Below, in pieces: positions 1 through 64,000 of a stretch of 64,000 nt of DNA (positions are counted from its first letter, which is position 1; every line of letters starts with the position of its first letter). The stretch lies in contig NZ_BCWQ01000013.1 in assembly GCF_001592285.1 (NCBI RefSeq), forward strand, positions 62,001 to 126,000. Direction: 5' to 3'. Position numbers and translations under genes: made by a program. This DNA is from Hydrogenophaga pseudoflava NBRC 102511 (GTDB lineage: Bacteria; Pseudomonadota; Gammaproteobacteria; Burkholderiales; Burkholderiaceae_C). Under the pieces are notes generated by a model, which was not told where the DNA came from, did no database searches, and worked only from the letters and a program-made list of their open reading frames with translations.

Positions 1-382
1 CGCCCAGGCTGATCACGTAGCAGCCCTCGTTGTGGAAGTTGCGGGGCATCAGCCAGTCGGGCGTGCGCTGCGCGCCGGTTTCGGACAGCACCAGCAGGTC
101 GTCGCCGGTGACGGGCTGGTTCAGCGGCGCGCCCAGTTCCTTCCAGTTCGGGAACAGTTCGGTGATGGCCCTGGGGTCCATCACGGCGCCCGAGAGGATG
201 TGGGCGCCGGGCTCCGAGCCTTTCTCGAGCACGCAGACGTTGACCTCGCTGCCTTTTTCGGTGGCCAGCTGCTTGAGGCGGATGGCGGTGGCCAGGCCAG
301 CGGGCCCTCCGCCGACGATCACCACGTCGTATTCCATGGCTTCGCGCGGGCCGAACTGGGCAAGGATTTCTTCAGAGGTCAT
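1..382 (-). CDS. Electron transfer flavoprotein-ubiquinone oxidoreductase, N-terminal part (runs off the window)
   Basis: This is the first 127 codons of a flavoprotein that passes electrons from reduced ETF (from acyl-CoA and amino-acid dehydrogenases) to ubiquinone at the inner membrane. Seen in the sequence: an FAD-binding Rossmann motif GGGPAG near residues 24-29, followed by the segments LEKGSEPGAHILSGAVMDPR and ELFPNWKELGAP, which are typical of this family. The FeS and ubiquinone-binding parts lie outside the window. It starts at ATG (residues MTSEEI) and is divergent from the short-chain dehydrogenase gene across a 139-base spacer. The family assignment is firm; the gene is cut only by the window edge, with no sign of damage. 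Confidence 0.9.
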   Translation of the reverse strand, partial: MTSEEILAQFGPREAMEYDVVIVGGGPAGLATAIRLKQLATEKGSEVNVCVLEKGSEPGAHILSGAVMDPRAITELFPNWKELGAPLNQPVTGDDLLVLSETGAQRTPDWLMPRNFHNEGCYVISLG

Positions 383-450
383 GGGGGGTCTCGCGGATAA
401 TGGTTTTGTACTTTTGCCGCCACCTGGCGCGGCGTCTGTCGTCGGGCGGA

Positions 451-466
451 CAGCATTCTATTGCTG
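451..466. promoter_or_regulatory. Small inverted repeat in the divergent ETF-QO / SDR spacer
   Basis: CAGCA-TTCTAT-TGCTG is a perfect 5-bp inverted repeat. An 8-bp palindrome ACGATCGT follows at 484-491. Both sit between divergently transcribed genes, where an operator or core promoter would be expected. No regulator is encoded next to it, so the assignment is only positional and chance occurrence is possible. Confidence 0.25.
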
Positions 467-521
467 CGGCGCCAGAAAATCGAACGATCGTGCTAATTTG
501 CACCTGCCCGGAGATTATCCC

Positions 522-1304
522 GTGACCTACCAGATCGACCTTTCGGGCCGCGTGGCCCTCATCACCGGCGCTTCCGGCGGCCTGGGCGAGCAGTTCGCCA
601 AGACCCTCGCCAAGGCCGGTGCCGCCGTCGTGCTGGCCAGCCGCCGCACCGACCGCCTCATGGCGCTGCGCGCGCACATCGAGGCCGAGGGAGGCGATGC
701 GCACGTGGTGGCGCTGGACGTGACCGACACCGCCTCGATCAGGGCGGCTGTGGCCCACGCCGAGACCGAGGTCGGCCCGATCGACATCCTGGTGAACAAC
801 TCGGGCGTGAGCACCACGCAGCGCCTGCAGGATGTGGCCGAAGAGGACTACGACTACGTCTTCAACACCAACACCAAGGGCGCCTTCTTCGTCGCCCAGG
901 AAGTGGCCAAACGCATGCTGGCGCGCGCCAAGGGCGCGGCGCCCGGCACCTTCGTCGGTGGCCGCATCATCAACATCGCGTCGATGGCGGGGCTCAAGGT
1001 GCTGCCGCAGATCGGCGTGTACTGCATGAGCAAGGCCGCCGTGGTGCAGATGACCAAGGCCATGGCCGTGGAGTGGGGCAAGTTCGGCATCAACGTGAAC
1101 GCCATCTGCCCGGGTTACATCGACACCGAGATCAACCACCACCACTGGCAGACCGAACAGGGCCAGAAGCTGATCGGCATGCTGCCGCGCAAGCGCGTGG
1201 GTCAGCCGGCCGATCTGGATGCGGTGCTGGTCATGCTGGCGTCTAACGAGAGCCACTTTGTGAACGGTGCAGTGATTGCGGCAGATGACGGCTTCGGTGT
1301 CTGA
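522..1304 (+). CDS. Short-chain dehydrogenase/reductase (SDR), 260 aa
   Basis: A classical SDR that reduces or oxidises a carbonyl/alcohol with NAD(P)(H). Seen: the cofactor motif TGASGGLG near residue 13, the NNSG structural motif, an N-terminal region of SDR length, and the catalytic Tyr and Lys in YCMSK. The PGYIDTEI stretch after the active site is typical of the substrate loop. I chose GTG at 522 because GGAG lies 8 bases upstream and the protein then begins just before the first beta strand; a longer reading into the upstream spacer has no SDR similarity. The gene overlaps the start of the next gene by about 20 bases. Divergence from ETF-QO hints at acyl-CoA or beta-oxidation chemistry, but the substrate cannot be told from sequence. 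Confidence 0.85.
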   Translation: MTYQIDLSGRVALITGASGGLGEQFAKTLAKAGAAVVLASRRTDRLMALRAHIEAEGGDAHVVALDVTDTASIRAAVAHAETEVGPIDILVNNSGVSTTQRLQDVAEEDYDYVFNTNTKGAFFVAQEVAKRMLARAKGAAPGTFVGGRIINIASMAGLKVLPQIGVYCMSKAAVVQMTKAMAVEWGKFGINVNAICPGYIDTEINHHHWQTEQGQKLIGMLPRKRVGQPADLDAVLVMLASNESHFVNGAVIAADDGFGV

Positions 1305-2247
1305 TCGTGCGCCGGCGGGCCTGCCGCCCGGCATGGCGGCGGGCATCGCCGCCGGGCTGGGAGCAGGGGCGTTCTGGGGCACGACCTTTGTGGCGCCGCT
1401 GGTGGCGCCCGGGTTTTCTTCTGTGGACTACACGGCGGGACGCTTCATCGCCTGCGGCCTGTTCTCGCTGGCCTGGATGTTGTGGCAGACGCTGCGCATG
1501 CCATCAGGACAGCGCGCCGGGCAGTGGCCCGATGCGGCCCAGGCCGGCGCAGCGCTGTGGCTCAGCGTGCTGGGCTACACCGGCTACTACCTGCTGCTGG
1601 TCTACGGCATTGCCGACGCCGGCGCGGCGCTGCCGGCACTGATCATCGGCACGCTGCCGGTCTGGATGATGCTGCTGGGCAAACCCGCGCACCTGCGCTG
1701 GGCGGCGCTGCTGCCAGGGCTGCTGCTCACGGCGGCCGGCATGGTGCTGATGATGGACGCCACCTCGGAAGAAGTGAACGCCTCCGGCGCTGGCAACTTC
1801 TGGCGCGGCGTGCTGCTGGCCGCAGGCGCCATGCTCAGCTGGCTGGCCTTCGGCATGCTCAATGCCCGCTGGATCCGCCGCCACCCCGGGGTGAAGTCCA
1901 CCGCCTGGGCCAACTGGCTGGGTCTGGCCGCCGGGCTCGGCGGGCTGTTGCTGTGGCTGGGCTGGGGCACCGGCTGGGCCGAAGTGACCGGCCGGCCTGG
2001 CTTCGGCCGGTTCGTGTTCGTGTGCGCCTTCACCGGCATCGGTTCGGCCTGGATCGCTTCGGTGATGTGGAACGTCGCCAGCCGCCGGCTGAGCACCAGC
2101 CTGGCCGGCCAGCTGGTGGTGAGCGAGACCGTGTTTGCGCTGATCTACGCCTTCGCCTGGAGCGGCGACTGGCCGGCCACCGCGCAGCTGCTGGCCTGCG
2201 TGCTGTTCGTGGCCGGCATCCTGGCCTCCATCCGCGCCCACCGCTGA
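1285..2247 (+). CDS. EamA/DMT-family inner-membrane transporter
   Basis: About 320 residues with around ten hydrophobic helices in two EamA-type halves, the size and layout of drug/metabolite exporters (RhaT/YdcZ-like superfamily). Seen: a GAGAFWGTTFVAPL first helix and a second half opening with a similar Gly- and Trp-rich helix after residue 170. ATG at 1285 is preferred over a TTG three codons earlier; both lie inside the end of the SDR gene, so the two are translationally coupled. The exported substrate is unknown. A thioesterase gene follows 18 bases later on the same strand. Confidence 0.85.
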   Translation: MTASVSDRAPAGLPPGMAAGIAAGLGAGAFWGTTFVAPLVAPGFSSVDYTAGRFIACGLFSLAWMLWQTLRMPSGQRAGQWPDAAQAGAALWLSVLGYTGYYLLLVYGIADAGAALPALIIGTLPVWMMLLGKPAHLRWAALLPGLLLTAAGMVLMMDATSEEVNASGAGNFWRGVLLAAGAMLSWLAFGMLNARWIRRHPGVKSTAWANWLGLAAGLGGLLLWLGWGTGWAEVTGRPGFGRFVFVCAFTGIGSAWIASVMWNVASRRLSTSLAGQLVVSETVFALIYAFAWSGDWPATAQLLACVLFVAGILASIRAHR

Positions 2248-2265
2248 ACATGACAAGGACAACCC

Positions 2266-2715
2266 ATGAAACTCGAACTGCCTGCCGAGAAACGCCTGGT
2301 GCATGAAATCGTGGTGCCTATCCGCTGGGGCGACATGGACGCCATGGGGCACGTCAACAACACGATCTATTTCCGCTACATGGAGATTGCGCGGCTGGAC
2401 TGGTTCTTTGGCCTGGGCCTGCCGGCCGACCCGCAGGGCGAGGGGCCGGTGATCGTCAACGCCTTCTGCAACTTCATCCGGCAGTTCGAGTTCCCGGGCG
2501 ACGTGCTGGTGCGCACCTATGTCGGCACGATGGGCAGAACCTCGTTCGACACTTTCCACGAGATGCTGCGCACCGACGACCCGGCCACGGTCTGCGCCAA
2601 TGGCGGTGCGACGGTGGTGTGGGTGGACTTCCCCAGGCAGAAGTCGGTGCCCATGTCCGACCAAGCCCGCGCCCTGATCGAAGGCGCCGGCCACCCGCCG
2701 CTGCTGGGGCGCTGA
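2266..2715 (+). CDS. Acyl-CoA thioesterase, 4HBT/YbgC-type hot-dog fold
   Basis: A 149-residue single hot-dog-domain thioesterase. Seen: the catalytic signature WGDMDAMGHVNNTIYFRY at residues 22-39, with the nucleophilic/acidic Asp of the 4-hydroxybenzoyl-CoA thioesterase family, followed by a beta-rich second half. Family members hydrolyse short-chain or aryl acyl-CoA thioesters in the cytoplasm. It follows the EamA gene closely and probably shares its transcript with the SDR gene. The exact acyl-CoA is not predictable. Confidence 0.85.
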   Translation: MKLELPAEKRLVHEIVVPIRWGDMDAMGHVNNTIYFRYMEIARLDWFFGLGLPADPQGEGPVIVNAFCNFIRQFEFPGDVLVRTYVGTMGRTSFDTFHEMLRTDDPATVCANGGATVVWVDFPRQKSVPMSDQARALIEGAGHPPLLGR

Positions 2716-2726
2716 AGACGGCGGTC

Positions 2727-2800
2727 CGGCGCCGGGCCGCCCCAAGCCGGATCAGCCCCCGTGGGGGGCAGCGACCCGCGCAGCGGCGGAGCGTGGGGGC
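2727..2800. repeat. Extragenic C/G-rich repeat of the type common in Comamonadaceae
   Basis: The 86-base spacer between two convergent genes holds a GGGCCGCCCCAAG block, a hairpin GCCCCC-GTG-GGGGGC (2755-2769) and the block GCAGCGACCCGCGCAGCGG, ending in GGAGCGTGGGGGC. From memory, near-identical blocks recur between convergent genes in Acidovorax, Variovorax and Hydrogenophaga genomes. Only one copy was noticed in this window. It may also act as a two-way terminator. Confidence 0.6.
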
Positions 2801-2801
2801 A

Positions 2802-3389
2802 CTATTTCTGCTTTGGCGTGCGCCCCATCAGATAGAACTCGGGGTTGGGCATCATGCCGCTGAAGCTGGCCATGCGGTTGGACAGGCCGAAGAAGGCGGT
2901 GATGGCGGCGATGTCCCAGGCGTCCTCATCACTGAAACCGTGGGCGGCCAGAGCCTTGAAATCAGCGTCGTCGATCTCGTGCGAGGCCAGGCAGACCTTC
3001 ATCGCGAAGTCGAGCATGGCGCGCTGGCGCGGCGGAATGTCGGCCTTGCGATGGTTCACCGCCACCTGGTCGGCCACCAGGGGCCTTTTCTCGTAGATGC
3101 GTAGGATGGCGCCGTGCGCCACCACGCAGTACAGACAATGGTTGGCGGCGCTGGTGGCAGTGACGATCATCTCCCGGTCGCCCTTGGTGAGCCCGGAGCT
3201 GCGTCCCACCGACTCGGGCACCATCAGTGCGTCGTGGTAGGCGAAGAAGGCGCGCCACTCGGCCGGACGGCGGGCCAGGGCCAGGAACACGTTGGGCACG
3301 AAGCCTGCTTTCTCCTGCACCTCCAGTATCTTGGCTTTGAGGTCGTCGGGCAGGCTGTTCAGGTCGGGCAGGGGGTAGCGGTCGCTCAT
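2802..3389 (-). CDS. Peroxidase-related enzyme, AhpD/carboxymuconolactone-decarboxylase fold
   Basis: A 195-residue member of the AhpD-like superfamily. Seen: the redox/catalytic pattern CLYCVVAH with Cys85, Cys88 and His92 (CxxCxxxH), plus the Glu upstream in DREMIV that completes the AhpD-type proton relay. The C-terminal half (NRMASFSGMMPNPEFYLMGR) matches the uncharacterised peroxidase-related subfamily. It may reduce peroxides using a thiol partner. It is divergent from a second protein of the same fold starting at 3471, with only 81 bases between the starts. Confidence 0.8.
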   Translation of the reverse strand: MSDRYPLPDLNSLPDDLKAKILEVQEKAGFVPNVFLALARRPAEWRAFFAYHDALMVPESVGRSSGLTKGDREMIVTATSAANHCLYCVVAHGAILRIYEKRPLVADQVAVNHRKADIPPRQRAMLDFAMKVCLASHEIDDADFKALAAHGFSDEDAWDIAAITAFFGLSNRMASFSGMMPNPEFYLMGRTPKQK

Positions 3390-3470
3390 GTTTGTCTCCG
3401 GTCAGGTTCTGGGCAAAAGGCCAGCTTATCCTCGCGCCTTGAACCGACTCTGACACCTGGGGAACAAATC

Positions 3471-3848
3471 ATGCAAGACGAGCAGTACCACCGAGGCCTC
3501 CAGACCCGCCGCGAGGTGATGGGCGACGACTTCGTCGACCGCGCGCTGGCGGGCGCCACGCCCTTCACCCAGCCGATCCAGGACCACATCTCGCGCGCCG
3601 CCTGGGGCGATGTCTGGCAGCGGCCCGGCCTAGACCGCAAGACCCGCAGCCTGATCACCGTGGCCATGCTGACCGCACTGGGCAAGCAGCACGAGCTCAA
3701 GGGCCATGTGCGCGGCGCGCTGAACAACGGGGCCACGCCGGCAGAGATCCAGGAGGTCCTGCTGCACGCCGCCGTCTACTGCGGCATTCCCACGGCGGTG
3801 GAGGCCTTCCGCACAGCGGCCGAGGTGGTCCCGGTGGACGGTCTGTGA
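3471..3848 (+). CDS. 4-carboxymuconolactone decarboxylase family protein
   Basis: A 125-residue single-domain protein of the carboxymuconolactone decarboxylase family, with the PcaC-like order: N-terminal R..VMGDDFVDRA, central LDRKTRSLITVAMLTALGK and C-terminal GATPAEIQEVLLHAAVYCG. It lacks the CxxC pair of AhpD, which favours the decarboxylase branch (protocatechuate/beta-ketoadipate pathway) over peroxidase. The ATG at 3471 gives the usual family length; an upstream in-frame extension runs antisense through the neighbouring gene and is not credible. No other pca gene is nearby, so the physiological substrate is uncertain. A Bug protein gene follows. Confidence 0.85.
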   Translation: MQDEQYHRGLQTRREVMGDDFVDRALAGATPFTQPIQDHISRAAWGDVWQRPGLDRKTRSLITVAMLTALGKQHELKGHVRGALNNGATPAEIQEVLLHAAVYCGIPTAVEAFRTAAEVVPVDGL

Positions 3849-3918
3849 TGCCTGGGCGGCTCAAAAAATCAAACAAATGTCAATTCTTTAAACGTCGTTC
3901 AATCAAAAGGAGTTTGTC

Positions 3919-4902
3919 ATGACCTCAAGTCGCCGTTCATGGATGCTGCGCACGTTCGCTGCAATTGCCACTTCATCGGCCCTGCTGTCGCCGTTCACGG
4001 CACACGCACAGGCGCCAACCACCCGAATCCTGGTCGGTTTTCCGGCGGGTGGTGGCACCGACGCCATCGCCCGCATCCTGGCCGAGCGCCTGCAGGCCGA
4101 GCTGGGCAGCAGCGTGGTGGTGGACAACAAGGCCGGCGCGGGCGGCCAGCTGGCGGCGCAGGCGCTCAAGGCGGCCGCGCCCGATGGCCACACCCTGTTC
4201 CTGAGCCACGACCACAGCGTGTCCATCCTGCCGCTGACGATGAAGAATCCGGGCTTCGACCCGGCCAAGGACTTCGTGCCGGTGGCCGGTTTCGCCACCT
4301 TCGTGAACGCGGTGGCGCTGTCGGGCGGCACGCCGGCGCGCGACTTCAAGGCCTGGATCGACGGCGTGAAGGCGGCCGGTGGCAAGGCGACCATGGGCAT
4401 CCCGGCGCCCGCGTCCACGCCGCAGTTCGCGGTGCAGGTGATTGGCAAGCAGTTCGGGCTGGACCTGGTGGCGGCACCCTACCGTGGCAGCGCGCCCATG
4501 ATGGCCGACATGCTGGGCAACACCATCCCGGCCGGCGTGGGCTCGGTGCCCGACTTCATCGAGAACCACAAGGCCGGCAAGCTGCGCGTGGCCGCCGTCA
4601 TGGGCACCCAGCGCCAGGCCGCGCTGCCCGAGGTGCCGACCTTCACCGAGCTGGGCATCAAAGGCTTCGAGGAAGTGCCGTACTACGGTCTGTTCGCGCC
4701 CGTTGGCACGCCCAAGGCCGAACTTGACAAGCTGGCTGCCGCGCTGCAGAAGGTGATCGCGCAGGCCGACGTGAAGGACCGGCTGACCGCCATGGGCCTG
4801 ACCGTGGGCTACATGAGCGGTGCCGAGCTCGGCAAGCGCGAGACGGCCTACCGCGAGGTGTGGGCGAGGATCATCAAGGACTCGGGCTACCAGCCCCAGT
4901 GA
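3919..4902 (+). CDS. Bug-family tripartite tricarboxylate transporter solute-binding protein
   Basis: A 327-residue exported periplasmic binding protein of the TctC/Bug family. Seen: an N-terminal signal peptide with arginines then a hydrophobic core, likely cleaved after THAHA near residue 30; the family opening VGFPAGGGTDAIAR; then two alpha/beta lobes. A good ribosome site (AAAAGGAG) lies 7 bases before the ATG. The 70 bases upstream are unusually A/T-rich and probably contain the promoter. No TctA/TctB membrane subunits are adjacent, as is usual for the very numerous orphan Bug genes in Burkholderiales. The ligand is likely a carboxylate but is not identifiable. Confidence 0.9.
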   Translation: MTSSRRSWMLRTFAAIATSSALLSPFTAHAQAPTTRILVGFPAGGGTDAIARILAERLQAELGSSVVVDNKAGAGGQLAAQALKAAAPDGHTLFLSHDHSVSILPLTMKNPGFDPAKDFVPVAGFATFVNAVALSGGTPARDFKAWIDGVKAAGGKATMGIPAPASTPQFAVQVIGKQFGLDLVAAPYRGSAPMMADMLGNTIPAGVGSVPDFIENHKAGKLRVAAVMGTQRQAALPEVPTFTELGIKGFEEVPYYGLFAPVGTPKAELDKLAAALQKVIAQADVKDRLTAMGLTVGYMSGAELGKRETAYREVWARIIKDSGYQPQ

Positions 4903-4915
4903 ACTGTTGCGGGCT

Positions 4916-5476
4916 TCAGCTTCCCGCGATCAGTCGATGGACAAGATCGGGCGTGCTGTGCGCCTGGTACTTGCGCATCAGCCGCGCGCGGTGGATTTCC
5001 ACCGTGCGGTGGCTGATGCCCAGCTGCTTGCCGATCTCCTTGCTGGTCAGGCCGTCCATCAGGCAGGCGGCCACCTCGCGCTCGCGCGGGGTCAGCGCAG
5101 CGCCCACCGGCCGGCGCGCGCTCAGGTCTTCAAAGGTCCAGATGCCCGCGGCGTGCGGGTCGGCCGGGTCCAGCGCGCGGCCGGTCACGTGGCACCAGAA
5201 GGTTTCTCCCTTGAAGCGGCCGTCCACCCGCTGCATGATGCGTTCGTCTGCGTAGGTGCCGCCACGGCCCAGGATGGGAACGATGCGCGCGCCGGTGCGC
5301 TCGTACTCGTCGGCGCTGGGGTAGAGGATGAGGAAGCTCTGCCCCACGAGCTGTTCGCGCGTGGCGCCGAACATCTCGCACAGGGCCCGGTTGCAGTCCA
5401 CCATGGTGCGCTGGCGGGAGAGCGCCAGGCCCACCGGGGCCAGGTCGAAGGCGAGGCGGTAGTCGATCTGGTCCAT
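4916..5476 (-). CDS. PAS-LuxR transcriptional regulator, probably of the adjacent CoA-transferase genes
   Basis: A 186-residue regulator. Residues about 8-110 form a PAS sensor domain (DYRLAFDLAPVGLALSRQR start, conserved Asn/Arg segment DCNRALCEMFG). Residues about 127-170 form a LuxR-type helix-turn-helix (LTPREREVAACLMDGLTSKE then ISHRTVEIHRARL). There is no receiver domain, so it probably senses a small ligand through PAS. It is divergent from the CoA-transferase pair, and a perfect palindrome with two TACGTA cores lies between them, as expected for a dimeric LuxR-type activator. Its target is inferred from this arrangement. Confidence 0.88.
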   Translation of the reverse strand: MDQIDYRLAFDLAPVGLALSRQRTMVDCNRALCEMFGATREQLVGQSFLILYPSADEYERTGARIVPILGRGGTYADERIMQRVDGRFKGETFWCHVTGRALDPADPHAAGIWTFEDLSARRPVGAALTPREREVAACLMDGLTSKEIGKQLGISHRTVEIHRARLMRKYQAHSTPDLVHRLIAGS

Positions 5477-5506
5477 GGGTGTGTGCGGGTTGGTCCTTAG
5501 GTCAAA

Positions 5507-5526
5507 CTACGTATGTTGATACGTAG
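5507..5526. promoter_or_regulatory. Perfect palindrome CTACGTAT-N4-ATACGTAG, candidate LuxR-type operator
   Basis: Eight-base arms with a 4-base spacer, each containing TACGTA, lie 30 bases from the PAS-LuxR start and 60 bases from the CoA-transferase start. The size and symmetry fit a site for a LuxR-type HTH dimer that both autoregulates and activates the divergent operon. The arms are seen directly; binding is inferred. Confidence 0.65.
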
Positions 5527-5586
5527 TATCGTTCCGCCACCCGATTTTTTCGATCCCTGTTTGTTCAACCACTGGAGTCTTTTCAC

Positions 5587-6288
5587 GTGAACAAGATCTA
5601 CCCCAGCGCGGCCGAAGCCCTCAAGGGCGTGGTGGCCGATGGCCAGCTGATAGCAGTCGGCGGCTTCGGCCTCTGCGGCATTCCCGAGGCCCTCATCGAC
5701 GCCCTGCGCGATTCGGGCGTGAAGAACCTGACGGCGATCTCCAACAACGCCGGCGTGGACGACTTCGGTCTGGGCAAGCTGCTGCAAACGCGCCAGATCA
5801 AGAAGATGATCTCGTCCTACGTGGGCGAGAACAAGGAGTTCGAGCGCCAGTACCTGGCCGGCGAACTCGAACTGGAATTCACGCCCCAGGGCACGCTGGC
5901 CGAGAAGCTGCGCGCCGGCGGTGCCGGCATCCCGGCTTTCTTCACCAAGACCGGCGTCGGCACCATCGTGGCCGAGGGCAAGGAGCTGCGCGAGTTCAAC
6001 GGCGAGACCTACGTGATGGAACACGCGCTGTTCCCCGAGGTGGCGCTGGTCAAGGCCGACGTGGCCGACCGCTCGGGCAACCTGCGCTTCAACCTGACGG
6101 CGCGCAACTTCAACCCGGCCGCGGCCATGGCCGGCAAGGTCTGCATCGTCGAGGTCGAGCGCATCGTCGCCACCGGCGAGATCGCTCCGGACGACGTGCA
6201 CCTGCCCGGCATCTACGTGCACCGCATCGTGCACAACCCGACGCCCGAGAAGCGCATCGAGAAGCGCACCACCCGCGACCGCAAGTAA
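5587..6288 (+). CDS. 3-oxoacid CoA-transferase subunit A (class I CoA-transferase)
   Basis: A 233-residue alpha subunit of a succinyl-CoA:3-ketoacid-type CoA-transferase, which swaps CoA between succinyl-CoA and a 3-oxoacid. Seen: the CoA-binding/oxyanion segment [10 protein letters not shown] at residues 22-31, the ISNNAG motif, and the C-terminal [13 protein letters not shown] segment typical of ScoA/LpsI. The start is read as GTG at 5587, just after the TTTTCAC stretch. The B subunit gene starts 11 bases after its stop, so the two are co-translated as a complex. Ketone-body use or a beta-ketoadipate-like role are both possible. Confidence 0.92.
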
Positions 6289-6299
6289 GGAGCACGAAC

Positions 6300-6938
6300 A
6301 TGGCTTGGACCCAAGACCAGATGGCCGCACGTGCGGCCCAGGAACTGCAGGACGGTTTCTATGTGAACCTCGGCATCGGCATCCCGACGCTGGTGGCCAA
6401 CCACGTGCCCGACCACGTCGAGGTGTGGCTGCAGAGCGAGAACGGCATGCTGGGCATCGGCCCCTTCCCCTATGAGGACGAGGTGGACGCCGACCTGATC
6501 AACGCCGGCAAGCAGACGGTGACCACCATCAAGGGTTCGTCGATCTTCGGCAGCCACGAGAGCTTCGCCATGATCCGCGGCGGCAAGATCAACCTGTCCA
6601 TCCTGGGCGCCATGCAGGTCACCGCCACGGGTGACCTGGCCAACTGGATGATCCCCGGCAAGATGGTCAAGGGCATGGGCGGCGCCATGGACCTGGTGGC
6701 CGGCGTGCCGCGCGTGATCGTGCTGATGGAGCACGTGGCCAGGAAGAAGGACGGCAGCACCGACCTGAAGATCCTGCCCGAGTGCTCGCTGCCGCTGACC
6801 GGCAAGGGCGTGGTCGACCGCATCATCACCGACCTGGGCGTGATGGACGTGACGCCCGAGGGTCTGAAGCTGGTGGAGCTGGCCGACGGCGTGACGCGCG
6901 AGGAGATCCAGAGCAAGACCGGCGTGCCGCTGATCTGA
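6300..6938 (+). CDS. 3-oxoacid CoA-transferase subunit B
   Basis: A 212-residue beta subunit carrying the catalytic glutamate: the motif SENGMLG places it at Glu47, where the acyl-glutamyl anhydride and CoA-thioester intermediates form. The [15 protein letters not shown] opening and the GGAMDLVAG glycine loop are family hallmarks. AAGGAG lies just before the ATG. It pairs with the preceding subunit A, and a strong 13-bp hairpin follows 24 bases after the stop, so the operon appears to end here. Confidence 0.93.
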
Positions 6939-6962
6939 TCCCCTGCTCGGCCCACAAAGCCA

Positions 6963-6992
6963 AAGGCCCCGCTGCTTGCGCAGCGGGGCCTT
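6963..6992. terminator. Strong hairpin terminator between the CoA-transferase operon and tRNA-Gly
   Basis: A perfect 13-bp stem (6963-6975 with 6980-6992, AAGGCCCCGCTGC and its complement) has a TTGC loop. It lies between two converging transcripts. The plus-strand tail begins TT; the minus-strand tail after the stem is TTTGGCTTTG, so it can terminate both, and probably serves the tRNA best. Confidence 0.8.
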
Positions 6993-7000
6993 CGTCATTC

Positions 7001-7074
7001 TGGAGCGGGTGAAGGGAATCGAACCCTCGTATGAAGCTTGGGAAGCTGCCGTTCTACCATTGAACTACACCCGC
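7001..7074 (-). tRNA. tRNA-Gly (anticodon CCC)
   Basis: The minus strand reads a full 74-base tRNA with encoded CCA. Seen: acceptor stem GCGGGTG pairing with CACCCGC, D arm GTTCAATGGTAGAAC, anticodon loop TTCCCAA (anticodon CCC), and T arm GAGGGTTCGATTCCCTTC. It resembles Escherichia coli glyU. The anticodon stem has one apparent C-U mismatch at the second pair (28/42). The terminator hairpin lies immediately downstream. Confidence 0.95.
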
Positions 7075-7249
7075 AATGGGTGGCGATTGTAGCGGGGCCA
7101 GCCCGGGCCTCGATGGCCGACCGGGCATTTTGCCCGCCGCCGCCCGGGCGGCGTGCCCTGTGTGCCTCCGACCGCCCACAATCCCTGCGTTCCTTCCTAG
7201 CATCGCGCCACTCCCAAGCCCGGGAGCCCATGACACGAAGGAGCCCACC

Positions 7250-8581
7250 ATGCGCAGGTTTGTGACCACCGCCCTGTTTCTCACCGCTTTCGCGGCACCT
7301 TCGGCCTGGGCCGCCGACGGCACCTCCGGTGAACAACTGCTGCCCATGCCGCCGGAGCGGGTCTGGCGGGCAGTGCAGCAGGCGCTGGCCGACCGCGGCG
7401 CGGACCACGCCGAGGTGCTGGTGCTGGACGGCGCGCGCTACGAAGCCCGCCTGCGGCCGGAAGCCTTGGCCGGTGCCGACCTCCGGCTGGATGTGGACTG
7501 GGACACCCGCACCGGCGGCACGCGCCTGCGCTGGTCCGCCACGGCGCCCGAGGCGCAGGCCCACGCCGCCGCGTGGGTGCAGCGGCTCGCAGAGCGTGCG
7601 GGCCGGCTGCGCGCGAGCAACCAGCTCTGTCGCGGCCCCCACCCGACGGCCGAGGAGATCGAGGCGGCGCAGATCGAGATCCCTGCCAGCTGCGAGTACA
7701 GCACCGGGCACTTCTCGACCGCGCTGTTCGAACTGGAGAAGTGCGGCGACTTCGACACCGCGCTGCAGATCATGGCCGACTGCGTGAAGCGGCGGCATGC
7801 GGGCGGGCTGATCCGCCTCTCGCAGTACTTCGACCTCGGCTACGGCGTGCCCAAGCGCCCCGAGCGGGTGGTGGAGTTCCTGCGCCTGGCCATGGACAGC
7901 GACAACGAGGGCTATGCCCGGCTGGCCCGGCTGCACTACGCGACGGCCTTGCACTTCGGCCTGGGCGTGGCGCCCGACCGCGCGGCCGCGCGCCGCCTGT
8001 TCGAAGACCTGGCCCGCGAAGGGCAGGCCGATGCGCAGGAGTTCCTGCGCCTGGGGCACCACGGCGCCTGGCTGCGACCCGACGGCCAGCGCTTCCGGGA
8101 CACGCCCGCGGCCTCGTCGGCCGCCGCGGTGTCGCGCGACGACTCGGGCAACGACATGAGCTACGGCGCGTTCGTGAACAGCGACAAGCGCATCAAGTGC
8201 CTCTATGGCTACGCGGCCGACAAGACCGGCGACCACGCAGCAGCCGTGCGCATCTTCGAGGACTGCATCAGCCGCTGGAACGACCCGTACTCGATCATCT
8301 GGCTGTCCCACCTGCTGGAGAACGGTCACGGGGTGCCCAGGGACCTGCCGCGCGCGGTGCAGCTGCTGCGCCGGGGTGCCGAGCACCCGGACACCTCCGG
8401 CTACGCGACGCTGGCGCGTTACCACTACGGCATGGCGCTGGCGCAGGGCCAGGGCGTGCCGGCCGACCCGGAGCAGGCGCGCCACTGGCTGCGGCGAGCA
8501 GCACAGGAAGGGCTGGGCGAGGCGCGCGAGGCCCTCGCCCGGCTTGATGCCGGCCCCGACAATCGGGCCCATGCCCGCTGA
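7250..8581 (+). CDS. Exported Sel1-repeat (TPR-like) protein, overlapping a histidine kinase gene
   Basis: A 443-residue secreted protein. The signal peptide is MRRFVTTALFLTAFAAPSAWA, with cleavage likely after Ala21. Residues about 25-120 form an unassigned domain (PPERVWRAVQQALADRG...), with several cysteine pairs after it. From about residue 150 there are repeated Sel1-like helical units, recognisable by phrases such as DLGYGVPKRPERVVEFL, HFGLGVAPDRAAARRLFEDL and ENGHGVPRDLPRAVQLL. Such solenoids mediate protein-protein contacts. ATG at 7250 has an AAGGAG site in front. The end overlaps the sensor kinase start by 11 bases, so a role as a periplasmic partner of that kinase is a fair guess but unproven. 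Confidence 0.85.
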   Translation: MRRFVTTALFLTAFAAPSAWAADGTSGEQLLPMPPERVWRAVQQALADRGADHAEVLVLDGARYEARLRPEALAGADLRLDVDWDTRTGGTRLRWSATAPEAQAHAAAWVQRLAERAGRLRASNQLCRGPHPTAEEIEAAQIEIPASCEYSTGHFSTALFELEKCGDFDTALQIMADCVKRRHAGGLIRLSQYFDLGYGVPKRPERVVEFLRLAMDSDNEGYARLARLHYATALHFGLGVAPDRAAARRLFEDLAREGQADAQEFLRLGHHGAWLRPDGQRFRDTPAASSAAAVSRDDSGNDMSYGAFVNSDKRIKCLYGYAADKTGDHAAAVRIFEDCISRWNDPYSIIWLSHLLENGHGVPRDLPRAVQLLRRGAEHPDTSGYATLARYHYGMALAQGQGVPADPEQARHWLRRAAQEGLGEAREALARLDAGPDNRAHAR

Positions 8582-9977
8582 ACCCGCTTTCGTTGTTCCC
8601 GCCGTTCCCGGCTACCGCCTGCAGCGCCGCCTGGGCGCCTGGCTGCTGGCGGGGGCGGTGCTGCTGCTGCTGGCCTCGGGGGGCTGGAGCCTGTGGCGTG
8701 TGGCCTCGGCGGTCGACCCGCAGCTGCAGCGCCTGGCGCGGACCATAGAGCGCCTGCGGCTCAACGAGCTGGGGGCCGAGCCCGGCGTGTTCCAGGCCAC
8801 GCTCTCGGGTGAGGAACTGCAGAACCTGGTCGGGCTGGGGGAGCTGGTGCCGTTCTGTCTGACCGTGCGCAACATCCACGGTCTGGCGGTGGACCAGCGC
8901 TGTCTGGGTGCGGCCGGGGCACATCCCGGTGGGGTCGAGCCGCTGCTGCGGGCCACGGCAGGCGGGGAGGCCGCCGTGCTGCTGCCCCTGGTCCGTTACC
9001 CCGGCACCCGCGTCGGCGAGCTGGCCCTGGCGCCCCACTGGCCGGCCCAGTCGGCCCTGCTGTGGCAGCACTGGTGGCAGACCCTGGTGAGTGCGGCGGG
9101 TGTGCTGGCGGTGGCGGCGCTGGCCTACCTGGCGGCGCGGCGCGCGCTCAAACCCACCGGCGCCATGATGGCCACGCTGCAGCGGCTGGAGGCGGGCGAC
9201 CTGTCGGCCCGCATGCCGCCCGCAGGCCCCCGCGAGCTGCAGCGCATCGGCGCCCAGTTCAACCGCATGGCCGACCGGCTGCAGGACACGGTGGGCGCGC
9301 AGCGGCAGCTGGCCGACCGGCTGCTGTCTGTGCGCGAGGAGGAGCGGCGCCACCTCGCGCGCGAGCTGCACGACGAGCTGGGCCAGTCGCTGACCTCGAT
9401 GCGGGCCGAGGTCGCAATCGTGGACGAGGTGGCGCGCGAGTCGGTGCCTGCGCTGCTGCCCAGCGCCGATGCGCTCACGCGCACCTGCGAGGGCATGGTG
9501 ACCGCGGTGCGCCACATCGTGCAGCAGCTGCGGCCGCCGGGGCTGGAGACCTTCGGGCTCAAGGCCAGCCTGGAGCAGCTGGTGGACAGCTGGCGTCGAC
9601 GCGACACCGGGCGCTGCGGGTACAGCCTGCAGATCGACGGCGATGTCGATCGCTGGGACGACACGCTCTCGGTCAGCGTGTTCCGGCTGGTGCAGGAAGG
9701 CCTGACCAATGCCGTGCGCCACGGCCAGGCCACGCGCATCGCGGTGGTGTTGAGCGAACGCGCCGACGGCCTGCACCTGCAGGTGCAGGACAATGGCCCG
9801 CTGGCTCAGCCGCCTTCGCTGCCGGACAGCGGCGGCCAGGGTCTGCTGGGCATGCGCGAACGGGTGCAGGCGCTCGGCGGCACGCTGTCGCTGGAAGTGG
9901 CCGATCCGCACGGCCTGCGCTTGCGCATCCACCTGCCGGTTCATGAGGGACACCATGCTGCGCCTGCTGATCATTGA
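8571..9977 (+). CDS. NarL-type sensor histidine kinase (HisKA_3 family)
   Basis: A 468-residue inner-membrane kinase. Two transmembrane helices (about residues 22-44 and 160-185) flank a small extracytoplasmic sensor region containing two cysteines. A HAMP linker follows (ALKPTGAMMATLQRLEAGDL), then the dimerisation/phosphoacceptor motif EERRHLARELHDELGQS with the His near residue 266. The ATPase domain has QEGLTNAVRHG (N box) and GGQGLLGMRERV (G box). This is the UhpB/NarX subclass that phosphorylates LuxR-type response regulators; such a regulator follows, overlapping its end by 23 bases. The start lies inside the preceding Sel1-repeat gene. Confidence 0.92.
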   Translation: MPAEPAFVVPAVPGYRLQRRLGAWLLAGAVLLLLASGGWSLWRVASAVDPQLQRLARTIERLRLNELGAEPGVFQATLSGEELQNLVGLGELVPFCLTVRNIHGLAVDQRCLGAAGAHPGGVEPLLRATAGGEAAVLLPLVRYPGTRVGELALAPHWPAQSALLWQHWWQTLVSAAGVLAVAALAYLAARRALKPTGAMMATLQRLEAGDLSARMPPAGPRELQRIGAQFNRMADRLQDTVGAQRQLADRLLSVREEERRHLARELHDELGQSLTSMRAEVAIVDEVARESVPALLPSADALTRTCEGMVTAVRHIVQQLRPPGLETFGLKASLEQLVDSWRRRDTGRCGYSLQIDGDVDRWDDTLSVSVFRLVQEGLTNAVRHGQATRIAVVLSERADGLHLQVQDNGPLAQPPSLPDSGGQGLLGMRERVQALGGTLSLEVADPHGLRLRIHLPVHEGHHAAPADH

Positions 9978-10602
9978 CGACCACGCCATCGTGCGCGAGG
10001 GCTACCGCCGCCTGCTGGAGCGGCGCCAGGACCTGCGCATCGTGGCCGAGGCCGGCACGGCCGACGAGGGATACGAGCAGTTCAAGACCCACGAGCCCGA
10101 GGTGACCCTGCTGGACCTGAGCCTGGGATCGGGCAGTGGCCTGCGGCTGCTGTCCCAGATGCTGCGCCACAGCCCGGAGGCGGCGGTGCTGGTGTTCTCC
10201 ATGCATGCCGAGCCGCTGTACGCGGTGCAGGCGCTCAAGGCCGGCGCGCGGGGCTACGTGACCAAAGGCAGTGCGCCGCAGGTGCTGGTGGATGCGGTCT
10301 ACCAGGTGGCGCGCGGCCAGCGCGCGCTCAGCCCCGACATCGCGGGTGAGGTGGCGGGCATGCTGCTGGACGGCGAGGGCGAACACGCCGGACTGACGCC
10401 TCGCGAGTTCGACATCCTGCGGCTGCTGATGCAGGGGCTGGACGTGGATGCCATCGGCCTGGCGCTGCACATCAGTCCCAAGACCGTGCGCAACGGCCAC
10501 TACCAGCTCAAGGCCAAGCTGGGCGCGCGCAGCGACATCGAGCTCACGCGCAAGGCGCTGCAGTTCAAGCTGTTGGGCAGCAGCGACCCGGCCAGCGCCT
10601 GA
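9955..10602 (+). CDS. LuxR/NarL-type response regulator
   Basis: A 215-residue regulator: receiver domain (LLIIDDHAIVREGY acidic pocket, phospho-Asp in LLDLSLGSG near residue 53, Lys in VTKGSAP) followed by a LuxR helix-turn-helix (LTPREFDILRLLMQG, then ISPKTVRNGHYQLKAKLG). It is the cognate partner of the overlapping kinase. ATG at 9955 has GAGGGA 4 bases before it; an ATG four codons upstream is a weaker alternative. The recognition helix is slightly atypical (NGHYQLK rather than NH...IL.KL), so its DNA target may be unusual. Targets may include the flanking Sel1-repeat and DUF3047-like genes. Confidence 0.92.
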   Translation: MLRLLIIDDHAIVREGYRRLLERRQDLRIVAEAGTADEGYEQFKTHEPEVTLLDLSLGSGSGLRLLSQMLRHSPEAAVLVFSMHAEPLYAVQALKAGARGYVTKGSAPQVLVDAVYQVARGQRALSPDIAGEVAGMLLDGEGEHAGLTPREFDILRLLMQGLDVDAIGLALHISPKTVRNGHYQLKAKLGARSDIELTRKALQFKLLGSSDPASA

Positions 10603-10603
10603 C

Positions 10604-10620
10604 CCGGGACGCTGTCCCGG
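10604..10620. terminator. GC-rich hairpin just after the response regulator
   Basis: CCGGGAC-GCT-GTCCCGG is a perfect 7-bp stem starting directly at the stop codon of the response regulator. There is no T tract after it, so it may be a weak or factor-dependent terminator or simply an RNA-stabilising structure. Confidence 0.4.
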
Positions 10621-10733
10621 ACGGGGTCGGGCAAAACGCCCGCCGTGTCCGAAGCGGCCATGGTGCTTCCTAGCATGGGTTCCAGCCCGCCGCCATCCGC
10701 TCCGGCGGGCAGCCACCCCTTCAGGAGACCACC

Positions 10734-12020
10734 GTGACCCTCTCGACAACCGTTCCCGCCGCGCTCCTCGACCACGGTCCACACGACCATTGCTGTGCCC
10801 ACGACCATGTGGGTGGACACGCCACCCCGGCCATGCCCAGCGCCAGCCGGCGCCAGTGGGTCAAGGGGCTGGCCGCGGCGCCGCTGCTGGCGGGCCCCTG
10901 CGCCGTGGCCCATGCCGACAGCCCGAAGCCGGCGCCGGGGGCCATCCGCCCGGCGGCCGAGCTGGCGCAGGACTTCCGGCACCTGGCGCGGGGTGTCGAC
11001 GCGGTGGTCCGCATCGAACCCTTCACCCTCATGCCGTCGAACCTGCCCTGGAGCCAGTCGCTCGGCGAGCTGCAGGCCGGGCAGCAGGTCACGTTCTTCC
11101 TCAACGGGCTGTGGTGGTTCAGCAAGGAACACGGCCGCTGGCTGGAGCCGGGTTTCGTGTTTTTCGCCCGCGTCGCGGGCAGCGGCGGCGCCAGCGCCAT
11201 CCAGAACACCATGCAGAACACCGGCACGCTGAAGGCCGACCGCACCGGCCGCCTGCAGATCGCTCGTTCGGCGGGCGAGTTCGCCAACCCGCAGGGCGAT
11301 CTCGCGGTGCCGCTGGCGCAGTACCTGGCGGGGGAGGGCCGCGTCGAAGGCGTGGCCATCGTCTGGAAGGGCAGCGCCGAAGACGGGCTGCTGGCCCTGT
11401 CGGCCCAGGGCGATGTGCAGGGCCTGGTGCGCGCCGAGCTGCAGCGCCAGCGCCAGGCGCGGCTCATGCCGGCGGGCTGGCAGCACTTCTTCGCCTTCGG
11501 CGACGGCGGCATCTTCACCGAGGGGCCCGACCAGCGCATCGACTGTGAGACGCACAAGAACGTCGGCATCCTGCAGTACCCGCTGGCCGACCAGCCGCTG
11601 CGTCCGGGGCTCACGCTGGACTGGCAGTGGGTGGTGGACCGCCTGCCCTCGCACCTGCCCGAGGACCAGATCCTGACCCACGACTACCTGTCCATCGCGG
11701 TGGAGTTCGACGACGGCCAGGACATTACGTATATGTGGAGTTCCAGCCTGCCGGTGGGCCAGGTGTTCCGCTGTCCGCTGCCGGGCTGGGACGCGGTGGA
11801 GACCCATGTGGTGCAGCGCAGCGGGCTGGCCGACCTGGGCAAGGCCTTCGACGAGCGCCGAGATCTGTTCGAGGACTACCGCCGCATCGTCGGCGGCCAG
11901 GCCAAGCGGGCGGTGCGGGTCTGGCTGATCGCCAACTCGCTGTTCCTGCGCCAGGTCGGGCGCTGCGCCTACCGGCGCATTGCCATCGGCCAGACCGGCC
12001 AGCAGCAACGCATCCTGTAG
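10734..12020 (+). CDS. Exported DUF3047-like protein with a His/Cys-rich leader before a Tat-type signal
   Basis: A 428-residue protein starting at GTG with AGGAGA 5 bases upstream. Residues 14-29 are rich in histidine and cysteine (HGPHDHCCAHDH). Residues about 38-61 look like a twin-arginine signal (SRRQWVKGLAAAPLL) ending AHA. The first half of the mature part (LGELQAGQQVTFFLNGLWW and following) resembles a beta-sandwich, possibly carbohydrate-binding, module. The second half matches DUF3047, including YMWSSSLPVGQVFRC and the RDLFEDYRRIVGG segment. The function is unknown. It sits 131 bases downstream of the two-component system and shares a 10-base upstream element with the Sel1-repeat gene. 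Its 3' end converges on gabD with an 12-base gap. Confidence 0.7.
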   Translation: MTLSTTVPAALLDHGPHDHCCAHDHVGGHATPAMPSASRRQWVKGLAAAPLLAGPCAVAHADSPKPAPGAIRPAAELAQDFRHLARGVDAVVRIEPFTLMPSNLPWSQSLGELQAGQQVTFFLNGLWWFSKEHGRWLEPGFVFFARVAGSGGASAIQNTMQNTGTLKADRTGRLQIARSAGEFANPQGDLAVPLAQYLAGEGRVEGVAIVWKGSAEDGLLALSAQGDVQGLVRAELQRQRQARLMPAGWQHFFAFGDGGIFTEGPDQRIDCETHKNVGILQYPLADQPLRPGLTLDWQWVVDRLPSHLPEDQILTHDYLSIAVEFDDGQDITYMWSSSLPVGQVFRCPLPGWDAVETHVVQRSGLADLGKAFDERRDLFEDYRRIVGGQAKRAVRVWLIANSLFLRQVGRCAYRRIAIGQTGQQQRIL

Positions 12021-12032
12021 GCGGGGGTCAGC

Positions 12033-13511
12033 TCACTTGAGCACGTCGCCGATGCAGACGTACTTGATCTCGACGTAGTCGTCCATGCCGTAGTGCGAGC
12101 CCTCGCGGCCCAGGCCGGACTGCTTGACACCGCCGAAGGGCACGTGCTCGGTCGCCAGGATGCCGACGTTCACGCCCACCATGCCGTACTCCAGCGCTTC
12201 GCTCACGCGGGTGATGCGGCCGATGTCGCGGCTGTAGAAGTAGCTGGCCAGGCCGAACTCGGTGTTGTTCGCGGCGTCGATGGCTTCCTGCTCGGTCTTG
12301 AACTTGAACACCGGCGCGAAGGGGCCGAAGGTCTCTTCGCGGGCGCACAGCATGTCGGCCGTGGCATCGGCCACCACCGTGGGTTCGAAGAACTGGCCGT
12401 CCAGGCGCTTGCCACCCACCAGCACACGGCCGCCCTTGGCCTGTGCGTCGGCGACGTGGCGTTCCACCTTCTGCAGCGCGGCTTCCTCGATCAGCGGGCC
12501 CTGGTTCACGCCATCTTCAAAGCCATTGCCGACCTTGGCGGTTTTCACCTTGGCGGCGAACTTCTCGACGAACTGCTCGTACACACCTTCCTGCACGTAC
12601 AGGCGGTTGGAGCAGACGCAGGTCTGGCCGGCGTTGCGGTACTTGCTGGCGAAGGCGCCTTCGACGGCGGAGTCGATATCGGCGTCGTCGAACACGATGA
12701 AGGGCGCGTTGCCGCCCAGTTCCAGCGACATCTTCTTGACCGTGGGCGCGCTCTGCGCCATCAGGATGCGGCCGACTTCGGTGGAGCCGGTGAAGCTGAT
12801 GTGGCGCACCACGTCGGAGGCGCACAGCACCTTGCCCACGGCGATCGAGTTCTGGTCGTCGGCGGTGAGGATGTTCAGCACGCCGGCCGGGATGCCGGCG
12901 CGGATGGCCAGCTCGGCGGCGGCCAGCGCGGTCAGCGGCGTCAGCTCGGCGGGCTTGATGACCACCGGGCAGCCGGCGGCCAGCGCAGGCGCGACCTTGC
13001 GGGTGATCATGGCCAGCGGGAAGTTCCAGGGCGTGATGGCGGCGCAGACGCCGATGGGCTGCTTGAGCACCATCAGGCGGCGGTTGTTGTCGAACTGCGG
13101 CAGGGTCTCGCCGTTGACGCGCTTGGCCTCTTCGGCAAACCACTCGACAAAGCTGGCACCGTAGGCGACTTCGCCCTTGGCTTCGGGCAGCGGCTTGCCC
13201 TGTTCTGCGGTCATCAGGCGGCCCAGGTCGTCCTGGTTGGCCATCAGCAGGTCGTACCACTTGCGCAGGATGATGCTGCGCTCCTTGGCGGTCTTGTTCT
13301 TCCAGCCGGCCCAGGCGGCGTTGGCGGCGGCGATGGCACGCTCGGCATCAGCCGGGCCGAGGTTGGCGACGTCGGCCAGCTTCAGACCCGTGGCCGGGTC
13401 GAGCACGTCGAAGCGGCTGGCGCCCTGGACCCATTCGCCGTTGATCAGGCCGTCGGTCTTGAGCAGGGTCGGGTCCTTGAGCAGGGCCAGGGGGGAGGTT
13501 TTCATGTCCAT
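12033..13511 (-). CDS. gabD: NAD(P)-dependent succinate-semialdehyde dehydrogenase
   Basis: A 492-residue aldehyde dehydrogenase that oxidises succinate semialdehyde to succinate, the last step of GABA breakdown. Seen: PWNFPLAMITRKVAPALAAG, the catalytic Glu in LELGGNAPFIVFDD, the nucleophile Cys298 in NAGQTCVCSNR, and the C-terminal PFGGVKQSGLGREGS. The second Cys two residues after the nucleophile is typical of GabD-type enzymes. It is the last gene of the eleven-gene minus-strand operon that contains gabT and the ureohydrolase, which fixes its role with good confidence. Confidence 0.94.
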   Translation of the reverse strand: MDMKTSPLALLKDPTLLKTDGLINGEWVQGASRFDVLDPATGLKLADVANLGPADAERAIAAANAAWAGWKNKTAKERSIILRKWYDLLMANQDDLGRLMTAEQGKPLPEAKGEVAYGASFVEWFAEEAKRVNGETLPQFDNNRRLMVLKQPIGVCAAITPWNFPLAMITRKVAPALAAGCPVVIKPAELTPLTALAAAELAIRAGIPAGVLNILTADDQNSIAVGKVLCASDVVRHISFTGSTEVGRILMAQSAPTVKKMSLELGGNAPFIVFDDADIDSAVEGAFASKYRNAGQTCVCSNRLYVQEGVYEQFVEKFAAKVKTAKVGNGFEDGVNQGPLIEEAALQKVERHVADAQAKGGRVLVGGKRLDGQFFEPTVVADATADMLCAREETFGPFAPVFKFKTEQEAIDAANNTEFGLASYFYSRDIGRITRVSEALEYGMVGVNVGILATEHVPFGGVKQSGLGREGSHYGMDDYVEIKYVCIGDVLK

Positions 13512-13544
13512 GCGGGTCTCCTTGAATGCAATGGGTGGAATGCT

Positions 13545-14621
13545 CTATTTCAGCGCGTCGGCGAACCGCTTTTCAAGCTGCGCGCCATTGCCCACCCAGA
13601 AGGTCGGGTTGAAGCCCAGCGAGCGGCGCAGGTTTCCGGGCGCCGATGGCAGGTCGCTGGGCGCCATCGACAGGTCGATGAGGTGGGCGTCGTCGATGAC
13701 CCGTTTGCGGCCGTTGTCGTACTGCAGGATGGCGTTGTAGTGGGTCGGGCCGTAGGCGATTTCGCGCGAGAACGCGAGCTGGGCGGCGTCCGTGGTGGCG
13801 AAGTTCACGAAGGCGCGCGCCTGTTCGGCACGCGGCGAACCCTTGACGATGGCCCAGTAGTCGATGTCGTAGATGGCGTCGGTCCACACCGTCGACAGGG
13901 TGGCGCCATCGGCCACGGCCGCCGAAATGCGGCCGTTGTAGGCGGTGCTCATCACCACCTCGTCGGCGGCCAGCATCTTGGGTGGCTGCGAGCCGGATTC
14001 CCACCAGACGAGGTGGGGCTTGAGCTGCTGAAGCTTGGCCAGGGCGCGCTGCAGCCCCGGCTCGGTGGCCAGCAGGCTGTACACGTCGCGGCGGTGAACG
14101 CCGTCGGCCATCAGCGCGAATTCGAGGTTGTAGCGCGCGCCCTTGCGCATGGCGCGCTTGCCCGGGAATTTCTTCACGTCCCAGAAATCGGCCCAGTTGC
14201 GTGGCGCGGTCTTGAGCGTGGCGCTGTTGTAGGCCATCACCGTGGACCACACGAAGGCGCCGACACCGCACTCCTGCACGCTGCCGGCCAGCAACATGGA
14301 GGTGTGCGGCACCTTGCTCTTGTCGAAGGGTTCGAACAGGCCTTCCTTGCAGCCGGTGGTCAGCTCGGAGGATTCGACTTCGACCACGTCCCATTCGACC
14401 TTGCGGGTCTGGACCATCTTGCGCACCGGGCCGAGGTCGCCGTCGTACTCGACGCCCTTGGCCGGCACCTTGCTGGCCTGGGTGAAGGGCTTGAGGAAGG
14501 CCATTTCCTGCGCCTTGCCGTTGGCGCCGCCGAAGTTGGCAACCACGAGGGGCTGGGACTGGGCCGAGACCAGCGCGGGGACCGTGAGGGCCAGAAGAAG
14601 GAGGGGTCTGTAAAGGGCCAT
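13545..14621 (-). CDS. Polyamine-type ABC transporter solute-binding protein (first of two)
   Basis: A 358-residue periplasmic binding protein of the PotD/spermidine-putrescine class. The signal peptide is MALYRPLLLLALTVPALVSA. Mature motifs include VVANFGGANGKAQ, EVESSELTTGC, GAFVWSTVMAYN, NWADFWDVKKFPGKR, ARYNLEFALMADGV and TAYNGRISAAV. It is closely similar throughout to the second binding protein of the same operon (18581-19606), so the two are paralogues from a duplication. The start chosen lies 10 bases after the cupin stop; a longer reading back through the cupin gene is not credible. It probably feeds the PotABC-like proteins encoded upstream with a guanidino compound or polyamine. 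Confidence 0.88.
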   Translation of the reverse strand: MALYRPLLLLALTVPALVSAQSQPLVVANFGGANGKAQEMAFLKPFTQASKVPAKGVEYDGDLGPVRKMVQTRKVEWDVVEVESSELTTGCKEGLFEPFDKSKVPHTSMLLAGSVQECGVGAFVWSTVMAYNSATLKTAPRNWADFWDVKKFPGKRAMRKGARYNLEFALMADGVHRRDVYSLLATEPGLQRALAKLQQLKPHLVWWESGSQPPKMLAADEVVMSTAYNGRISAAVADGATLSTVWTDAIYDIDYWAIVKGSPRAEQARAFVNFATTDAAQLAFSREIAYGPTHYNAILQYDNGRKRVIDDAHLIDLSMAPSDLPSAPGNLRRSLGFNPTFWVGNGAQLEKRFADALK

Positions 14622-14631
14622 GGACGTAGCG

Positions 14632-14916
14632 TCAGCGCATTTCGATTTCCACGAACACGACCTCGTGTCCGGTGGGGTTGATGACGTTGTGCTCCACACC
14701 GACCTGGCGCGTGTACGACTGGCCCGGCACCAGCGGCGAGGTGCGGTTGCCCTCCGGGGTCTCCAGCAGCAGCTCCCCGCCGGTCATCGGGACGACGACA
14801 TAGTCGTGCGCATGGCGGTGCCAGCCGGTTTCGGCGCCGGGCGGGAAGCGCCATTCGGTGACGATCACGCGGTCGTTGTCGATCTGAACGGTGGGGATGG
14901 CCTGGGGACGGCTCAT
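14632..14916 (-). CDS. Small cupin-domain protein
   Basis: A 94-residue single-domain cupin. Seen: the metal-binding pattern GAETGWHRHAHDYVVVPMTGGELLLE split over two lines of the fold, i.e. G(X)5HXH then E/G-rich loop, and the second motif near NVINPTGHEV. In the operon it lies between the ureohydrolase and a binding protein with tight spacing. Possible roles are binding of a substrate or metal, or a small isomerase or dioxygenase; nothing in the sequence decides. It is not a standard member of GABA or guanidinobutyrate pathways. Confidence 0.8.
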   Translation of the reverse strand: MSRPQAIPTVQIDNDRVIVTEWRFPPGAETGWHRHAHDYVVVPMTGGELLLETPEGNRTSPLVPGQSYTRQVGVEHNVINPTGHEVVFVEIEMR

Positions 14917-14931
14917 GGACTTTCCTCGGTT

Positions 14932-15891
14932 TCAGCGGTAGTGAACGCCGGGCAGGACGCACAGCATTTCAAAGAGCAGGTTGGCACCCAGCAGCGCGGT
15001 GTTGCCGCTGGTGTCGTAGGCGGGCGAGACCTCGACCAGGTCGCAGCCCACCAGGTTCAGGCCGCGGCAGCCGCGCACGATCTCCAGCGCCTGCGGCACG
15101 TTCAGGCCGCCGATTTCGGGTGTGCCGGTGCCGCCCGCGTAGGCGGGGTCGATGCCGTCGATGTCGAAGCTGAGGTAGGTCGGGGTGTCGGGGCCGATCT
15201 TGGCGCGAATGTCGGCCATCAGCGGGGCGAGCGACTGCCACCAGACCTCGTGCGCCGGCACGATGGTGAAGCCCTGCTGGCGCGGCCAGTCGAAGTCCTC
15301 GGCCGAATAGCCGCTGCCGCGCAGGCCGATCTGCCAGACCTTGTCGCCGATCAGCAGGCCTTCCTCGACGGCGCGGCGGAACGGGGTGCCGTGCGCGATG
15401 CGCTCGCCGAACATGTCGGGGTTGACGTCGGCGTGCGCGTCCACGTGGATCAGGGCCACCGGACCGTGCCTGGCCTTCATGGCACGCAGGATCGGCAGGG
15501 CGATGGTGTGGTCGCCGCCCAGCGTGAGCGGGATGCAGCCGGCGTCGATGATCGGGCGGTAGTGGCCTTCGATGATGTCGACCGACTTGAGCAGGTTGTA
15601 GGTGTTGATGGGCACGTCGCCCAGGTCGGCCACCTGCAGCGCGTCGAACGGCGCGGCCCCTGTCGCCATGTTGTAGGGGCGGATCAGGCAGGACTCGGCG
15701 CGGATCTGGCGCGGGCCGAAACGGGCGCCCGGGCGGTGGCTGGTGCCGATGTCCAGCGGGACGCCGATGAAGCCGGCGTTCAGGCCGACGGCGGAGGTCG
15801 CGACGGGCAGCCGCATCATGCTGGCGAGGCCGCCGAAGCGCGGCATCTCATTGCCACCGAGGGGCTGGTTGAAGGTGGTGGGTTCGCTCAT
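14932..15891 (-). CDS. Agmatinase-family ureohydrolase, probably guanidinobutyrase
   Basis: A 319-residue binuclear-manganese enzyme that removes urea from a guanidino compound. Metal ligands are intact: GGDHT (His128), DAHAD (residues 151-155) and SFDIDGIDP (Asp243, Asp245). Phrases such as MFGERIAHGTPFRRAVEEG and GTGTPEIGGLNVPQALEI resemble guanidinobutyrase (GbuA) of Pseudomonas more than arginase. Its operon partners gabT and gabD would take the product GABA to succinate, which supports 4-guanidinobutyrate as substrate. Agmatine (giving putrescine) is the main alternative, but no putrescine-degrading enzyme is present here. Confidence 0.88.
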   Translation of the reverse strand: MSEPTTFNQPLGGNEMPRFGGLASMMRLPVATSAVGLNAGFIGVPLDIGTSHRPGARFGPRQIRAESCLIRPYNMATGAAPFDALQVADLGDVPINTYNLLKSVDIIEGHYRPIIDAGCIPLTLGGDHTIALPILRAMKARHGPVALIHVDAHADVNPDMFGERIAHGTPFRRAVEEGLLIGDKVWQIGLRGSGYSAEDFDWPRQQGFTIVPAHEVWWQSLAPLMADIRAKIGPDTPTYLSFDIDGIDPAYAGGTGTPEIGGLNVPQALEIVRGCRGLNLVGCDLVEVSPAYDTSGNTALLGANLLFEMLCVLPGVHYR

Positions 15892-15895
15892 GTCT

Positions 15896-16501
15896 TCAGG
15901 TGCGGGGCTTGCTCAGCTGAAAGTCCAGGTGGGCCTTCACGCTCGGCCACTCGTGCGCCACGATGCTGTAGACGCAGGTGTCGCGCAGCGCGCCTTGTGC
16001 TTCCGGATGTCTGTTGATCTGGTGGCTGCGCAGCACACCGTCGAGCTTGGCACCCAGGCGCTCGATGCCGCGGCGGCTGGCGTGGTTGAACCAGTGGGTG
16101 CGGAACTCCACCGCGATGCAGCCCAGCGTCTCGAAGGCGTGGGTCAGCAGCAGGCGCTTGGCCTCGGTGTTGAGCGGCGTGCGCTGCACCGCCTGGCGGT
16201 ACCAGGTGGAGCCGATCTCGACGCGGCGGTTGGCGGCGTCGATGTTCATGTAGGTGGTCATGCCCACCGCTTGGCCCTCCGGGTTGAGCACCGCGAAGGG
16301 CAGCATGCTGCCGGCCTTCTGCAGGCCCAGGCGGCGCTGGATCTCGGCCGCCATGCCCTCGGGCGTGGGGATGGCGGTGTACCAGAGCTTCCAGAGTTCG
16401 CCGTCGCGCACCGCCTCGACCAGGTCGTCGTGGTGCTCGGGTCGCAGCGGAACGAGGCGAACGTGGCGGCCGGCGAGGGTGGTGTCGGTGGTGAAGGGCA
16501 T
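15896..16501 (-). CDS. GNAT-family N-acetyltransferase, RimJ/RimL type
   Basis: A 201-residue acetyl-CoA-dependent acetyltransferase. Seen: the RimL-type opening LAGRHVRLVPLRPEHHDDL, the strand segment RVEIGSTWYR leading to the acetyl-CoA site, NTEAKRLLLTHAFETLGCIAVEFRT, and the C-terminal SIVAHEWPSVKAHL. It lies 3 bases after the permease gene and 4 bases before the ureohydrolase gene, so it is translationally linked to both. It may acetylate an amine substrate of the pathway or have a detoxifying role; no direct evidence separates these. Confidence 0.83.
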   Translation of the reverse strand: MPFTTDTTLAGRHVRLVPLRPEHHDDLVEAVRDGELWKLWYTAIPTPEGMAAEIQRRLGLQKAGSMLPFAVLNPEGQAVGMTTYMNIDAANRRVEIGSTWYRQAVQRTPLNTEAKRLLLTHAFETLGCIAVEFRTHWFNHASRRGIERLGAKLDGVLRSHQINRHPEAQGALRDTCVYSIVAHEWPSVKAHLDFQLSKPRT

Positions 16502-16504
16502 CCG

Positions 16505-17323
16505 TTATTTCCTGCGGCCGCGCAGCCACTCCAGCGTCAGCATCAAGGCGGTCGTGAACAGGATCAGCAGCGTGGCGACGGCGGCGATGGTGGGCGAGAT
16601 GTTCTCGCGGATGCCGGTGAACATCTGGCGCGGCAGCGTGACCTGCTCGGGTCCGGCGAGGAACAGGGTCACCACGACTTCGTCGAACGAGGTGGCGAAC
16701 GCGAACAGCGCGCCCGAGATCACGCCCGGCGCAATCACCGGCAGCGTGACGCGGAAGAAGGTCTCCAGCGGGCTGGCGCCCAGGCTCAGGCTTGCCTTGA
16801 CCAGGTTGTGGTTGAAGCTCTGAAGCGTCGCCAGCACGGTGGTCACCACGAAGGGGGCGCCCAGCGCGGCGTGCACGATCACCAGGCCGAGGTAGGAGTC
16901 GTTGAGGCCCCAGCGCGCGAAGTAGAGGTAGGCGCTGACGCCGACCACCACGATGGGCACGACCATGGGCGAGATCAGCAGGCCGGTGATGAAACCCTTG
17001 CCCAGGAACCTGGTGTTGGCCAGGCCCATGGCCGCCAGCGTGCCCAGCGTGGTCGCCAGCAGCGTGGCCAGCGGCGCGACGATGAAGCTGTTCTTGGTGG
17101 CGCGGATCCAGTCGTCCGAGTGGAACATCTCCTGGTACCAGCGCAGCGACCAGCCTTCGATGGGGTAGGCGAGGAAGGACGAATCGCTGAAGGACAGCGG
17201 GATGATCACGATCACCGGCATCAGCAGGAAGGCCAGCACGGCCAGTCCACCGGCGCGCAGGGCGAGCCAGCCGAGCTTGTCGAACAGGGTGTAGTAGGCG
17301 GGGAAGTCGGGCAGTTTGAACAT
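16505..17323 (-). CDS. Polyamine-type ABC transporter permease, PotC-like
   Basis: A 272-residue inner-membrane permease with about six helices and the coupling-loop signature ASLSLGASPLETFFRVTLPVI (EAA-like loop that contacts the ATPase). It pairs with the larger PotB-like permease encoded just upstream (13-base gap) to form the transmembrane channel of the importer. The helix pattern and FATSFDEVVVTLFLAGPEQ segment are characteristic of PotC/YdcV homologues. Confidence 0.9.
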   Translation of the reverse strand: MFKLPDFPAYYTLFDKLGWLALRAGGLAVLAFLLMPVIVIIPLSFSDSSFLAYPIEGWSLRWYQEMFHSDDWIRATKNSFIVAPLATLLATTLGTLAAMGLANTRFLGKGFITGLLISPMVVPIVVVGVSAYLYFARWGLNDSYLGLVIVHAALGAPFVVTTVLATLQSFNHNLVKASLSLGASPLETFFRVTLPVIAPGVISGALFAFATSFDEVVVTLFLAGPEQVTLPRQMFTGIRENISPTIAAVATLLILFTTALMLTLEWLRGRRK

Positions 17324-17336
17324 CTTGGACTCCCGC

Positions 17337-18584
17337 TCAGCCGAGGCTCAGCTCGGCCTTCGAGACCTTGCGGTAGATCGAATACAGGATCAGCGTGGTG
17401 GTCAGCAGCACGCCGCCGAGCGCGCAGGCCATGCCCCAGTTGACTTCGACGTTGGTGTACTGCGCGACGTAGTAGCTCAGCATCTGGTCGCCCGCGCCGC
17501 CCAGCAGGGCCGGGGTCACGTAGTAGCCGATGCTGGTGATGAAGACCAGCAGGCCGCCGGCGGCGACGCCCGGGTAGGTCTGCGGCAGGTAGACGCGCAC
17601 GAAGGCGGCAAACGGCGCGCTGCCCAGCGAGATGGCGGCGCGCAGGTAGTTGGGCGGCACCGACTTCATGACGCTGTAGAGCGGCAGGATGGCAAACGGC
17701 AGCAGGATGTGCACCATCGCGATGATCACACCCACGCGGTTGAACAGCAGCGGGATCGGCGCGTCGGTCAGGCCGATCCACATGAAGAAGCGGTTGACCA
17801 GGCCGTTGTTCTGCAGCAGCACGATCCAGGCCGCGATGCGCACCAGCACCGAGGTCCAGAACGGCAGCAGCACCAGGATCAGCAGGATGTTGGCCTTGCG
17901 CTCGGGCAGGGTGGAGAGCCAGTAGGCCAGCGGGTAGGCCAGCAGCAGGCAGAAGAAGGTGACGACCGCGCTCATCTGGAAGGTGCGGCCCAGGATGTCT
18001 GAGAAGGCGGCCTCGTCGTCGGACACGCGCACGATGTCGCCCAGCGGCGTGCGCTTGAGGTCGACCGCGGCCAGCAGGTAGTCGGGCGTCCAGCGCGAGC
18101 TGTTCTGGGCGATGGCCTGCCAGTAGGGCAGCTCTTCCCAGCGCGCGTCCTGCTCGATCAGTTTGGCTTTGGCCTGTTCGGAGGCGAGGTCCTTGAAGCC
18201 CGAGTCTTCGGATTGCACGGCACGGTAGGTGCCCATGACCAGCGAACGTGCACCAGGGACTTCGCTGTTGAGGCGCCGCGCCAGCACGCCGGCCTGCGCG
18301 GTGTCCTCGATCGCCGACAGGTCGGCGATCACCGCCGCGAAGGCGGCGGCGTCGGGCGGGCTGTGTCGATCCCAGCCGGCCAGCGCCTGCCCCGTGCGGG
18401 GCAGGGCGTCGGCGACCTCGGGGTTCTCCACCGCCCGCACCAGCAGCGATGCCAGCGGAACCAGGAAAAAAACGACCAGAAACGCCAGCAGCGGCAGCGT
18501 GAGCGCCACCGCGCGCTGTTTGCGGCGCCGCTCGGCGCGGCGCAGCTGCGTGGCCAGGTCCAGGGTTCCGCCGGCCATCATCAT
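17337..18584 (-). CDS. Polyamine-type ABC transporter permease, PotB-like, with long periplasmic insertion
   Basis: A 415-residue permease, longer than the roughly 280 residues of Escherichia coli PotB. After the first helix (ALTLPLLAFLVVFFLVPLA) comes a hydrophilic stretch of about 150 residues before the next helices. The extra length is therefore a periplasmic domain, found in a known subgroup of such permeases. The EAA-like loop YLRAAISLGSAPFAAFVRVY is present. The start overlaps the preceding binding-protein stop by 4 bases (ATGA). It works with the PotC-like and PotA-like proteins of the operon. Confidence 0.9.
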   Translation of the reverse strand: MMMAGGTLDLATQLRRAERRRKQRAVALTLPLLAFLVVFFLVPLASLLVRAVENPEVADALPRTGQALAGWDRHSPPDAAAFAAVIADLSAIEDTAQAGVLARRLNSEVPGARSLVMGTYRAVQSEDSGFKDLASEQAKAKLIEQDARWEELPYWQAIAQNSSRWTPDYLLAAVDLKRTPLGDIVRVSDDEAAFSDILGRTFQMSAVVTFFCLLLAYPLAYWLSTLPERKANILLILVLLPFWTSVLVRIAAWIVLLQNNGLVNRFFMWIGLTDAPIPLLFNRVGVIIAMVHILLPFAILPLYSVMKSVPPNYLRAAISLGSAPFAAFVRVYLPQTYPGVAAGGLLVFITSIGYYVTPALLGGAGDQMLSYYVAQYTNVEVNWGMACALGGVLLTTTLILYSIYRKVSKAELSLG

Positions 18585-19606
18585 TGCGCTGCCCAGGCCG
18601 AGAAGCGCTTCTCCAGGGCTTCACCCTGGTCGGCCCAGAAGCCCACGTTGAACTGCAGCGCGTCCTTGGCATTGGCCGCAGACGTGGGCAGCTGGCTCAG
18701 CACCTTGGCGTCGAGTTTGCCCAGGGCCTTGGTGTTGGTCGGGCCGTAGCTGATGTTCTTGGCGTACTCGGCCTGTGTGTCGGCCGAGCTGGCCAGCGCG
18801 ATGAACTTCAGTGCGGCGTCCTTGTTGGGCGTGCCCTTGGGCATGACCCAGTAGTCCAGGTCGTAGATGCCGCCGGTCCAGGTGATCTTGAGGTTCTTGC
18901 CTTCGCGCTGGGCGGCGTCGATGCGGCCGTTGTAGGCGGTGGTCATGGCCACGTCACCGGCGACCAGGAACTGGGGCGGCTGCGCGCCAGCTTCCCACCA
19001 CTGGATGTTCGGCTTGAGCTCGGTCATCTTCTTGAAGGCGCGGTCGGCACCGTCCTTGGTGGCCAGCACCTTGTAGACGTCGGCGGGCTTGACGCCGTCG
19101 GCCATCAGGGCGAATTCGAGGTTGTAGCGGGCGCCCTTGCGCATGCCGCGCTTGCCCGGGAATTTCTTGGTGTCCCAGAAATCTGCCCAGGTGACGGGAG
19201 CGTCCTTGAGCTTGTCGCCGTTGTAGGCCATCACGGTGGACCACACGAAGGTGCCCACGCCGCACTCGTGCACGGCGGCTTTCTGGAAGTCGGCCTTGTT
19301 GCCGATCTTGGCCCAGTCCAGCTTCTCGAACAGGCCTTCATCGCAGCCGCGGCTCAGGTCCGGGCTCTCGACTTCCACCACGTCCCAGGTGACCTTCTTG
19401 GCTTCGACCATGGCCTTGATCTTGGCCTGTTCGCCGTTGTATTCGACCATGGTGACCTTGGTGCCGGTCTTCTCGAACGGATCGATGTAGGCCTTCTTCT
19501 GCGCGGCGCCGTTGGCACCGCCAAAGTTGACGACCGTCAGGCTCTGGGCCATGGCGGGCAGGGCCACGAGGGCGGCCACGGCAATCAGTACAGGTTTGAG
19601 TTTCAT
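18581..19606 (-). CDS. Polyamine-type ABC transporter solute-binding protein (second of two)
   Basis: A 341-residue periplasmic binding protein with signal peptide MKLKPVLIAVAALVALPAMA. It shares long, nearly identical motifs with the binding protein at 13545-14621: VVNFGGANGAAQ, CGVGTFVWSTVMAYN, WADFWDTKKFPGKRGMRKGA, YNLEFALMADGV and WWEAGAQPPQFL. ATG at 19606 is preferred over an ATG five codons upstream because GGAG lies about 10 bases before it. It is placed between the ATPase and PotB-like genes, the usual place for the main binding protein of the transporter, so the other copy may have a different ligand. Confidence 0.9.
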   Translation of the reverse strand: MKLKPVLIAVAALVALPAMAQSLTVVNFGGANGAAQKKAYIDPFEKTGTKVTMVEYNGEQAKIKAMVEAKKVTWDVVEVESPDLSRGCDEGLFEKLDWAKIGNKADFQKAAVHECGVGTFVWSTVMAYNGDKLKDAPVTWADFWDTKKFPGKRGMRKGARYNLEFALMADGVKPADVYKVLATKDGADRAFKKMTELKPNIQWWEAGAQPPQFLVAGDVAMTTAYNGRIDAAQREGKNLKITWTGGIYDLDYWVMPKGTPNKDAALKFIALASSADTQAEYAKNISYGPTNTKALGKLDAKVLSQLPTSAANAKDALQFNVGFWADQGEALEKRFSAWAAQ

Positions 19607-19645
19607 CTGGAGGGTCTCCATGGGTTGAGGAACGGGGGAAAGGGC

Positions 19646-20728
19646 TCAGCGGTACACGCGCAGATGGGTGGGCGGCAGGTGCAGGTGCACCGTCTGCCCG
19701 GCCTGCATGTGGCCCAGGTGCTGCAGCGGCACCTTGACGCTCATCTCGGGCTGCTCGGGCACCTGGCAGCGCAGGCGCAGGTGGTCGCCGAAATAGATCA
19801 CGTCGGAGATCGTCGCGGCCACGCGGTTGCCGGCGCTGTGGCCGGCGTCCACCACGGCGATGCGTTCGGGCCGCACGCTGCACTGCACCGTGTCGCCGAC
19901 CTGGGCGTGGTTGACGTTGACACCGTGCAGGTGCGTGCCATCGGCCAGCTGCACCTCGCAGGTGTCACCGTTGTTGTGGATCACGCGCGCGTCGAGCACG
20001 GAGTTGTCGCCCACGAAGCCGGCGACGAAGCGGTTGGCGGGCGTTTCGTAGAGGCGGTCGACCTGGTCGATCTGCTGGATCACGCCCTCGTTGAACACGG
20101 CCACGCGGTCGGACATGGTCAGCGCTTCGCTCTGGTCGTGCGTGACATAGACGAAGGTCACGCCCAGGCTGCGGTGCAGGGCCTTCAGTTCGATCTGCAT
20201 GTGCTCACGCAGCTGCTTGTCCAGCGCGCCCAGCGGCTCGTCCATCAGCACCAGCTGCGGGTCGAACACCAGGGCGCGCGCCAGGGCCACGCGCTGTTGC
20301 TGGCCGCCCGACATCTGCGACGGATAGCGCTGGCCCATGTGGCCCATCTGCACCATGTCCAGCGCGCGCTTGACCTTGGTGTCGATCTCGTTCTTGTCGA
20401 GCTTGCGCACCGTCAGCGGGTAGGCGATGTTGTCGGCCACTGTCATGTGCGGGAACAGTGCGTAGTTCTGGAACACCATGCCGAAGTTGCGCTTGTGCGG
20501 CGGGGTGCGCGTGATGGGCACGCCGTTGAGTGCGATCTCGCCCGAGGTCGGCGACTCGAAGCCGGCGAGCATCATCAGCGTGGTGGTCTTGCCCGAGCCC
20601 GACGGGCCCAGCAGTGAGAGGAATTCCCCCTTCTGGATCTCGAGGTTGAGGTCGCGCACCACCAGGGTGTTGCCGTCGTAGGTTTTCTGCACACCGGTGA
20701 AGGTGACGAGTGCGGAGCTGGTGGTCAT
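19646..20728 (-). CDS. Polyamine-type ABC transporter ATP-binding protein, PotA-like
   Basis: A 360-residue ATPase that powers the importer from the cytoplasmic face. Seen: Walker A GPSGSGKTTTL, signature SGGQQQRVALARAL, Walker B LVLMDEPLGALD, switch His in VTHDQSEAL, and a C-terminal TOBE-type regulatory domain (about residues 270-360) as in PotA. ATG at 20728 gives a protein that starts directly before the nucleotide-binding domain. It follows the CaiB-like gene by 44 bases on the same strand, so it remains in the operon. Confidence 0.93.
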   Translation of the reverse strand: MTTSSALVTFTGVQKTYDGNTLVVRDLNLEIQKGEFLSLLGPSGSGKTTTLMMLAGFESPTSGEIALNGVPITRTPPHKRNFGMVFQNYALFPHMTVADNIAYPLTVRKLDKNEIDTKVKRALDMVQMGHMGQRYPSQMSGGQQQRVALARALVFDPQLVLMDEPLGALDKQLREHMQIELKALHRSLGVTFVYVTHDQSEALTMSDRVAVFNEGVIQQIDQVDRLYETPANRFVAGFVGDNSVLDARVIHNNGDTCEVQLADGTHLHGVNVNHAQVGDTVQCSVRPERIAVVDAGHSAGNRVAATISDVIYFGDHLRLRCQVPEQPEMSVKVPLQHLGHMQAGQTVHLHLPPTHLRVYR

Positions 20729-20772
20729 GAACGCTTGGGTTGTGTGTGGGAGCGGGCCCGGTGGGCGGATCA

Positions 20773-21948
20773 TCAGGAGGTATGCAACCACCGTGCCTGA
20801 TGCGCGTCCAGTGCGGGCGGCGGCAGGTCGGCGACCGGGCGCTGGCCATCGAACAGCATGGGGTTGGCGACCATGGGCGGGGTCGACGCGTCGCGTGGTT
20901 GTAGCGCCATTCCGCGCGCCGCCACATGCGGATGTTCCATGACTTGAGCAATGTCAAGAATCGGTGCGCAGGGCACGCCCGCCTGGTCGAGCAGGGCGAC
21001 CCATTCGGCCGTGTCTTTCGTCATCGTCCAGCCGGTGATCAGCGGCACCAGCGTGGCGCGGTGTTCGACGCGCGCCGGATTGGTCGAGAAGCGCGCGTCG
21101 CGCGAGACCGCGGGCTGCCCGGCGGCGTCGCAGAACTTGGCGAACTGGCCGTCGTTGCCCACCGCCAGCACCATGTGGCCGTCGCGCGTGGGGAACACCT
21201 GGTAGGGCACGATGTTCGGGTGCGCGTTGCCCATGCGCGTCGGGGTTTTGTTCCCGATGAGCTGGTTGCTGGCCTGGTTGGCCAGCATGGCCACCTGCAC
21301 GTCGAACAGTGCGGCGTCGATCACCCGGCCCTTGCCCGTGCGTGCGCGCTCGTGCAGTGCGGCGAGGATGGCGGTGGTGGCGTAGACGCCCGTCATCAGG
21401 TCCGTCACGGCGACGCCGACCTTCTGCGGCTCTTCGCCCTTGTTGCCGGTGATGCTCATCAGGCCGCCTTCGGCTTGTATGGCGAAGTCATAGCCGGCGC
21501 GGTGAGCGAGTGGTCCGGTCTGGCCGTAGCCGGTGATGGAGCAATAGATCAGTCGCGGGTTGATGGCCTGCAGACTCACCGCGTCGAGGCCGTAGCGCGC
21601 CAGCTGGCCGACCTTGTAGTTTTCAATCAGCACATCCGCCTCGCGCGCCAGCTCGCGCACGGTCTGGATGCCTTCGGGCGAAGCGATGTCGATCGCCACC
21701 GAGCGCTTGCCGCGGTTGGCGCAGACGAAGTACGCGGCCACGCGCGCCTCGCCTTCGCCCCACCACGGCGGGCCCCAGGTGCGGGTGTCGTCACCGGCGC
21801 CCGGGCGCTCGACCTTGAGCACCTCGGCGCCGTAGTCGGCCAGCATCTGGCCGGTCCAGGGGCCGGCCAGCACGCGCGACAGATCGAGCACACGCACACC
21901 CTCGAGCGGCCGGGGCGGCTGGGCGCTCATGCGATCGGGCGCCGTCAT
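20773..21948 (-). CDS. Class III CoA-transferase (CaiB/BaiF family)
   Basis: A 391-residue family III CoA-transferase, which moves CoA between carboxylates through an aspartyl anhydride. Seen: LEGVRVLDLSRVLAGPWTGQ near the N-terminus, DYGAEVLKVERPGAGDDTR, NRGKRSVAIDI, and the conserved Asp in VAVTDLMTG (the likely nucleophile). The start ATG overlaps the gabT stop by 4 bases (ATGA), so it is translated with gabT. Placing it in a GABA/guanidinobutyrate operon is unusual. It may activate succinate, a semialdehyde-derived acid, or the guanidino acid itself, but this is not decided by sequence. Confidence 0.9.
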   Translation of the reverse strand: MTAPDRMSAQPPRPLEGVRVLDLSRVLAGPWTGQMLADYGAEVLKVERPGAGDDTRTWGPPWWGEGEARVAAYFVCANRGKRSVAIDIASPEGIQTVRELAREADVLIENYKVGQLARYGLDAVSLQAINPRLIYCSITGYGQTGPLAHRAGYDFAIQAEGGLMSITGNKGEEPQKVGVAVTDLMTGVYATTAILAALHERARTGKGRVIDAALFDVQVAMLANQASNQLIGNKTPTRMGNAHPNIVPYQVFPTRDGHMVLAVGNDGQFAKFCDAAGQPAVSRDARFSTNPARVEHRATLVPLITGWTMTKDTAEWVALLDQAGVPCAPILDIAQVMEHPHVAARGMALQPRDASTPPMVANPMLFDGQRPVADLPPPALDAHQARWLHTS

Positions 21949-23240
21949 GCCAGCGCAGCAGCGAGGGACGCGGCCATGATGTCCAGACCCTCGTCGAGCA
22001 GGGCGTCGCTGGCCACCAGCGGCACCAGCACGCGGATCACGTTGGCGTACACGCCGCAGCTCAGCAGGATCAGGCCACGCTTCTGCGCCTCGGCCACCAT
22101 GCGCTTGGTCAGTTCGGCGTCGGGCTGGTGCGGGTCGCCGTTCTTGCACAGCTCGATGGCCACCATGGCGCCCAGACCGCGCACCTCGGCGATGCAGTTG
22201 TGCTGCGCCTGCAGGGCCTTGAGGCGGCTGGTCAGGCGCTCACCCACGGCGCGGCTGCGCGCCAGCAGGTTTTCCTTTTCGAAGGTCTCGATCACCGCCA
22301 GCGCGGACGCGCAGGCCAGCGGGTTGCCGGCGTAGGTGCCGCCCAGGCCGCCCACGGCGGCGGCGTCCATGACCTCGGCCTTGCCGATCACGGCCGACAG
22401 CGGCATGCCACCGGCCAGCGACTTGGCCATGGTGATCACGTCGGGCGCCACGCCCCACTGCTCGCAGGCCAGCCAGGTGCCGGTGCGGCCGGCGCCGGTC
22501 TGCACTTCGTCGGCGATCAGCAGGATGCCGTGCTGGTCGCACAGGGCGCGCAGGCGCTGGGCGAAGGCGGGCGACGCGGCGTAGAAGCCACCTTCACCCT
22601 GCACCGGCTCCAGGATGATGGCGGCCACGCGAGAGGCCTCCACGTCGTACTTGAACAGCGCTTCCACCGACGCGATGGCGTCGTCTTCGCTCACACCGTG
22701 CAGCGGGTTGGGGAACTTGGCGTGGAAGACTTCAGCCGGGAAGGGGCCGAAACCCGCCTTGTAGGGCGCGACCTTGCCGGTGAGGGCCATGCCCATCAGG
22801 GTGCGGCCGTGGAAGCCGCCGCCGAAGGCGATGACGGCCGAGCGCTTGGTGTAGGCGCGGGCCACCTTGACCGCGTTTTCCACCGCTTCGGCGCCGGTGG
22901 TCAGGAAGAAGCTCTTCTTGGCGAAGTTGCCCGGCGCCATGGCGTTGAGCTTCTCAGCCAGTTCCACATACGACTCATAGGCCAGCACCTGGAAGCAGGT
23001 GTGCGTGAAGCGCTCGAGCTGCTCGGCCACGGCCTTGACCAGCGCCGGGTGGCGGTGGCCGGTGTTCAGCACCGCGATGCCGCCCGCGAAGTCGATGTAG
23101 CGACGGCCTTCGACGTCCCAGACCTCGGCGCCTTCGGCGCGGTCGGCGAAGATTTCGAAGCCCTGGCCCAGCCCGTTGGGCAGAGCGGCGCGGCGGCGGG
23201 CCATCAGGGCGGCGTTGGTGAAGTGGGGTTCGCGTTGCAT
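21945..23240 (-). CDS. gabT: 4-aminobutyrate (GABA) aminotransferase
   Basis: A 431-residue class III PLP-dependent transaminase that converts GABA plus 2-oxoglutarate to succinate semialdehyde plus glutamate. Seen: LLIADEVQTGAGRTG with the PLP-ring Asp244, and the Schiff-base lysine Lys273 in TMAKSLAGGMPLSAV. The GYA-type N-terminus (QGFEIFADRAEGAEVWDVEG) also fits GabT. The start at 23240 (MQREPHF) gives the usual family length; an 18-codon extension upstream runs into the operator region and is unlikely. First gene of the operon, divergent from the MocR-type regulator. Confidence 0.93.
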   Translation of the reverse strand: MQREPHFTNAALMARRRAALPNGLGQGFEIFADRAEGAEVWDVEGRRYIDFAGGIAVLNTGHRHPALVKAVAEQLERFTHTCFQVLAYESYVELAEKLNAMAPGNFAKKSFFLTTGAEAVENAVKVARAYTKRSAVIAFGGGFHGRTLMGMALTGKVAPYKAGFGPFPAEVFHAKFPNPLHGVSEDDAIASVEALFKYDVEASRVAAIILEPVQGEGGFYAASPAFAQRLRALCDQHGILLIADEVQTGAGRTGTWLACEQWGVAPDVITMAKSLAGGMPLSAVIGKAEVMDAAAVGGLGGTYAGNPLACASALAVIETFEKENLLARSRAVGERLTSRLKALQAQHNCIAEVRGLGAMVAIELCKNGDPHQPDAELTKRMVAEAQKRGLILLSCGVYANVIRVLVPLVASDALLDEGLDIMAASLAAALA

Positions 23241-23308
23241 GCTGGGGCTCCGTTCGTGAACAAGTTTCAGACTGGGGCGCACTGTAGGCGCCAAAGCCGG
23301 CGGCTAAC

Positions 23309-23364
23309 ATATACAGACACTGGCTGTACAGCGATGCACTGTATAGCTCTGTTGTCCTGTACAG
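23309..23364. promoter_or_regulatory. Four-box operator array between gabT and the MocR-type regulator
   Basis: Related 8-base boxes lie at 23309-23316 (ATATACAG), 23324-23331 (CTGTACAG), 23339-23346 (CTGTATAG) and 23357-23364 (CTGTACAG). The box starts are 15, 15 and 18 bases apart. The first and last are followed by ACA. MocR-type regulators such as GabR and PdxR bind repeated short boxes of this kind in divergent promoters, so this is very probably the regulator's binding region. The boxes are seen directly; binding is inferred. Confidence 0.75.
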
Positions 23365-23387
23365 ACAAACCCCAATTCCCCTCGTCC

Positions 23388-24794
23388 ATGTTTTCCCTTA
23401 ACCCGAAAGGCGCGACCCCGCTGGTGGTTCAGATCGTCGAGGGTTTCCGCGCCGCCATCCAGGGCGGGGGTCTGCGCCCCGGCTCCAAGGCCCCTTCCAT
23501 CCGCCAGTTTGCGCACGCGCACGGTGTCAGCACCTATACAGTTGTCGACGCCTACGACCGGCTGGTGGCCCTGGGCTACTTCGTCTCGCGCCCGCATTCG
23601 GGCTTTTTCGTGCGCCAGCGCGAAGCCCTGGCCCGGCTGAGCGCCGGCAACGCACCGGCCGAAGCGGCCAACTACAACTTCGATTCGATGTGGTACCTGC
23701 GCCGCGTGTTCGAGGCGCGGGCTCTGAAGATGAAGCCCGGCTGCGGCTGGCTGCCCGGCGACTGGCTGTTCGAGGAAGGCATGCGGCGCAGCCTGCGCAC
23801 GCTGGCGGCCGAGAACGTGGACCTGGGCGGCTATGGCGAACCCAAGGGCTTCATGCCGCTGCGCCAGCTGGTGCGCGACCTGCTGGCCGAGCAGGAGATC
23901 GCCGTCAGCGCCGACCAGGTGCTGCTGACCCAGGGCTCCAGCCAGGCCATGGACCTGGTCGCACGCCGCCTGGTGCGTCCGGGCGACGCGGTGCTGGTGG
24001 ACGACCCCGGCTACCCGAACATGCTGTTTTCGCTGCGCTTCCTGGGCGCGCGCCTGATCGGCGTGCCGCGCACGCCCGACGGCTACGACCTGGCGGCGCT
24101 GGAAGCGCTGGTCAAGGAGCACCAGCCCAAGGTGTTCTTCACCCAGCCGCGGCTGCAGAGCCCCACCGGCTCGGTCGCCAACCTGGCCCACCTGCACCGC
24201 GTGGTGCTGCTGGCCGAGCAGCACCAGTTCACCGTGGTCGAGAACGACATCTACGCCGACCTGGACCCCGAGCCGCGCCCCTCGCTGGCCAGCCTGGACC
24301 AGCTGCAGCGCGTGGTCTACATCAGCAGCTTTTCCAAGACCATCTCACCCAACATCCGGGTGGGCTTCATGGCGGCGCCGCCCGATCTGCTGGAGGACTT
24401 CGCCCAGCTCAAGATGATTTCGGGCCTGACCTCGTCCGAGTTCAGCGAGCGCCTGGCCTACGGCGCCCTGGTGGACGGCCGCTGGCGCAAGCACCTGCGC
24501 GGCCTGCGCGAGCGGCTGGCGCAGGCGCACCAGCGGGTGGGCCAGGCGCTGGAGAGTCTGGGCTTCGATCTGTTCTGCGAACCCAAGGCCGGCATGTTTC
24601 TCTGGGCGCGCCACCCCGACATCCAGAACGCCACCGAGCTGGCCTACCAGGCGGCCGAACAGGACATCCTGCTCGGCCCCGGCCACCTGTTCGACCCGGA
24701 GCTGCAGCCCAGCCCCTGGTTCCGTTTCAACGTCGCCTTCACCGACGATCCGCGCGTGCTGAGCTTCCTCAGCGACCACCGCCACGCCGGGTGA
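23388..24794 (+). CDS. MocR/GabR-type regulator: GntR helix-turn-helix fused to an aminotransferase-like domain
   Basis: A 468-residue transcription factor. Residues about 10-80 are a winged GntR HTH ([51 protein letters not shown]). The rest is a fold-type I aminotransferase domain, with [18 protein letters not shown] and the PLP-lysine segment [18 protein letters not shown]. Members bind PLP and an amino compound; GabR activates gabT/gabD in response to GABA. Divergent orientation from gabT and the four-box operator suggest it controls the whole eleven-gene operon. ATG at 23388 follows the operator; longer readings run through it and are rejected. Confidence 0.92.
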
Positions 24795-24815
24795 CCCCGC
24801 AGTTTGCGAAAATGG

Positions 24816-24832
24816 CGGGCTTCGCGCCCGCA
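24816..24832. terminator. Short hairpin between the regulator and alaS
   Basis: GCGGGC-TTCGC-GCCCGC forms a 6-bp stem 21 bases after the regulator's stop codon, followed by AAAATACC rather than T residues. It could be a weak terminator or part of the alaS leader. Confidence 0.35.
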
Positions 24833-24898
24833 AAATACCGGGTTTCGCGTCTGCGTCAGCCGGCGCCACCCACCGATAACCCCCAAAGACAGGCCACC

Positions 24899-27535
<2,637 letters not shown>

Positions 27536-27538
27536 ATC

Positions 27539-28480
27539 TCAGCCCGGGCTGGGCCATTTGAGGTCCAGCCCGCTTTCAAAGCTCCGTTGCTCGCCCGTCA
27601 CCGGGTCCGTGAAGGCGATGGCACGCGCCAGCAGGCGCAGCGGGTCGGCATAGTCTTCGGCCTCCCCAGGCCCGCGCCGCACGCGCGGGTAGAACTGGTC
27701 GCCCGCCAGCGGCAGGCCCAGCGCGGCCATGTGCACGCGCAGCTGGTGGCGCTTGCCAGTGACAGGCTCCAGGCGGTAGCGGCCCCAGGCGCCGCGACGC
27801 TCCAGCAGGGCGATGGCGGTTTCGCTGTTGGGTTCGCCGTCCACTTCGGTCATGCGGTAGAACGCTTCGGGGTCTTCGGCCATGCGGCTTCGGTGCACCC
27901 GGGGCAGCGCCAGCGCCGGGTTCAGCGGCGCCATCGCTTCGTAGACCTTGTCCACCGAGCGCTCGCGGAACAGCGCCTGGTAGGCACCGCGGTCCTGCGG
28001 GCGCAGGCTGAACACCACCAGTCCGGCGGTCTCGCGGTCGATGCGGTGGATGGGACTGAGCGTGTCGATGCCGGTGGCCTGCTTGAGCCGCACCAGCAGA
28101 CTCTGGCGCACGAAGCGGCCGGTGGGGGTGACCGGCAGGAAGTGCGGCTTGTCGACCACCAGCAGGTGCGCGTCCTGGAAACGCACCGTGGCCTCGAACG
28201 GGATCTCGGGCTCGTCGTCCAGCGCACGCCAGTAGTAGAGCCGGCCGCCGCCCCGGTAGGCATTGTCCGCGCGCACCGGCTGGCCGTGTTCGTCCAGCAC
28301 CTGGCCGTCGGACAGGCGCTGTTGCCAGGCGCCGCGGTCCACCGCCGGCAGGCGCTCGGCCAGAAAGTCGAGCAGGGTCGGCCAGCGACTGTCGCCCGCA
28401 GGCCGCAGCGGCAGCGCCACGCAACTGGGCGAAACGCCGTCGCGGGTCGGGATCAGGGGGTTTTTCGGCGGACGGGCCAT
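27539..28480 (-). CDS. RluA-family RNA pseudouridine synthase
   Basis: A 313-residue enzyme that isomerises uridine to pseudouridine in rRNA or tRNA. Seen: the catalytic motif HRIDRETAGLVVF with the Asp nucleophile near residue 150, preceded by VVDKPHFLPVTPTG and followed by GKRHQLRVHMAALGLPLAGD. The N-terminal part has an unusual S4-poor leader. It resembles the RluA-like TIGR01621/YqcB-type subfamily with unknown RNA target more than RluC/RluD. Its stop lies 3 bases from the alaS stop in convergent orientation. Confidence 0.9.
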   Translation of the reverse strand: MARPPKNPLIPTRDGVSPSCVALPLRPAGDSRWPTLLDFLAERLPAVDRGAWQQRLSDGQVLDEHGQPVRADNAYRGGGRLYYWRALDDEPEIPFEATVRFQDAHLLVVDKPHFLPVTPTGRFVRQSLLVRLKQATGIDTLSPIHRIDRETAGLVVFSLRPQDRGAYQALFRERSVDKVYEAMAPLNPALALPRVHRSRMAEDPEAFYRMTEVDGEPNSETAIALLERRGAWGRYRLEPVTGKRHQLRVHMAALGLPLAGDQFYPRVRRGPGEAEDYADPLRLLARAIAFTDPVTGEQRSFESGLDLKWPSPG

Positions 28481-28527
28481 GGTGGAAGCGGGTATTCTCT
28501 GCGCCTTCTCACCCAGACCCCGCCGCG

Positions 28528-28785
28528 ATGATTGCTGTGCTGCCCCTGTGTTCCGAACGTTCCGCCCGCCGCTGGCGCGTGCTGGGCGCGCTGCTGCTGT
28601 CGGTGCCCCTGCTGGGTGGCTGCGCGGTGATCGCGGTGGCCGATGTCGCGGCCTCGGCGGTGGTGGGCGTGGCCGGCCTCGCGGTCGATGCCGCCGTGGG
28701 CACTGCCCGCATCGGCGGCAAGATCATCGGCGCCGGGGCCGACGCGGTGCTCGACGACGACGAAGACGAAGCAACGGACGACTGA
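28528..28785 (+). CDS. Small lipoprotein with a Gly/Ala/Val-rich hydrophobic tail
   Basis: An 85-residue predicted outer-membrane or inner-membrane lipoprotein: hydrophobic signal then lipobox LLGGC with the lipidated Cys near residue 32. The mature part is ~50 residues, rich in Ala, Val and Gly (VVGVAGLAVDAAVG), with an acidic C-terminus (DDDEDEATDD). Such short lipoproteins recur in Burkholderiales and have no assigned role. It is divergent from the pseudouridine synthase (47-base spacer) and converges on trmB. Confidence 0.75.
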   Translation: MIAVLPLCSERSARRWRVLGALLLSVPLLGGCAVIAVADVAASAVVGVAGLAVDAAVGTARIGGKIIGAGADAVLDDDEDEATDD

Positions 28786-28799
28786 GCCTTGCGGCGGGC

Positions 28800-29543
28800 T
28801 CAGACCCGCCGGAACACCAGGTCCCAGACGCCGTGGCCGAGCTTGAGGCCGCGGTTCTCGAACTTGGTCAGCGGGCGGTAGTCGGGCTTGGGCGCGTAGC
28901 CGTCACCGGCGGCCGGCGCGGTGTTTTGCAGCAACGGTTCGGCGCTCAGCACCGCCAGCATCTGCTCGGCGTAGGGCTGCCAGTCGGTGGCCAGGTGCAG
29001 GTAACCCCCGGGCCTGAGGTGGCGCGCGAGCCGGTTCACAAACGGCCACTGGATCAGACGGCGCTTGTGGTGGCGGCTCTTGTGCCAGGGGTCGGGGAAG
29101 AAGATGTGCACGCCGTCCAGGCTCTGCTCGGGCAGCATGTGGTCCAGCACCTCGACCGCGTCGTGGCGGAAGATGCGGATGTTCTCGATGCCCTGTTCGC
29201 CACAAAGCTTGAGCAGGGCGCCCACGCCCGGCTCGTGCACCTCGCAGCACAGGAAGTTGTCGCCCGGCCGCACCTGGGCGATCTGCGCCGTGGCGCCGCC
29301 CATGCCGAAGCCGATTTCCATGATCAGCGGTGCCTGCCGGCCAAAGGCCGCGACCGGGTCCAGCAGGGTGGACGCGTCGTAGTTCAGCAGGAAACGCGGA
29401 CCGAACTGCTCGTAGGCACGCTGCTGGCCGGGGCCTACGCGGCCCGTGCGCAGCACGTAGCTCTTGACCACGCGCATGAAGGGCTTGGACGGGGTGCCCG
29501 GCTGGGCGGCATCTGGGGTGTGGGGCGTGGAATCGTCGGACAT
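28800..29543 (-). CDS. trmB: tRNA (guanine-N7-)-methyltransferase
   Basis: A 247-residue SAM-dependent methyltransferase that forms m7G at position 46 of tRNA. Seen: SAM motif [12 protein letters not shown], the DAVEVL segment, and the diagnostic [16 protein letters not shown] motif, with a C-terminal ATDW motif. MSDDST at 29543 is chosen because the rest starts the usual family N-terminus ([21 protein letters not shown]); further upstream reading has no similarity. Confidence 0.95.
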
Positions 29544-29718
29544 GTGAGGCTGCCGCAGGCCATGGATCGCCCGGGGTGCGTGATTGTAGGTGCGGTGCTG
29601 TACTGAAAAAGAATGTGCCTTGCCGGGCTGCGCGATGGGCGGTCCCATCGGGCGTATGAAAGTTGCTTCACAAGGTGTGAGCCATGGTTAGCATTCGCGG
29701 CATCTTCGTTGGGAATTC

Positions 29719-30876
29719 ATGACACACCACACCTCTTCCATCCGCCGCGGCCTGACCCGCCGAGCCTTTGCCGGTGGCATCGCCGGAGCCGCCGCCCTGG
29801 CGGTGCCCGCGCTGCGGGCGCAGTCGTCCAACCGCATCGTGCTGGGCCAGTCGGCCGCCTTCACCGGCGCGGCCGCCCAGTTGGGCATCCAGTTCCACGC
29901 AGGCGCCAAGCTGTTCTTTGACCAGTACAACGCCCAAGGCTCGGGCCGGGCCCGGGTCGAGATCGAGCAGATGGACGACGGTTACGAGCCGGACCGCTGC
30001 GCGGAGAACACCCAGAAGCTGCTGGACAAGGACGTGTTCGCGCTGTTCGGCTATATCGGCACGCCCACCAGCGTGGCGGCGCTGCCGCTGGCGACCAAGG
30101 CCGACATGCCGTTCATCGCCCCGTTCACCGGCGCCATGTCGCTGCGCCAGCCGTTCAACCGCATGGCCTTTCACCTGCGGGCCTCGTACAACGACGAGAC
30201 CGAGCTGATCGTCAAGAACCTGGTCAACCTCGGGCTGACCCGGGTCGCGGTGTTCCACCAGAACGATGCCTATGGCAAGGCCGGTCTGGACGGCACCGTG
30301 CTGGCGTTGGCCAGCCGCGGCCTCAAGCCGGTGGCGACCGGCACGGTCGAGCGCAACAGCGTGGACGTGGCGGCGGCGGTGGCCACCATCAACGCCGCCA
30401 ACCCGCAGGCCGTGGTGCAGATCAGCGCCTACAAATCCTGCGCCGCGTACATCCGCGCGGCACGCAAGGCCGGCTTCGGCGGCAGCTTCTACAACGTGTC
30501 TTTCGTGGGCACGCAGGCGCTGGCCGATGAGCTGGGCAAGGACGGGGCCGGCGTGGTGGTGTCGCAGGTGGTGCCCAACCCGTTCAGCACCGCCAAACCC
30601 ATCACCCGCGAGTTCAGGGACGCCATCGCCCAGGGCGGCAACAAGGTGCAGGCCAACTTCTCCAGCCTGGAAGGCTATCTCGCCGCCAGGCTGGTGGCCG
30701 AAGGCCTGCGGCGCGCGGGCGGCCGTTCGGGCCGCGACGGTCTGATCAGCGGGCTGGAGGCAATTGGCGACACCTCGTTCGAGGGCTATGCGATCTCCCT
30801 CGGCCCGAAAGACCACGTCGCGTCGTCGTTTGTCGAGCTCTCGATGCTGACCGGCGACGGCAAGGTCCGGACCTGA
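29719..30876 (+). CDS. Branched-chain amino acid-type ABC solute-binding protein
   Basis: A 385-residue periplasmic binding protein of the LivK/Peripla_BP_6 class. It opens with a twin-arginine-type signal (TRRAFAGGIAGAAALAVPALRA). Seen: LGQSAAFTGAAAQLGIQ, FALFGYIGTPTSVAALPL and VAVFHQNDAYGKAGLDG, the usual hinge and ligand-loop motifs. No transporter permease is adjacent, so it is an orphan in this window. Ligand class (amino acids, amides or aromatic acids) cannot be told from sequence. It is divergent from trmB and converges on gluQ. Confidence 0.88.
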   Translation: MTHHTSSIRRGLTRRAFAGGIAGAAALAVPALRAQSSNRIVLGQSAAFTGAAAQLGIQFHAGAKLFFDQYNAQGSGRARVEIEQMDDGYEPDRCAENTQKLLDKDVFALFGYIGTPTSVAALPLATKADMPFIAPFTGAMSLRQPFNRMAFHLRASYNDETELIVKNLVNLGLTRVAVFHQNDAYGKAGLDGTVLALASRGLKPVATGTVERNSVDVAAAVATINAANPQAVVQISAYKSCAAYIRAARKAGFGGSFYNVSFVGTQALADELGKDGAGVVVSQVVPNPFSTAKPITREFRDAIAQGGNKVQANFSSLEGYLAARLVAEGLRRAGGRSGRDGLISGLEAIGDTSFEGYAISLGPKDHVASSFVELSMLTGDGKVRT

Positions 30877-30883
30877 TCCCGCG

Positions 30884-31774
30884 TCAGCCGGTGATCGGTT
30901 CGCGCCAGGGCCAGGCGCGGGTCCAGCGGGCCAGCGCCTCGTGCAGTGGGCCGGCCGCACCCGGCAGGCCCAGCACCGCGGCCGCGGTCTGAAGCGCCGC
31001 CAGCGGATCGCGCAGGTCCAGGGCCTTGGCCCCGTTCTGCTTGCTCAGCTTTTCTCCGCTGGCGTCCCGCACCAGGGGTGTGTGCAGGTACGAGGGCGTG
31101 GGCAGGCCCAGGGCACGCTGCAGCAGGATCTGGCGCGGCGTGTTGTCGGCCAGATCCTCGCCGCGCACCACATGGGTGATGCCCTGTGCGGCGTCGTCGA
31201 CCACGACCGCCAGCTGGTAGGCCCAGAGGCCATCGGCGCGGCGCAGCACGAAGTCGCCCACCTCGGCGGCCACATCCTGCTGCTGAGCCCCGAGGCGCCG
31301 GTCCTGCCAGTGCATCTCACCGGGGTCGACCTGCAGCCGCCAGGCGCGAGCCGCCTTGCCCTGCAGGCCGCCGCGCTCGGGCCGGCAGGTGCCGGGGTAG
31401 ACGGCGGCGTGGTGGCGTTCGCGGTGTCGGCCGGCGGCGTGCAGGGCGGCTTCGATGTCCTTGCGCGAGCAGGCGCAGGGGTAGGCATCGCCTTGTGCGA
31501 TCAACCGGTCCAGCGCCGCCTGGTAGTGGGCGCCGCGCGTGGATTGCCAGCACACGGGCTCGTCGGACACCAGGCCGCAGGCGGCCAGCTGTTCAAGGAT
31601 GAGCCGGTCGGCCCCGGGCACGCAGCGAGGCGTGTCCACGTCTTCGATGCGCACCAGCCACGCCCCGCCGTGTGCCCGCGCATCCAGCCAGCTGGCCAGC
31701 GCCGCGACCAGGGAACCCGCGTGCAGCGGGCCGGTAGGAGAGGGGGCGAAACGTCCGCGGTAGCCGGATGCCAC
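30884..31774 (-). CDS. gluQ: Glutamyl-Q tRNA(Asp) synthetase
   Basis: A 296-residue paralogue of glutamyl-tRNA synthetase lacking the anticodon-binding domain. It adds glutamate to queuosine in tRNA-Asp. Seen: the HIGH-type motif [14 protein letters not shown], the zinc-binding pattern CACSRKD with a later YPGTC, and KLSKQNGAK as the KMSKS equivalent. It lies 7 bases downstream of the renalase-like gene on the same strand and is probably co-transcribed with it. Confidence 0.95.
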
Positions 31775-31781
31775 GGTTGTG

Positions 31782-32900
31782 TCAGATCACCGCAAGCGCC
31801 AGTTCGAGCCCGGACACGAAGGCGTCCTCGACCCGGTGGCCCAGACACCAGTCGCCACACAGGCCGATGCCCAGCGCCGGATCGAACAGGTGCGACCGGC
31901 CCAGCGGGGTCTGGGTCTGCGCGTAGCGCCAGCGGTGCACGACGGCGTGGGGTGGCGTGGCGCGGATGCCCGTGATCTCGGCGAAGCCCTTGAGCAGCTT
32001 GGCCTTGACGCGCTCGGCATCGTCTTCCAGGTGTTTGGTGGACCAGGCCGGGCTGGCCTGCACGGTCCAGCGCTCGATGCGCTCGCGCCCGGGCTTGCTG
32101 TTCTCGCGGGCGAGCCAGCTGATGCGGTGGTGGGTGCTGCGCGCGGCGTTCCACTGCGGGCCCAGGTGTGCCAGGCCCGGCTGCATCGCGTTGGGATAGG
32201 CCACCATCAGCGTCCAGCAGGGCGCCACCTGCACCTCGGTGAGCGCCTGGCGCAGGTCGGGGGCCAGGCCGGAGGACTGCAGCAGGTCGTGCGCCTGCAT
32301 GTGCGGCACGGCCAGCAGCACGCGGTCGAAGCCGCCGATCACCATCTGGCCACCATCGGCGTCTTCGGCCCGCAGCTGCCACTGCTCGGGGTGCAGCGCG
32401 TCGCGCTCGATGTGGTGGACACGGGTGCCGGTGAAGGTGCGGGCCGGCAGGTGACCGTGCAGTTCGGGCTGGGCCAGGGGCTGGGCCCAGTGGTTCACCA
32501 GGCCGCTCATGCCCGGCACGGCGACGAAGTGGGGTTCGGTGGGCGGCGGGGCGCTGGCCAGCACATGGCCGAAGGCGTCGAGCACGCGCACCGTGCTCAC
32601 GCTCCAGGGGCGCACCTGGGCCTGGGCGGTCAGCAGCACGCGGGCAAAGCGGCTGTCCCGCACCGTGAAGTACTGGGCGCCGTGGTCGAAGCCGCCGAAC
32701 TCGGTGCTGCGGGTCGCCATGCGGCCGCCAAAGCCGCGGCTCTTTTCGAACACCGAGACGCGGTGGCCTGCCTGCAGCAGTGTTCGCGCGCACGCCACGC
32801 CGGCCATGCCTGCGCCGATCACTGCAAAGTGCAGCGGCTCGGTCACCTTGGGAGCCCGGGCAGAGGTCGTGCGTTTGCTGGGAGCCTTCTTGTTGTTCAT
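31782..32900 (-). CDS. Renalase-like FAD/NAD(P)-dependent amine oxidase
   Basis: A 372-residue flavoprotein. Seen: FAD motif [21 protein letters not shown] near residues 25-45, [14 protein letters not shown], the second conserved [11 protein letters not shown] segment and the C-terminal [21 protein letters not shown] (the FAD-closing motif of the amine-oxidase/renalase fold). The start at 32900 (MNNKKA) is chosen because upstream reading crosses the LysR gene. Natural substrates of bacterial renalase-like enzymes are off-isomers of NAD(P)H; the assignment is by family. It heads a two-gene unit with gluQ. Confidence 0.85.
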
Positions 32901-32968
32901 GGTGTGGCGCAGTGGGTTGGGATGAGAGCACTGTAGCAGTGCAGATGCGGTTGCAGGCTTGCGGCGCC

Positions 32969-33913
32969 TCAACCCACGTGATGGTTTTCCAGCAGGGCGC
33001 TGCGGGTGGTCGGGTGCTGCAGGCGTTCCAGCCACCAGCGCATGGCCTGGCCGGCCTCGCCGCTGTGCGGCCGGCGCCAGGCATAGCCGACGCGGAAGAC
33101 GTGGTTGGGGCGCTGGACCGCCTTGACCACCAGGTGGCCAGCCGAGATGTAGGGCTGGGCCAGTGGCAAGGGCAGGAAGCCACAGCCCAGGCCGCGCAGC
33201 TGGGCTTCGAGCTTGTGCTGCATGGTCGGCACGGTGAGCACGTCTTGCCCGGGCAGGATGTTGAACGACTGCCCGTTGCCGCGCTGGGTGCTGTCGGCCA
33301 CCGCCACCGCCCGGTGCGGGCGGATTTCGTCGTCCCCGATGCTGTGCTCGATGTCCGCCAGCGGGTGGTGCGGCGCCACCGCGAACACGAAGCGCAGCTG
33401 GCCCATCGGCGCGGTCTGGATGTCCGGTAGCGAGGCGTCGGCCGACACCCCGAGCGCCAGGTCGGCCAGGCCACCCCGCAGCGCCTCCAGCGTGCCCGAG
33501 AGGGTTTCGGCCCGGATCTTCAGCCGGGTCGGGGCGCCCGTGGCGTAGAACGCCTCGCACAGTTCAAACAGCGTGCTGCGAGCCATGACCGCGTCGGTGG
33601 CGATGGTCAGCTGCGGCTCCCAGCCGGTGGCGACCCGCTTGACGCGCTGGGCCACCGCATCGAGTTCGTCCAGCAGGTACTGGCCCGAACGCAGCAGTTC
33701 GGCCCCGGCGGGGGTGAGCTGGGCGCGGCGCGCGCTGCGGTCGAACAGCAGCACGTCCAGCGCGTCCTCGACCTGCCGCACGCGGTAGGTCAGGGCGCTG
33801 GGCACCATGCCCAGCTCACGGGCCGCGGCGGCCATGCTGCCCAGTCGCGCGACCGCTTCGAGCAGGCCCAGGTTTTCCGGAGACAGGGCAGACCGGGGGG
33901 CGGTGGAGGCCAT
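32969..33913 (-). CDS. LysR-type transcriptional regulator, divergent from a pirin gene
   Basis: A 314-residue LTTR. The HTH is at residues about 17-75 (LLEAVARLGSMAAAARELGM then YRVRQVEDAL DVLLFDR), followed by a periplasmic-binding-protein-like effector domain. It is divergent from pirin and flavodoxin-type genes across a 147-base spacer holding a T-N11-A-type inverted repeat; such regulator-pirin pairs are common in Burkholderiales. It probably activates the divergent genes in response to an oxidised or toxic compound, which is inference. Confidence 0.9.
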   Translation of the reverse strand: MASTAPRSALSPENLGLLEAVARLGSMAAAARELGMVPSALTYRVRQVEDALDVLLFDRSARRAQLTPAGAELLRSGQYLLDELDAVAQRVKRVATGWEPQLTIATDAVMARSTLFELCEAFYATGAPTRLKIRAETLSGTLEALRGGLADLALGVSADASLPDIQTAPMGQLRFVFAVAPHHPLADIEHSIGDDEIRPHRAVAVADSTQRGNGQSFNILPGQDVLTVPTMQHKLEAQLRGLGCGFLPLPLAQPYISAGHLVVKAVQRPNHVFRVGYAWRRPHSGEAGQAMRWWLERLQHPTTRSALLENHHVG

Positions 33914-33950
33914 GGAATCACCATCGGGAAAGTGGTTGTGGAGACATTTT

Positions 33951-33969
33951 CATTCAACTGGATTGAATG
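33951..33969. promoter_or_regulatory. LysR-type operator candidate CATTCAA-N5-TTGAATG
   Basis: A perfect 7-bp inverted repeat with 5-base spacer, containing the T-N11-A motif of LysR-family boxes. It lies 38 bases from the LysR start and 92 bases before the pirin start. The surrounding bases are A/T-rich and probably hold the promoters. Confidence 0.65.
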
Positions 33970-34060
33970 GTGCCAACAATTTCCTGCGACCTCCCAGGTG
34001 GGCGCCGTGCCCACAATGACTCCCATGCCGGCACTCTGTCGGCGCCAGCAGGAGACCCAC

Positions 34061-34762
34061 ATGATGAAAATCCGCCGCTCCCAGGACCGTGGTTATGCCG
34101 ACCACGGCTGGCTCAAGAGCCACCACTCCTTTTCGTTCGCGGGCTACCACGACCCGGCCTGGATGGGCTGGGGCAACCTGCGCGTGATCAACGAAGACCG
34201 GATCGCCCCGGGCACCGGTTTCGGCACGCATGGTCACCGCGACATGGAAATCATCAGCTACGTGCTGCAGGGCAACCTGGCGCACAAGGACAGCATGGGC
34301 AATGTCAAGGGCATCCCGCCGGGGGAGGTGCAGCGCATGAGCGCCGGCACCGGCGTGATGCACAGCGAGTTCAATCATGCGCCGAACAGCGTGACGCACT
34401 TCCTGCAGATCTGGATCGAGCCGTCCCGGCGCGGCATCGAGCCCGGCTACGAGCAGAAGGCCTTCGACGCGGCGGAGAAGACCGGCCGGCTGCGCCTGGT
34501 GGCGTCGCCCGATGGTGCGCAGGGCTCGGTCACCATCCACGCCGACGCCTCGCTGCACGCCGGGCTGTTCGACGGTGAGCAGCGCGCCGAGCTGGCCATC
34601 GACCCGGCGCGCAAGGCCTATGTGCACCTCGTCCGTGGCGCGCTCGATGTCAACGGCCAGCGCCTGCAGGGTGGCGACGCCGCGCTGCTGGCCCAGGAGG
34701 AGCGCATCGTGCTCGAACACGGCGACAGCGCCGAGGTGCTGGTGTTCGATCTGTCCCAGTGA
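34061..34762 (+). CDS. Pirin family protein (YhaK-like bicupin)
   Basis: A 233-residue two-cupin protein. Seen: RRSQDRGYADHGWLKSHHSFSFAGYHDP at the start, with conserved metal-binding His residues, then THGHRDMEIISYVLQGNLAHKDSMGN and GTGVMHSEFNH. Related YhaK/pirin proteins can show quercetin 2,3-dioxygenase activity and respond to oxidative stress. The start ATG has GGAG 9 bases upstream. It is followed 66 bases later by a flavodoxin-type gene on the same strand, and both are divergent from LysR. Confidence 0.9.
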   Translation: MMKIRRSQDRGYADHGWLKSHHSFSFAGYHDPAWMGWGNLRVINEDRIAPGTGFGTHGHRDMEIISYVLQGNLAHKDSMGNVKGIPPGEVQRMSAGTGVMHSEFNHAPNSVTHFLQIWIEPSRRGIEPGYEQKAFDAAEKTGRLRLVASPDGAQGSVTIHADASLHAGLFDGEQRAELAIDPARKAYVHLVRGALDVNGQRLQGGDAALLAQEERIVLEHGDSAEVLVFDLSQ

Positions 34763-34828
34763 GCAGGGCCTGGCCCTCTGTCTCTTTTCACCATCCCGCG
34801 CTCCGGCGCATTCACTCAGGAGTCACAA

Positions 34829-35383
34829 ATGGCAAAAGTTGTCGTGGTCTATCACTCGGGTTACGGTCACACCCAGCGCATGGCGCAGTCGGTGGCCCAG
34901 GGCGCTGACGCGGAGCTGCTGGCGATCGACGCCGATGGCAACCTGCCCGAAGGTGGCTGGGAAACGCTGGATGCGGCCGACGCGATCATCTTCGGCTCGC
35001 CGACCTACATGGGCTCGGTGAGCTGGCAGTTCAAGAAGTTCGCCGACGCTTCCAGCAAGCCCTGGTTTGCCCAGAAATGGAAAGACAAGGTGGCCGCAGG
35101 CTTCACCAACAGCGCTGGCATGAACGGCGACAAGTTGCAGACGCTGAACACCCTGTTCACCCTGGCCATGCAGCACGGGATGATCTGGGTCAGCCAGGGC
35201 CTGATGCCCAGCAACACCAAGGGCGCGCAGCGCAACGACGTGAACTACCTGGTGAGCTACAGCGGCGCCATCGCCCAGTCGCCATCCGATGCCGGCGCCG
35301 CCGACATGCTGCCGGGCGATCTGGAGACGGCCCGCCTGTTCGGTGAGCGGGTGGCGTCTGTGGCTGCGAAATTCAAGGGCTGA
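34829..35383 (+). CDS. Flavodoxin family protein, NAD(P)H:quinone-reductase (WrbA)-like
   Basis: A 184-residue flavodoxin-fold protein that binds FMN. Seen: the FMN phosphate loop VYHSGYGHTQRMAQSV at residues 6-21 and the GSPTYMGSVSW segment contacting the isoalloxazine. It is shorter than WrbA but shares its motifs. Together with pirin it fits a quinone/oxidative-stress detoxification unit under LysR control. A strong hairpin follows the gene and overlaps the next start codon. Confidence 0.88.
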   Translation: MAKVVVVYHSGYGHTQRMAQSVAQGADAELLAIDADGNLPEGGWETLDAADAIIFGSPTYMGSVSWQFKKFADASSKPWFAQKWKDKVAAGFTNSAGMNGDKLQTLNTLFTLAMQHGMIWVSQGLMPSNTKGAQRNDVNYLVSYSGAIAQSPSDAGAADMLPGDLETARLFGERVASVAAKFKG

Positions 35384-35406
35384 CCACGGGTCGGCACCTG
35401 TGTCCG

Positions 35407-35436
35407 TGGCCGGGATGGGCCTTACCATCCCGGCCA
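35407..35436. other. 12-bp perfect hairpin overlapping the start of the DUF599 gene
   Basis: TGGCCGGGATGG (35407-35418) pairs perfectly with 35425-35436 around a GCCTTA loop. The last paired base is the A of the DUF599 ATG. It could terminate the flavodoxin transcript, although no T tract follows, or it could hide the DUF599 start from ribosomes. An in-frame ATG at 35415 sits in the left arm, so the true start is ambiguous. Confidence 0.6.
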
Positions 35437-36131
35437 TGAAAATCTTCTCGATCCTCCCCTGGGCAGACTGGCTGGCGCTGGTCTGCTTTTTTGCCTTGTG
35501 GGTGGGCTACGCCTGGTTCGCCAAGGTGCTCGGGCAGCGCCGGTCCTCGCTGCTGATCACCACCAACCGCTACCGGGGCTACTGGATGAAGCAGGCGGCG
35601 ATGCGCGACCCGCGCATGCTCGATGGTCTGATTACGCAGACCCTTTCCAACACGCCGGCGTTCTTTTCTTCCACGTCCATTCTGGTCATCGGTGGTCTGT
35701 TCGCCCTGCTGGGCACCACCGACAAGGCGACCGAGCTGATGAGCGAGATCCCGTTCGCCCAGGCGACGCCGCTGATCGTCTTCGAGTTCAAGATCCTCGT
35801 GCTCGTGAGCATCTTCGTCTACGCCTTCTTCCGCTTTTCCTGGTGCATGCGGCAGTACACGTTTGTGGCGCTGGTGATCGGATCCATGCCGCCGCCGTCC
35901 GATTTCCAGTCCGGCAAGTTCGATGCCCAGGAGTACGCCCACCGGGCGGCGGCCATGGTGGGCGCCGCCGCCGAAACCTTCAACGACGGCCTGCGCGCCT
36001 ACTACTTCTCGTTCGCGGCGCTGGCGTGGTTCATCTCGCCGCTGGCGATGGTGCTGGGCACCATGGCCGTGGTGGCCATTCTCTACAGCCGCGAGTTTCA
36101 CTCCGAAGTGCTCAAAGTCTTGCGGGACTGA
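35436..36131 (+). CDS. DUF599 integral membrane protein
   Basis: A 231-residue membrane protein with about four or five helices, matching the DUF599 family of unknown function. Seen: YRGYWMKQAAMRDPRMLDG after the first helix, LSNTPAFFSSTSILVIGGLFALL, and a long helix pair near the C-terminus. No ribosome site is visible before the ATG, which lies inside a strong hairpin. Its 3' end overlaps the PAP2-like gene by 20 bases tail to tail. Confidence 0.85.
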   Translation: MKIFSILPWADWLALVCFFALWVGYAWFAKVLGQRRSSLLITTNRYRGYWMKQAAMRDPRMLDGLITQTLSNTPAFFSSTSILVIGGLFALLGTTDKATELMSEIPFAQATPLIVFEFKILVLVSIFVYAFFRFSWCMRQYTFVALVIGSMPPPSDFQSGKFDAQEYAHRAAAMVGAAAETFNDGLRAYYFSFAALAWFISPLAMVLGTMAVVAILYSREFHSEVLKVLRD

Positions 36132-36816
36132 GGGGGCGCGGGGTCGTGTCCCGGATGTGGGCCAGGGACGCGGCCGAAAACAGCAACCCCAGCGCGGCGC
36201 CGCCCAGCACGTCCAGCGCTACGTGCTGCAGGGTGGCCATGGTCGACCAGGCGATGGCCACGCAATGCAGCGCGGACAGCCACAGCACCCAGACCGGCGT
36301 CCGGAGCTGGCGCAGGAGGCGGTGCAGCCAGCAGGCGCTGAAGACCGCCGAGGCCACGTGCAGCGACGGGCAGGCGTTGCCCGCGGCGTCCACGCCCTTG
36401 ATCAGGGCCAGGCCCGGGTAGAGCGCCCAGTCGACGTCGAACACCGGCGTCTGCGTGGGCCAAGCCCAGAAAATGGCCAGTCCGGTCAGGCACAGCGCGC
36501 CGACCCACACGCCGAACCAGATCAGGGCCCGGAGGTTGCCGATCAGGGCGGGTGCGAGCGACACATAGACCCAGAGCGACAGGTAGACCGGAAACGCTGA
36601 GGGGGTGAACTGCACCCAGTGGTCCAGCCAGATTTCGGGCATGACCGTGGGATCGGCCTGCGGGTTCTCCAGCAGCGCGAAATAGGCGCGGAAGAACAGG
36701 AACATGAAGGCGCTGGTGCCGATGGCCTTGAGCCAGGTCTGGAAACAGATGCGTTGCCATACCCGCGACCACCAGCCCTCGGCGGCCGGCGCCAGGGTCT
36801 CCATCGAGGGGATCAT
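36112..36816 (-). CDS. PAP2-type membrane phosphatase/transferase
   Basis: A 234-residue membrane protein with about six helices. The PAP2 active-site parts are recognisable: CPSLHVASAVFSACWLHR (PSxH motif with the catalytic His) and STMATLQHVALDVLGG (SxxxxxxHxxxD motif). The DxxxxxG...KxxxxxxRP first motif is degenerate, as in the inositol-phosphorylceramide-synthase-like branch (PAP2_3). The start at 36816 (MIPSME) is favoured; an ATG four codons later is an alternative. It could act on a lipid phosphate. It is divergent from the aryl-polyene operon, but whether it belongs to that pathway is unknown. Confidence 0.75.
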   Translation of the reverse strand: MIPSMETLAPAAEGWWSRVWQRICFQTWLKAIGTSAFMFLFFRAYFALLENPQADPTVMPEIWLDHWVQFTPSAFPVYLSLWVYVSLAPALIGNLRALIWFGVWVGALCLTGLAIFWAWPTQTPVFDVDWALYPGLALIKGVDAAGNACPSLHVASAVFSACWLHRLLRQLRTPVWVLWLSALHCVAIAWSTMATLQHVALDVLGGAALGLLFSAASLAHIRDTTPRPLSPARL

Positions 36817-36855
36817 GTCAGGGCGAGGGGACCGGGTCCCCGAAGGTGCGGGCTG

Positions 36856-36861
36856 TACAAT
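36856..36861 (+). promoter_or_regulatory. Candidate -10 element TACAAT upstream of the pigment operon
   Basis: TACAAT lies in the 168-base spacer before the first acyl carrier protein gene and is the best sigma70-like -10 hexamer seen there. No clear -35 TTGACA lies 17 bases upstream. If used, the leader would be about 120 bases. Confidence 0.3.
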
Positions 36862-36984
36862 CGAAAGCTTCCAAAAATGAGATGTTCGGCGGTCTGCGCC
36901 GGGCTTCGTGCTGGCCCTGCGGTCCATCTGGGTTCCGCGTCCGGCGCCGGTGTCAGGCCACTGGCCAGCCATGAAATGTATGTC

Positions 36985-37230
36985 ATGCAATCGACCGAAC
37001 TGATCCGTCAATTCCTTCACGAGCGACTGGGCGCCGATCCGCAACTGGTCGTCCATGAGGCGCGCCTGGCGGACATCGGCGTGGACTCGCTGATGCTGGC
37101 AGAACTGATGTTCGAGGCGGAAGACCGCCTGGGCATCTCGATCGATTCCAATGTGCCGCCCCCCAAGACGGTCGGCGACATGGTGACCCTGATCGATTCG
37201 CTGCAGGCTGCCAAGACCGGCCGACCATGA
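36985..37230 (+). CDS. Acyl carrier protein 1 of the aryl-polyene locus
   Basis: An 81-residue ACP with the phosphopantetheine site Ser35 in DIGVDSLMLAEL. It shuttles the growing chain in the type II polyene synthase. The overall length and the VDSLM motif fit the ApeE/ApeF class. An ATG three codons upstream (36976) is an alternative start and neither has a clear ribosome site. It overlaps the next ketosynthase by 4 bases (ATGA) and heads the plus-strand biosynthetic operon. Confidence 0.88.
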   Translation: MQSTELIRQFLHERLGADPQLVVHEARLADIGVDSLMLAELMFEAEDRLGISIDSNVPPPKTVGDMVTLIDSLQAAKTGRP

Positions 37231-38486
37231 CCCGCCGCCGAGTCGCCATCACGGGCCTTGGCATGGTCAGCCCGTACGGAGACGGCGTCGATGCCTTCTT
37301 CGCACACCTGCTGGCAGGCCGCTCGGCTGTGCGCCTGCTGCAGACCGAGGACAAGCCCCGTCCCCTGAACATGCCTTTTGTCACCTGCAGCGGTTTCGAT
37401 GCGGGTGCGGCCCTGGGCAAGCCCCTGGCCGGCATGATGGAGCGGTTTGCTCACCTCGGTGTGGCCTCCGCGTTCGACGCTTGGCGGGATGCCGGTCTGG
37501 AGCGCCTGGCCGCCGATCCGGCCGAGCGTGAGAACTGGGCTTGCATCTGGGGCACCGCCCTCGGCGGCATCCTGGCCTTCGAGAAGGGTTACCGCGACCT
37601 GTGGCAGAACGGACGCGAGCGCCTGTCGCCCCTGTCGGTGGTCATGGGCATGAACAACGCCGTCAACGCCCACCTGTCGATCCAGCTCGGGCTCGGTGGC
37701 ATCAGCATGAGCCACACGGTGGCCTGTGCGTCCTCAACGGTGGCCATCGGCGAGGCCTTTCGCCGCGTGCGCGACGGCGATGCCACGGTGGCCATCACCG
37801 GTGGTTCCGATGCCACGCAGGCCTACGGTGTGGCCAAGGCCTGGGAAGCCATGCGCCTGGTGGCGCCGGGCAACGAGGACACCGCCTTCATGGCCTGCCG
37901 GCCCTTTTCCTCCGACCGCGCCGGACTGGTGCTGGGCGAGGGGGGCGCCGCCATGGTGCTGGAAGACTGGGACCATGCGGTGGCCCGGGGCGCCCGCATC
38001 CACGCCGAGATCGTCGGTTACGGGTCCAGCTGCGACCGCAGCCACCTGGTGCGCCCCGAGGCCGATGGCCAGGCGCGGGCCCTGCGCGCAGCGCTGGCCG
38101 ACAGCGGGCTCGGGGTGGACGAGATTGGCTACGTCAACGCCCACGGCACCGCGACGGTCGAGGGCGATCCGGTTGAAATCACGGCCCTGCGCCAGGTGTT
38201 CGGCGACCGGGCCCCGCGCCTGGCGGTCAGCGCCACAAAGTCCATGCATGGCCACCTGCTCGGTGCCGCCGGCGCGATCGAGGCCCTGGCAACCGTGCTG
38301 GCCCTGCGCGAAGGAGCCATTCCCCCGACGGCCCACCTCCAGGGGCGGCTGGATCCCGCCTGCGAAGGGGTGGACCACGTGTTCGAAGGGCGCGAAGGCG
38401 TGCCGCTAAGGGCCGCGCTGTCCAACTCCTTTGCCTTCGGCGGGAGCAACGCCGTGCTGGCGTTCCGCGCCGCGCCCGCCCCCTGA
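37227..38486 (+). CDS. Beta-ketoacyl-ACP synthase (FabF-like ketosynthase) of the aryl-polyene locus
   Basis: A 419-residue ketosynthase carrying out chain extension by decarboxylative condensation. The active site is complete: Cys167 in HTVACASSTVAIG, His in NAHGTATVEGDP and His in SMHGHLLGAAGA. It starts with RRVAITGLGMVSPYG as FabF-type enzymes do. Its place directly after the first ACP is typical of the ApeR-like ketosynthase of aryl polyene clusters. Confidence 0.92.
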   Translation: MTRRRVAITGLGMVSPYGDGVDAFFAHLLAGRSAVRLLQTEDKPRPLNMPFVTCSGFDAGAALGKPLAGMMERFAHLGVASAFDAWRDAGLERLAADPAERENWACIWGTALGGILAFEKGYRDLWQNGRERLSPLSVVMGMNNAVNAHLSIQLGLGGISMSHTVACASSTVAIGEAFRRVRDGDATVAITGGSDATQAYGVAKAWEAMRLVAPGNEDTAFMACRPFSSDRAGLVLGEGGAAMVLEDWDHAVARGARIHAEIVGYGSSCDRSHLVRPEADGQARALRAALADSGLGVDEIGYVNAHGTATVEGDPVEITALRQVFGDRAPRLAVSATKSMHGHLLGAAGAIEALATVLALREGAIPPTAHLQGRLDPACEGVDHVFEGREGVPLRAALSNSFAFGGSNAVLAFRAAPAP

Positions 38487-38502
38487 TTCACCGAGACCGA
38501 CC

Positions 38503-38784
38503 ATGTCCCAAGCCCCACAGACTCCCCTGAACGACCTCATGGCCGAGGTCGCCGCCCTGATCGTCGAGGCGCTCAACCTCGACGTGACGCCCGAAGACAT
38601 CCAGCCCGACGATCCGCTCTATGGCGAAGGTCTGGGGCTGGACTCGATCGACATGCTGGAGATCTCGCTGGTCATTTCCAAGCAGTACGGCTTCCAGCTC
38701 AAGTCGGACAACGAGAACAACGTCAAGATCTTCGCCTCGCTGCGCTCCCTCTCGGAACACATCGCGAGCCAGCGCACCAAGTGA
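38503..38784 (+). CDS. Acyl carrier protein 2 of the aryl-polyene locus
   Basis: A 93-residue ACP with attachment Ser48 in GLGLDSIDMLEISLVI, the motif of the second aryl-polyene ACP. It is longer and more acidic than ACP1. Two different ACPs side by side are the norm in aryl polyene clusters and suggest division between loading and extension. Its stop overlaps the GTG start of the next ligase by 4 bases. Confidence 0.9.
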   Translation: MSQAPQTPLNDLMAEVAALIVEALNLDVTPEDIQPDDPLYGEGLGLDSIDMLEISLVISKQYGFQLKSDNENNVKIFASLRSLSEHIASQRTK

Positions 38785-40133
38785 AGCCGATCACCGGTCA
38801 CGGGCTGGACGATGTCCTGGCCTGGCGTCCTTCCGGGCCGGTCCGGGTGCGCGAGTTCCTCGCCGATGCCCAGGCCGTGGCGGCGCTGCTGCCGGCCGGC
38901 GCCGGTGTGCTCAACCTCTGCGAAGACCGCTACCACTTCGCGGTGCTGTTCGCGGCCTGCCTGCTGACGGGCAAGGTCAGCCTGCAGCCATCGTCCCATT
39001 CGGCCGAGACGCTGCAGCGCCTGGCGCAGGAACATCCCGGCTGTTTCGCCGTGGTCGACGGGCCGTTCGACGTGGCCGGGCTGCCGAGCCTGCCGTTCCC
39101 GGATCTCGCTGCCTTGACCCGCGTGTCGGTGGACCGTGTCCCCGAGATCGACGCGGACCGTGTGGTCGCGATCCTGTTCACCTCCGGGTCCACCGGCCTG
39201 CCGCAGCCGCACGCCAAGACCTGGGGCCGTCTGGTGCAGAACGGCTGCGCCGAAGCGGTGGCGCTCGGGCTGGACCGACGGCCGCATGTGCTGGTTGGTA
39301 CGGTGCCGGTGCAGCACAGCTATGGTTTCGAGTCGACCTTCCTGCTGGCGCTGCACGGCGGGTGCAGCTTCTGGAGTGGCAAACCTTTCTACCCGCAGGA
39401 CGTGGTCGACGCGCTGGTCGCCGTGCCGCAGCCGCGCATGCTGGTGACCACGCCCTACCACCTGGGTACCTTGCTAGGGTCCGGTCTGGACTGGCCGGCC
39501 CTGGACATCTGCCTGTCGGCGACCGCGCCGCTGGGCACCGAACTGGCGACCCGTGTCGAATCGCACAGCGGCGCGCCGGTGCACGAGATCTACGGATCGA
39601 CCGAGTCGGGCCAGCTGGCCACCCGCCGCACCACCGCTGGCGCCGTGTGGCAGCTGCTGCCAGGGGTGAGGCTGGTGCAGCACGCCGACACCACCAGCGC
39701 CTGCGAGGGGCATGTGGAAGGCGTCGTGCCGCTGTCGGACATCATCGAGCTGCAGGACGGTGGGCGCTTCCTGCTGCACGGACGCCACGCCGACCTGGTC
39801 AACATCGCGGGCAAGCGCAGCTCGCTGGCCTACCTCAACCACCAGCTGTGCGCCATCGAGGGGGTGCAGGAGGGGGCTTTCTTCCTGCCCGACGAGGCCG
39901 ACCAGTCGGCCGATGGCATCATCCGTCTCACCGCTTTTGTCGTCGCGCCCGGTGTGTCGTCGCGGACCTTGCAGTCGGCACTGCGCCAGCGCATCGATCG
40001 CGTGTTCCTGCCGCGGCCCCTGGTGTTCGTCGACGCCCTGCCGCGCAACAGCACCGGCAAGCTCATGCGTTCGACGCTGCAGACGCTGCACCGCCGGCAT
40101 GTGGGGCGAGGGGGCGATCGTGACCCTGTTTGA
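38781..40133 (+). CDS. AMP-dependent acyl-CoA/aryl-acid ligase of the aryl-polyene locus
   Basis: A 450-residue adenylating enzyme starting at GTG inside the ACP2 stop. Seen: the ATP loop ILFTSGSTGLPQPH, the VHEIYGSTESGQLATR adenine-binding motif and the C-terminal LPRNSTGKLMR lysine motif. It probably activates the aryl starter (4-hydroxybenzoate or a cinnamate type acid) and loads it onto an ACP, like ApeH/XanA2. It is shorter than most acyl-CoA ligases (about 500-550 aa), as aryl-polyene ligases are. No benzoate- or cinnamate-forming enzyme is present in the window. Confidence 0.88.
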   Translation: MKPITGHGLDDVLAWRPSGPVRVREFLADAQAVAALLPAGAGVLNLCEDRYHFAVLFAACLLTGKVSLQPSSHSAETLQRLAQEHPGCFAVVDGPFDVAGLPSLPFPDLAALTRVSVDRVPEIDADRVVAILFTSGSTGLPQPHAKTWGRLVQNGCAEAVALGLDRRPHVLVGTVPVQHSYGFESTFLLALHGGCSFWSGKPFYPQDVVDALVAVPQPRMLVTTPYHLGTLLGSGLDWPALDICLSATAPLGTELATRVESHSGAPVHEIYGSTESGQLATRRTTAGAVWQLLPGVRLVQHADTTSACEGHVEGVVPLSDIIELQDGGRFLLHGRHADLVNIAGKRSSLAYLNHQLCAIEGVQEGAFFLPDEADQSADGIIRLTAFVVAPGVSSRTLQSALRQRIDRVFLPRPLVFVDALPRNSTGKLMRSTLQTLHRRHVGRGGDRDPV

Positions 40134-40425
40134 GCAGGCCTGGCGCGTGCCCGCCGACCACCCGGCCTTTGCCGGTCACTTTCCCGGCCATCCCATCGTG
40201 CCGGGGGTGGTGCTGCTCGACCGCGCGGTGCAGATGGCCCAGCGGCTGCGGGGTGGTCCGCTGGCGGGTTGGCAGGTCACGCAGGTGAAGTTCCTCAGCC
40301 CGTGTGGCCCGGACGATGAGCTGGTTTTTGCACTGCGCGACGGCGCGCGGGGCGGACTGGCGTTTTCGGTGCACTGTGGCGACCGCGAGGTGGCGTCCGG
40401 CGGTTTGTTGCCACCCGCGCCATGA
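40120..40425 (+). CDS. Hot-dog dehydratase, ApeI-like
   Basis: A 101-residue FabZ-fold protein with the motif HFPGHPIVPGV, including the catalytic His. It catalyses dehydration of beta-hydroxyacyl-ACP to the trans-enoyl stage that keeps the conjugated double bonds. GTG at 40120 has GAGGGGG 5 bases upstream and overlaps the ligase end; an ATG at 40099 is a possible longer start. Its stop overlaps the next acyltransferase gene by 4 bases. Confidence 0.85.
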   Translation: MTLFEQAWRVPADHPAFAGHFPGHPIVPGVVLLDRAVQMAQRLRGGPLAGWQVTQVKFLSPCGPDDELVFALRDGARGGLAFSVHCGDREVASGGLLPPAP

Positions 40426-41342
40426 GCCTTCCCGACCCCACGGACAGCGCCCAGCCTGAGTGGATGCGGCGCCAGGAGCGCAGCAATCTGGCGATCCTGC
40501 GCCTGATGGTCTGGATTTCGCTGACCTTCGGCCGGGGCATCGGCCGCGTCGTTCTGCACGCCATCGCGGCGTACTTCGTGCTGTTCGCGCCGGCCGCGCG
40601 CCGGGCCAGCCGGGCCTATCTGCGCCGGGTGCTGGGCCGCTGGGCGCTCTGGCGCGACGGCTTCCGGCATGTGTTCAGTTTCGCCAGCACCATCCACGAC
40701 CGCATTTACCTGCTCAACGACCGCTTCGACGTGTTCGACATCCAGGTCCATGGTGGCGAGGCGCTGATCGAATCGGTGCGCAGCCAGCCCGGGGCCTTGC
40801 TGGTCGGCGCCCACCTGGGCAGTTTCGAGGTGCTGCGCGCCATGGGGCGTGGCAAGGAGGGGCTCAAGGTCGCGATGATGATGTACGAGCAGAACGCCCG
40901 CAAGATCAACGCCACGCTGGCCGCGATCAACCCCAAGGCGATGCAAGATATCATTTCCCTGGGGCAGATGGAGTCGATGCTGGAGGCGCGCGACAAGCTC
41001 GACCAGGGTTATCTGGTGGGCATGCTGGCCGACCGTTCGCTGGGCGATGACGCCACGCACGAGGTCGAGTTCCTGGGTTCTCCCGCTGCCTTCCCGCTGG
41101 GGCCCTGGCGCATGGCGGCGATGCTCCGCAGGCCGGTGTTCCTGATGGCCGGCCTCTATCTGGGCGCCAACCGCTACGAGCTGCACTTCGTCGAACTGGC
41201 CGACTTTTCCAAGGTCGAACGCAGTGGCCGCGACGCCGCGATCCGCGAGGCGGTGCAGCGCTACGCCGACAGCCTGGCCGATCTGTGCCACAAGGCCCCC
41301 TACAACTGGTTCAATTTCTTCGATTTCTGGCAGAAAAAATGA
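40422..41342 (+). CDS. LpxL/HtrB-like acyltransferase of the aryl-polyene locus
   Basis: A 306-residue membrane-associated acyltransferase. Seen: the first hydrophobic segment (LMVWISLTFGRGIGRVVLHAI), the acyltransferase HLGSFEVLRAMG active-site loop (H(X)nE type), ADRSLGDDATHEVEFLG and the C-terminal PYNWFNFFDFW. Relatives in aryl polyene clusters (ApeD/ApeJ class) transfer an acyl chain, probably the finished polyene or an anchor chain, onto a lipid or sugar. This is a family inference. Overlaps the next gene by ATGA. Confidence 0.88.
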   Translation: MSLPDPTDSAQPEWMRRQERSNLAILRLMVWISLTFGRGIGRVVLHAIAAYFVLFAPAARRASRAYLRRVLGRWALWRDGFRHVFSFASTIHDRIYLLNDRFDVFDIQVHGGEALIESVRSQPGALLVGAHLGSFEVLRAMGRGKEGLKVAMMMYEQNARKINATLAAINPKAMQDIISLGQMESMLEARDKLDQGYLVGMLADRSLGDDATHEVEFLGSPAAFPLGPWRMAAMLRRPVFLMAGLYLGANRYELHFVELADFSKVERSGRDAAIREAVQRYADSLADLCHKAPYNWFNFFDFWQKK

Positions 41343-41908
41343 TGCGACGTTTTGTGCTGGCCCTGCTGGGTCTTGGCCTCTGGACCAGTGCCCAGGCCGC
41401 TTTCGACATCGACCAGCTGATGACCGATCTGGCCACGCAGAAGGGTGGGCGCGCGCGTTTCGTCGAGACACGCCATGTGGCGCTGCTGGACAAGCCGGTG
41501 CGGGCCAGCGGCGAGATGTTGTTCAGCCCGCCGGACCGGCTGGAAAAACGCACCCTGCTGCCCAAACCCGAAACCATGGTGCTGGACAAGGACACCCTGA
41601 GCCTGGAGCGCGACAAGCGCAAGTTCACCATCCACCTGGCCAACCGCCCGGAGGCGCAGGCTTTCGTCGAGAGCATCCGCAGCACCCTCTCGGGCAACCG
41701 CAAGGCGCTGGAGCAGGACTACGCGCTCGCGCTGGAAGGTGAAAGCCAGCGCTGGGTGCTGACCCTGGTGCCCAGGGACGACACCATCCTGGCGCTGCTC
41801 AAGCGCATCACGGTCAGCGGCAGCAGGAACCAGGTGCGGCACATCGAGTACCTCCAGGCTGACGGCGACCGTTCGGAAATCAGCATCGACCCGATCGAGG
41901 CCCAGTGA
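41339..41908 (+). CDS. LolA-like outer-membrane lipoprotein carrier homologue
   Basis: A 189-residue periplasmic protein with signal peptide MMRRFVLALLGLGLWTSAQA. The fold is LolA-type: the ARFVETRHVALLDKPVRASGEM motif and the FSPPDRLEKRT strand. ApeL-like LolA homologues are standard in aryl-polyene clusters and are thought to ferry the polyene lipid across the periplasm. It overlaps the acyltransferase by 4 bases and the exporter start by 4 bases. Confidence 0.88.
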   Translation: MMRRFVLALLGLGLWTSAQAAFDIDQLMTDLATQKGGRARFVETRHVALLDKPVRASGEMLFSPPDRLEKRTLLPKPETMVLDKDTLSLERDKRKFTIHLANRPEAQAFVESIRSTLSGNRKALEQDYALALEGESQRWVLTLVPRDDTILALLKRITVSGSRNQVRHIEYLQADGDRSEISIDPIEAQ

Positions 41909-44268
41909 AGTCCGCGGCGGTCCGAGTCTTCCTGGTCTGGCTGGCGCTGATGCTGGCCGGTCTGGCCGTGGTCTGGAACAGCCGGTTCACGGCCGACATG
42001 TCGTTCTTCCTGCCGTCCAATCCCAGCGCCGAGCAGCGCGCCCTGGTGGAGCAGTTGCAGGACGGGTCCGTCTCGCGCCTGCTGATGGTGGCGGTCGAGG
42101 GCGGCGACGAGAAGCAGCGGGCGGCGGTGTCGCGGGCGTTGCGCCAGGCGCTGGCGGCCGACCCGGACTTTCTCTCGGTCCAGAACGGTGAGGCCGGTGG
42201 CCTGGAGGGCGAGCGCGACCGCCTGCTGGCGCACCGCTACGCGCTCAGCCCGTCCGTCTCGCCCGAGCGCTTCACCGAGGACGGCCTGCGCGAGGTAGTG
42301 ACCGACACCATCGACCTGCTGTCCTCGCCCGCGGGCATGCTGCTCAAGCCCTACCTGGCGCGCGATCCGACCGGCGAGGTGCTGTCCATCCTGGGCCAGC
42401 TCAACCCCGGCGCCCAGCCCCAGATGCGGGCCGGCGTCTGGGCCTCACGCGATGGCGAGCGCGCCATGCTGCTGCTGCAGACGCGGGTGCTCGGTTCGGA
42501 CACCGATGGCCAGGCGCTGGCCATCGCCAAGGTGCACGCCGCCTTCGAGCAGGCGCGCGCGTCGACCGGCCACTCCGCGCTGACGATGGTCCTGTCCGGA
42601 CCGGGCCAGTTCGCGGTGCAGGCACGCGAGACCATCAAGAGCGAGGCCAAGCGCCTGTCGCTGATGAGTTCGATCGCCATCTGGCTGGTGCTGTTCTGGG
42701 TCTACCGTTCGTTCAAGCTGCTGGCCCTGGGCCTGATCCCGGTGCTCAGCGGCACGCTGGCCGGCATCGCCATGGTCAGCCTGGTGCACGGCACGGTGTT
42801 CGGGGTCACGGTGGGCTTCGGTTCGGCGCTGATCGGCGAGGCGGTGGACTACGCCATCTACTACTTTGTTCAGGCCGGCCACCAGGGCGTGGACCAGTGG
42901 CGCCGGGTGTTCTGGCCGACGATCCGGCTGGGCGTGATGACCACCGCCATTGGCTTCGGCGCGCTGCTGTTTTCGGGCTTCCCGGGGCTGGCCCAGCTGG
43001 GTCTGTACGCGCTCTCGGGCGTCGTCACGGCGGCGCTGGTCACGCGCTTCGTGCTGCCTTCGCTGACCGGGCCCGGCCTGCGCGTGCCGGCACACGAGGT
43101 CTGGGTGCGGCGCTGGATGGCGCTGCTCGGCCGGGCGCACCACCTGCGCTGGGCGATGGTGGGGCTGGCGGTGGTCGTGGCGGCCTACCTATGGGTCCAG
43201 CGCGATTCGCTCTGGAGCGCCAACCTGTCCGCGCTGTCCTCGGTCACCGCGGACGAGGCAAACGCCGACGCGCGCATGCGCTCCGACCTCGCGGCGCCCG
43301 ACGCACGCTACCTGGTGACGGTCAGCGCCGACAGCCAGGAAGCGGCCCTGCAGGCGGCCGAGAAGGCCGGGCAGCGGTTGGACGCGCTGGTGGAGCAGGG
43401 CGTCATCGGCGGCTACGACTCGCCCGCCCGCTTCCTGCCCAGCGCGCAGCTGCAGCAGCAGCGCCTGGCCAGTCTGCCGCCGGCCGAGGTGCTGCGCGAG
43501 CGCCTGCAGCGGGCGCTGGTGGATGCCCCGCTGTCCGCGGCGCGGCTCGAACCCTTCATCGCCGACACCGAGGCGGCGCGCGCCGCCGGGCCGATGACCC
43601 GTGCCGACCTCGACGGCAGCGCCCTGGCGCTGGCGGTGGACTCCCTGCTGATCCACGGCAAGGACGGGCACTGGACCGTGATGCTGCCGCTGCGCCCGGC
43701 GCCGGGCGTCCCCGATGCCGCCATCCCGGCCCAGCCGGTGGAGCAGGCGCTGGCGGGCAGCGGGGCCCTGTTCGTCGACCTCAAGACCGAGTTCGAGGGT
43801 CTGTACGCCACCTATGTCGACGAGGCGGTCGAGCTGTCCCTGCTGGGGGTGCTGGCCATCGCGCTGCTGCTTGCGGTCTCGCTGCGCTCGGTGCTGCGGC
43901 TGGCCCGGGTGCTGTTCACGCTGGCGCTCGCCGTGGGCCTGGTGATGGTGATGCTGAACCTCGCGGGTGTCAGGCTGCACCTGCTGCACCTGGTGGGCCT
44001 GCTCCTGATCTTTGCGGTCGGCTCCAACTACGCCCTGTTCCTCGACCACCCCGGAGACGGCGAACCGCTGGACCCGGCCACCCTGCTGTCGATGGGGGTG
44101 GCGGTGCTGACCACGGTGATCGGCTTCGGCACGCTCGCCAGTTCGAGCGTGCCGGTGCTGCAGGCGGTGGGCATCACCGTCGGTCCGGGGGCGCTGCTGG
44201 CGCTGGTGCTGTCGGCCGTGCTGGTGTACCCGAAGCCGGCTCACCCGCCGAGCGGGGTCGCGGCGTGA
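41905..44268 (+). CDS. MMPL/RND-type exporter of the aryl-polyene locus
   Basis: A 787-residue inner-membrane transporter with two copies of the RND/MMPL half (about 12 helices) and two large periplasmic loops. Seen: the first loop after DMSFFLPSNPSAEQRAL, the helix GFGSALIGEAVDYAIYYFV in the first half, and the matching AVGSNYALFLDH in the second. It corresponds to ApeM, which moves the lipid-linked polyene outward. The GTG start overlaps LolA's stop by 4 bases. Confidence 0.92.
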   Translation: MKSAAVRVFLVWLALMLAGLAVVWNSRFTADMSFFLPSNPSAEQRALVEQLQDGSVSRLLMVAVEGGDEKQRAAVSRALRQALAADPDFLSVQNGEAGGLEGERDRLLAHRYALSPSVSPERFTEDGLREVVTDTIDLLSSPAGMLLKPYLARDPTGEVLSILGQLNPGAQPQMRAGVWASRDGERAMLLLQTRVLGSDTDGQALAIAKVHAAFEQARASTGHSALTMVLSGPGQFAVQARETIKSEAKRLSLMSSIAIWLVLFWVYRSFKLLALGLIPVLSGTLAGIAMVSLVHGTVFGVTVGFGSALIGEAVDYAIYYFVQAGHQGVDQWRRVFWPTIRLGVMTTAIGFGALLFSGFPGLAQLGLYALSGVVTAALVTRFVLPSLTGPGLRVPAHEVWVRRWMALLGRAHHLRWAMVGLAVVVAAYLWVQRDSLWSANLSALSSVTADEANADARMRSDLAAPDARYLVTVSADSQEAALQAAEKAGQRLDALVEQGVIGGYDSPARFLPSAQLQQQRLASLPPAEVLRERLQRALVDAPLSAARLEPFIADTEAARAAGPMTRADLDGSALALAVDSLLIHGKDGHWTVMLPLRPAPGVPDAAIPAQPVEQALAGSGALFVDLKTEFEGLYATYVDEAVELSLLGVLAIALLLAVSLRSVLRLARVLFTLALAVGLVMVMLNLAGVRLHLLHLVGLLLIFAVGSNYALFLDHPGDGEPLDPATLLSMGVAVLTTVIGFGTLASSSVPVLQAVGITVGPGALLALVLSAVLVYPKPAHPPSGVAA

Positions 44269-44906
44269 ACCCGACCGAGCGCCTGCTCCAGGGGGCAGAC
44301 ACCCTGCTGCTGATGCTGCCCGGGGCGCTGATGACGCCGCAGCACATGGTGCAGGCCGGCCTGTTCGACGAGCTGGCGAAGCGCCGGCTGGCGCTGGACC
44401 TGGTGGCGCCCGACCTGCACGCGGAGGGGGCCGACAACCGGATCGCGCTGCGGCGGCTTGAGGACGAGTGGCTGGCCCCTGCGCGCAAGCACTACCGGCG
44501 CGTGTGGCTGGGTGGCATCTCCCGTGGCGGGCAACTGGCGCTGTCCTGTTGGGCGGGGCAGGTGGGCGCGGTGAACGGTCTGTGCCTGCTCGCGCCCTAT
44601 GCGGGCGGGCGCCTCACCACCAACGCCATCGTGCGCGCCGGTGGCCTGGCGAGCTGGATCGCGACCGACGACCAGATGAGCGACCCGGACGTGCGCCTGT
44701 GGCACTGGCTGCAGTCCCCCCCGCCGGCTGTGCCGATGTTCATGGGCTATGGCGACCGGGACCGGTTCGCCGACGGCATGTCGCTGCTCGCGCAGCACCT
44801 GCCGCTGCCGCGCTGCGAAGTGCTGCCGGGCGACCACGACTGGTCCGCCTGGCTGCCACTGTGGCGGCGCTTCCTGGACGCCGGCCATTTCGACGCCCAG
44901 GCATGA
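44265..44906 (+). CDS. Alpha/beta hydrolase in the aryl-polyene operon
   Basis: A 213-residue hydrolase with nucleophile elbow GISRG (Ser86), probable acid in GYGDRDRF and catalytic His in LPGDHDW. Likely roles are thioester hydrolysis releasing the polyene or esterification to an acceptor. It replaces the DUF3261 lipoprotein usually encoded after the exporter in E. coli-type aryl polyene clusters. It overlaps both neighbours by 4 bases, so it clearly belongs to the operon; the reaction is not known. Confidence 0.8.
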   Translation: MNPTERLLQGADTLLLMLPGALMTPQHMVQAGLFDELAKRRLALDLVAPDLHAEGADNRIALRRLEDEWLAPARKHYRRVWLGGISRGGQLALSCWAGQVGAVNGLCLLAPYAGGRLTTNAIVRAGGLASWIATDDQMSDPDVRLWHWLQSPPPAVPMFMGYGDRDRFADGMSLLAQHLPLPRCEVLPGDHDWSAWLPLWRRFLDAGHFDAQA

Positions 44907-45703
44907 GCAGACCCTGGTCGCCGTCCCCCTTTCTCAAGGCCTCGGCCGTGCTGCACGCCGGTGCGGCGGTGGGGGCGGCGGTCGACCCGTCCACCTGGCC
45001 CCTGGCGCTGGGCGCGGTGGTGGCCAACCACGCGGTGATCACCACCGCCGGACTGCTGCCGCGGACCACCCTGCTCGGGCCCAACCTCACCCGCCTGCCG
45101 GCCGCCGCCCAGGCGCGCGGCGAGGTCGCGCTGACCATCGACGACGGGCCCGATCCGAAGGTGACGCCGCAGGTGCTGGACCTGCTGGATGCCGCGGAGG
45201 CCAGAGCCACCTTTTTCTGCATCGGCTGGCGCGCCCGTCTGCACCCGGCGCTGTGCCGCGAGATCGTGGCGCGCGGCCACAGGGTGGAGAACCACGGCGA
45301 TTCGCACTCCAACGCGTTCTCGCTGTTCGGCCCGGGCCGCATGCGCGCCGACATCGCCGCCGCCCAGGCCACGCTGGCCGACATCACCGGCCAGGCGCCG
45401 CTGTTCTTCCGGCCCACCGCCGGCCTGCGCAACCCGTTTCTGGACCCGGTGCTCGCGGCGCTGGACTTGCGGCTGGCGGCCTGGACGCGGCGCCCCTACG
45501 ACACGCGCGACGGCCGGCCGGAGCAGGTGCTGGCGCGGCTGACCCGCGGCCTGGGTGCCGGCGACATCCTCCTGATGCACGACGGCCACGCCGCGCTCAC
45601 GCCCGATGGTCTGCCCGTCATCCTCTCGACCCTGCCGGTACTCCTGCAGACCCTGAGGGCACAGCGGCTGCGGCCGGTGACCCTGCAACAATCCCTGCAA
45701 TGA
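44903..45703 (+). CDS. Polysaccharide deacetylase-family protein in the aryl-polyene operon
   Basis: A 266-residue NodB-type deacetylase. Seen: motif 1 TIDDGPDP, motif 2 HGDSHSN (HxxxH zinc ligands), motif 3 FRPTAGLRNP and the C-terminal ILLMHDGH. Two hydrophobic segments at the N-terminus suggest a membrane anchor. It would remove an N-acetyl (or other acyl) group from a sugar, fitting a polyene carrying an amino-sugar head or linker. This is inference from family plus the glycosyltransferase in the other arm. Confidence 0.82.
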   Translation: MSRPWSPSPFLKASAVLHAGAAVGAAVDPSTWPLALGAVVANHAVITTAGLLPRTTLLGPNLTRLPAAAQARGEVALTIDDGPDPKVTPQVLDLLDAAEARATFFCIGWRARLHPALCREIVARGHRVENHGDSHSNAFSLFGPGRMRADIAAAQATLADITGQAPLFFRPTAGLRNPFLDPVLAALDLRLAAWTRRPYDTRDGRPEQVLARLTRGLGAGDILLMHDGHAALTPDGLPVILSTLPVLLQTLRAQRLRPVTLQQSLQ

Positions 45704-46422
45704 GCCAGACCTTCTTTCCTCTGCTGCTGGATGAGGCCACCAAGGGCTTCCGTTCCGGAGGGCCGTTCGCCCACCACTACGCCCGCGGCAAGCTGGGCAC
45801 CGACCCGATCTTTCGCGAAATGCTGCGGCGCGGGCTGCTGCCGGCCGGTGGCCGCCTGCTGGACCTCGGCTGCGGCCAGGGCAGCCTCTTCGCGTGGCTG
45901 CTGGCTGCCCGCCGGCTCCACGAACAGGGGCAGTGGCAGGCCGACTGGCCGGCGCCGCCCCGGTTCCGCAGCATGCGGGGCGTCGAGCTGATGCAGAACG
46001 ACGTCGACCGCGCGGCCCATACCTTCGGCCGCGACCACCCGGTGGTGCGGGTGGAGCAGGGCGACATGAACGCGGTCGACTTCGGCCAGGTCGACGCGGT
46101 CACGATTCTCGATGCGCTGCACTACTTCGACCATGCCCAGCAGACCAAGGTGCTCCAGCGCATCCACGCCGCACTGCCCGAAGGCGGCCTGTTCCTGACC
46201 CGCATCGGCGACGCCAGCGCCGGCCTGCCGTTCCATATCTCCAACTGGGTCGACCACGTGGTCACCTTTGCCCGCGGCCACCGGCTGCCGCAGCTGTACT
46301 GCCGCTCGTTGGCCGACTGGACCGCGCTGCTGACGGACCTCGGCTTCGACGTGGAATCGGCCCCGATGAGCGAGGGCAAGCCCTTCGCCAATGTCATGCT
46401 GGTCTGCCGCAAGCACGGCTGA
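45700..46422 (+). CDS. SAM-dependent methyltransferase in the aryl-polyene operon
   Basis: A 240-residue class I methyltransferase: SAM motif LLDLGCGQGSLF near residue 56, ILDALHYFDHAQQ for the post-I region and RSLADWTALLTDLGFDV near the C-terminus. Aryl polyenes often carry a ring methyl or methoxy group, so it may methylate the aryl starter or head group. It overlaps the deacetylase by 4 bases and ends 25 bases before the next ketosynthase, one of the larger gaps in this operon. Confidence 0.82.
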   Translation: MSQTFFPLLLDEATKGFRSGGPFAHHYARGKLGTDPIFREMLRRGLLPAGGRLLDLGCGQGSLFAWLLAARRLHEQGQWQADWPAPPRFRSMRGVELMQNDVDRAAHTFGRDHPVVRVEQGDMNAVDFGQVDAVTILDALHYFDHAQQTKVLQRIHAALPEGGLFLTRIGDASAGLPFHISNWVDHVVTFARGHRLPQLYCRSLADWTALLTDLGFDVESAPMSEGKPFANVMLVCRKHG

Positions 46423-46447
46423 CGGCGGTTTTCCTACACTGCGCCCC

Positions 46448-47638
46448 ATGACCCCGCTCGCGCTTTCCGCCTACACCCTCACCACCTGCCTCGGCCGCGG
46501 GATCGACGCCACCCGCGAGGCCCTGCGCGCCGAACGCTCGGCGCTGGCGCCGTGCGCCTTCGAAACGGTGCAACTCGACACCTGGATCGGCGAGGTCGCC
46601 GGCGTCGACGACCAGCGCCTGCCCGAGGCGCTGGCCCGCTACGACTGCCGCAACAACCGCCTCACGCTCATGGGTCTGGAAACCGACGGTTTTGGCGACC
46701 GCGTGCGCGAGGCCACCGCCCGATACGGCGCGGACCGCGTCGGCGTGTTCCTGGGCACCAGCACGGCCGGCATCCTGCAGACCGAGCTGGCCTACCGCCA
46801 CCGCGATCCCGCCACCGGCGCGCTGCCCGACGACTTCCACTACCGCACCACGCACAACGCGTTCTCGCTGGCCGAGTTCACGCGCGACCACTTCGGTCTC
46901 ACCGGCATGGCGATGGCGATCTCCACCGCCTGCTCGTCCAGCGCCAAGGTGTTTGCCGCCGCCGCGCGCCAGCTGGCGCTGGGCACCATCGATGCGGCCA
47001 TCGTCGGCGGTGTCGACACGCTGTGCCTGACCACGCTCTACGGTTTCGCCTCGCTGCAGCTCACGTCGAAGAACCCCTGCCGGCCCTACGACGCGTCGCG
47101 CGACGGCATCTCCATCGGCGAGGGCGCGGCCTTCGCGCTGCTGGAGCGCAACACCGCACCGGTTTCGGGCACGGTGATGCTGCTGGGCGTGGGTGAATCG
47201 AGCGACGCGTACCACATGTCCTCGCCGCACCCCGAGGGCCTGGGTGCGCGCATGGCCATGGAGGCCGCGCTGCGCTCGGCCGGCCTCACACCCGGCGACA
47301 TCGATTACATCAACCTGCACGGCACCGCCACGCCCGCCAACGACGCGGCCGAGGGCAAGGCGGTGTCCGCGCTGTTCGGCGACACCGTGCCGGGCAACTC
47401 CACCAAGGGCTACATGGGCCACACGCTGGGCGCGGCCGGTGCCATCGAAGCCCTGATCTGTGCCATGGCGCTCACCGATGGCCGCCTGCCCGGCAGCCCG
47501 GGCACCGGCGCGCTTGATCCCTCGATCCCGATCCGCTACCAGCTGCACGGCGAGGACCGGGCCTTGCGCCACGCGCTGAGCAACTCGTTCGGTTTTGGTG
47601 GCAGCAACTGCAGCCTGGTTCTGGGAGTCGCGGCATGA
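46448..47638 (+). CDS. Beta-ketoacyl synthase, ApeO-like
   Basis: A 396-residue ketosynthase with Cys162 in ISTACSSSAK and both His residues (NLHGTATPAND and KGYMGHTLGAAGA). Its overlap with the following chain-length-factor-like gene by ATGA indicates the ApeO-ApeC heterodimer that does polyene extension. It is the second complete ketosynthase of the plus-strand arm. Confidence 0.92.
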   Translation: MTPLALSAYTLTTCLGRGIDATREALRAERSALAPCAFETVQLDTWIGEVAGVDDQRLPEALARYDCRNNRLTLMGLETDGFGDRVREATARYGADRVGVFLGTSTAGILQTELAYRHRDPATGALPDDFHYRTTHNAFSLAEFTRDHFGLTGMAMAISTACSSSAKVFAAAARQLALGTIDAAIVGGVDTLCLTTLYGFASLQLTSKNPCRPYDASRDGISIGEGAAFALLERNTAPVSGTVMLLGVGESSDAYHMSSPHPEGLGARMAMEAALRSAGLTPGDIDYINLHGTATPANDAAEGKAVSALFGDTVPGNSTKGYMGHTLGAAGAIEALICAMALTDGRLPGSPGTGALDPSIPIRYQLHGEDRALRHALSNSFGFGGSNCSLVLGVAA

Positions 47639-48432
47639 GCACACCCTTGACCGCCTATGTCACCGGCATCGGCCTGATCGCCCCCGGGCTTCCCGATTGG
47701 TCCACCGCCGCCGCCGTGCTGCGCGGCGAACAGCCCCACATGCCCGCGCCCACCGTGCTGCCGGTGCCCGAGCTGCTGCCGGCGGCCGAGCGGCGCCGCG
47801 CCAGCCGCGTCATCAAGCTCTCGCTGGGTGTGGGCCTGGAGGCGGTGAAGCAGGCCGGGGCCGACGCATCCACGCTCGCGACGGTGTTTGCCGCTTCCGG
47901 TGCCGACGGCCACAACTGCCATGCGCTGTGTGAGCAGCTGGCGGGCGAAGACCGCCAGATCTCGCCGACGCGCTTCCACAACTCGGTGCACAACGCGGCC
48001 GCCGGCTACTGGGGCATCGCCACCCGCGCCATGGCACCGTGCCAGGTGATCGGTGCCTACGACGCCAGCTTTGGCGCCGGCCTGCTGGACGCGCTGGCAC
48101 AGGTGGCGGTCGACGGGCAGCCGGTGCTGCTGATCGCCTACGACAGCGAGTACCCCGAGCCGCTCCACGCCAAGCGCGACACGCCCGACTGCGGCGCGGT
48201 GGCGCTGCTGCTCTCGCCGCAGGCCGACGGCGCGCTGGGGCAGCTCACTGTGGCGCCGACCACCGAGGCCGCCGAACCCATGCCCGACGCCTCGCTGGAG
48301 GCGTTGCGCACATCGATCCCTGCCATGCGCGCGCTGCCGCTGCTGCGCCGCGTGGCGGCCGGGCAGGGCGGCGAGGCGGTGCTCGACTACCTCGCGCCCA
48401 TGCAGCTGCAGGTGGGCTGGCAGCCATGCTGA
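47635..48432 (+). CDS. Ketosynthase chain-length-factor-like subunit, ApeC-like
   Basis: A 265-residue shortened beta-ketoacyl-synthase-fold protein. It keeps the N-terminal VTGIGLIAPGLPDW start and the central TRFHNSVHNAAAGYWGIAT segment but lacks the active-site Cys region and the second half, as ApeC proteins do. It would partner the preceding ketosynthase and set chain length. The C-terminus overlaps the start of the next dehydratase gene by 7 bases. Confidence 0.88.
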   Translation: MSTPLTAYVTGIGLIAPGLPDWSTAAAVLRGEQPHMPAPTVLPVPELLPAAERRRASRVIKLSLGVGLEAVKQAGADASTLATVFAASGADGHNCHALCEQLAGEDRQISPTRFHNSVHNAAAGYWGIATRAMAPCQVIGAYDASFGAGLLDALAQVAVDGQPVLLIAYDSEYPEPLHAKRDTPDCGAVALLLSPQADGALGQLTVAPTTEAAEPMPDASLEALRTSIPAMRALPLLRRVAAGQGGEAVLDYLAPMQLQVGWQPC

Positions 48433-48872
48433 GCGCGTCGCTGGACCACGCCTGGATCGAGGCCCATGTGCCGCACAAGGGCACGATGTGCCTGCTGGAG
48501 CGCGTGGTCGAATGGAGCGATCAGCGCATCGTCTGCGAGGCCATCAGCCACACCGACCCGGCCAACCCGCTGCGCGACGCAGCCCGCCTGGGCGCCGCCA
48601 CCGGCGTCGAATACGCGGCGCAGGCGATGGCGGTGCACGGCGCGCTGCTGGCACCGAGCGACGCGGCGCCGACCCAGGGCTACCTCACCAGCGTGCGCGG
48701 CCTGAGCCTGCACACCGACCGGCTCGACGACGCGGGCGGCCCGCTCACCGTCACGGCCGAGCGCCTCTCGGGCGACGCGCGCCTGATCCTCTACCAGTTC
48801 ACCCTCCACTGCGGCGAGCGCTGCCTGCTCGAAGGCCGCGCGTCCGTGGTACTTGACGCCCAGTCCCTATGA
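48426..48872 (+). CDS. Hot-dog dehydratase, ApeP-like
   Basis: A 148-residue protein of the ApeP/FabA-like hot-dog class: IEAHVPHKGTMCLLERVVEW at the start, then LRDAARLGAATGVEYAAQAMAVHG, the segment matched to the active site of this subfamily. With the ApeI-like protein it forms the dehydratase function. Overlaps both neighbours. Confidence 0.88.
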   Translation: MLSASLDHAWIEAHVPHKGTMCLLERVVEWSDQRIVCEAISHTDPANPLRDAARLGAATGVEYAAQAMAVHGALLAPSDAAPTQGYLTSVRGLSLHTDRLDDAGGPLTVTAERLSGDARLILYQFTLHCGERCLLEGRASVVLDAQSL

Positions 48873-49606
48873 ACACAGATAGCAAACGCCGCCGCGCCCT
48901 CGTCACCGGCGGCAGCGGCGGCATCGGCGCCGCCATCTGCGAACGCCTCGCAGCCGACGGCCACCACGTCATCGTGCACGCCAACCGCGGCCTTGAAAAG
49001 GCCCAGGCCCTGGTGGAAAAGATCCACGCGGCCGGTGGCAGCGCCGAGGCCGTGGCCTTCGATATCACCGACCGTGCCGCCACCGCCGCGGCGCTGGAGG
49101 CGCTGGTCGAGGCCGCGCCGATCCAGATCCTGGTCAACAACGCCGGTATCCACGACGATGCGGTCTTTCCTGGCATGACCGGCGAGCAGTGGGACCGCGT
49201 GCTGGACGTCTCGCTCAACGGCTTCTTCAACGTCACCCAGCCGCTGACCATGCCGATGATGCGCACCCGCTGGGGCCGCATCGTCAGCGTGTCCTCGGTG
49301 GCGGCCGTGGCGGGCAACCGCGGGCAGGTCAACTACGCCGCCGCCAAGGGCGCGCTGCACGCGGCGAGCAAGTCGCTCGCGCTGGAACTGGCCAGCCGCG
49401 GCGTGACGGTCAACGTGGTCGCGCCTGGCCTGATCGCCACCGGCATGATCGAGGGCACGTTCGACGCCGACGCCGTCAAGCGCATGGTCCCCATGCAGCG
49501 CGTCGGCCAGCCGGCCGAGGTGGCGCACCTGGTGGCCTTCCTGGCCTCCGACCAGGCGGGATACATCTCGGGACAGGTGATCTCGATCAATGGCGCGATG
49601 ATCTGA
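48869..49606 (+). CDS. 3-oxoacyl-ACP reductase (FabG-like), ApeQ-like
   Basis: A 245-residue SDR reducing the beta-keto group in each polyene cycle. Seen: TGGSGGIGAAICERL near residue 11, NNAGIHDDAVFPGM, the catalytic YAAAK and the GYISGQVISINGAMI end typical of FabG. ATGA overlap with the preceding gene. It closes the core biosynthetic run; an unrelated secreted protein gene follows 23 bases later. Confidence 0.92.
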   Translation: MNTDSKRRRALVTGGSGGIGAAICERLAADGHHVIVHANRGLEKAQALVEKIHAAGGSAEAVAFDITDRAATAAALEALVEAAPIQILVNNAGIHDDAVFPGMTGEQWDRVLDVSLNGFFNVTQPLTMPMMRTRWGRIVSVSSVAAVAGNRGQVNYAAAKGALHAASKSLALELASRGVTVNVVAPGLIATGMIEGTFDADAVKRMVPMQRVGQPAEVAHLVAFLASDQAGYISGQVISINGAMI

Positions 49607-49629
49607 AGAAACCAAGGAGTGTCCGAGCC

Positions 49630-50130
49630 ATGGCCATAAAGAAGTGTTTGCTGACCCTGCCCGTCAACACCTGTGCGCTGGCCTTGGCGGCGTTGCTGAC
49701 GGCCACTGCGGCGCACGCGCAGGATGCGGACACGGTGCAGAGCGCCGCCCAGGCCTGCATGCGGGCCTGGGGCAGCCAGCACCCGTTCACCGACACACCG
49801 CCGCTGCGCACCGTGTCGGGCGCGGTGCGGGTGCTGGGTCGCGGGTCTTCGGTGGCGGACCGCGAGGTCACCGACTACCCCGTGCTCGTGGTGGTGCAGC
49901 CGGGCGTGAACGTGCTGGGAGAGAGCGAGATGGAACTGCTCAACCCCAACGGCTGGTACTGCCTGCGCGCGGCGGTCAACGTGGGCGGCGGGCTGCGCAT
50001 CAAGCTGCACTGCGACGCCCACATCTCCTCGGCCACCTCCGGCACCTCGGTGTTCGGCGACAACGCCGGACGCGGCGTGTCGGTGATGGGGGCGATCAGC
50101 GTCGAGCGCGTGGGCTGCGCGCGCAGCTGA
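49630..50130 (+). CDS. Secreted protein of unknown function, end of the plus-strand arm
   Basis: A 166-residue protein not recognised. It has a signal peptide (MAIKKCLLTLPVNTCALALAALLTATAAHA). The mature part has several cysteines (CMRAW, WYCLRA, LHCDAH, GCARS), which could form disulfides, and a beta-rich, Gly/Val-rich pattern (VVVQPGVNVLGESEMELLNPNGW). AAGGAG lies 11 bases before the ATG. It lies 23 bases after the ketoreductase and probably belongs to the same transcript, so a link to export or anchoring of the pigment is possible but only positional. Confidence 0.65.
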   Translation: MAIKKCLLTLPVNTCALALAALLTATAAHAQDADTVQSAAQACMRAWGSQHPFTDTPPLRTVSGAVRVLGRGSSVADREVTDYPVLVVVQPGVNVLGESEMELLNPNGWYCLRAAVNVGGGLRIKLHCDAHISSATSGTSVFGDNAGRGVSVMGAISVERVGCARS

Positions 50131-50155
50131 CCGGGGTGGCTTGAGAGCGCTCGGG

Positions 50156-51802
50156 CTACCGCGGCTCAGGGCGTTTGATGAACTGGGAGGCACCCGGGCG
50201 GACCGGCATGGGCTGCGGGGCACGCGGCACTTCCCGGGCGGCCACCTCGATCAGGGGCTGCCCCGGAGGGCGGACGCCGGGTGGCGGCACGGCGTATACC
50301 GGCGTGGCCTCCGGGTGATCGGGGGGCAAGGTCGTCGTTGCCTGATGGGTGGCTGACGACGGGTTGGCGGCGCAGGTGTCCTGAGCGGTCGATACGACGT
50401 GGCTTGAGGTGCTGTTCTTCGCCATCCCTCTTTGCGCTGCGGTCGAGTTGTTTGGCAGAGCCTGGCTGTGCGGCAAGCCACTCTGGAATCGTGTGTCGTT
50501 GGCCATGCCGAGCACCGAGCGCTGTCCGATGGCGGGGGAGCCATCGCCAAAACGTTGTGCTGTTGCCGCCTGTTGAGCGCCGATGTGTTGCATGGCCTGG
50601 TAGTTGAGGGTCTGATTGCCAGCCGTGAGCGAAGGCGCCGCCGACGTCGCATGGGCCGAAGGGCCGTACTGGCCTTGTTCCAATCGCTGCTCGTGGTTGG
50701 TGTGTTGCAAGGCTGTGCTTGATGGGCTTGCATTGGATGCGGGTGCCCCGGCACCGCCCCCTGGTTTTGCCATGGCATTCATGCCTTGTGCCGCGAGATG
50801 CATGGCGGCGCCGAAATAAGTCATGACGATGACGGGCGCCGCGGCGATCAGGGCAGTGAAGAAGGCCCCCATCATCGCCAGACGGGTCAGGCCGCCGCCC
50901 ACGTCGATGGACGCATCCGCGCCGCTGACGTTTTCCGTGAGCACCGACACCAGGATCGCTCGCAACGTTCCCGGGTCCATCTGGTTCACCAGCATCGACA
51001 GGAAGACCCGGAAGCCGTATTGCGACATCGCCTGCAGCGCAATCACGGCGACGATGCTCAGCGCCGCCATCGCAAAGAAGATCGACAGCAGGTACTTCAC
51101 CCTCTGCCAGAACAGCGCGTTGGTTTTCTCGAACAGGATGAAGAACAGAAACACCGGCGACAGCATGATGCCGAACACAATCGCCACCCGCGCCATCAGC
51201 AGCAGTGACGCCGCGGCGACTGCTGGGCCGCCCTGACCCAGCCAGCCCGCGGTGAGCGTGTTGCTGCCGCCCAGGGTGGCGGCGTTGCCCAGGCCCTTGC
51301 CCGTTACGTCCTGCACGACAAGATCAATCAGCGCCGTCGCAGCGATGTTGAAGTCGATCAGATCGTCGATAGGTGTGCTTGTGCCGGTCAGGAAGGAGGC
51401 GATGGCCTCCTGGAAGCCCGTCACCTGCTCGGTGATCCAAGGGGTGTTGGCCAGCGTCAGAGAGATCAAGGACAAGATCAGCACGATCTTGGCCGCCTGG
51501 AAACCGAGTTCCAGGATGGGCGTGCGCATCGTGCCGTTGATGATCTTGAACCCCTGCACCATGACCCACATCGTGACGAAGATCGACGACATCACGCCAA
51601 TCACCTTGGCCAGCTCGCGGGCAGCCCCATGCTGGTAGATGCCCTGCAACTGGTCCTCGATCACGTACTCGCGCAAGCGGCAATAGAAAGACGCGTCGTT
51701 CAACGCGTCCTGGTAATGCGTGGGCAAGCCGGAGAACACCTCCGCCTGCTCCACGAAGCTGCTGATGAAGTTGGCTGCGTCCAGCGCCGTGCAATCTGCC
51801 AT
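50156..51802 (-). CDS. VirB6/TrbL-like type IV secretion membrane protein
   Basis: A 548-residue protein. Residues about 60-330 have five to seven transmembrane helices in the VirB6/TrbL pattern (KVIGVMSSIFVTMWVMVQGF, AASLLLMARVAIVFGIML, NALFWQRVKYLLSIFFAMAA, LAMMGAFFTALIAAAPVIV). The last ~200 residues are low-complexity, rich in Gln, Asn, Pro, Ser and Ala, as in the long VirB6 of bacteria-killing type IV systems. Only VirB5-like and VirB6-like components are encoded here; no ATPase or coupling protein is in the window. It may work with a full T4SS elsewhere in the genome. It ends 25 bases from the secreted-protein gene. Confidence 0.75.
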   Translation of the reverse strand: MADCTALDAANFISSFVEQAEVFSGLPTHYQDALNDASFYCRLREYVIEDQLQGIYQHGAARELAKVIGVMSSIFVTMWVMVQGFKIINGTMRTPILELGFQAAKIVLILSLISLTLANTPWITEQVTGFQEAIASFLTGTSTPIDDLIDFNIAATALIDLVVQDVTGKGLGNAATLGGSNTLTAGWLGQGGPAVAAASLLLMARVAIVFGIMLSPVFLFFILFEKTNALFWQRVKYLLSIFFAMAALSIVAVIALQAMSQYGFRVFLSMLVNQMDPGTLRAILVSVLTENVSGADASIDVGGGLTRLAMMGAFFTALIAAAPVIVMTYFGAAMHLAAQGMNAMAKPGGGAGAPASNASPSSTALQHTNHEQRLEQGQYGPSAHATSAAPSLTAGNQTLNYQAMQHIGAQQAATAQRFGDGSPAIGQRSVLGMANDTRFQSGLPHSQALPNNSTAAQRGMAKNSTSSHVVSTAQDTCAANPSSATHQATTTLPPDHPEATPVYAVPPPGVRPPGQPLIEVAAREVPRAPQPMPVRPGASQFIKRPEPR

Positions 51803-51832
51803 GCTTCCTCCCCCGGGCGTTGTCGCCCCTGT

Positions 51833-52507
51833 TTATTGATTCTCAAATGGGCTGTTCATGTTGATGACCCGGAAGGTGGGCGCCCTGGCGGCGGGCCGCT
51901 CGGCCCCAGCCTCGTCGTTGACCGGCGGCTTGCTTACCGTGGACTCCCTGGCCTCGTTCATCTGCACCGCATAGAGCTCATCGCGCTGTTTGTAGGCCTG
52001 CATCAGACCCTGCATGCGCGCCGCCTCGCCGAGCATCAGGGCCTGACGGGCCTGGATTTCGGTCTGGAAGCGCTGGAGTTTTCCAGCCTCGCTCTCGACA
52101 CCGCGGGAATCGTCCAGCAGCTTCTTGATGGCGTCCAGATGCTTGTTCATCTTGTCCAGATGAATGTCGTACTGCATCAGGGAATTGATTGCCAGTTTGC
52201 GCCGGCCGATGCAGGCATCAAAGTACTTGGCATTGACCTTGCGTTCGCCGCAGCTGGCCAGGGTTTTGATGTATTTCTCCTTTTCTTCGGCGGCGATTTC
52301 GAGTTCTTGGAAGGCTCTGCTGGTGGCTGCGAGGTCCTTTTGTATTTCTCCATCTTGAATGTTGTTTAATCCTCTGACTCGATTTATGCTTTCAAGTTGA
52401 CGAATTGCCTCGGCGTCGTGTACTGCCCACTGAGCAAACGCGGCTGGGTAAGCAGAAATCAATAAGAGTGTTAGAGCCAGTTGGTGTGAAAATCTGGTGG
52501 TCTTCAT
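51833..52507 (-). CDS. VirB5/TrbJ-like periplasmic type IV secretion component
   Basis: A 224-residue exported protein: signal peptide ending AYPAAFAQ, then WAVHDAEAIRQLESINRV, the typical VirB5/TrbJ opening, and a long predicted coiled coil (residues about 50-190, rich in Glu, Lys, Gln and Ala). Two Cys near residue 85-100 could form a disulfide. It lies 30 bases upstream of the VirB6-like gene and overlaps the end of the small lipoprotein by one base (TAATG). Composition near its start is notably lower in G+C. Assignment is by architecture, so alternatives remain. Confidence 0.68.
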   Translation of the reverse strand: MKTTRFSHQLALTLLLISAYPAAFAQWAVHDAEAIRQLESINRVRGLNNIQDGEIQKDLAATSRAFQELEIAAEEKEKYIKTLASCGERKVNAKYFDACIGRRKLAINSLMQYDIHLDKMNKHLDAIKKLLDDSRGVESEAGKLQRFQTEIQARQALMLGEAARMQGLMQAYKQRDELYAVQMNEARESTVSKPPVNDEAGAERPAARAPTFRVINMNSPFENQ

Positions 52508-52872
52508 TAGTATCCCCTGGTAATGCTTTCCCCATTAATAATGCTCCAGGTTGCATCATTAATAAGAAAGTTGTCTGAGGTTGTTGAGCTGTCAGGTGCA
52601 AAGCTCACATATAGCTTTTCGGAGCCGTCCTCGTATTGGTAATGCGCGGTTGAGCTTCTTACTGGTGTTCTTGCAGTCAACTCATAAACCTGCTTCTTCG
52701 TCATCCCCGGCTGCAACCGGTCAAAAGCTTCACGCAGCGTCGGTGGCTCATCGCTGCCCCCGCCCCCGCCGCCACAAGCCGCCAGCCCAGCGCCCATCGT
52801 TGCGGCCAATGCCCATTGCCCCCATCTCCGGCGGGTGATCGGGTTTTGACGGGTGGTATTTGATGTGTTCAC
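52507..52872 (-). CDS. BamE/SmpA-like small lipoprotein
   Basis: A 121-residue lipoprotein with a twin-arginine-like leader (RRRWGQWALAATMGAGLAAC) and lipidated Cys33 in LAAC, followed by six glycines. The C-terminal part LQPGMTKKQVYELTARTPV then a DG...LYVSF strand resembles the SmpA/OmlA fold. The start is GTG at 52872, chosen because a strong AAGGAGGA lies 5 bases upstream. An ATG at 52908 overlaps the lipase stop by 4 bases but has no ribosome site; it would give a longer leader. Role unknown; position suggests a partner of the secretion or effector cassette. Confidence 0.72.
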   Translation of the reverse strand: MNTSNTTRQNPITRRRWGQWALAATMGAGLAACGGGGGGSDEPPTLREAFDRLQPGMTKKQVYELTARTPVRSSTAHYQYEDGSEKLYVSFAPDSSTTSDNFLINDATWSIINGESITRGY

Positions 52873-52877
52873 GGGCT

Positions 52878-52885
52878 TCCTCCTT
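52878..52885 (-). promoter_or_regulatory. Strong ribosome binding site AAGGAGGA that decides the lipoprotein start
   Basis: A near-perfect complement of the 16S rRNA 3' end, 5 bases before the GTG start of the small lipoprotein gene (minus strand). It is much stronger than most ribosome sites in the window and argues for the GTG over the upstream ATG. Confidence 0.75.
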
Positions 52886-52904
52886 GGGGTGGTTGACAAG
52901 ACAA

Positions 52905-54608
52905 TCATCCGCGAGCGATGGCGGCCTCAGGCCTGGCTTGCGGGGATGGGGTTGGGGATACGAATGCCGCATCCCGCATGGCCGTGTTCATGGCGACCGC
53001 TTCGCGCCAGTGCTCGGCCGGGGATTGCGAAAGCGCTTGCGCCACGCTGAACTCGCGCAGCGGTGGGTATTCCTGGCGCAGCGCAATGGTGTTGCCGTCG
53101 CGACCGAAGATGAACTGACCCACCGGACCCTGGTTTTCGTAGCGGGAGGCCTCTTTGGCTGCTGCAGCCGCCAGCGTGTGAATCTGTCGTTGATTCATCC
53201 CGAGTTGGCCGAGCCGGGGGGCGAGCTGTTCCATGAAGCGTTCGGCATGCTCGCTCTGACGGGTGCTGGGCTGCGGGCGACCGGCCCCTGCGGGCTTCTT
53301 GGCGACCGAGTCGAGCCGTTTGTCCAGCGACTCCCGCAGCTGCTGTCCGGCATCGGCGGGCAGGCGCTTTTCATAAAGCAGTTCGCCGGGCCAGTCGCGG
53401 CGGCTGAGATAGATGTCCACCCGATCGCTGGTCTTGCCGGGCAGGTCGCGCTCGACGATGACTGCGCTCAGCGGCACTCCTTTGTCTGAGACATAGTCCT
53501 TGCGCCAGACCGCTCCCTCTGCGCCATTGAAGCGCCGCCAGCCGTCGGCGCGCTCGCGTTCGCCATGGGCGACCGGGTCGAGCTCCCGCGGGGCATGCAG
53601 ACCCTCGCGCGGGTCGTGTGTAACGGGGTAGTCGGCCCGGCCGGCCGCTCCCTCGAGCACCCGGCTCCCTACTGGAAACGCCGATCGCGCCAGCGAATGT
53701 CGGCCTGCATTGGCGACCTTGTCTGAGTACGGCAGATCACGCTCGTGGTAGACCGTGGCGCTGCCGTCGTGGCGCTTGTCTCTCGGCATCTCCTGGATCG
53801 GTACGCCCGATTTCTGGAACCAGTCGTTGGACGCTTCAAGCACCCGAGCGCCGATGCCTCGGTCGTAGCCGCCGCCGATGTTGCAGTGGTTGCCGGTCAC
53901 CGGGACCACGGTGACATCGGGGTGGGTGCTGTGGTGCACGCCTTTGAAGAGGGTGCGGTACTCGTTCTGCGCCTGCACCACGGTGATATTTTCCGAGGTG
54001 GGCGAGAAAGAGCTGTTGCCGTCGTAGCCGGTGGTCACCGGGTCGTAGATCATGGCCCCGGCCAGACCCAGCTGACCGGGGGGTATGAGGGTCTTGCCAG
54101 TTTGTGGATCGGTCAGGCCGCGCTCGTAGAGCAACTGGCTGAAGATGGCCGCCGTGCCACCGCCCCGGCTGAAGCCGGTGGCCATGACCTTCAGGGATTC
54201 TGTGGGGTTGGCTTCGGGGTGGGCGCGGAGCCAGTCGGTGGCTTCGTCTTCGAAGTCCTTGTATGCCCTTGATGCTGTGGCCCGCATTTCTGCCGATGGC
54301 ATGAGCGCGTCGGCAAGACCTTCGGCACCCGGATCGGTGCCGACGCCCCGGTAGTACTGGGTCTTGAAGTTGTCCGCTTCTAGCGGTTTCATCTGCGACC
54401 AGAGTTCGGCCACATTAGTGGGCAGTGGATTGCCCGAGAGCTTGAGGTCGTCCTTGTCGTTGTTGGTGCCGTCGAAATGGGCCACGAAAACAAACTGCTG
54501 GCCGGTGCGGGCGCCCACCTGTGGCGCAGGTGAGCGGGCTACGGCCTCGACCTGGGAGTCCAGGCGAACGCGTTCCGCTTCGTTGAGCCGCTTGACCACC
54601 TCGCTCAT
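52905..54608 (-). CDS. Tle1/DUF2235-type lipase, probable T4SS- or T6SS-delivered antibacterial effector
   Basis: A 567-residue enzyme. The DUF2235 (Tle1 phospholipase) signature is complete: FDGTNNDKDD near residue 45, nucleophile Ser147 in TGFSRGGGTAAIF, AMIYDPVTTG, and GNHCNIGGGYDRG near residue 240 with the catalytic His. Residues about 410-567 form an extra domain of helices and a strand, with TLAAAAAKEA, FIFGRDGNTIALRQEYPP and REFSVAQALSQSPAEHW. In layout this resembles the C-terminal XVIPCD recruitment domain of bacteria-killing T4SS effectors, though similarity is not proven. No VgrG, Hcp or PAAR gene is nearby, and VirB-like genes are. It would degrade membrane phospholipids of rivals. 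Confidence 0.82.
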   Translation of the reverse strand: MSEVVKRLNEAERVRLDSQVEAVARSPAPQVGARTGQQFVFVAHFDGTNNDKDDLKLSGNPLPTNVAELWSQMKPLEADNFKTQYYRGVGTDPGAEGLADALMPSAEMRATASRAYKDFEDEATDWLRAHPEANPTESLKVMATGFSRGGGTAAIFSQLLYERGLTDPQTGKTLIPPGQLGLAGAMIYDPVTTGYDGNSSFSPTSENITVVQAQNEYRTLFKGVHHSTHPDVTVVPVTGNHCNIGGGYDRGIGARVLEASNDWFQKSGVPIQEMPRDKRHDGSATVYHERDLPYSDKVANAGRHSLARSAFPVGSRVLEGAAGRADYPVTHDPREGLHAPRELDPVAHGERERADGWRRFNGAEGAVWRKDYVSDKGVPLSAVIVERDLPGKTSDRVDIYLSRRDWPGELLYEKRLPADAGQQLRESLDKRLDSVAKKPAGAGRPQPSTRQSEHAERFMEQLAPRLGQLGMNQRQIHTLAAAAAKEASRYENQGPVGQFIFGRDGNTIALRQEYPPLREFSVAQALSQSPAEHWREAVAMNTAMRDAAFVSPTPSPQARPEAAIARG

Positions 54609-55183
54609 GGTTTGGCCTTCTCTGCGGCCTCACGCGCTGCGCGGGCGCTAGGGCGTCCTCCGCGTACCTTTGGCGGGGCGTTGTCCGGGTAGAGGGTCTT
54701 GACGTCCAGATGCTTCGTCGAATCAGGGCCGTTGGGAGCTTTGCCCGGTGGCAAGTAATTGAGCTTTGTTCCCCATTCGGTATGGGGTATCAAATAAACG
54801 TACAACTGGTTTTCGTCGATTAGGAAATAGACCGTTGTGTCATGCATCTCCTTTGGGGATGGCAGACGCTTTCTCAGATCGACCTTGTCCTCATACACCT
54901 GGCCCGTCGCCTTGTCCCTCCACTTGACGTAGAGGAAATCGCCGATAGGCATGTTGCCTGCCGTACCACAGTTTTCCCCGCGCCGGGCTTTGCCCGACTC
55001 GACTTCTTGCCGGGTGTGAGCACCCATACCATCGCCATAGAGGCAATCGAGGATTTCGACCTGTGGCATGTCGACCGCCTGGTAGTAATCCACGCCGTGA
55101 AACGCAAACCGCTTCTCTTCGCTACAAGCGGAGAATGTGCTCATGATTGAAATCCCGATCAGAAGATGAAGTAGCCGGCGCAT
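54605..55183 (-). CDS. Lipoprotein overlapping the lipase gene, probable immunity protein (DUF3304-like)
   Basis: A 192-residue lipoprotein: signal peptide MRRLLHLLIGISIMSTFSAC with lipidated Cys20. The mature part FHGVDYYQAVDMPQVEILDCL, VKWRDKATGQVYEDKVDLRKRLPSP and YFLIDENQLYVYLIPHTEW resembles DUF3304-type lipoproteins that protect against Tle phospholipase effectors. Its stop overlaps the lipase ATG by 4 bases (ATGA) and it precedes the toxin, as immunity genes often do. The C-terminal 30 residues are Arg/Ala-rich. The pairing is inferred from position and family, not shown. Confidence 0.75.
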   Translation of the reverse strand: MRRLLHLLIGISIMSTFSACSEEKRFAFHGVDYYQAVDMPQVEILDCLYGDGMGAHTRQEVESGKARRGENCGTAGNMPIGDFLYVKWRDKATGQVYEDKVDLRKRLPSPKEMHDTTVYFLIDENQLYVYLIPHTEWGTKLNYLPPGKAPNGPDSTKHLDVKTLYPDNAPPKVRGGRPSARAAREAAEKAKP

Positions 55184-55436
55184 GGTGTGCAGAAGCCCGG
55201 GGGCTTTTGGATTCGTGTGGGGTGGTGAGGACGAGGCGAAGCCTCGCACGGACGGTCCGCAGGCGGCGTCCTTGCACGGTCGGGGCAAATGCCCGAAGCA
55301 GCTTGGTGGTGTTTGGATGGTCGGCTCCCTGGCGCCCGTGGTGGTCCACAGGTCGCCTGTGCGTCGGATCGGGTCCGACAGCGGGAGATGCTAGCGTCAA
55401 ACCGCTTGGGCTCGGCCTCAAGCGTGCACTATTTGG
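55184..55436. other. 252-base non-coding spacer with small inverted repeats at the island/antiporter boundary
   Basis: No gene is seen. It holds three short hairpins: CGAGGC-GAA-GCCTCG (55232-55246), CACAGG-TCG-CCTGTG (55347-55361) and GTCGGA-N5-TCCGAC (about 55363-55378). It is likely to contain the immunity-lipase promoter and perhaps the terminator of the antiporter operon. No direct repeats or attachment site were recognised. Confidence 0.5.
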
Positions 55437-56615
55437 TTACATTTTGAACCGCACATGCGGTGCCACCACCGGCACCGTCAGCATGGTGCTGGCCACGGCC
55501 ATCAGCAGCAGGGCGGTGAAGGTCTCGCTGGTGATGACCTGCTTGTCCAGCAGGATGTTGGCGAAGATGATCATGATCAGCGCCTTGGTCTGCAGCAGCC
55601 AGCCGATGACGCTGGCCTCGCCCGGGCCCCAGCCCAGTACGCGGCCGGCGATGCGCACGCCGATCAGCTTGCCCGCCACCGACACGAACAGCAGCAGCGC
55701 CGCCGCGGCGAACACCTCGGCACCGCCGACGGCCCAGTTGGTGCGCAGGCCGGTGGAGAGGAAGAACACCGGCATCATCACCAGCAGCACGTGGTGGCGC
55801 AGCTGGTCGAGCCTGTCCTGATCGAACCAGTGCGCGTCCATGATGGCGCCGGCCAGGAAGGCGCCCACCATGTAGTGCAGGCCGGCCCAGTCGGCGCCGA
55901 AACCGCAGGCCGCGAGCCAGATCAGCGCCACGTACCAGCGGTCGCGCTCCTGCAGCCAGGCCATCAGGCGCCGGAAGCCCCAGCCCAGCAGCACAAAGGC
56001 GATCAGGAAGACCACCTGCTTGCCGATGCGGCTCCAGTCCATCAGGATCAGCGCCAGCACGCCCCAGATGGCGATGTCGTCCAGGCTGGCGTAGCGCAGG
56101 ATGCGCTGGCCCAGCGGGTGGCGCAGGATCTCCAGCTTCTCCATCAGCAGGATCAGGATCGGCAGCGCGGTGACCGCGCAGGCCATGCCGATGCCCAGAA
56201 CGAACTGCCAGTGCTGCGCCAGCGGTCCCATCCACCCGGGAAACTGCAGCAGCACCAGCGCGGCGCCGCAGCCCAGCAGCAGCGGCGAGCCCAGCGCCAG
56301 TCCGGCGGTGATGCCGCTCTCGCGCCGGTGCTTCCAGGCCTGGGCCAGGTCCAGCTCGACGCCCGCGATCATCACGAACAGCATCACCGCCCACCAGGCG
56401 ATGCCGTTGAGCGACTGCACCACCGCTGGCGTGAACACGAACTGGTAGTACTCGGGTGACCACTTGCCCAGCACCCCGGGCCCGAGCAGGATGCCCATGA
56501 TGATCTGCACCACCACCAGCGGCGCGAAGTAGTCGGTGTTGAAGACTCTCCAGACCAGCCAGGGCAGGCTGAAGATGATCAGCATCGCGATCAGGAAGAT
56601 CTCGGTGGTGTTCAT
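55437..56615 (-). CDS. CPA2-type cation:proton antiporter
   Basis: A 392-residue membrane protein with about 12 helices and no cytoplasmic TrkA domain. It is similar to Kef/NapA-type sodium or potassium/proton exchangers: VQIIMGILLGPGVLG, SLDDIAIWGVLALI and QTKALIMIIFANILL (core unwound helix region). It is the last gene of the minus-strand pigment arm, overlapping the UbiE-like gene by 4 bases, so it is co-transcribed. A role in pigment export or pH balance is unproven. Confidence 0.88.
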   Translation of the reverse strand: MNTTEIFLIAMLIIFSLPWLVWRVFNTDYFAPLVVVQIIMGILLGPGVLGKWSPEYYQFVFTPAVVQSLNGIAWWAVMLFVMIAGVELDLAQAWKHRRESGITAGLALGSPLLLGCGAALVLLQFPGWMGPLAQHWQFVLGIGMACAVTALPILILLMEKLEILRHPLGQRILRYASLDDIAIWGVLALILMDWSRIGKQVVFLIAFVLLGWGFRRLMAWLQERDRWYVALIWLAACGFGADWAGLHYMVGAFLAGAIMDAHWFDQDRLDQLRHHVLLVMMPVFFLSTGLRTNWAVGGAEVFAAAALLLFVSVAGKLIGVRIAGRVLGWGPGEASVIGWLLQTKALIMIIFANILLDKQVITSETFTALLLMAVASTMLTVPVVAPHVRFKM

Positions 56616-57373
56616 GCCGGGCGCACCCCGGTGTACTCGCGGAAGATGCCCAGCGACACCGAGCAGCCCACATCGGCAAAGCCGGCGTGCCGCAGCGCAT
56701 CCATGATGGTCTCGGGGTCCAGCGCCGCCTCAATGGTGTCGCCGTAGTAGGCCCAGAGCTTCTGCACGTCGGCGTGCCGGCCGGTGAGCCGCGCCATCAG
56801 CGGCACCAGCACCGAGATGTGGAAGCGCAGCAGGCCCCGCAGCAGGCGGCCGCGCGGGCGGCTGATTTCCATGATGCAGACCTTGCCGCCCGGCTTGAGC
56901 ACGCGCAGGTACTCGGACAGGACCTTGTCCAGGTCGTCGACATGGCGCAGGGCATAGCCCATGGACACGAAGTCGGCCTGCGCGTCGGGCAGGGGAATGG
57001 CCTCGCCGAAAGCCTCGATGGTCTCCACCGACACCTTCTTGCGCAGCTCGACCAGCATGCCGGGCGAGGGGTCGACCGCGATCACCCGGCCCGTCGGGCC
57101 GACCAGCTCGACCCCGGCCACCGTGACCAGTCCGGTGCCGGCCGCCACGTCCACCAGCGTCATGCCGGCGGACAGGCCGTTGCGCTTGAGCACGTCGCGC
57201 CGGTACCAGGCGCCGCTGCCCAGGGCGGTCAGGCTCTCGGCGCTGTCGTAGCCGCCGGCCGCCTGGTTGAACATGGTCTGGGTGAGCGCGCGGCGCTCGC
57301 CCTCGCTCTTGAAATAGGGGCGCAGGCGCGGGTCGTCCTTGAGCGCGCCTTTGCCCTGGCTGGGGTGGTTCAT
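56612..57373 (-). CDS. UbiE/Coq5-like SAM-dependent methyltransferase
   Basis: A 253-residue methyltransferase of the UbiE branch: FNQAAGGYDSAESLTALGS, SAM motif VDVAAGTGLVTV near residue 70, and YALRHVDDLDKVLSEYLRVL, GGKVCIMEISRPRG. The genuine UbiE acts on quinone precursors, but its place in a pigment operon makes ring or polyene methylation more likely. The start at 57373 (MNHPS) sits one base after the glycosyltransferase stop; its stop overlaps the antiporter start. Confidence 0.85.
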   Translation of the reverse strand: MNHPSQGKGALKDDPRLRPYFKSEGERRALTQTMFNQAAGGYDSAESLTALGSGAWYRRDVLKRNGLSAGMTLVDVAAGTGLVTVAGVELVGPTGRVIAVDPSPGMLVELRKKVSVETIEAFGEAIPLPDAQADFVSMGYALRHVDDLDKVLSEYLRVLKPGGKVCIMEISRPRGRLLRGLLRFHISVLVPLMARLTGRHADVQKLWAYYGDTIEAALDPETIMDALRHAGFADVGCSVSLGIFREYTGVRPA

Positions 57374-57374
57374 G

Positions 57375-58145
57375 TCAGTGTTCCGATCCAAAAAGACGTC
57401 GCCAGACCAGCAGGGGCAGCCGCAGCACGAAGCCGATGAAGAGGCGGGTGTGCATCCAGGTCAGCAGGGTGTTGTCGCGCAGGTATTTGAAGTGGGAGAC
57501 GCCGCCTTCCTCCGCGCTGAGGTAGCGCACCGGGGCGTCGATGTTGAGCGGCCGCACGCCGGCCCAGCACAGCCGCACCACGGCCTCGGGGTCGAAATCG
57601 AAGCGGCGCATGAAGCGGTTGCCGCGCATGATCTTCGCCAGCGGCGCGATGGGGTAGACGCGGAAGCCGTAGAGCGAATCGCCCACGCCCATCCACAGCG
57701 TTTCCAGGTTGGCCCAGCCGTTGGAGACCTTGCGGCCGTTGACGCGCAGGGCCGGGGCCTCGGGGCCGAACACCGGCTTGCCCAGCACCATGGTGCCCGG
57801 GTCGCGCTGCGAGGCGGCCATGAAGGTGGGGATCAGGTCGGCCGGGTGCTGGCCGTCGGAGTCCATGGTCAGCGCGTGGGTGAAGCCCTCGCGCGCGGCC
57901 TGTTCGATGCCGGCGAGCACGGCCGAACCCTTGCCCTGGTTCTGCGGCAGCACGATGACACGCAGACCAGGGTCGCGGGCCGCTTCGGCCTGCAGCAGCC
58001 GGTCGGTGCCGTCGGTGCTGCCGTCGACGACGACCCACACGGGTGTCCATTGCGCGCGGGCCTGGCGCACGGTGTCGATGACGCCCGGGCCGGGGTTGTA
58101 GCTGGGGATCAGCACCAGGTGGGTGCTCGAAGCAGAAGCGGTCAT
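57375..58145 (-). CDS. Family 2 glycosyltransferase, dolichyl-phosphate-mannose-synthase-like
   Basis: A 256-residue glycosyltransferase with the DxD motif MDSDGQHPADLIP, the HLVLIPSYNPGPGV opening and NGKVSNGWANLETLWMG-like middle. There is no clear transmembrane segment, only a hydrophobic tail (LFIGFVLRLPLLVWRRL). Such enzymes add sugar from a nucleotide donor. It overlaps the PlsC-like gene by 4 bases. With the deacetylase in the other arm, it supports a sugar-linked polyene. Confidence 0.87.
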   Translation of the reverse strand: MTASASSTHLVLIPSYNPGPGVIDTVRQARAQWTPVWVVVDGSTDGTDRLLQAEAARDPGLRVIVLPQNQGKGSAVLAGIEQAAREGFTHALTMDSDGQHPADLIPTFMAASQRDPGTMVLGKPVFGPEAPALRVNGRKVSNGWANLETLWMGVGDSLYGFRVYPIAPLAKIMRGNRFMRRFDFDPEAVVRLCWAGVRPLNIDAPVRYLSAEEGGVSHFKYLRDNTLLTWMHTRLFIGFVLRLPLLVWRRLFGSEH

Positions 58146-58912
58146 GCGGTTGGGGCGGTGGGCACGCGGACCTCGCGGCGGAAATAGGCCTCCAGCTCGG
58201 TGGTGAAGGCGGTGTGATCGGTGGGGGCGTCGAAGCGGCGGCCCAGTCGGGCCTTCACGGTCAGCGGCAGCACCGGCGGGCGCAGCAGCGGCCAGGCCTT
58301 GCCCAGGTAGGCGGTGGAAAAGTCCAGCAGCACGGTCTGCACCGGGACACCGGCGCGGCGGGCGATCATGCCCGTGGTGGGCTGCAGCGGGTCGACCGGG
58401 AAGTGCACGGTGCGGCTGCCTTCGGGGAACAGCACCAGGTGGGTGCCCTGCTGCAGCGCCTCGCAGCTGCCCGTGATGATCCGCAGAATACCGTCGTTGC
58501 GCACGTAGCGGGCCAATCGGGCCGCCGAGCCGAACAGCGGGTTGTCCATCAGGCTGGCCTTCATCACGCAGATCGCGTCGGGCAGCTGCGAGACCAGGAT
58601 CACTGCGTCCAGCAGGGATGGGTGGTTGGCTGCGATGATCAGGCCGCGTTCGTTGCGCAGGCCCTCGATCTCCGACAGGTCGAAGCGGCAGGCACACAGC
58701 CGCTCCAGCAGGCCCAGGTAGAAGCGGAATCCCGCCGCGATCACGCGCCGGCCCAGCCGCTGGCCCACGGGCCGCGGCAGCAGCGGGTGCAGCAGCATGG
58801 CAAAGGGAAGCCAGGTCAGGCAGAGCAGCGCCAGTGCACCCAGGCCGACGTGCATAGCCAGGTGCTCGTACAGGGTCCACAGCGGACCACGTGGCCGCAG
58901 CGTGTCATTCAT
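58142..58912 (-). CDS. PlsC-like lysophospholipid acyltransferase family protein
   Basis: A 256-residue membrane-anchored acyltransferase. Seen: N-terminal helix, then the catalytic HX4D motif NHPSLLDAVIL, the acceptor motif LFPEGSRTVHFP and GVPVQTVLLDFSTAYLGK. It would attach a fatty acyl or polyene chain to a glycerol or sugar acceptor. It is a second acyltransferase besides the LpxL-like one in the plus arm. The start overlaps the MipA/OmpV stop by 8 bases. Confidence 0.88.
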   Translation of the reverse strand: MNDTLRPRGPLWTLYEHLAMHVGLGALALLCLTWLPFAMLLHPLLPRPVGQRLGRRVIAAGFRFYLGLLERLCACRFDLSEIEGLRNERGLIIAANHPSLLDAVILVSQLPDAICVMKASLMDNPLFGSAARLARYVRNDGILRIITGSCEALQQGTHLVLFPEGSRTVHFPVDPLQPTTGMIARRAGVPVQTVLLDFSTAYLGKAWPLLRPPVLPLTVKARLGRRFDAPTDHTAFTTELEAYFRREVRVPTAPTA

Positions 58913-59759
58913 CGACCGGTACGCGCTCGCTCGATTCGCCCAGCACCCAGGACACCGCCACGCCGCCGGCCACGTAGTGCCGCGTGCGCACCAGCGGGCT
59001 GGCCTCGAAGGCCGCGCCGCGCAGGCTGTCGTAGCGCAGGAAGGCGCCCACCCACTGGTTGCCGAAGCGCTTGGAGATGCCCACCAGGTACTGCATGCCG
59101 GCGAACCCGGCGCCGGCCCGGTAGGCCGCTCGGTCGGCGGTGGCGTAGGCGGCGTCGACGCCATAGAAATACTGGTGCTGCTTGCGGTCGCCGAACAGCG
59201 GGCCGGCCTGCAGGCCCACGTTCCAGCCCGGCAGGCCCGACAGGTCCGTGAGGTCCAGGTTGAGCTTGGGGTGCAGCACCCAGCCCAGGCTCTTCGGGTT
59301 GCGCTCCAGCGTGTAGGCCGCGCGCAGTGGCAGCAGCAGCTTGAGCTGGCGCGCCTTGCCCTCGGTCTGCCACAGGGTCAGGTTCAGCTGCGGGCCGACC
59401 TCGAAGTTGGCGCGCAGGTCGGGCATGCCGGCGCGCGCCCGGATGTCCTCGCTCGATGCGGGGGGCGAGAGCGCGGCCGAGACAGTCAGCTCGGCGCGGT
59501 CGGAATCGAACAGCTCGGCGCGCACGCCGTCGCGGTCGGCCTTGAGGAACTCGCCGCGGTAGACGAAGTAGGGGGTGGGCAGCACGAAGGCCTGGCGCTG
59601 GTCCGAGCCGCGGTAGGCCGGAAAGCTCACCGCCGCCACACCGGCGCCGGCTTCCCACAGCGGCTTGTCTTCCGCGCCCTGGGCCGGGGCGGTGGCACCC
59701 AGGCCCAGGAGCAGGCCAGCCATACCCGGTGCGGACGCGAGGCGGAGCAGGGTCTTCAT
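58905..59759 (-). CDS. MipA/OmpV-family outer-membrane protein
   Basis: A 284-residue beta-barrel-type protein. Signal peptide (MKTLLRLASAPGMAGLLLGL then APAQGA), then the family opening VSFPAYRGSDQRQ, FVLPTPYFVYRGEFLKADRDG and a series of amphipathic strands ending SWVLGES. MipA/OmpV proteins bind murein-synthesis partners or act as porins. An outer-membrane protein in a pigment-transport locus is plausible for final placement. ATGA overlap with the halogenase-like gene. Confidence 0.87.
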   Translation of the reverse strand: MKTLLRLASAPGMAGLLLGLGATAPAQGAEDKPLWEAGAGVAAVSFPAYRGSDQRQAFVLPTPYFVYRGEFLKADRDGVRAELFDSDRAELTVSAALSPPASSEDIRARAGMPDLRANFEVGPQLNLTLWQTEGKARQLKLLLPLRAAYTLERNPKSLGWVLHPKLNLDLTDLSGLPGWNVGLQAGPLFGDRKQHQYFYGVDAAYATADRAAYRAGAGFAGMQYLVGISKRFGNQWVGAFLRYDSLRGAAFEASPLVRTRHYVAGGVAVSWVLGESSERVPVDE

Positions 59760-61093
59760 GCGTTGTACATGGCGGGGTCGTCCACCTTGCGGATGTTGAA
59801 GCGGCGCCGCTGCCAGGCCCTGAACGCGCGTCGGGGCTGGGTGATGTTGGCGATGTAGTACATCGCCTTGAATATGAGGATCGAGCGCCAGATCGGGGTC
59901 TTGCCGAACACGTCGCCCGCCAGCACCGACAGGATGGCTTCCTTGACGCGGAACACGTTCTTGGGACCCATCAGGAAGTCGCGCATGATCGGGTTGGTGA
60001 CGCGGTAGATGAACCAGGAGAACTCCTTGGGCCCGTGGCGCATCACGCGGTCGAAGCGCTTGAGCGCGGCTGCGGCCCGCTGCGGCTGGCGCAGGCAGGT
60101 GTCGATGGTGTCGGCCCCCACCACCGCGCTGTGCATGGCGAGCCAGACACCCGAGGAGAACACCGGGTCGATGAAGGCATAGGCGTCGCCGAGCATGAGG
60201 TAGCTCTGGCCGTGGTTGCGTTCGGAGACGTAAGAGAAGTTGCCGGTGGCTTCCACCGGGCTCACCTGCGTGGCCATGGACAGGCGCTCGGCCAGCGGCG
60301 GGCAGGTGGCGATGTTGTCCATCATGAACTCCTGCAGGCTGCGCGAGCCCTTGGACTTCATGTGGTACGGCCAGGTGACCATGCCGATGCTGGTGGTGCC
60401 GTTGGTCAGCGGGATGAACCAGAACCAGCCGTGCGCGAACCAGAAGATGCGGATGTTGCCTTCTTCCTCTCCTTCACCGCGGTCGGCGCCGTGGAAGTGG
60501 GCGTAGAGGGCCGAGCTGTTGTGGCGCGGGTTGCGGTGCTTGATGCGGAAGCGGTTGGCCAGGAAGGTGTCGCGCCCGGAGGCGTCGACCACAAAGCGCG
60601 CGTGCCAGCGCACCGCCTGGTCATCCGCGTCCATGGCGCTGACATGGGCGCCGCCGCCGTCCAGGAATTCAACCCCGGTGACCTTGACGCCCTCCAGCGC
60701 CAAAGCGCCCTTGTTGCGCGCATGGCGGAACAGGATGTGGTCGAAGTCGGCGCGCCGCACCTGGTAGGCGGCGGGCATGGACTTGTCCCAGGCGTCGGCG
60801 AAATAGAAGGTCTGGGCGCGGCCGTGCTCCATGGAGACGAACTCCGCACCCGGCTTGTGCATGCCGATGGCCTTGATCTCGTCGGCAATGCCCATCTGTT
60901 CGAACAGCGGCAGGTTGGCGGGCAGCAGCGATTCACCGATGTGAAAGCGCGGGTGGTGGGCCTTTTCGAGCAGCACCACCTGGTGGCCTTTTTCGGCGAG
61001 CAGGCTGGCCACCGTGGAGCCGGCCGGGCCGCCGCCGATGACCAGCACATCGCAGGAAGGGGCGCTGACGCTGCTCGGGACCGGTGTGTTCAT
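59756..61093 (-). CDS. Flavin-dependent halogenase-like oxidoreductase (first of two)
   Basis: A 445-residue flavoprotein. Seen: FAD motif VIGGGPAGSTVASLLAE at residues 18-34, the conserved HPRFHIGESLLPANLPLF near residue 54, the halogenase motif WFWFIP near residues 223-228 in HGWFWFIPL, and GDAYAFIDPVFSSGVWLAMHS near the C-terminal FAD site. The WxWxIP motif is diagnostic of FADH2-dependent halogenases and separates them from monooxygenases. In xanthomonadin-type loci a similar protein is thought to brominate the aryl end. The start at 61093 (MNTPVP) is favoured; a longer ATG at 61114 exists. Confidence 0.85.
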   Translation of the reverse strand: MNTPVPSSVSAPSCDVLVIGGGPAGSTVASLLAEKGHQVVLLEKAHHPRFHIGESLLPANLPLFEQMGIADEIKAIGMHKPGAEFVSMEHGRAQTFYFADAWDKSMPAAYQVRRADFDHILFRHARNKGALALEGVKVTGVEFLDGGGAHVSAMDADDQAVRWHARFVVDASGRDTFLANRFRIKHRNPRHNSSALYAHFHGADRGEGEEEGNIRIFWFAHGWFWFIPLTNGTTSIGMVTWPYHMKSKGSRSLQEFMMDNIATCPPLAERLSMATQVSPVEATGNFSYVSERNHGQSYLMLGDAYAFIDPVFSSGVWLAMHSAVVGADTIDTCLRQPQRAAAALKRFDRVMRHGPKEFSWFIYRVTNPIMRDFLMGPKNVFRVKEAILSVLAGDVFGKTPIWRSILIFKAMYYIANITQPRRAFRAWQRRRFNIRKVDDPAMYNA

Positions 61094-61169
61094 GGCGTGG
61101 GATTCGGAATGCAATGCGGAAGCCGCCGGGCGGGTGCCGGCGGAAGCCCCGCATCATAGTCCGTCGCCC

Positions 61170-62813
61170 TCAGCCGACCGGCTCGGGCAGCCGGCCCGGC
61201 AGCAGGGCGCGGGCCGGGTCATTGGCGGCCGGGTCGGGCGCCACCAGCCGGCCCAGCGCGCCGGTGTCGAGCCCCGGATGGTCGGCCAGGGCGCGACCGA
61301 GGATCTGCCCGGCCAGCGTGTGCAACTGGGCGTTGGACGCACGGATGCGGGCCACGAAGCCGGCGGCGTCCAGTGTGTCGTTGAGGCTGCGGTTGAGTTC
61401 GGCGAACCAGGGCAGGGTGGCCTGGTCCAGCATCACCGCGGGGTTGCGCTTCTCGCTGACCACCGACCAGGCGCGCAGGAAGTCCTGCACCGCTCGGTTG
61501 AGCGCCTGGCACTGGGCCAGCTCGGTGCGCAGTGCGGCCAGCGACGACAGGTCGGCCAGCCGGTCGTGGAAGACGAACTGCGCCAGCACGCCCCAGTAGT
61601 AGGTGTAGTCCCAGATCACCTTGACCGGCAGCACCTCGGGGTCGCCGAAGATCGGGTACTGGTCCTGGTAGAGCGCCAGCGTGCTCTCGTAGAACGAGTG
61701 CAGCAGCTGGTCGAACACCTGCACCCGCGCGCCCAGGCGCTCGCCGCGCCGGTCCATGCTGACCAGCTCGGTGATGTATGTGTTGCTGATGGCGATGAAG
61801 TCGCTGCCTGGTGAATAGAAGGGGTCGAGGAACAGCCCGGCCTCGCCGGTCAGCGCCCAGCGGTCGGCCGAATAGACCTGCTTGCAGCCGTAGGAGAAGC
61901 GCTTGAAGAAGGCGAAGTCCTGCAGCAGGTGGCGCTTGCCGTCCAGCTCGTCGAACAGCAGCGGCTGGTAGGTCTGGAACCAGTCCATGGCCTTCTCGAA
62001 GGTGTCCATGGTGTCCAGCGGGTGGATCGCCGGGTCGGCCACGATGCCGACCGAGTGCGAGCCCGAAGACAGCGGGATCAGCCAGACCCAGTAGCCCGCA
62101 CCGACCAGGTGGTTGGTCGAGAGCCAGCGCGCCGGCGGGTCGCAGCGCCCGCGCCACTCGGCGTTGTCGGTCCAGCGGTCGATCTCGATGCGGTCCTTGA
62201 TCCGGAACCAGATCGCGTGGGCGGCGTGGTTGTTCGGCTCCGCCAGACCGAGCTTGCGCTTGATCAGGCCGGCGCGGCCGCAGGCGTCGACCACCCAGCG
62301 GCTGTCCACCTCGTGTGGCGATGTGCCCAGCGAGTAGCCCACCCGGTGCAGGGCGGCCGGGTCGGCGGACGACTCGGCCAGGTGGATCTGCCGCACCATG
62401 GAGCCCTCGATCACCTCGATGCCGCGGCGGCGGGCCTCTTCGACCAGGAAGTTCTCGAAGATGCCGCGGTCGATCTGGTAGCTGGGCACGGAGAGGTGGC
62501 GGCTGGCGCCGATCTCGGTCACCTGGTCCAGGTCGCGCCGGCCTTCGGAGAAGAAGAAGCGGAAACCGAACTTGCGCAGGTGGCGCTCGCGCAGGTGATC
62601 GCCCAGCCCCAGGACCTTGTCGAAGTAGTGCGCACCGACCTCGACCGTCGATTCACCCACCTTGTGGGCGGCTTCGGGCGCCGGGCCTGCGCGGCGCTCC
62701 AGCACCAGGATGTCCAGGTCGGGCTCTCTCTGTCGCAGCTGCAGGGCCAGCGTCAGGCCGGCCAGTCCACCACCGAGGATGACGACGTCGCGGGGAGGGT
62801 GTTGCGGATTCAT
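61170..62813 (-). CDS. Flavin-dependent halogenase-like oxidoreductase (second of two)
   Basis: A 547-residue flavoprotein clearly different from the first: FAD motif VVILGGGLAGLTLALQLRQ at residues 11-29, HKVGESTVEVGAHYFDK, halogenase-type motif WVWLIP near residues 240-246 in GYWVWLIPL, and ALTGEAGLFLDPFYSPGSDFI. The C-terminal 200 residues are longer than in the first copy. The presence of the motif supports halogenation of another position or chain end, but some WxWxIP relatives act as other monooxygenases. It is separated from its neighbours by 61 and 76 bases on the same strand. Confidence 0.82.
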   Translation of the reverse strand: MNPQHPPRDVVILGGGLAGLTLALQLRQREPDLDILVLERRAGPAPEAAHKVGESTVEVGAHYFDKVLGLGDHLRERHLRKFGFRFFFSEGRRDLDQVTEIGASRHLSVPSYQIDRGIFENFLVEEARRRGIEVIEGSMVRQIHLAESSADPAALHRVGYSLGTSPHEVDSRWVVDACGRAGLIKRKLGLAEPNNHAAHAIWFRIKDRIEIDRWTDNAEWRGRCDPPARWLSTNHLVGAGYWVWLIPLSSGSHSVGIVADPAIHPLDTMDTFEKAMDWFQTYQPLLFDELDGKRHLLQDFAFFKRFSYGCKQVYSADRWALTGEAGLFLDPFYSPGSDFIAISNTYITELVSMDRRGERLGARVQVFDQLLHSFYESTLALYQDQYPIFGDPEVLPVKVIWDYTYYWGVLAQFVFHDRLADLSSLAALRTELAQCQALNRAVQDFLRAWSVVSEKRNPAVMLDQATLPWFAELNRSLNDTLDAAGFVARIRASNAQLHTLAGQILGRALADHPGLDTGALGRLVAPDPAANDPARALLPGRLPEPVG

Positions 62814-62874
62814 GGCGGCAGTATCGCCGCATTGCTTCGTTGTGGCGGCCTGCGGAACGGGGAAACCGAGGGGT

Positions 62875-63672
62875 TCAGGGGGCGATGCGCAGGTCCAGCG
62901 ACTGGTGGGCCGACAGCGGCCAGACGAGCCGCGCCGGTTGCGCGGCGGCCAGGGCCTCGAACAGGGGCAGGGCGGGCGCCATGGCGTTGCGGCCCAGCGC
63001 CTGCGCGGCGGGGCTGCGGGCGGCCGGCGGCTCGGTGGCGCCGGGGCGCAGTTGCCAGTCCAGCCGCGCGGTGCGGGCCGGCCCGGCCTGCGGCGCCAGC
63101 ACCAGCGCCACGGCCAGTGCGCCCTGGCTGCGGGTGGTGTTGGTCAGGGCGCCGACGGCGGCGGTGTCGTAGGCCACGTACAGCACCGGCCGCTGCTCGG
63201 CCTGGCACTGCACCAGCGCTTCCAGCAGGCCGTGGGCGAAGCTGTGCGCGGCGCCGCTGACCGCGGTGTTGCTCTGGCTGTTGCGGGTGAGCATGCTCCA
63301 GAACCCGGCGGGCGCGTTGTGGATCGAGTGCAGGAACCGGGTGGGCGACACCAGGGTGGGTGTGTGCACCAGGGTGCGGCACAGCTCGTCGATCACGGGC
63401 AGGTCGCCGTGGGCCGAGGCAAACACCGCCAGCAGTTGCGCGGGGTCGTGGCCACAGGCGGCCACCGCTTCGTGGGCGGCGGCCAGCGCCAGCGCCACGG
63501 TCTGCGGTGCCCGGCGCCGCTCGGCCGGTGGCAGCTGGCTGGGCGGTGGAATCGGCAGCGGCGGGTCCGCCGGAGCGGCCTCGCCCCGCAGCGCGGAACG
63601 TGCAGCCGTCCAGCCCGGCAGGGTGGGTGACCAGAGCGCGAGGCCGTCGATGTGGGCGCTGAACCGGCTCAT
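62875..63672 (-). CDS. Second chain-length-factor-like ketosynthase subunit, ApeC-like
   Basis: A 265-residue shortened ketosynthase-fold protein of exactly the same length as the copy at 47635-48432. It shares the IDGLALWSPTLPGW start, a ADPPLP...PPAERRRAPQTV linker and the TRFLHSIHNAPAGFWSM segment (compare TRFHNSVHNAAAGYWGI). It overlaps the adjacent ketosynthase by 4 bases, forming a second KS-CLF pair in the minus arm. The sequences differ enough that they likely pair with their own ketosynthase. Confidence 0.87.
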   Translation of the reverse strand: MSRFSAHIDGLALWSPTLPGWTAARSALRGEAAPADPPLPIPPPSQLPPAERRRAPQTVALALAAAHEAVAACGHDPAQLLAVFASAHGDLPVIDELCRTLVHTPTLVSPTRFLHSIHNAPAGFWSMLTRNSQSNTAVSGAAHSFAHGLLEALVQCQAEQRPVLYVAYDTAAVGALTNTTRSQGALAVALVLAPQAGPARTARLDWQLRPGATEPPAARSPAAQALGRNAMAPALPLFEALAAAQPARLVWPLSAHQSLDLRIAP

Positions 63673-64000
63673 GAATCCGCTCCGTCGGCGCGACCGAACA
63701 CCAGCACGCAGTTGCTGCCGCCGAAGGCAAATGCGTGGCTGGCCACTGCGCGCACCCGCTGTTCCCGCGGCGCCAGCAGCAGGCGGCTCCGAATGCCCGC
63801 CTCGGGGTCGCGGGTGTTTACCGTGCCGGGCAGCAGGCCGTGCTCCAGCGCCAGCAGGCTGAAGACCGCGCCCAGGGCGCCGGCCGCGCCCAGGGTGTGG
63901 CCGGTCATGCCCTTGGTGGAGCTGACCGGTGTGCCAGGGGAAAAGCGCCGCCCGATCAGCCGCGCCTCGACCTCGTCGTTCTTGGGCGTGGCGGTGCCGT
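63669..64000 (-). CDS. Second ketosynthase of the KS-CLF type, C-terminal part (runs off the window)
   Basis: The last 109 codons of a ketosynthase: GTATPKNDEVEARLIG with the first active-site His just outside, STKGMTGHTLGAAGA with the second, and the ending VASHAFAFGGSNCVLVFG. The remaining Cys region lies beyond the window. It is cut only by the window edge. It resembles the ApeO-like copy at 46448-47638 in these motifs. Confidence 0.9.
   Translation of the reverse strand, partial: GTATPKNDEVEARLIGRRFSPGTPVSSTKGMTGHTLGAAGALGAVFSLLALEHGLLPGTVNTRDPEAGIRSRLLLAPREQRVRAVASHAFAFGGSNCVLVFGRADGADS

Follow-up and report, generated by a model that had tools for sequence, protein, structure and literature searches.

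Does a pigment locus that encodes two different halogenase-like flavoproteins make a doubly halogenated product? A sequence-only reading of the window (the whole 64,000-nt stretch of DNA analysed here) had pointed to two such proteins, FAD1 and FAD2, in a xanthomonadin-type aryl-polyene locus of a Comamonadaceae-like host, and had proposed either dihalogenation or the repurposing of one of them. ORF and domain reading of the window confirmed that both genes are intact and lie in a single minus-strand run within an arc/xanthomonadin-type locus of Hydrogenophaga, which comprises the following features.

37227..38486, plus: KS0, ketosynthase with N- and C-terminal domains (domain match)
38431..38784, plus: acyl carrier protein (ACP), arcV position (domain match)
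38781..40133, plus: AMP-binding ligase, arcT position, starter activation (domain match)
40422..41342, plus: lipid A acyltransferase-like protein, arcR position (domain match)
41285..41908, plus: LolA-like carrier, arcQ position (domain match)
41905..44268, plus: MMPL exporter, arcP position, locus marker (domain match)
44468..45703, plus: polysaccharide deacetylase-like protein, arcN position (domain match)
45697..46422, plus: methyltransferase, arcM position (domain seen in the longer ORF 44749-46422)
46391..47638, plus: KS1, first ketosynthase, arcK position (domain match and KS tree)
47635..48432, plus: CLF1, arcJ position (domain match)
48429..48872, plus: putative dehydratase, arcI position (assigned by position; the longer ORF has no Pfam match)
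48869..49606, plus: FabG-like ketoreductase, arcH position (domain match)
55437..56615, minus: Na/H exchanger family transporter, arcG position (domain match)
56612..57391, minus: UbiE/COQ5-like methyltransferase (domain match)
57375..58142, minus: family 2 glycosyltransferase, arcE position (domain seen in the longer ORF 57375-58880)
58142..59164, minus: acyltransferase, arcD position (listed ORF; true start probably internal)
58905..59759, minus: MipA/OmpV-type outer membrane protein, arcC position (domain match)
59756..61093, minus: FAD2, halogenase-like flavoprotein, arcA position, 445 aa (K87, WFWFIP and FIDPVFSSG, in 452-aa numbering)
61170..62813, minus: FAD1, halogenase-like flavoprotein of the SPG clade, 547 aa (K81; WVWLIP, 242-247; FLDPFYSPG, 328-336)
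62875..63672, minus: CLF2, ketosynthase-like partner (Ketoacyl-synt_2, PF13723)
63669..64000, minus: KS2, 3′ part of the second ketosynthase, whose gene continues past the window end (full gene, L007:1669-2931; far end at about 64931 in window count)

A KS with a CLF-like partner, an ACP, a ligase, a KR, DH, acyltransferases, LolA and an MMPL exporter are all present, as in arc/xanthomonadin-type loci, and gene content and order match the arc Table 1 of PMC3949708; the two DH assignments come from gene position and by-eye reading. The locus product is best explained as an aryl polyene like xanthomonadin or arcuflavin. There are two KS–CLF pairs, KS1–CLF1 in the arc order and KS2–CLF2 in an accessory module with FAD1. 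CLF2 and KS2 lie immediately upstream of FAD1 on the same strand, in agreement with the one operon with ketosynthase genes that had been described. The host had also been placed correctly: the nearest named record to FAD1 is a protein of H. flava (98% identity, in a search that may omit records of the same genome).

Both flavoproteins carry an FAD site and the WxWxIP motif, read in the translations as GGGLAG and WVWLIP in FAD1 and as GGGPAG and WFWFIP in FAD2. Against the Pfam family Trp_halogenase (PF04820; cut-off 21), the HMM comparison that the sequence-only reading had suggested, FAD1 scored 46.4 and FAD2 100.5 bits, so that the motif is not mere chance. Absence of the catalytic lysine from both proteins had been named as a sign against halogenation; the lysine is present in both, K81 of FAD1 being invariant in 9/9 aligned relatives and K87 of FAD2 in 27/27. 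The two proteins are nevertheless as divergent as had been noted. They share 26–27% identity, FAD1 is about 100 residues longer, and in the flavoprotein tree the FAD1 clade lies on one side of a branch with a support of 100, distant from FAD2 (FAD1 rows cover 25 of the 80 named loci and five others; L148 and L176, in which no frame was found, are absent). The tree and the low identity rule out a recent duplication of one halogenase.

FAD2, listed from a TTG (59756-61114, minus; 452 aa), more likely starts at the ATG at 61093, which makes it 7 codons shorter (445 aa). Both tryptophans and the proline of WxWxIP are invariant in its 27 aligned relatives, as are F, D, P, F, S, S and G of its halide loop, FIDPVFSSG; this loop follows the Fx.Px.Sx.G pattern, with residues that should be capable of offering two backbone NH groups. 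Compared with CmlS, PltA, ChlB4 and 3e1t, which we take to be CndH, FAD2 gave alignments that cover most of the protein (E = 2e-45 to 2e-54), whereas FAD1 matched more weakly (E = 4e-13 to 1e-18) and has a Pro in the halide loop. Strong FAD2 matches (E < 1e-100) were found in 46 genomes, all within the 53 that are positive for the MMPL exporter, our marker of the arc locus, in a 250-genome sample of the family; five weaker matches (E = 1e-64 to 1e-69), none of them exporter-positive, were excluded from the 46. Judged from its motifs, FAD2 is most likely a standard-type halogenase.

All 80 FAD1 loci have the catalytic lysine, which the pattern caught in 79 and reading by eye in the remaining one, as well as W.WLIP and the loop reading FLDPFYSPG. 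Two loop positions would each offer a backbone NH to the halide; by sequence alignment, Pro335 occupies the first of them in FAD1, which would leave the halide site one NH short. The Pro loop also occurs in 3/3 class-level relatives and in the 2/2 plasmid homologues read (8 records matched); 21/21 other halogenase-like proteins sampled have S or T at that position, and solved relatives have S, T or Q in the alignments shown. In the motif survey, for which 29 loci were given, a protein that occurred repeatedly was counted a single time, the loop of five tryptophan-halogenase-like proteins was chosen by eye, and L004, L158, L172, L178 and L181 have no row (the pattern required the two motifs to share a frame). 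According to the available part of PMC7336383, two backbone NH groups hold the halide, the relevance of the crystal halide site to halogenation is unclear, and Xcc4156, which only brominates, deviates from the usual second residue. The FAD1 loop formally matches Fx.Px.Sx.G, a motif that the accessible text of PMC8407142 describes as perhaps common to all active halogenases. A search of open-licence PMC papers found no paper that gives the halide residues by number. Because its halide loop is changed, FAD1 is perhaps no halogenase at all, and the earlier alternative of one repurposed protein was rightly counted.

We prefer, with a probability of about 0.5, a reading in which the two differ in role: FAD2 would be a halogenase of the standard type, whereas FAD1 would be a flavoenzyme that acts on an ACP-bound polyene and possibly does not halogenate. 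In both proteins, FADH2 from a generic reductase would react with O2 to give C4a-hydroperoxyflavin. In FAD2, halide would then yield HOX, which the lysine would pass to the aryl head, given available halide. The substrate of FAD1 would be the ACP-bound aryl-polyene chain built by KS–CLF; with one halide NH missing, FAD1 may be a halogenase that handles halide in a changed way or, as we consider slightly more likely, a non-halogenating oxygenase or oxidase. Against the latter stands the retention of the lysine and WxWxIP despite long divergence, most simply accounted for by continued HOX chemistry; the formal match to Fx.Px.Sx.G, the doubt about the crystal halide site and the deviation of Xcc4156 also count against it.

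Halogenation by both proteins at different sites, by FAD2 on the aryl ring and by FAD1 at the polyene end, would give a dihalogenated pigment like xanthomonadin I, which is dibrominated according to the part of PMC3949708 at hand. The FAD site, WxWxIP and lysine retained in both proteins agree with this, as do the solved structures closest to FAD1 by sequence, which are mostly halogenases with CmlS at the top. We nevertheless consider dihalogenation unlikely and do not favour it: the proteins are not recent copies, all 80 FAD1 loci have the halide-loop Pro, the clusters of two Xanthomonas species are described with 'a halogenase gene' in the available sections of PMC3691225, and Azoarcus sp. 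BH72, which bears the arcA 'halogenase', makes a halogen-free pigment, arcuflavin (C41H52O4; PMC3949708). In two genomes (G123 and G562), moreover, the FAD2 profile matches nothing but FAD1 at 1e-10, and FAD1 can therefore do without FAD2. A doubly halogenated Hydrogenophaga polyene would also not be the new pigment that had been expected, at least as a type, because dibrominated aryl polyenes are already known, a dibrominated xanthomonadin of Steroidobacter among them (excerpt of PMC5979037). Arcuflavin, made with arcA present, might instead hint that FAD1 halogenates while FAD2 of the Hydrogenophaga locus does not, but it is FAD2, not FAD1, that has the standard SSG halide loop, and we hold this to be improbable.

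FAD1 occurred in 16 of the 250 genomes (its own included), all 16 of them exporter-positive (hypergeometric 2e-12, uncorrected for kinship), and FAD2 was also present in 15 of these; one genome (G560) has two FAD2-like flavoproteins in addition to FAD1. KS2 and CLF2 adjoin FAD1 in 70 of the 80 named loci, where FAD1 comes after its own KS–CLF pair, and in Variovorax the trio is set apart from the remainder of the locus. Records of H. flava and H. pseudoflava bear the same module as the window. In the KS tree, the KS2 rows join the ketosynthases from two distant genomes with FAD1 (support 91), apart from KS1 (99). The tie of FAD1 to a KS2-type KS is not strict. Ten genomes have a KS of at least 60% to KS2, one of which (G180) has no FAD1 match, in 7/16 FAD1 genomes no KS exceeds 57%, and G005 and G007 carry FAD1 with the KS2-type KS entirely absent. 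The idea that FAD1 merely helps KS2–CLF2 is weakened because eight loci with 7–9 kb of upstream DNA, one of them with a KS2 fragment, hold FAD1 without the adjacent pair. FAD1 could also be a useless passenger on a horizontally gained KS2–CLF2–FAD1 cassette, as its patchy presence within the genus and the separate Variovorax trio might suggest, but this is very improbable: its dN/dS is 0.08–0.31 across six pairs, and 0.08 in the G005/G007 pair, which has no KS2–CLF2, and FAD1 persists after loss of KS2–CLF2, whose presence beside it changed state at least four times on the flavoprotein tree.

Halogenase calls in aryl-polyene loci use WxWxIP and the Pfam family. The widespread FAD1 clade satisfies both although its halide loop is altered, and brominated pigments predicted from genes of this kind may accordingly be wrong. 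In the available part of a review, the role of the WxWxIP residues in halogenation is called unclear (PMC10696468); the FAD1 clade provides natural enzymes for asking what sets halogenation versus oxygenation. Tentatively, the SPG clade may be an overlooked halogenase-like subfamily that no longer binds halide in the ordinary way but retains the lysine and the tunnel motif, with which it would oxidise polyketide chains on a carrier in a different manner; in Burkholderiales it would be the tailoring partner of a second aryl-polyene KS–CLF pair. In searches of open-licence PMC papers we came across no publication on this clade, and searches of the same papers for Hydrogenophaga with aryl polyene, and for aryl polyene with flavin-dependent halogenase, returned none.

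Last, the locus can be compared with known aryl-polyene systems. In the available parts of PMC3691225, the ORF17/ORF16 KS–CLF pair of the Figure 5 clusters resembles KS2–CLF2 in its pairing with a halogenase gene, a likeness by description, as the halogenase subfamily is unnamed there; halogenase genes are shown missing only in L. enzymogenes and Xylella, and the figure includes Variovorax paradoxus, the Variovorax loci of our survey bearing KS2–CLF2–FAD1. With the Azoarcus sp. BH72 arc and xanthomonadin clusters (PMC3949708, Table 1), the Hydrogenophaga locus shares the content and order of KS–CLF–DH–KR and of the genes from the Na/H antiporter to arcA, along with most of the arcM–arcV set. 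FAD2 is likened to arcA by gene position in that table rather than by ArcA sequence. Between FAD2 and MipA, where the arcB (XanB2) chorismatase gene would be expected, there is no such gene, and the two flanking ORFs overlap. The Hydrogenophaga locus differs from Azoarcus arc in that its two arms, unlinked in Azoarcus, are adjacent, and in that it adds the KS2–CLF2–FAD1 module.

The two open reading frames that the sequence-only reading had pointed out as different halogenase-like flavoproteins of an aryl-polyene locus, FAD1 and FAD2, are real and intact. They lie in a locus of two convergent operons, in which a second dehydratase-like frame was placed by eye:

61170-62813, minus: FAD1, 547 aa
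59756-61093, minus: FAD2, 445 aa when begun at the ATG (452 aa in the ORF as listed, which begins at TTG)
37227-49606, plus: KS0, ACP, ligase, acyltransferase, LolA, MMPL exporter, deacetylase-like, methyltransferase, KS1, CLF1, putative dehydratase, FabG
KS2 start past the window end, to 55437, minus: KS2, CLF2, FAD1, FAD2, MipA, acyltransferase, glycosyltransferase, methyltransferase, Na/H exchanger
ends at 40425: second dehydratase-like reading frame

In an HMM search for the halogenase family, both proteins exceeded the Pfam cut-off for Trp_halogenase. Among the NCBIfam models listed, none attained its cut-off for either protein, and the top one for each was the CmlS halogenase model (for FAD2, among the best 25 of 73 matches). 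The window lies on contig C13 of a Hydrogenophaga genome, and the nearest named record to FAD1 comes from H. flava (98%). A third Trp_halogenase match, weak and barely above cut-off, lies elsewhere in this genome, outside the window (G000:C13:44505-44705, locus L004).

The two proteins carry different halide loops. We take the halide positions to be Thr348 and Gly349 in PrnA numbering. In alignments, the DPFYSPG of FAD1 stands opposite DPLFSQG in CmlS and DPIFSSG or DPVFSSG in PltA, 3nix, 3e1t and ChlB4; in the FAD2 alignment, 8zop shows STG. FLDPFYSPG occurred in 80/80 named FAD1 loci, as did the lysine (in one by eye); these are the best 80 of 424 candidates, and some of them belong to genomes that are also present as unnamed loci (L067 and L032, for example), which leaves the loci not wholly independent. 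Loci L148-L150 also have DPFYSPG, and the two plasmid homologues read, out of eight plasmid records matched, carry DPFYSPG (Janthinobacterium) or DPLFSPG (Gloeothece); the remaining six matched at 25–29% identity. The Janthinobacterium gene (L184:13923-15521) lies near a type I PKS, and the Gloeothece gene (L185:13881-15689) near a fatty acid desaturase, an ectoine synthase and an HpaB-like gene. In a control survey of the motif in halogenase-like proteins of the class, which gave rows for 22 distinct proteins, SPG occurred in one, L175 (G344), a member of the FAD1 clade; at the proline position, S or T stands in the remaining 21. In flavin halogenases, halide is bound by a pair of backbone NH groups, of which the second generally belongs to a Gly (PMC7336383). 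As proline has no NH to donate, FAD1, judged from its sequence, should lack the first halide contact.

FAD1 is an accessory gene of the locus. Among 60 relatives, own genome included, FAD2-like matches of at least 50% occurred in 25 (one in two pieces) and FAD1 of at least 74% over most of its length in nine, all of the same genus; a tenth, G020, has FAD1 as a piece. In two relatives without FAD1 (G035 and G006), the next recognised gene past FAD2 is dnaE. Among 250 family genomes (thresholds 1e-60 for FAD1 and FAD2, 1e-40 for the exporter), FAD1 matched in 16, the exporter in 53 and FAD2 in 51, 46 of them strongly. The exporter was present in 16/16 FAD1 genomes and 46/46 strong FAD2 genomes, and FAD2 in 15/16 FAD1 genomes; the five weaker FAD2 matches fall in genomes without the exporter. 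Co-occurrence of FAD1 and exporter gave a hypergeometric value of 2e-12, treating genomes as independent although they are not. A ketosynthase of at least 60% identity to KS2 occurred in ten genomes, nine with FAD1 (the exception being G180), and 7/16 FAD1 genomes reach only 50–57%. KS2 and CLF2 both lie upstream of FAD1 in 70/80 of the named loci (best 80 of 424 candidates). Other locus genes are present near FAD1 in Hydrogenophaga, Leptothrix, Sphaerotilus and Curvibacter; Variovorax FAD1 loci showed none up to 9 kb either side, save weak FabG-like genes (32–38%) in four loci, and in one V. boronicumulans locus genes for an MFS transporter, a two-component system and RdgC are among the neighbours, as is an O-antigen ligase-like gene. 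In G272 and G130, both family genomes that carry FAD1, no further KS exceeded 42% to KS2 (at 1e-30), so the KS2-CLF2-FAD1 trio seems to supply the KS-CLF there. At class level, FAD1 turned up in four of 350 sampled genomes, own included. Two of these four, G560 and G562, which belong to other families, have an aryl-polyene-like locus in which the sole KS-CLF pair found precedes FAD1 (41–44% identity); G560 has two FAD2-like flavoproteins besides FAD1, one about 17 kb from it, and G562 has none at 1e-10 except FAD1 itself.

In a quick KS tree thinned to 50 of 93 rows, 16 KS1 rows of the genus formed one group (99) and 28 KS2 rows another (98); the G560/G562 KS stood beside KS2 (91), a join made unsure by long branches. 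In a quick flavoprotein tree of 76 rows, 30 FAD1 rows lay on one side of a very long branch (support 100), and FAD2 rows were intermingled with other proteins of the usual SSG-type loop. KS2 or CLF2 was missing near FAD1 in 12 loci, of which four stop at a contig edge and eight do not (L039, L040, L069, L070, L072, L073, L076, L120); L069 keeps a 101-aa remnant matching the KS2 C-terminus (71%), and the KS2 match in L120 is only 31%. The KS most similar to KS2 anywhere in G005 and G007 (51–53%) sits at the KS1 place. On the flavoprotein tree, keeping or losing KS2 requires at least four changes. dN/dS was 0.08–0.31 for FAD1 (six pairs) and 0.09–0.22 for FAD2. A second FAD2-like group of the genus (L053-L056, 53–55% to FAD2) adjoins a methyltransferase like MT1 (42–46%), with no other clear locus gene in the surrounding DNA read.

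By its sequence features, FAD2 has the make-up of a halogenase. FAD1 keeps the requirements for a hydroperoxyflavin, and a lysine at the tunnel end, yet the customary halide site is missing; the genes beside it (KS-CLF here, in Janthinobacterium a type I polyketide synthase) suggest that its substrate is an acyl chain bound to a carrier. That both are true halogenases, as the FAD site, WxWxIP motif and lysine kept in both would allow, is less likely but far from remote; the proline in the FAD1 loop speaks against it. The pigment of arcA-bearing Azoarcus, C41H52O4, reported as a nonbrominated aryl-heptaene ester (PMC3949708), cautions that carrying such a gene need not mean a halogenated product. 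Our preferred explanation, with a probability of about one half as a whole, is that FAD2 is a standard-type halogenase and FAD1 an altered-halide halogenase or a non-halogenating flavoenzyme acting on the ACP-bound polyene.

The convergent junction of the operons (50156-55288) has lower GC (61–64% in 2-kb bins versus 68% for the window) and contains small unknown genes besides a TrbL/VirB6-like gene and one that encodes a T6SS Tle1-like phospholipase domain. Between FabG and the Na/H exchanger the gap is 5.8 kb here, 29–1171 bases in 13 other loci, 3.1 kb with a Tle1-like gene (58%) in L033, and about 21 kb in G027, reckoned from two loci. Just past the window end, L007:3011-3697 (+) encodes a 228-aa protein that matched no Pfam family; in L057, L058, L059, L077 and L120 its relatives occupy the arcU position, with ACP on one side and the ligase on the other; the locus therefore extends almost to dnaE. 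FAD2 and MipA overlap, leaving no XanB2 gene between them. By Table 1 of PMC3949708, the gene set and order of the locus nearly match the arc (arcuflavin) locus of Azoarcus sp. BH72, FAD2 taking the position of arcA.
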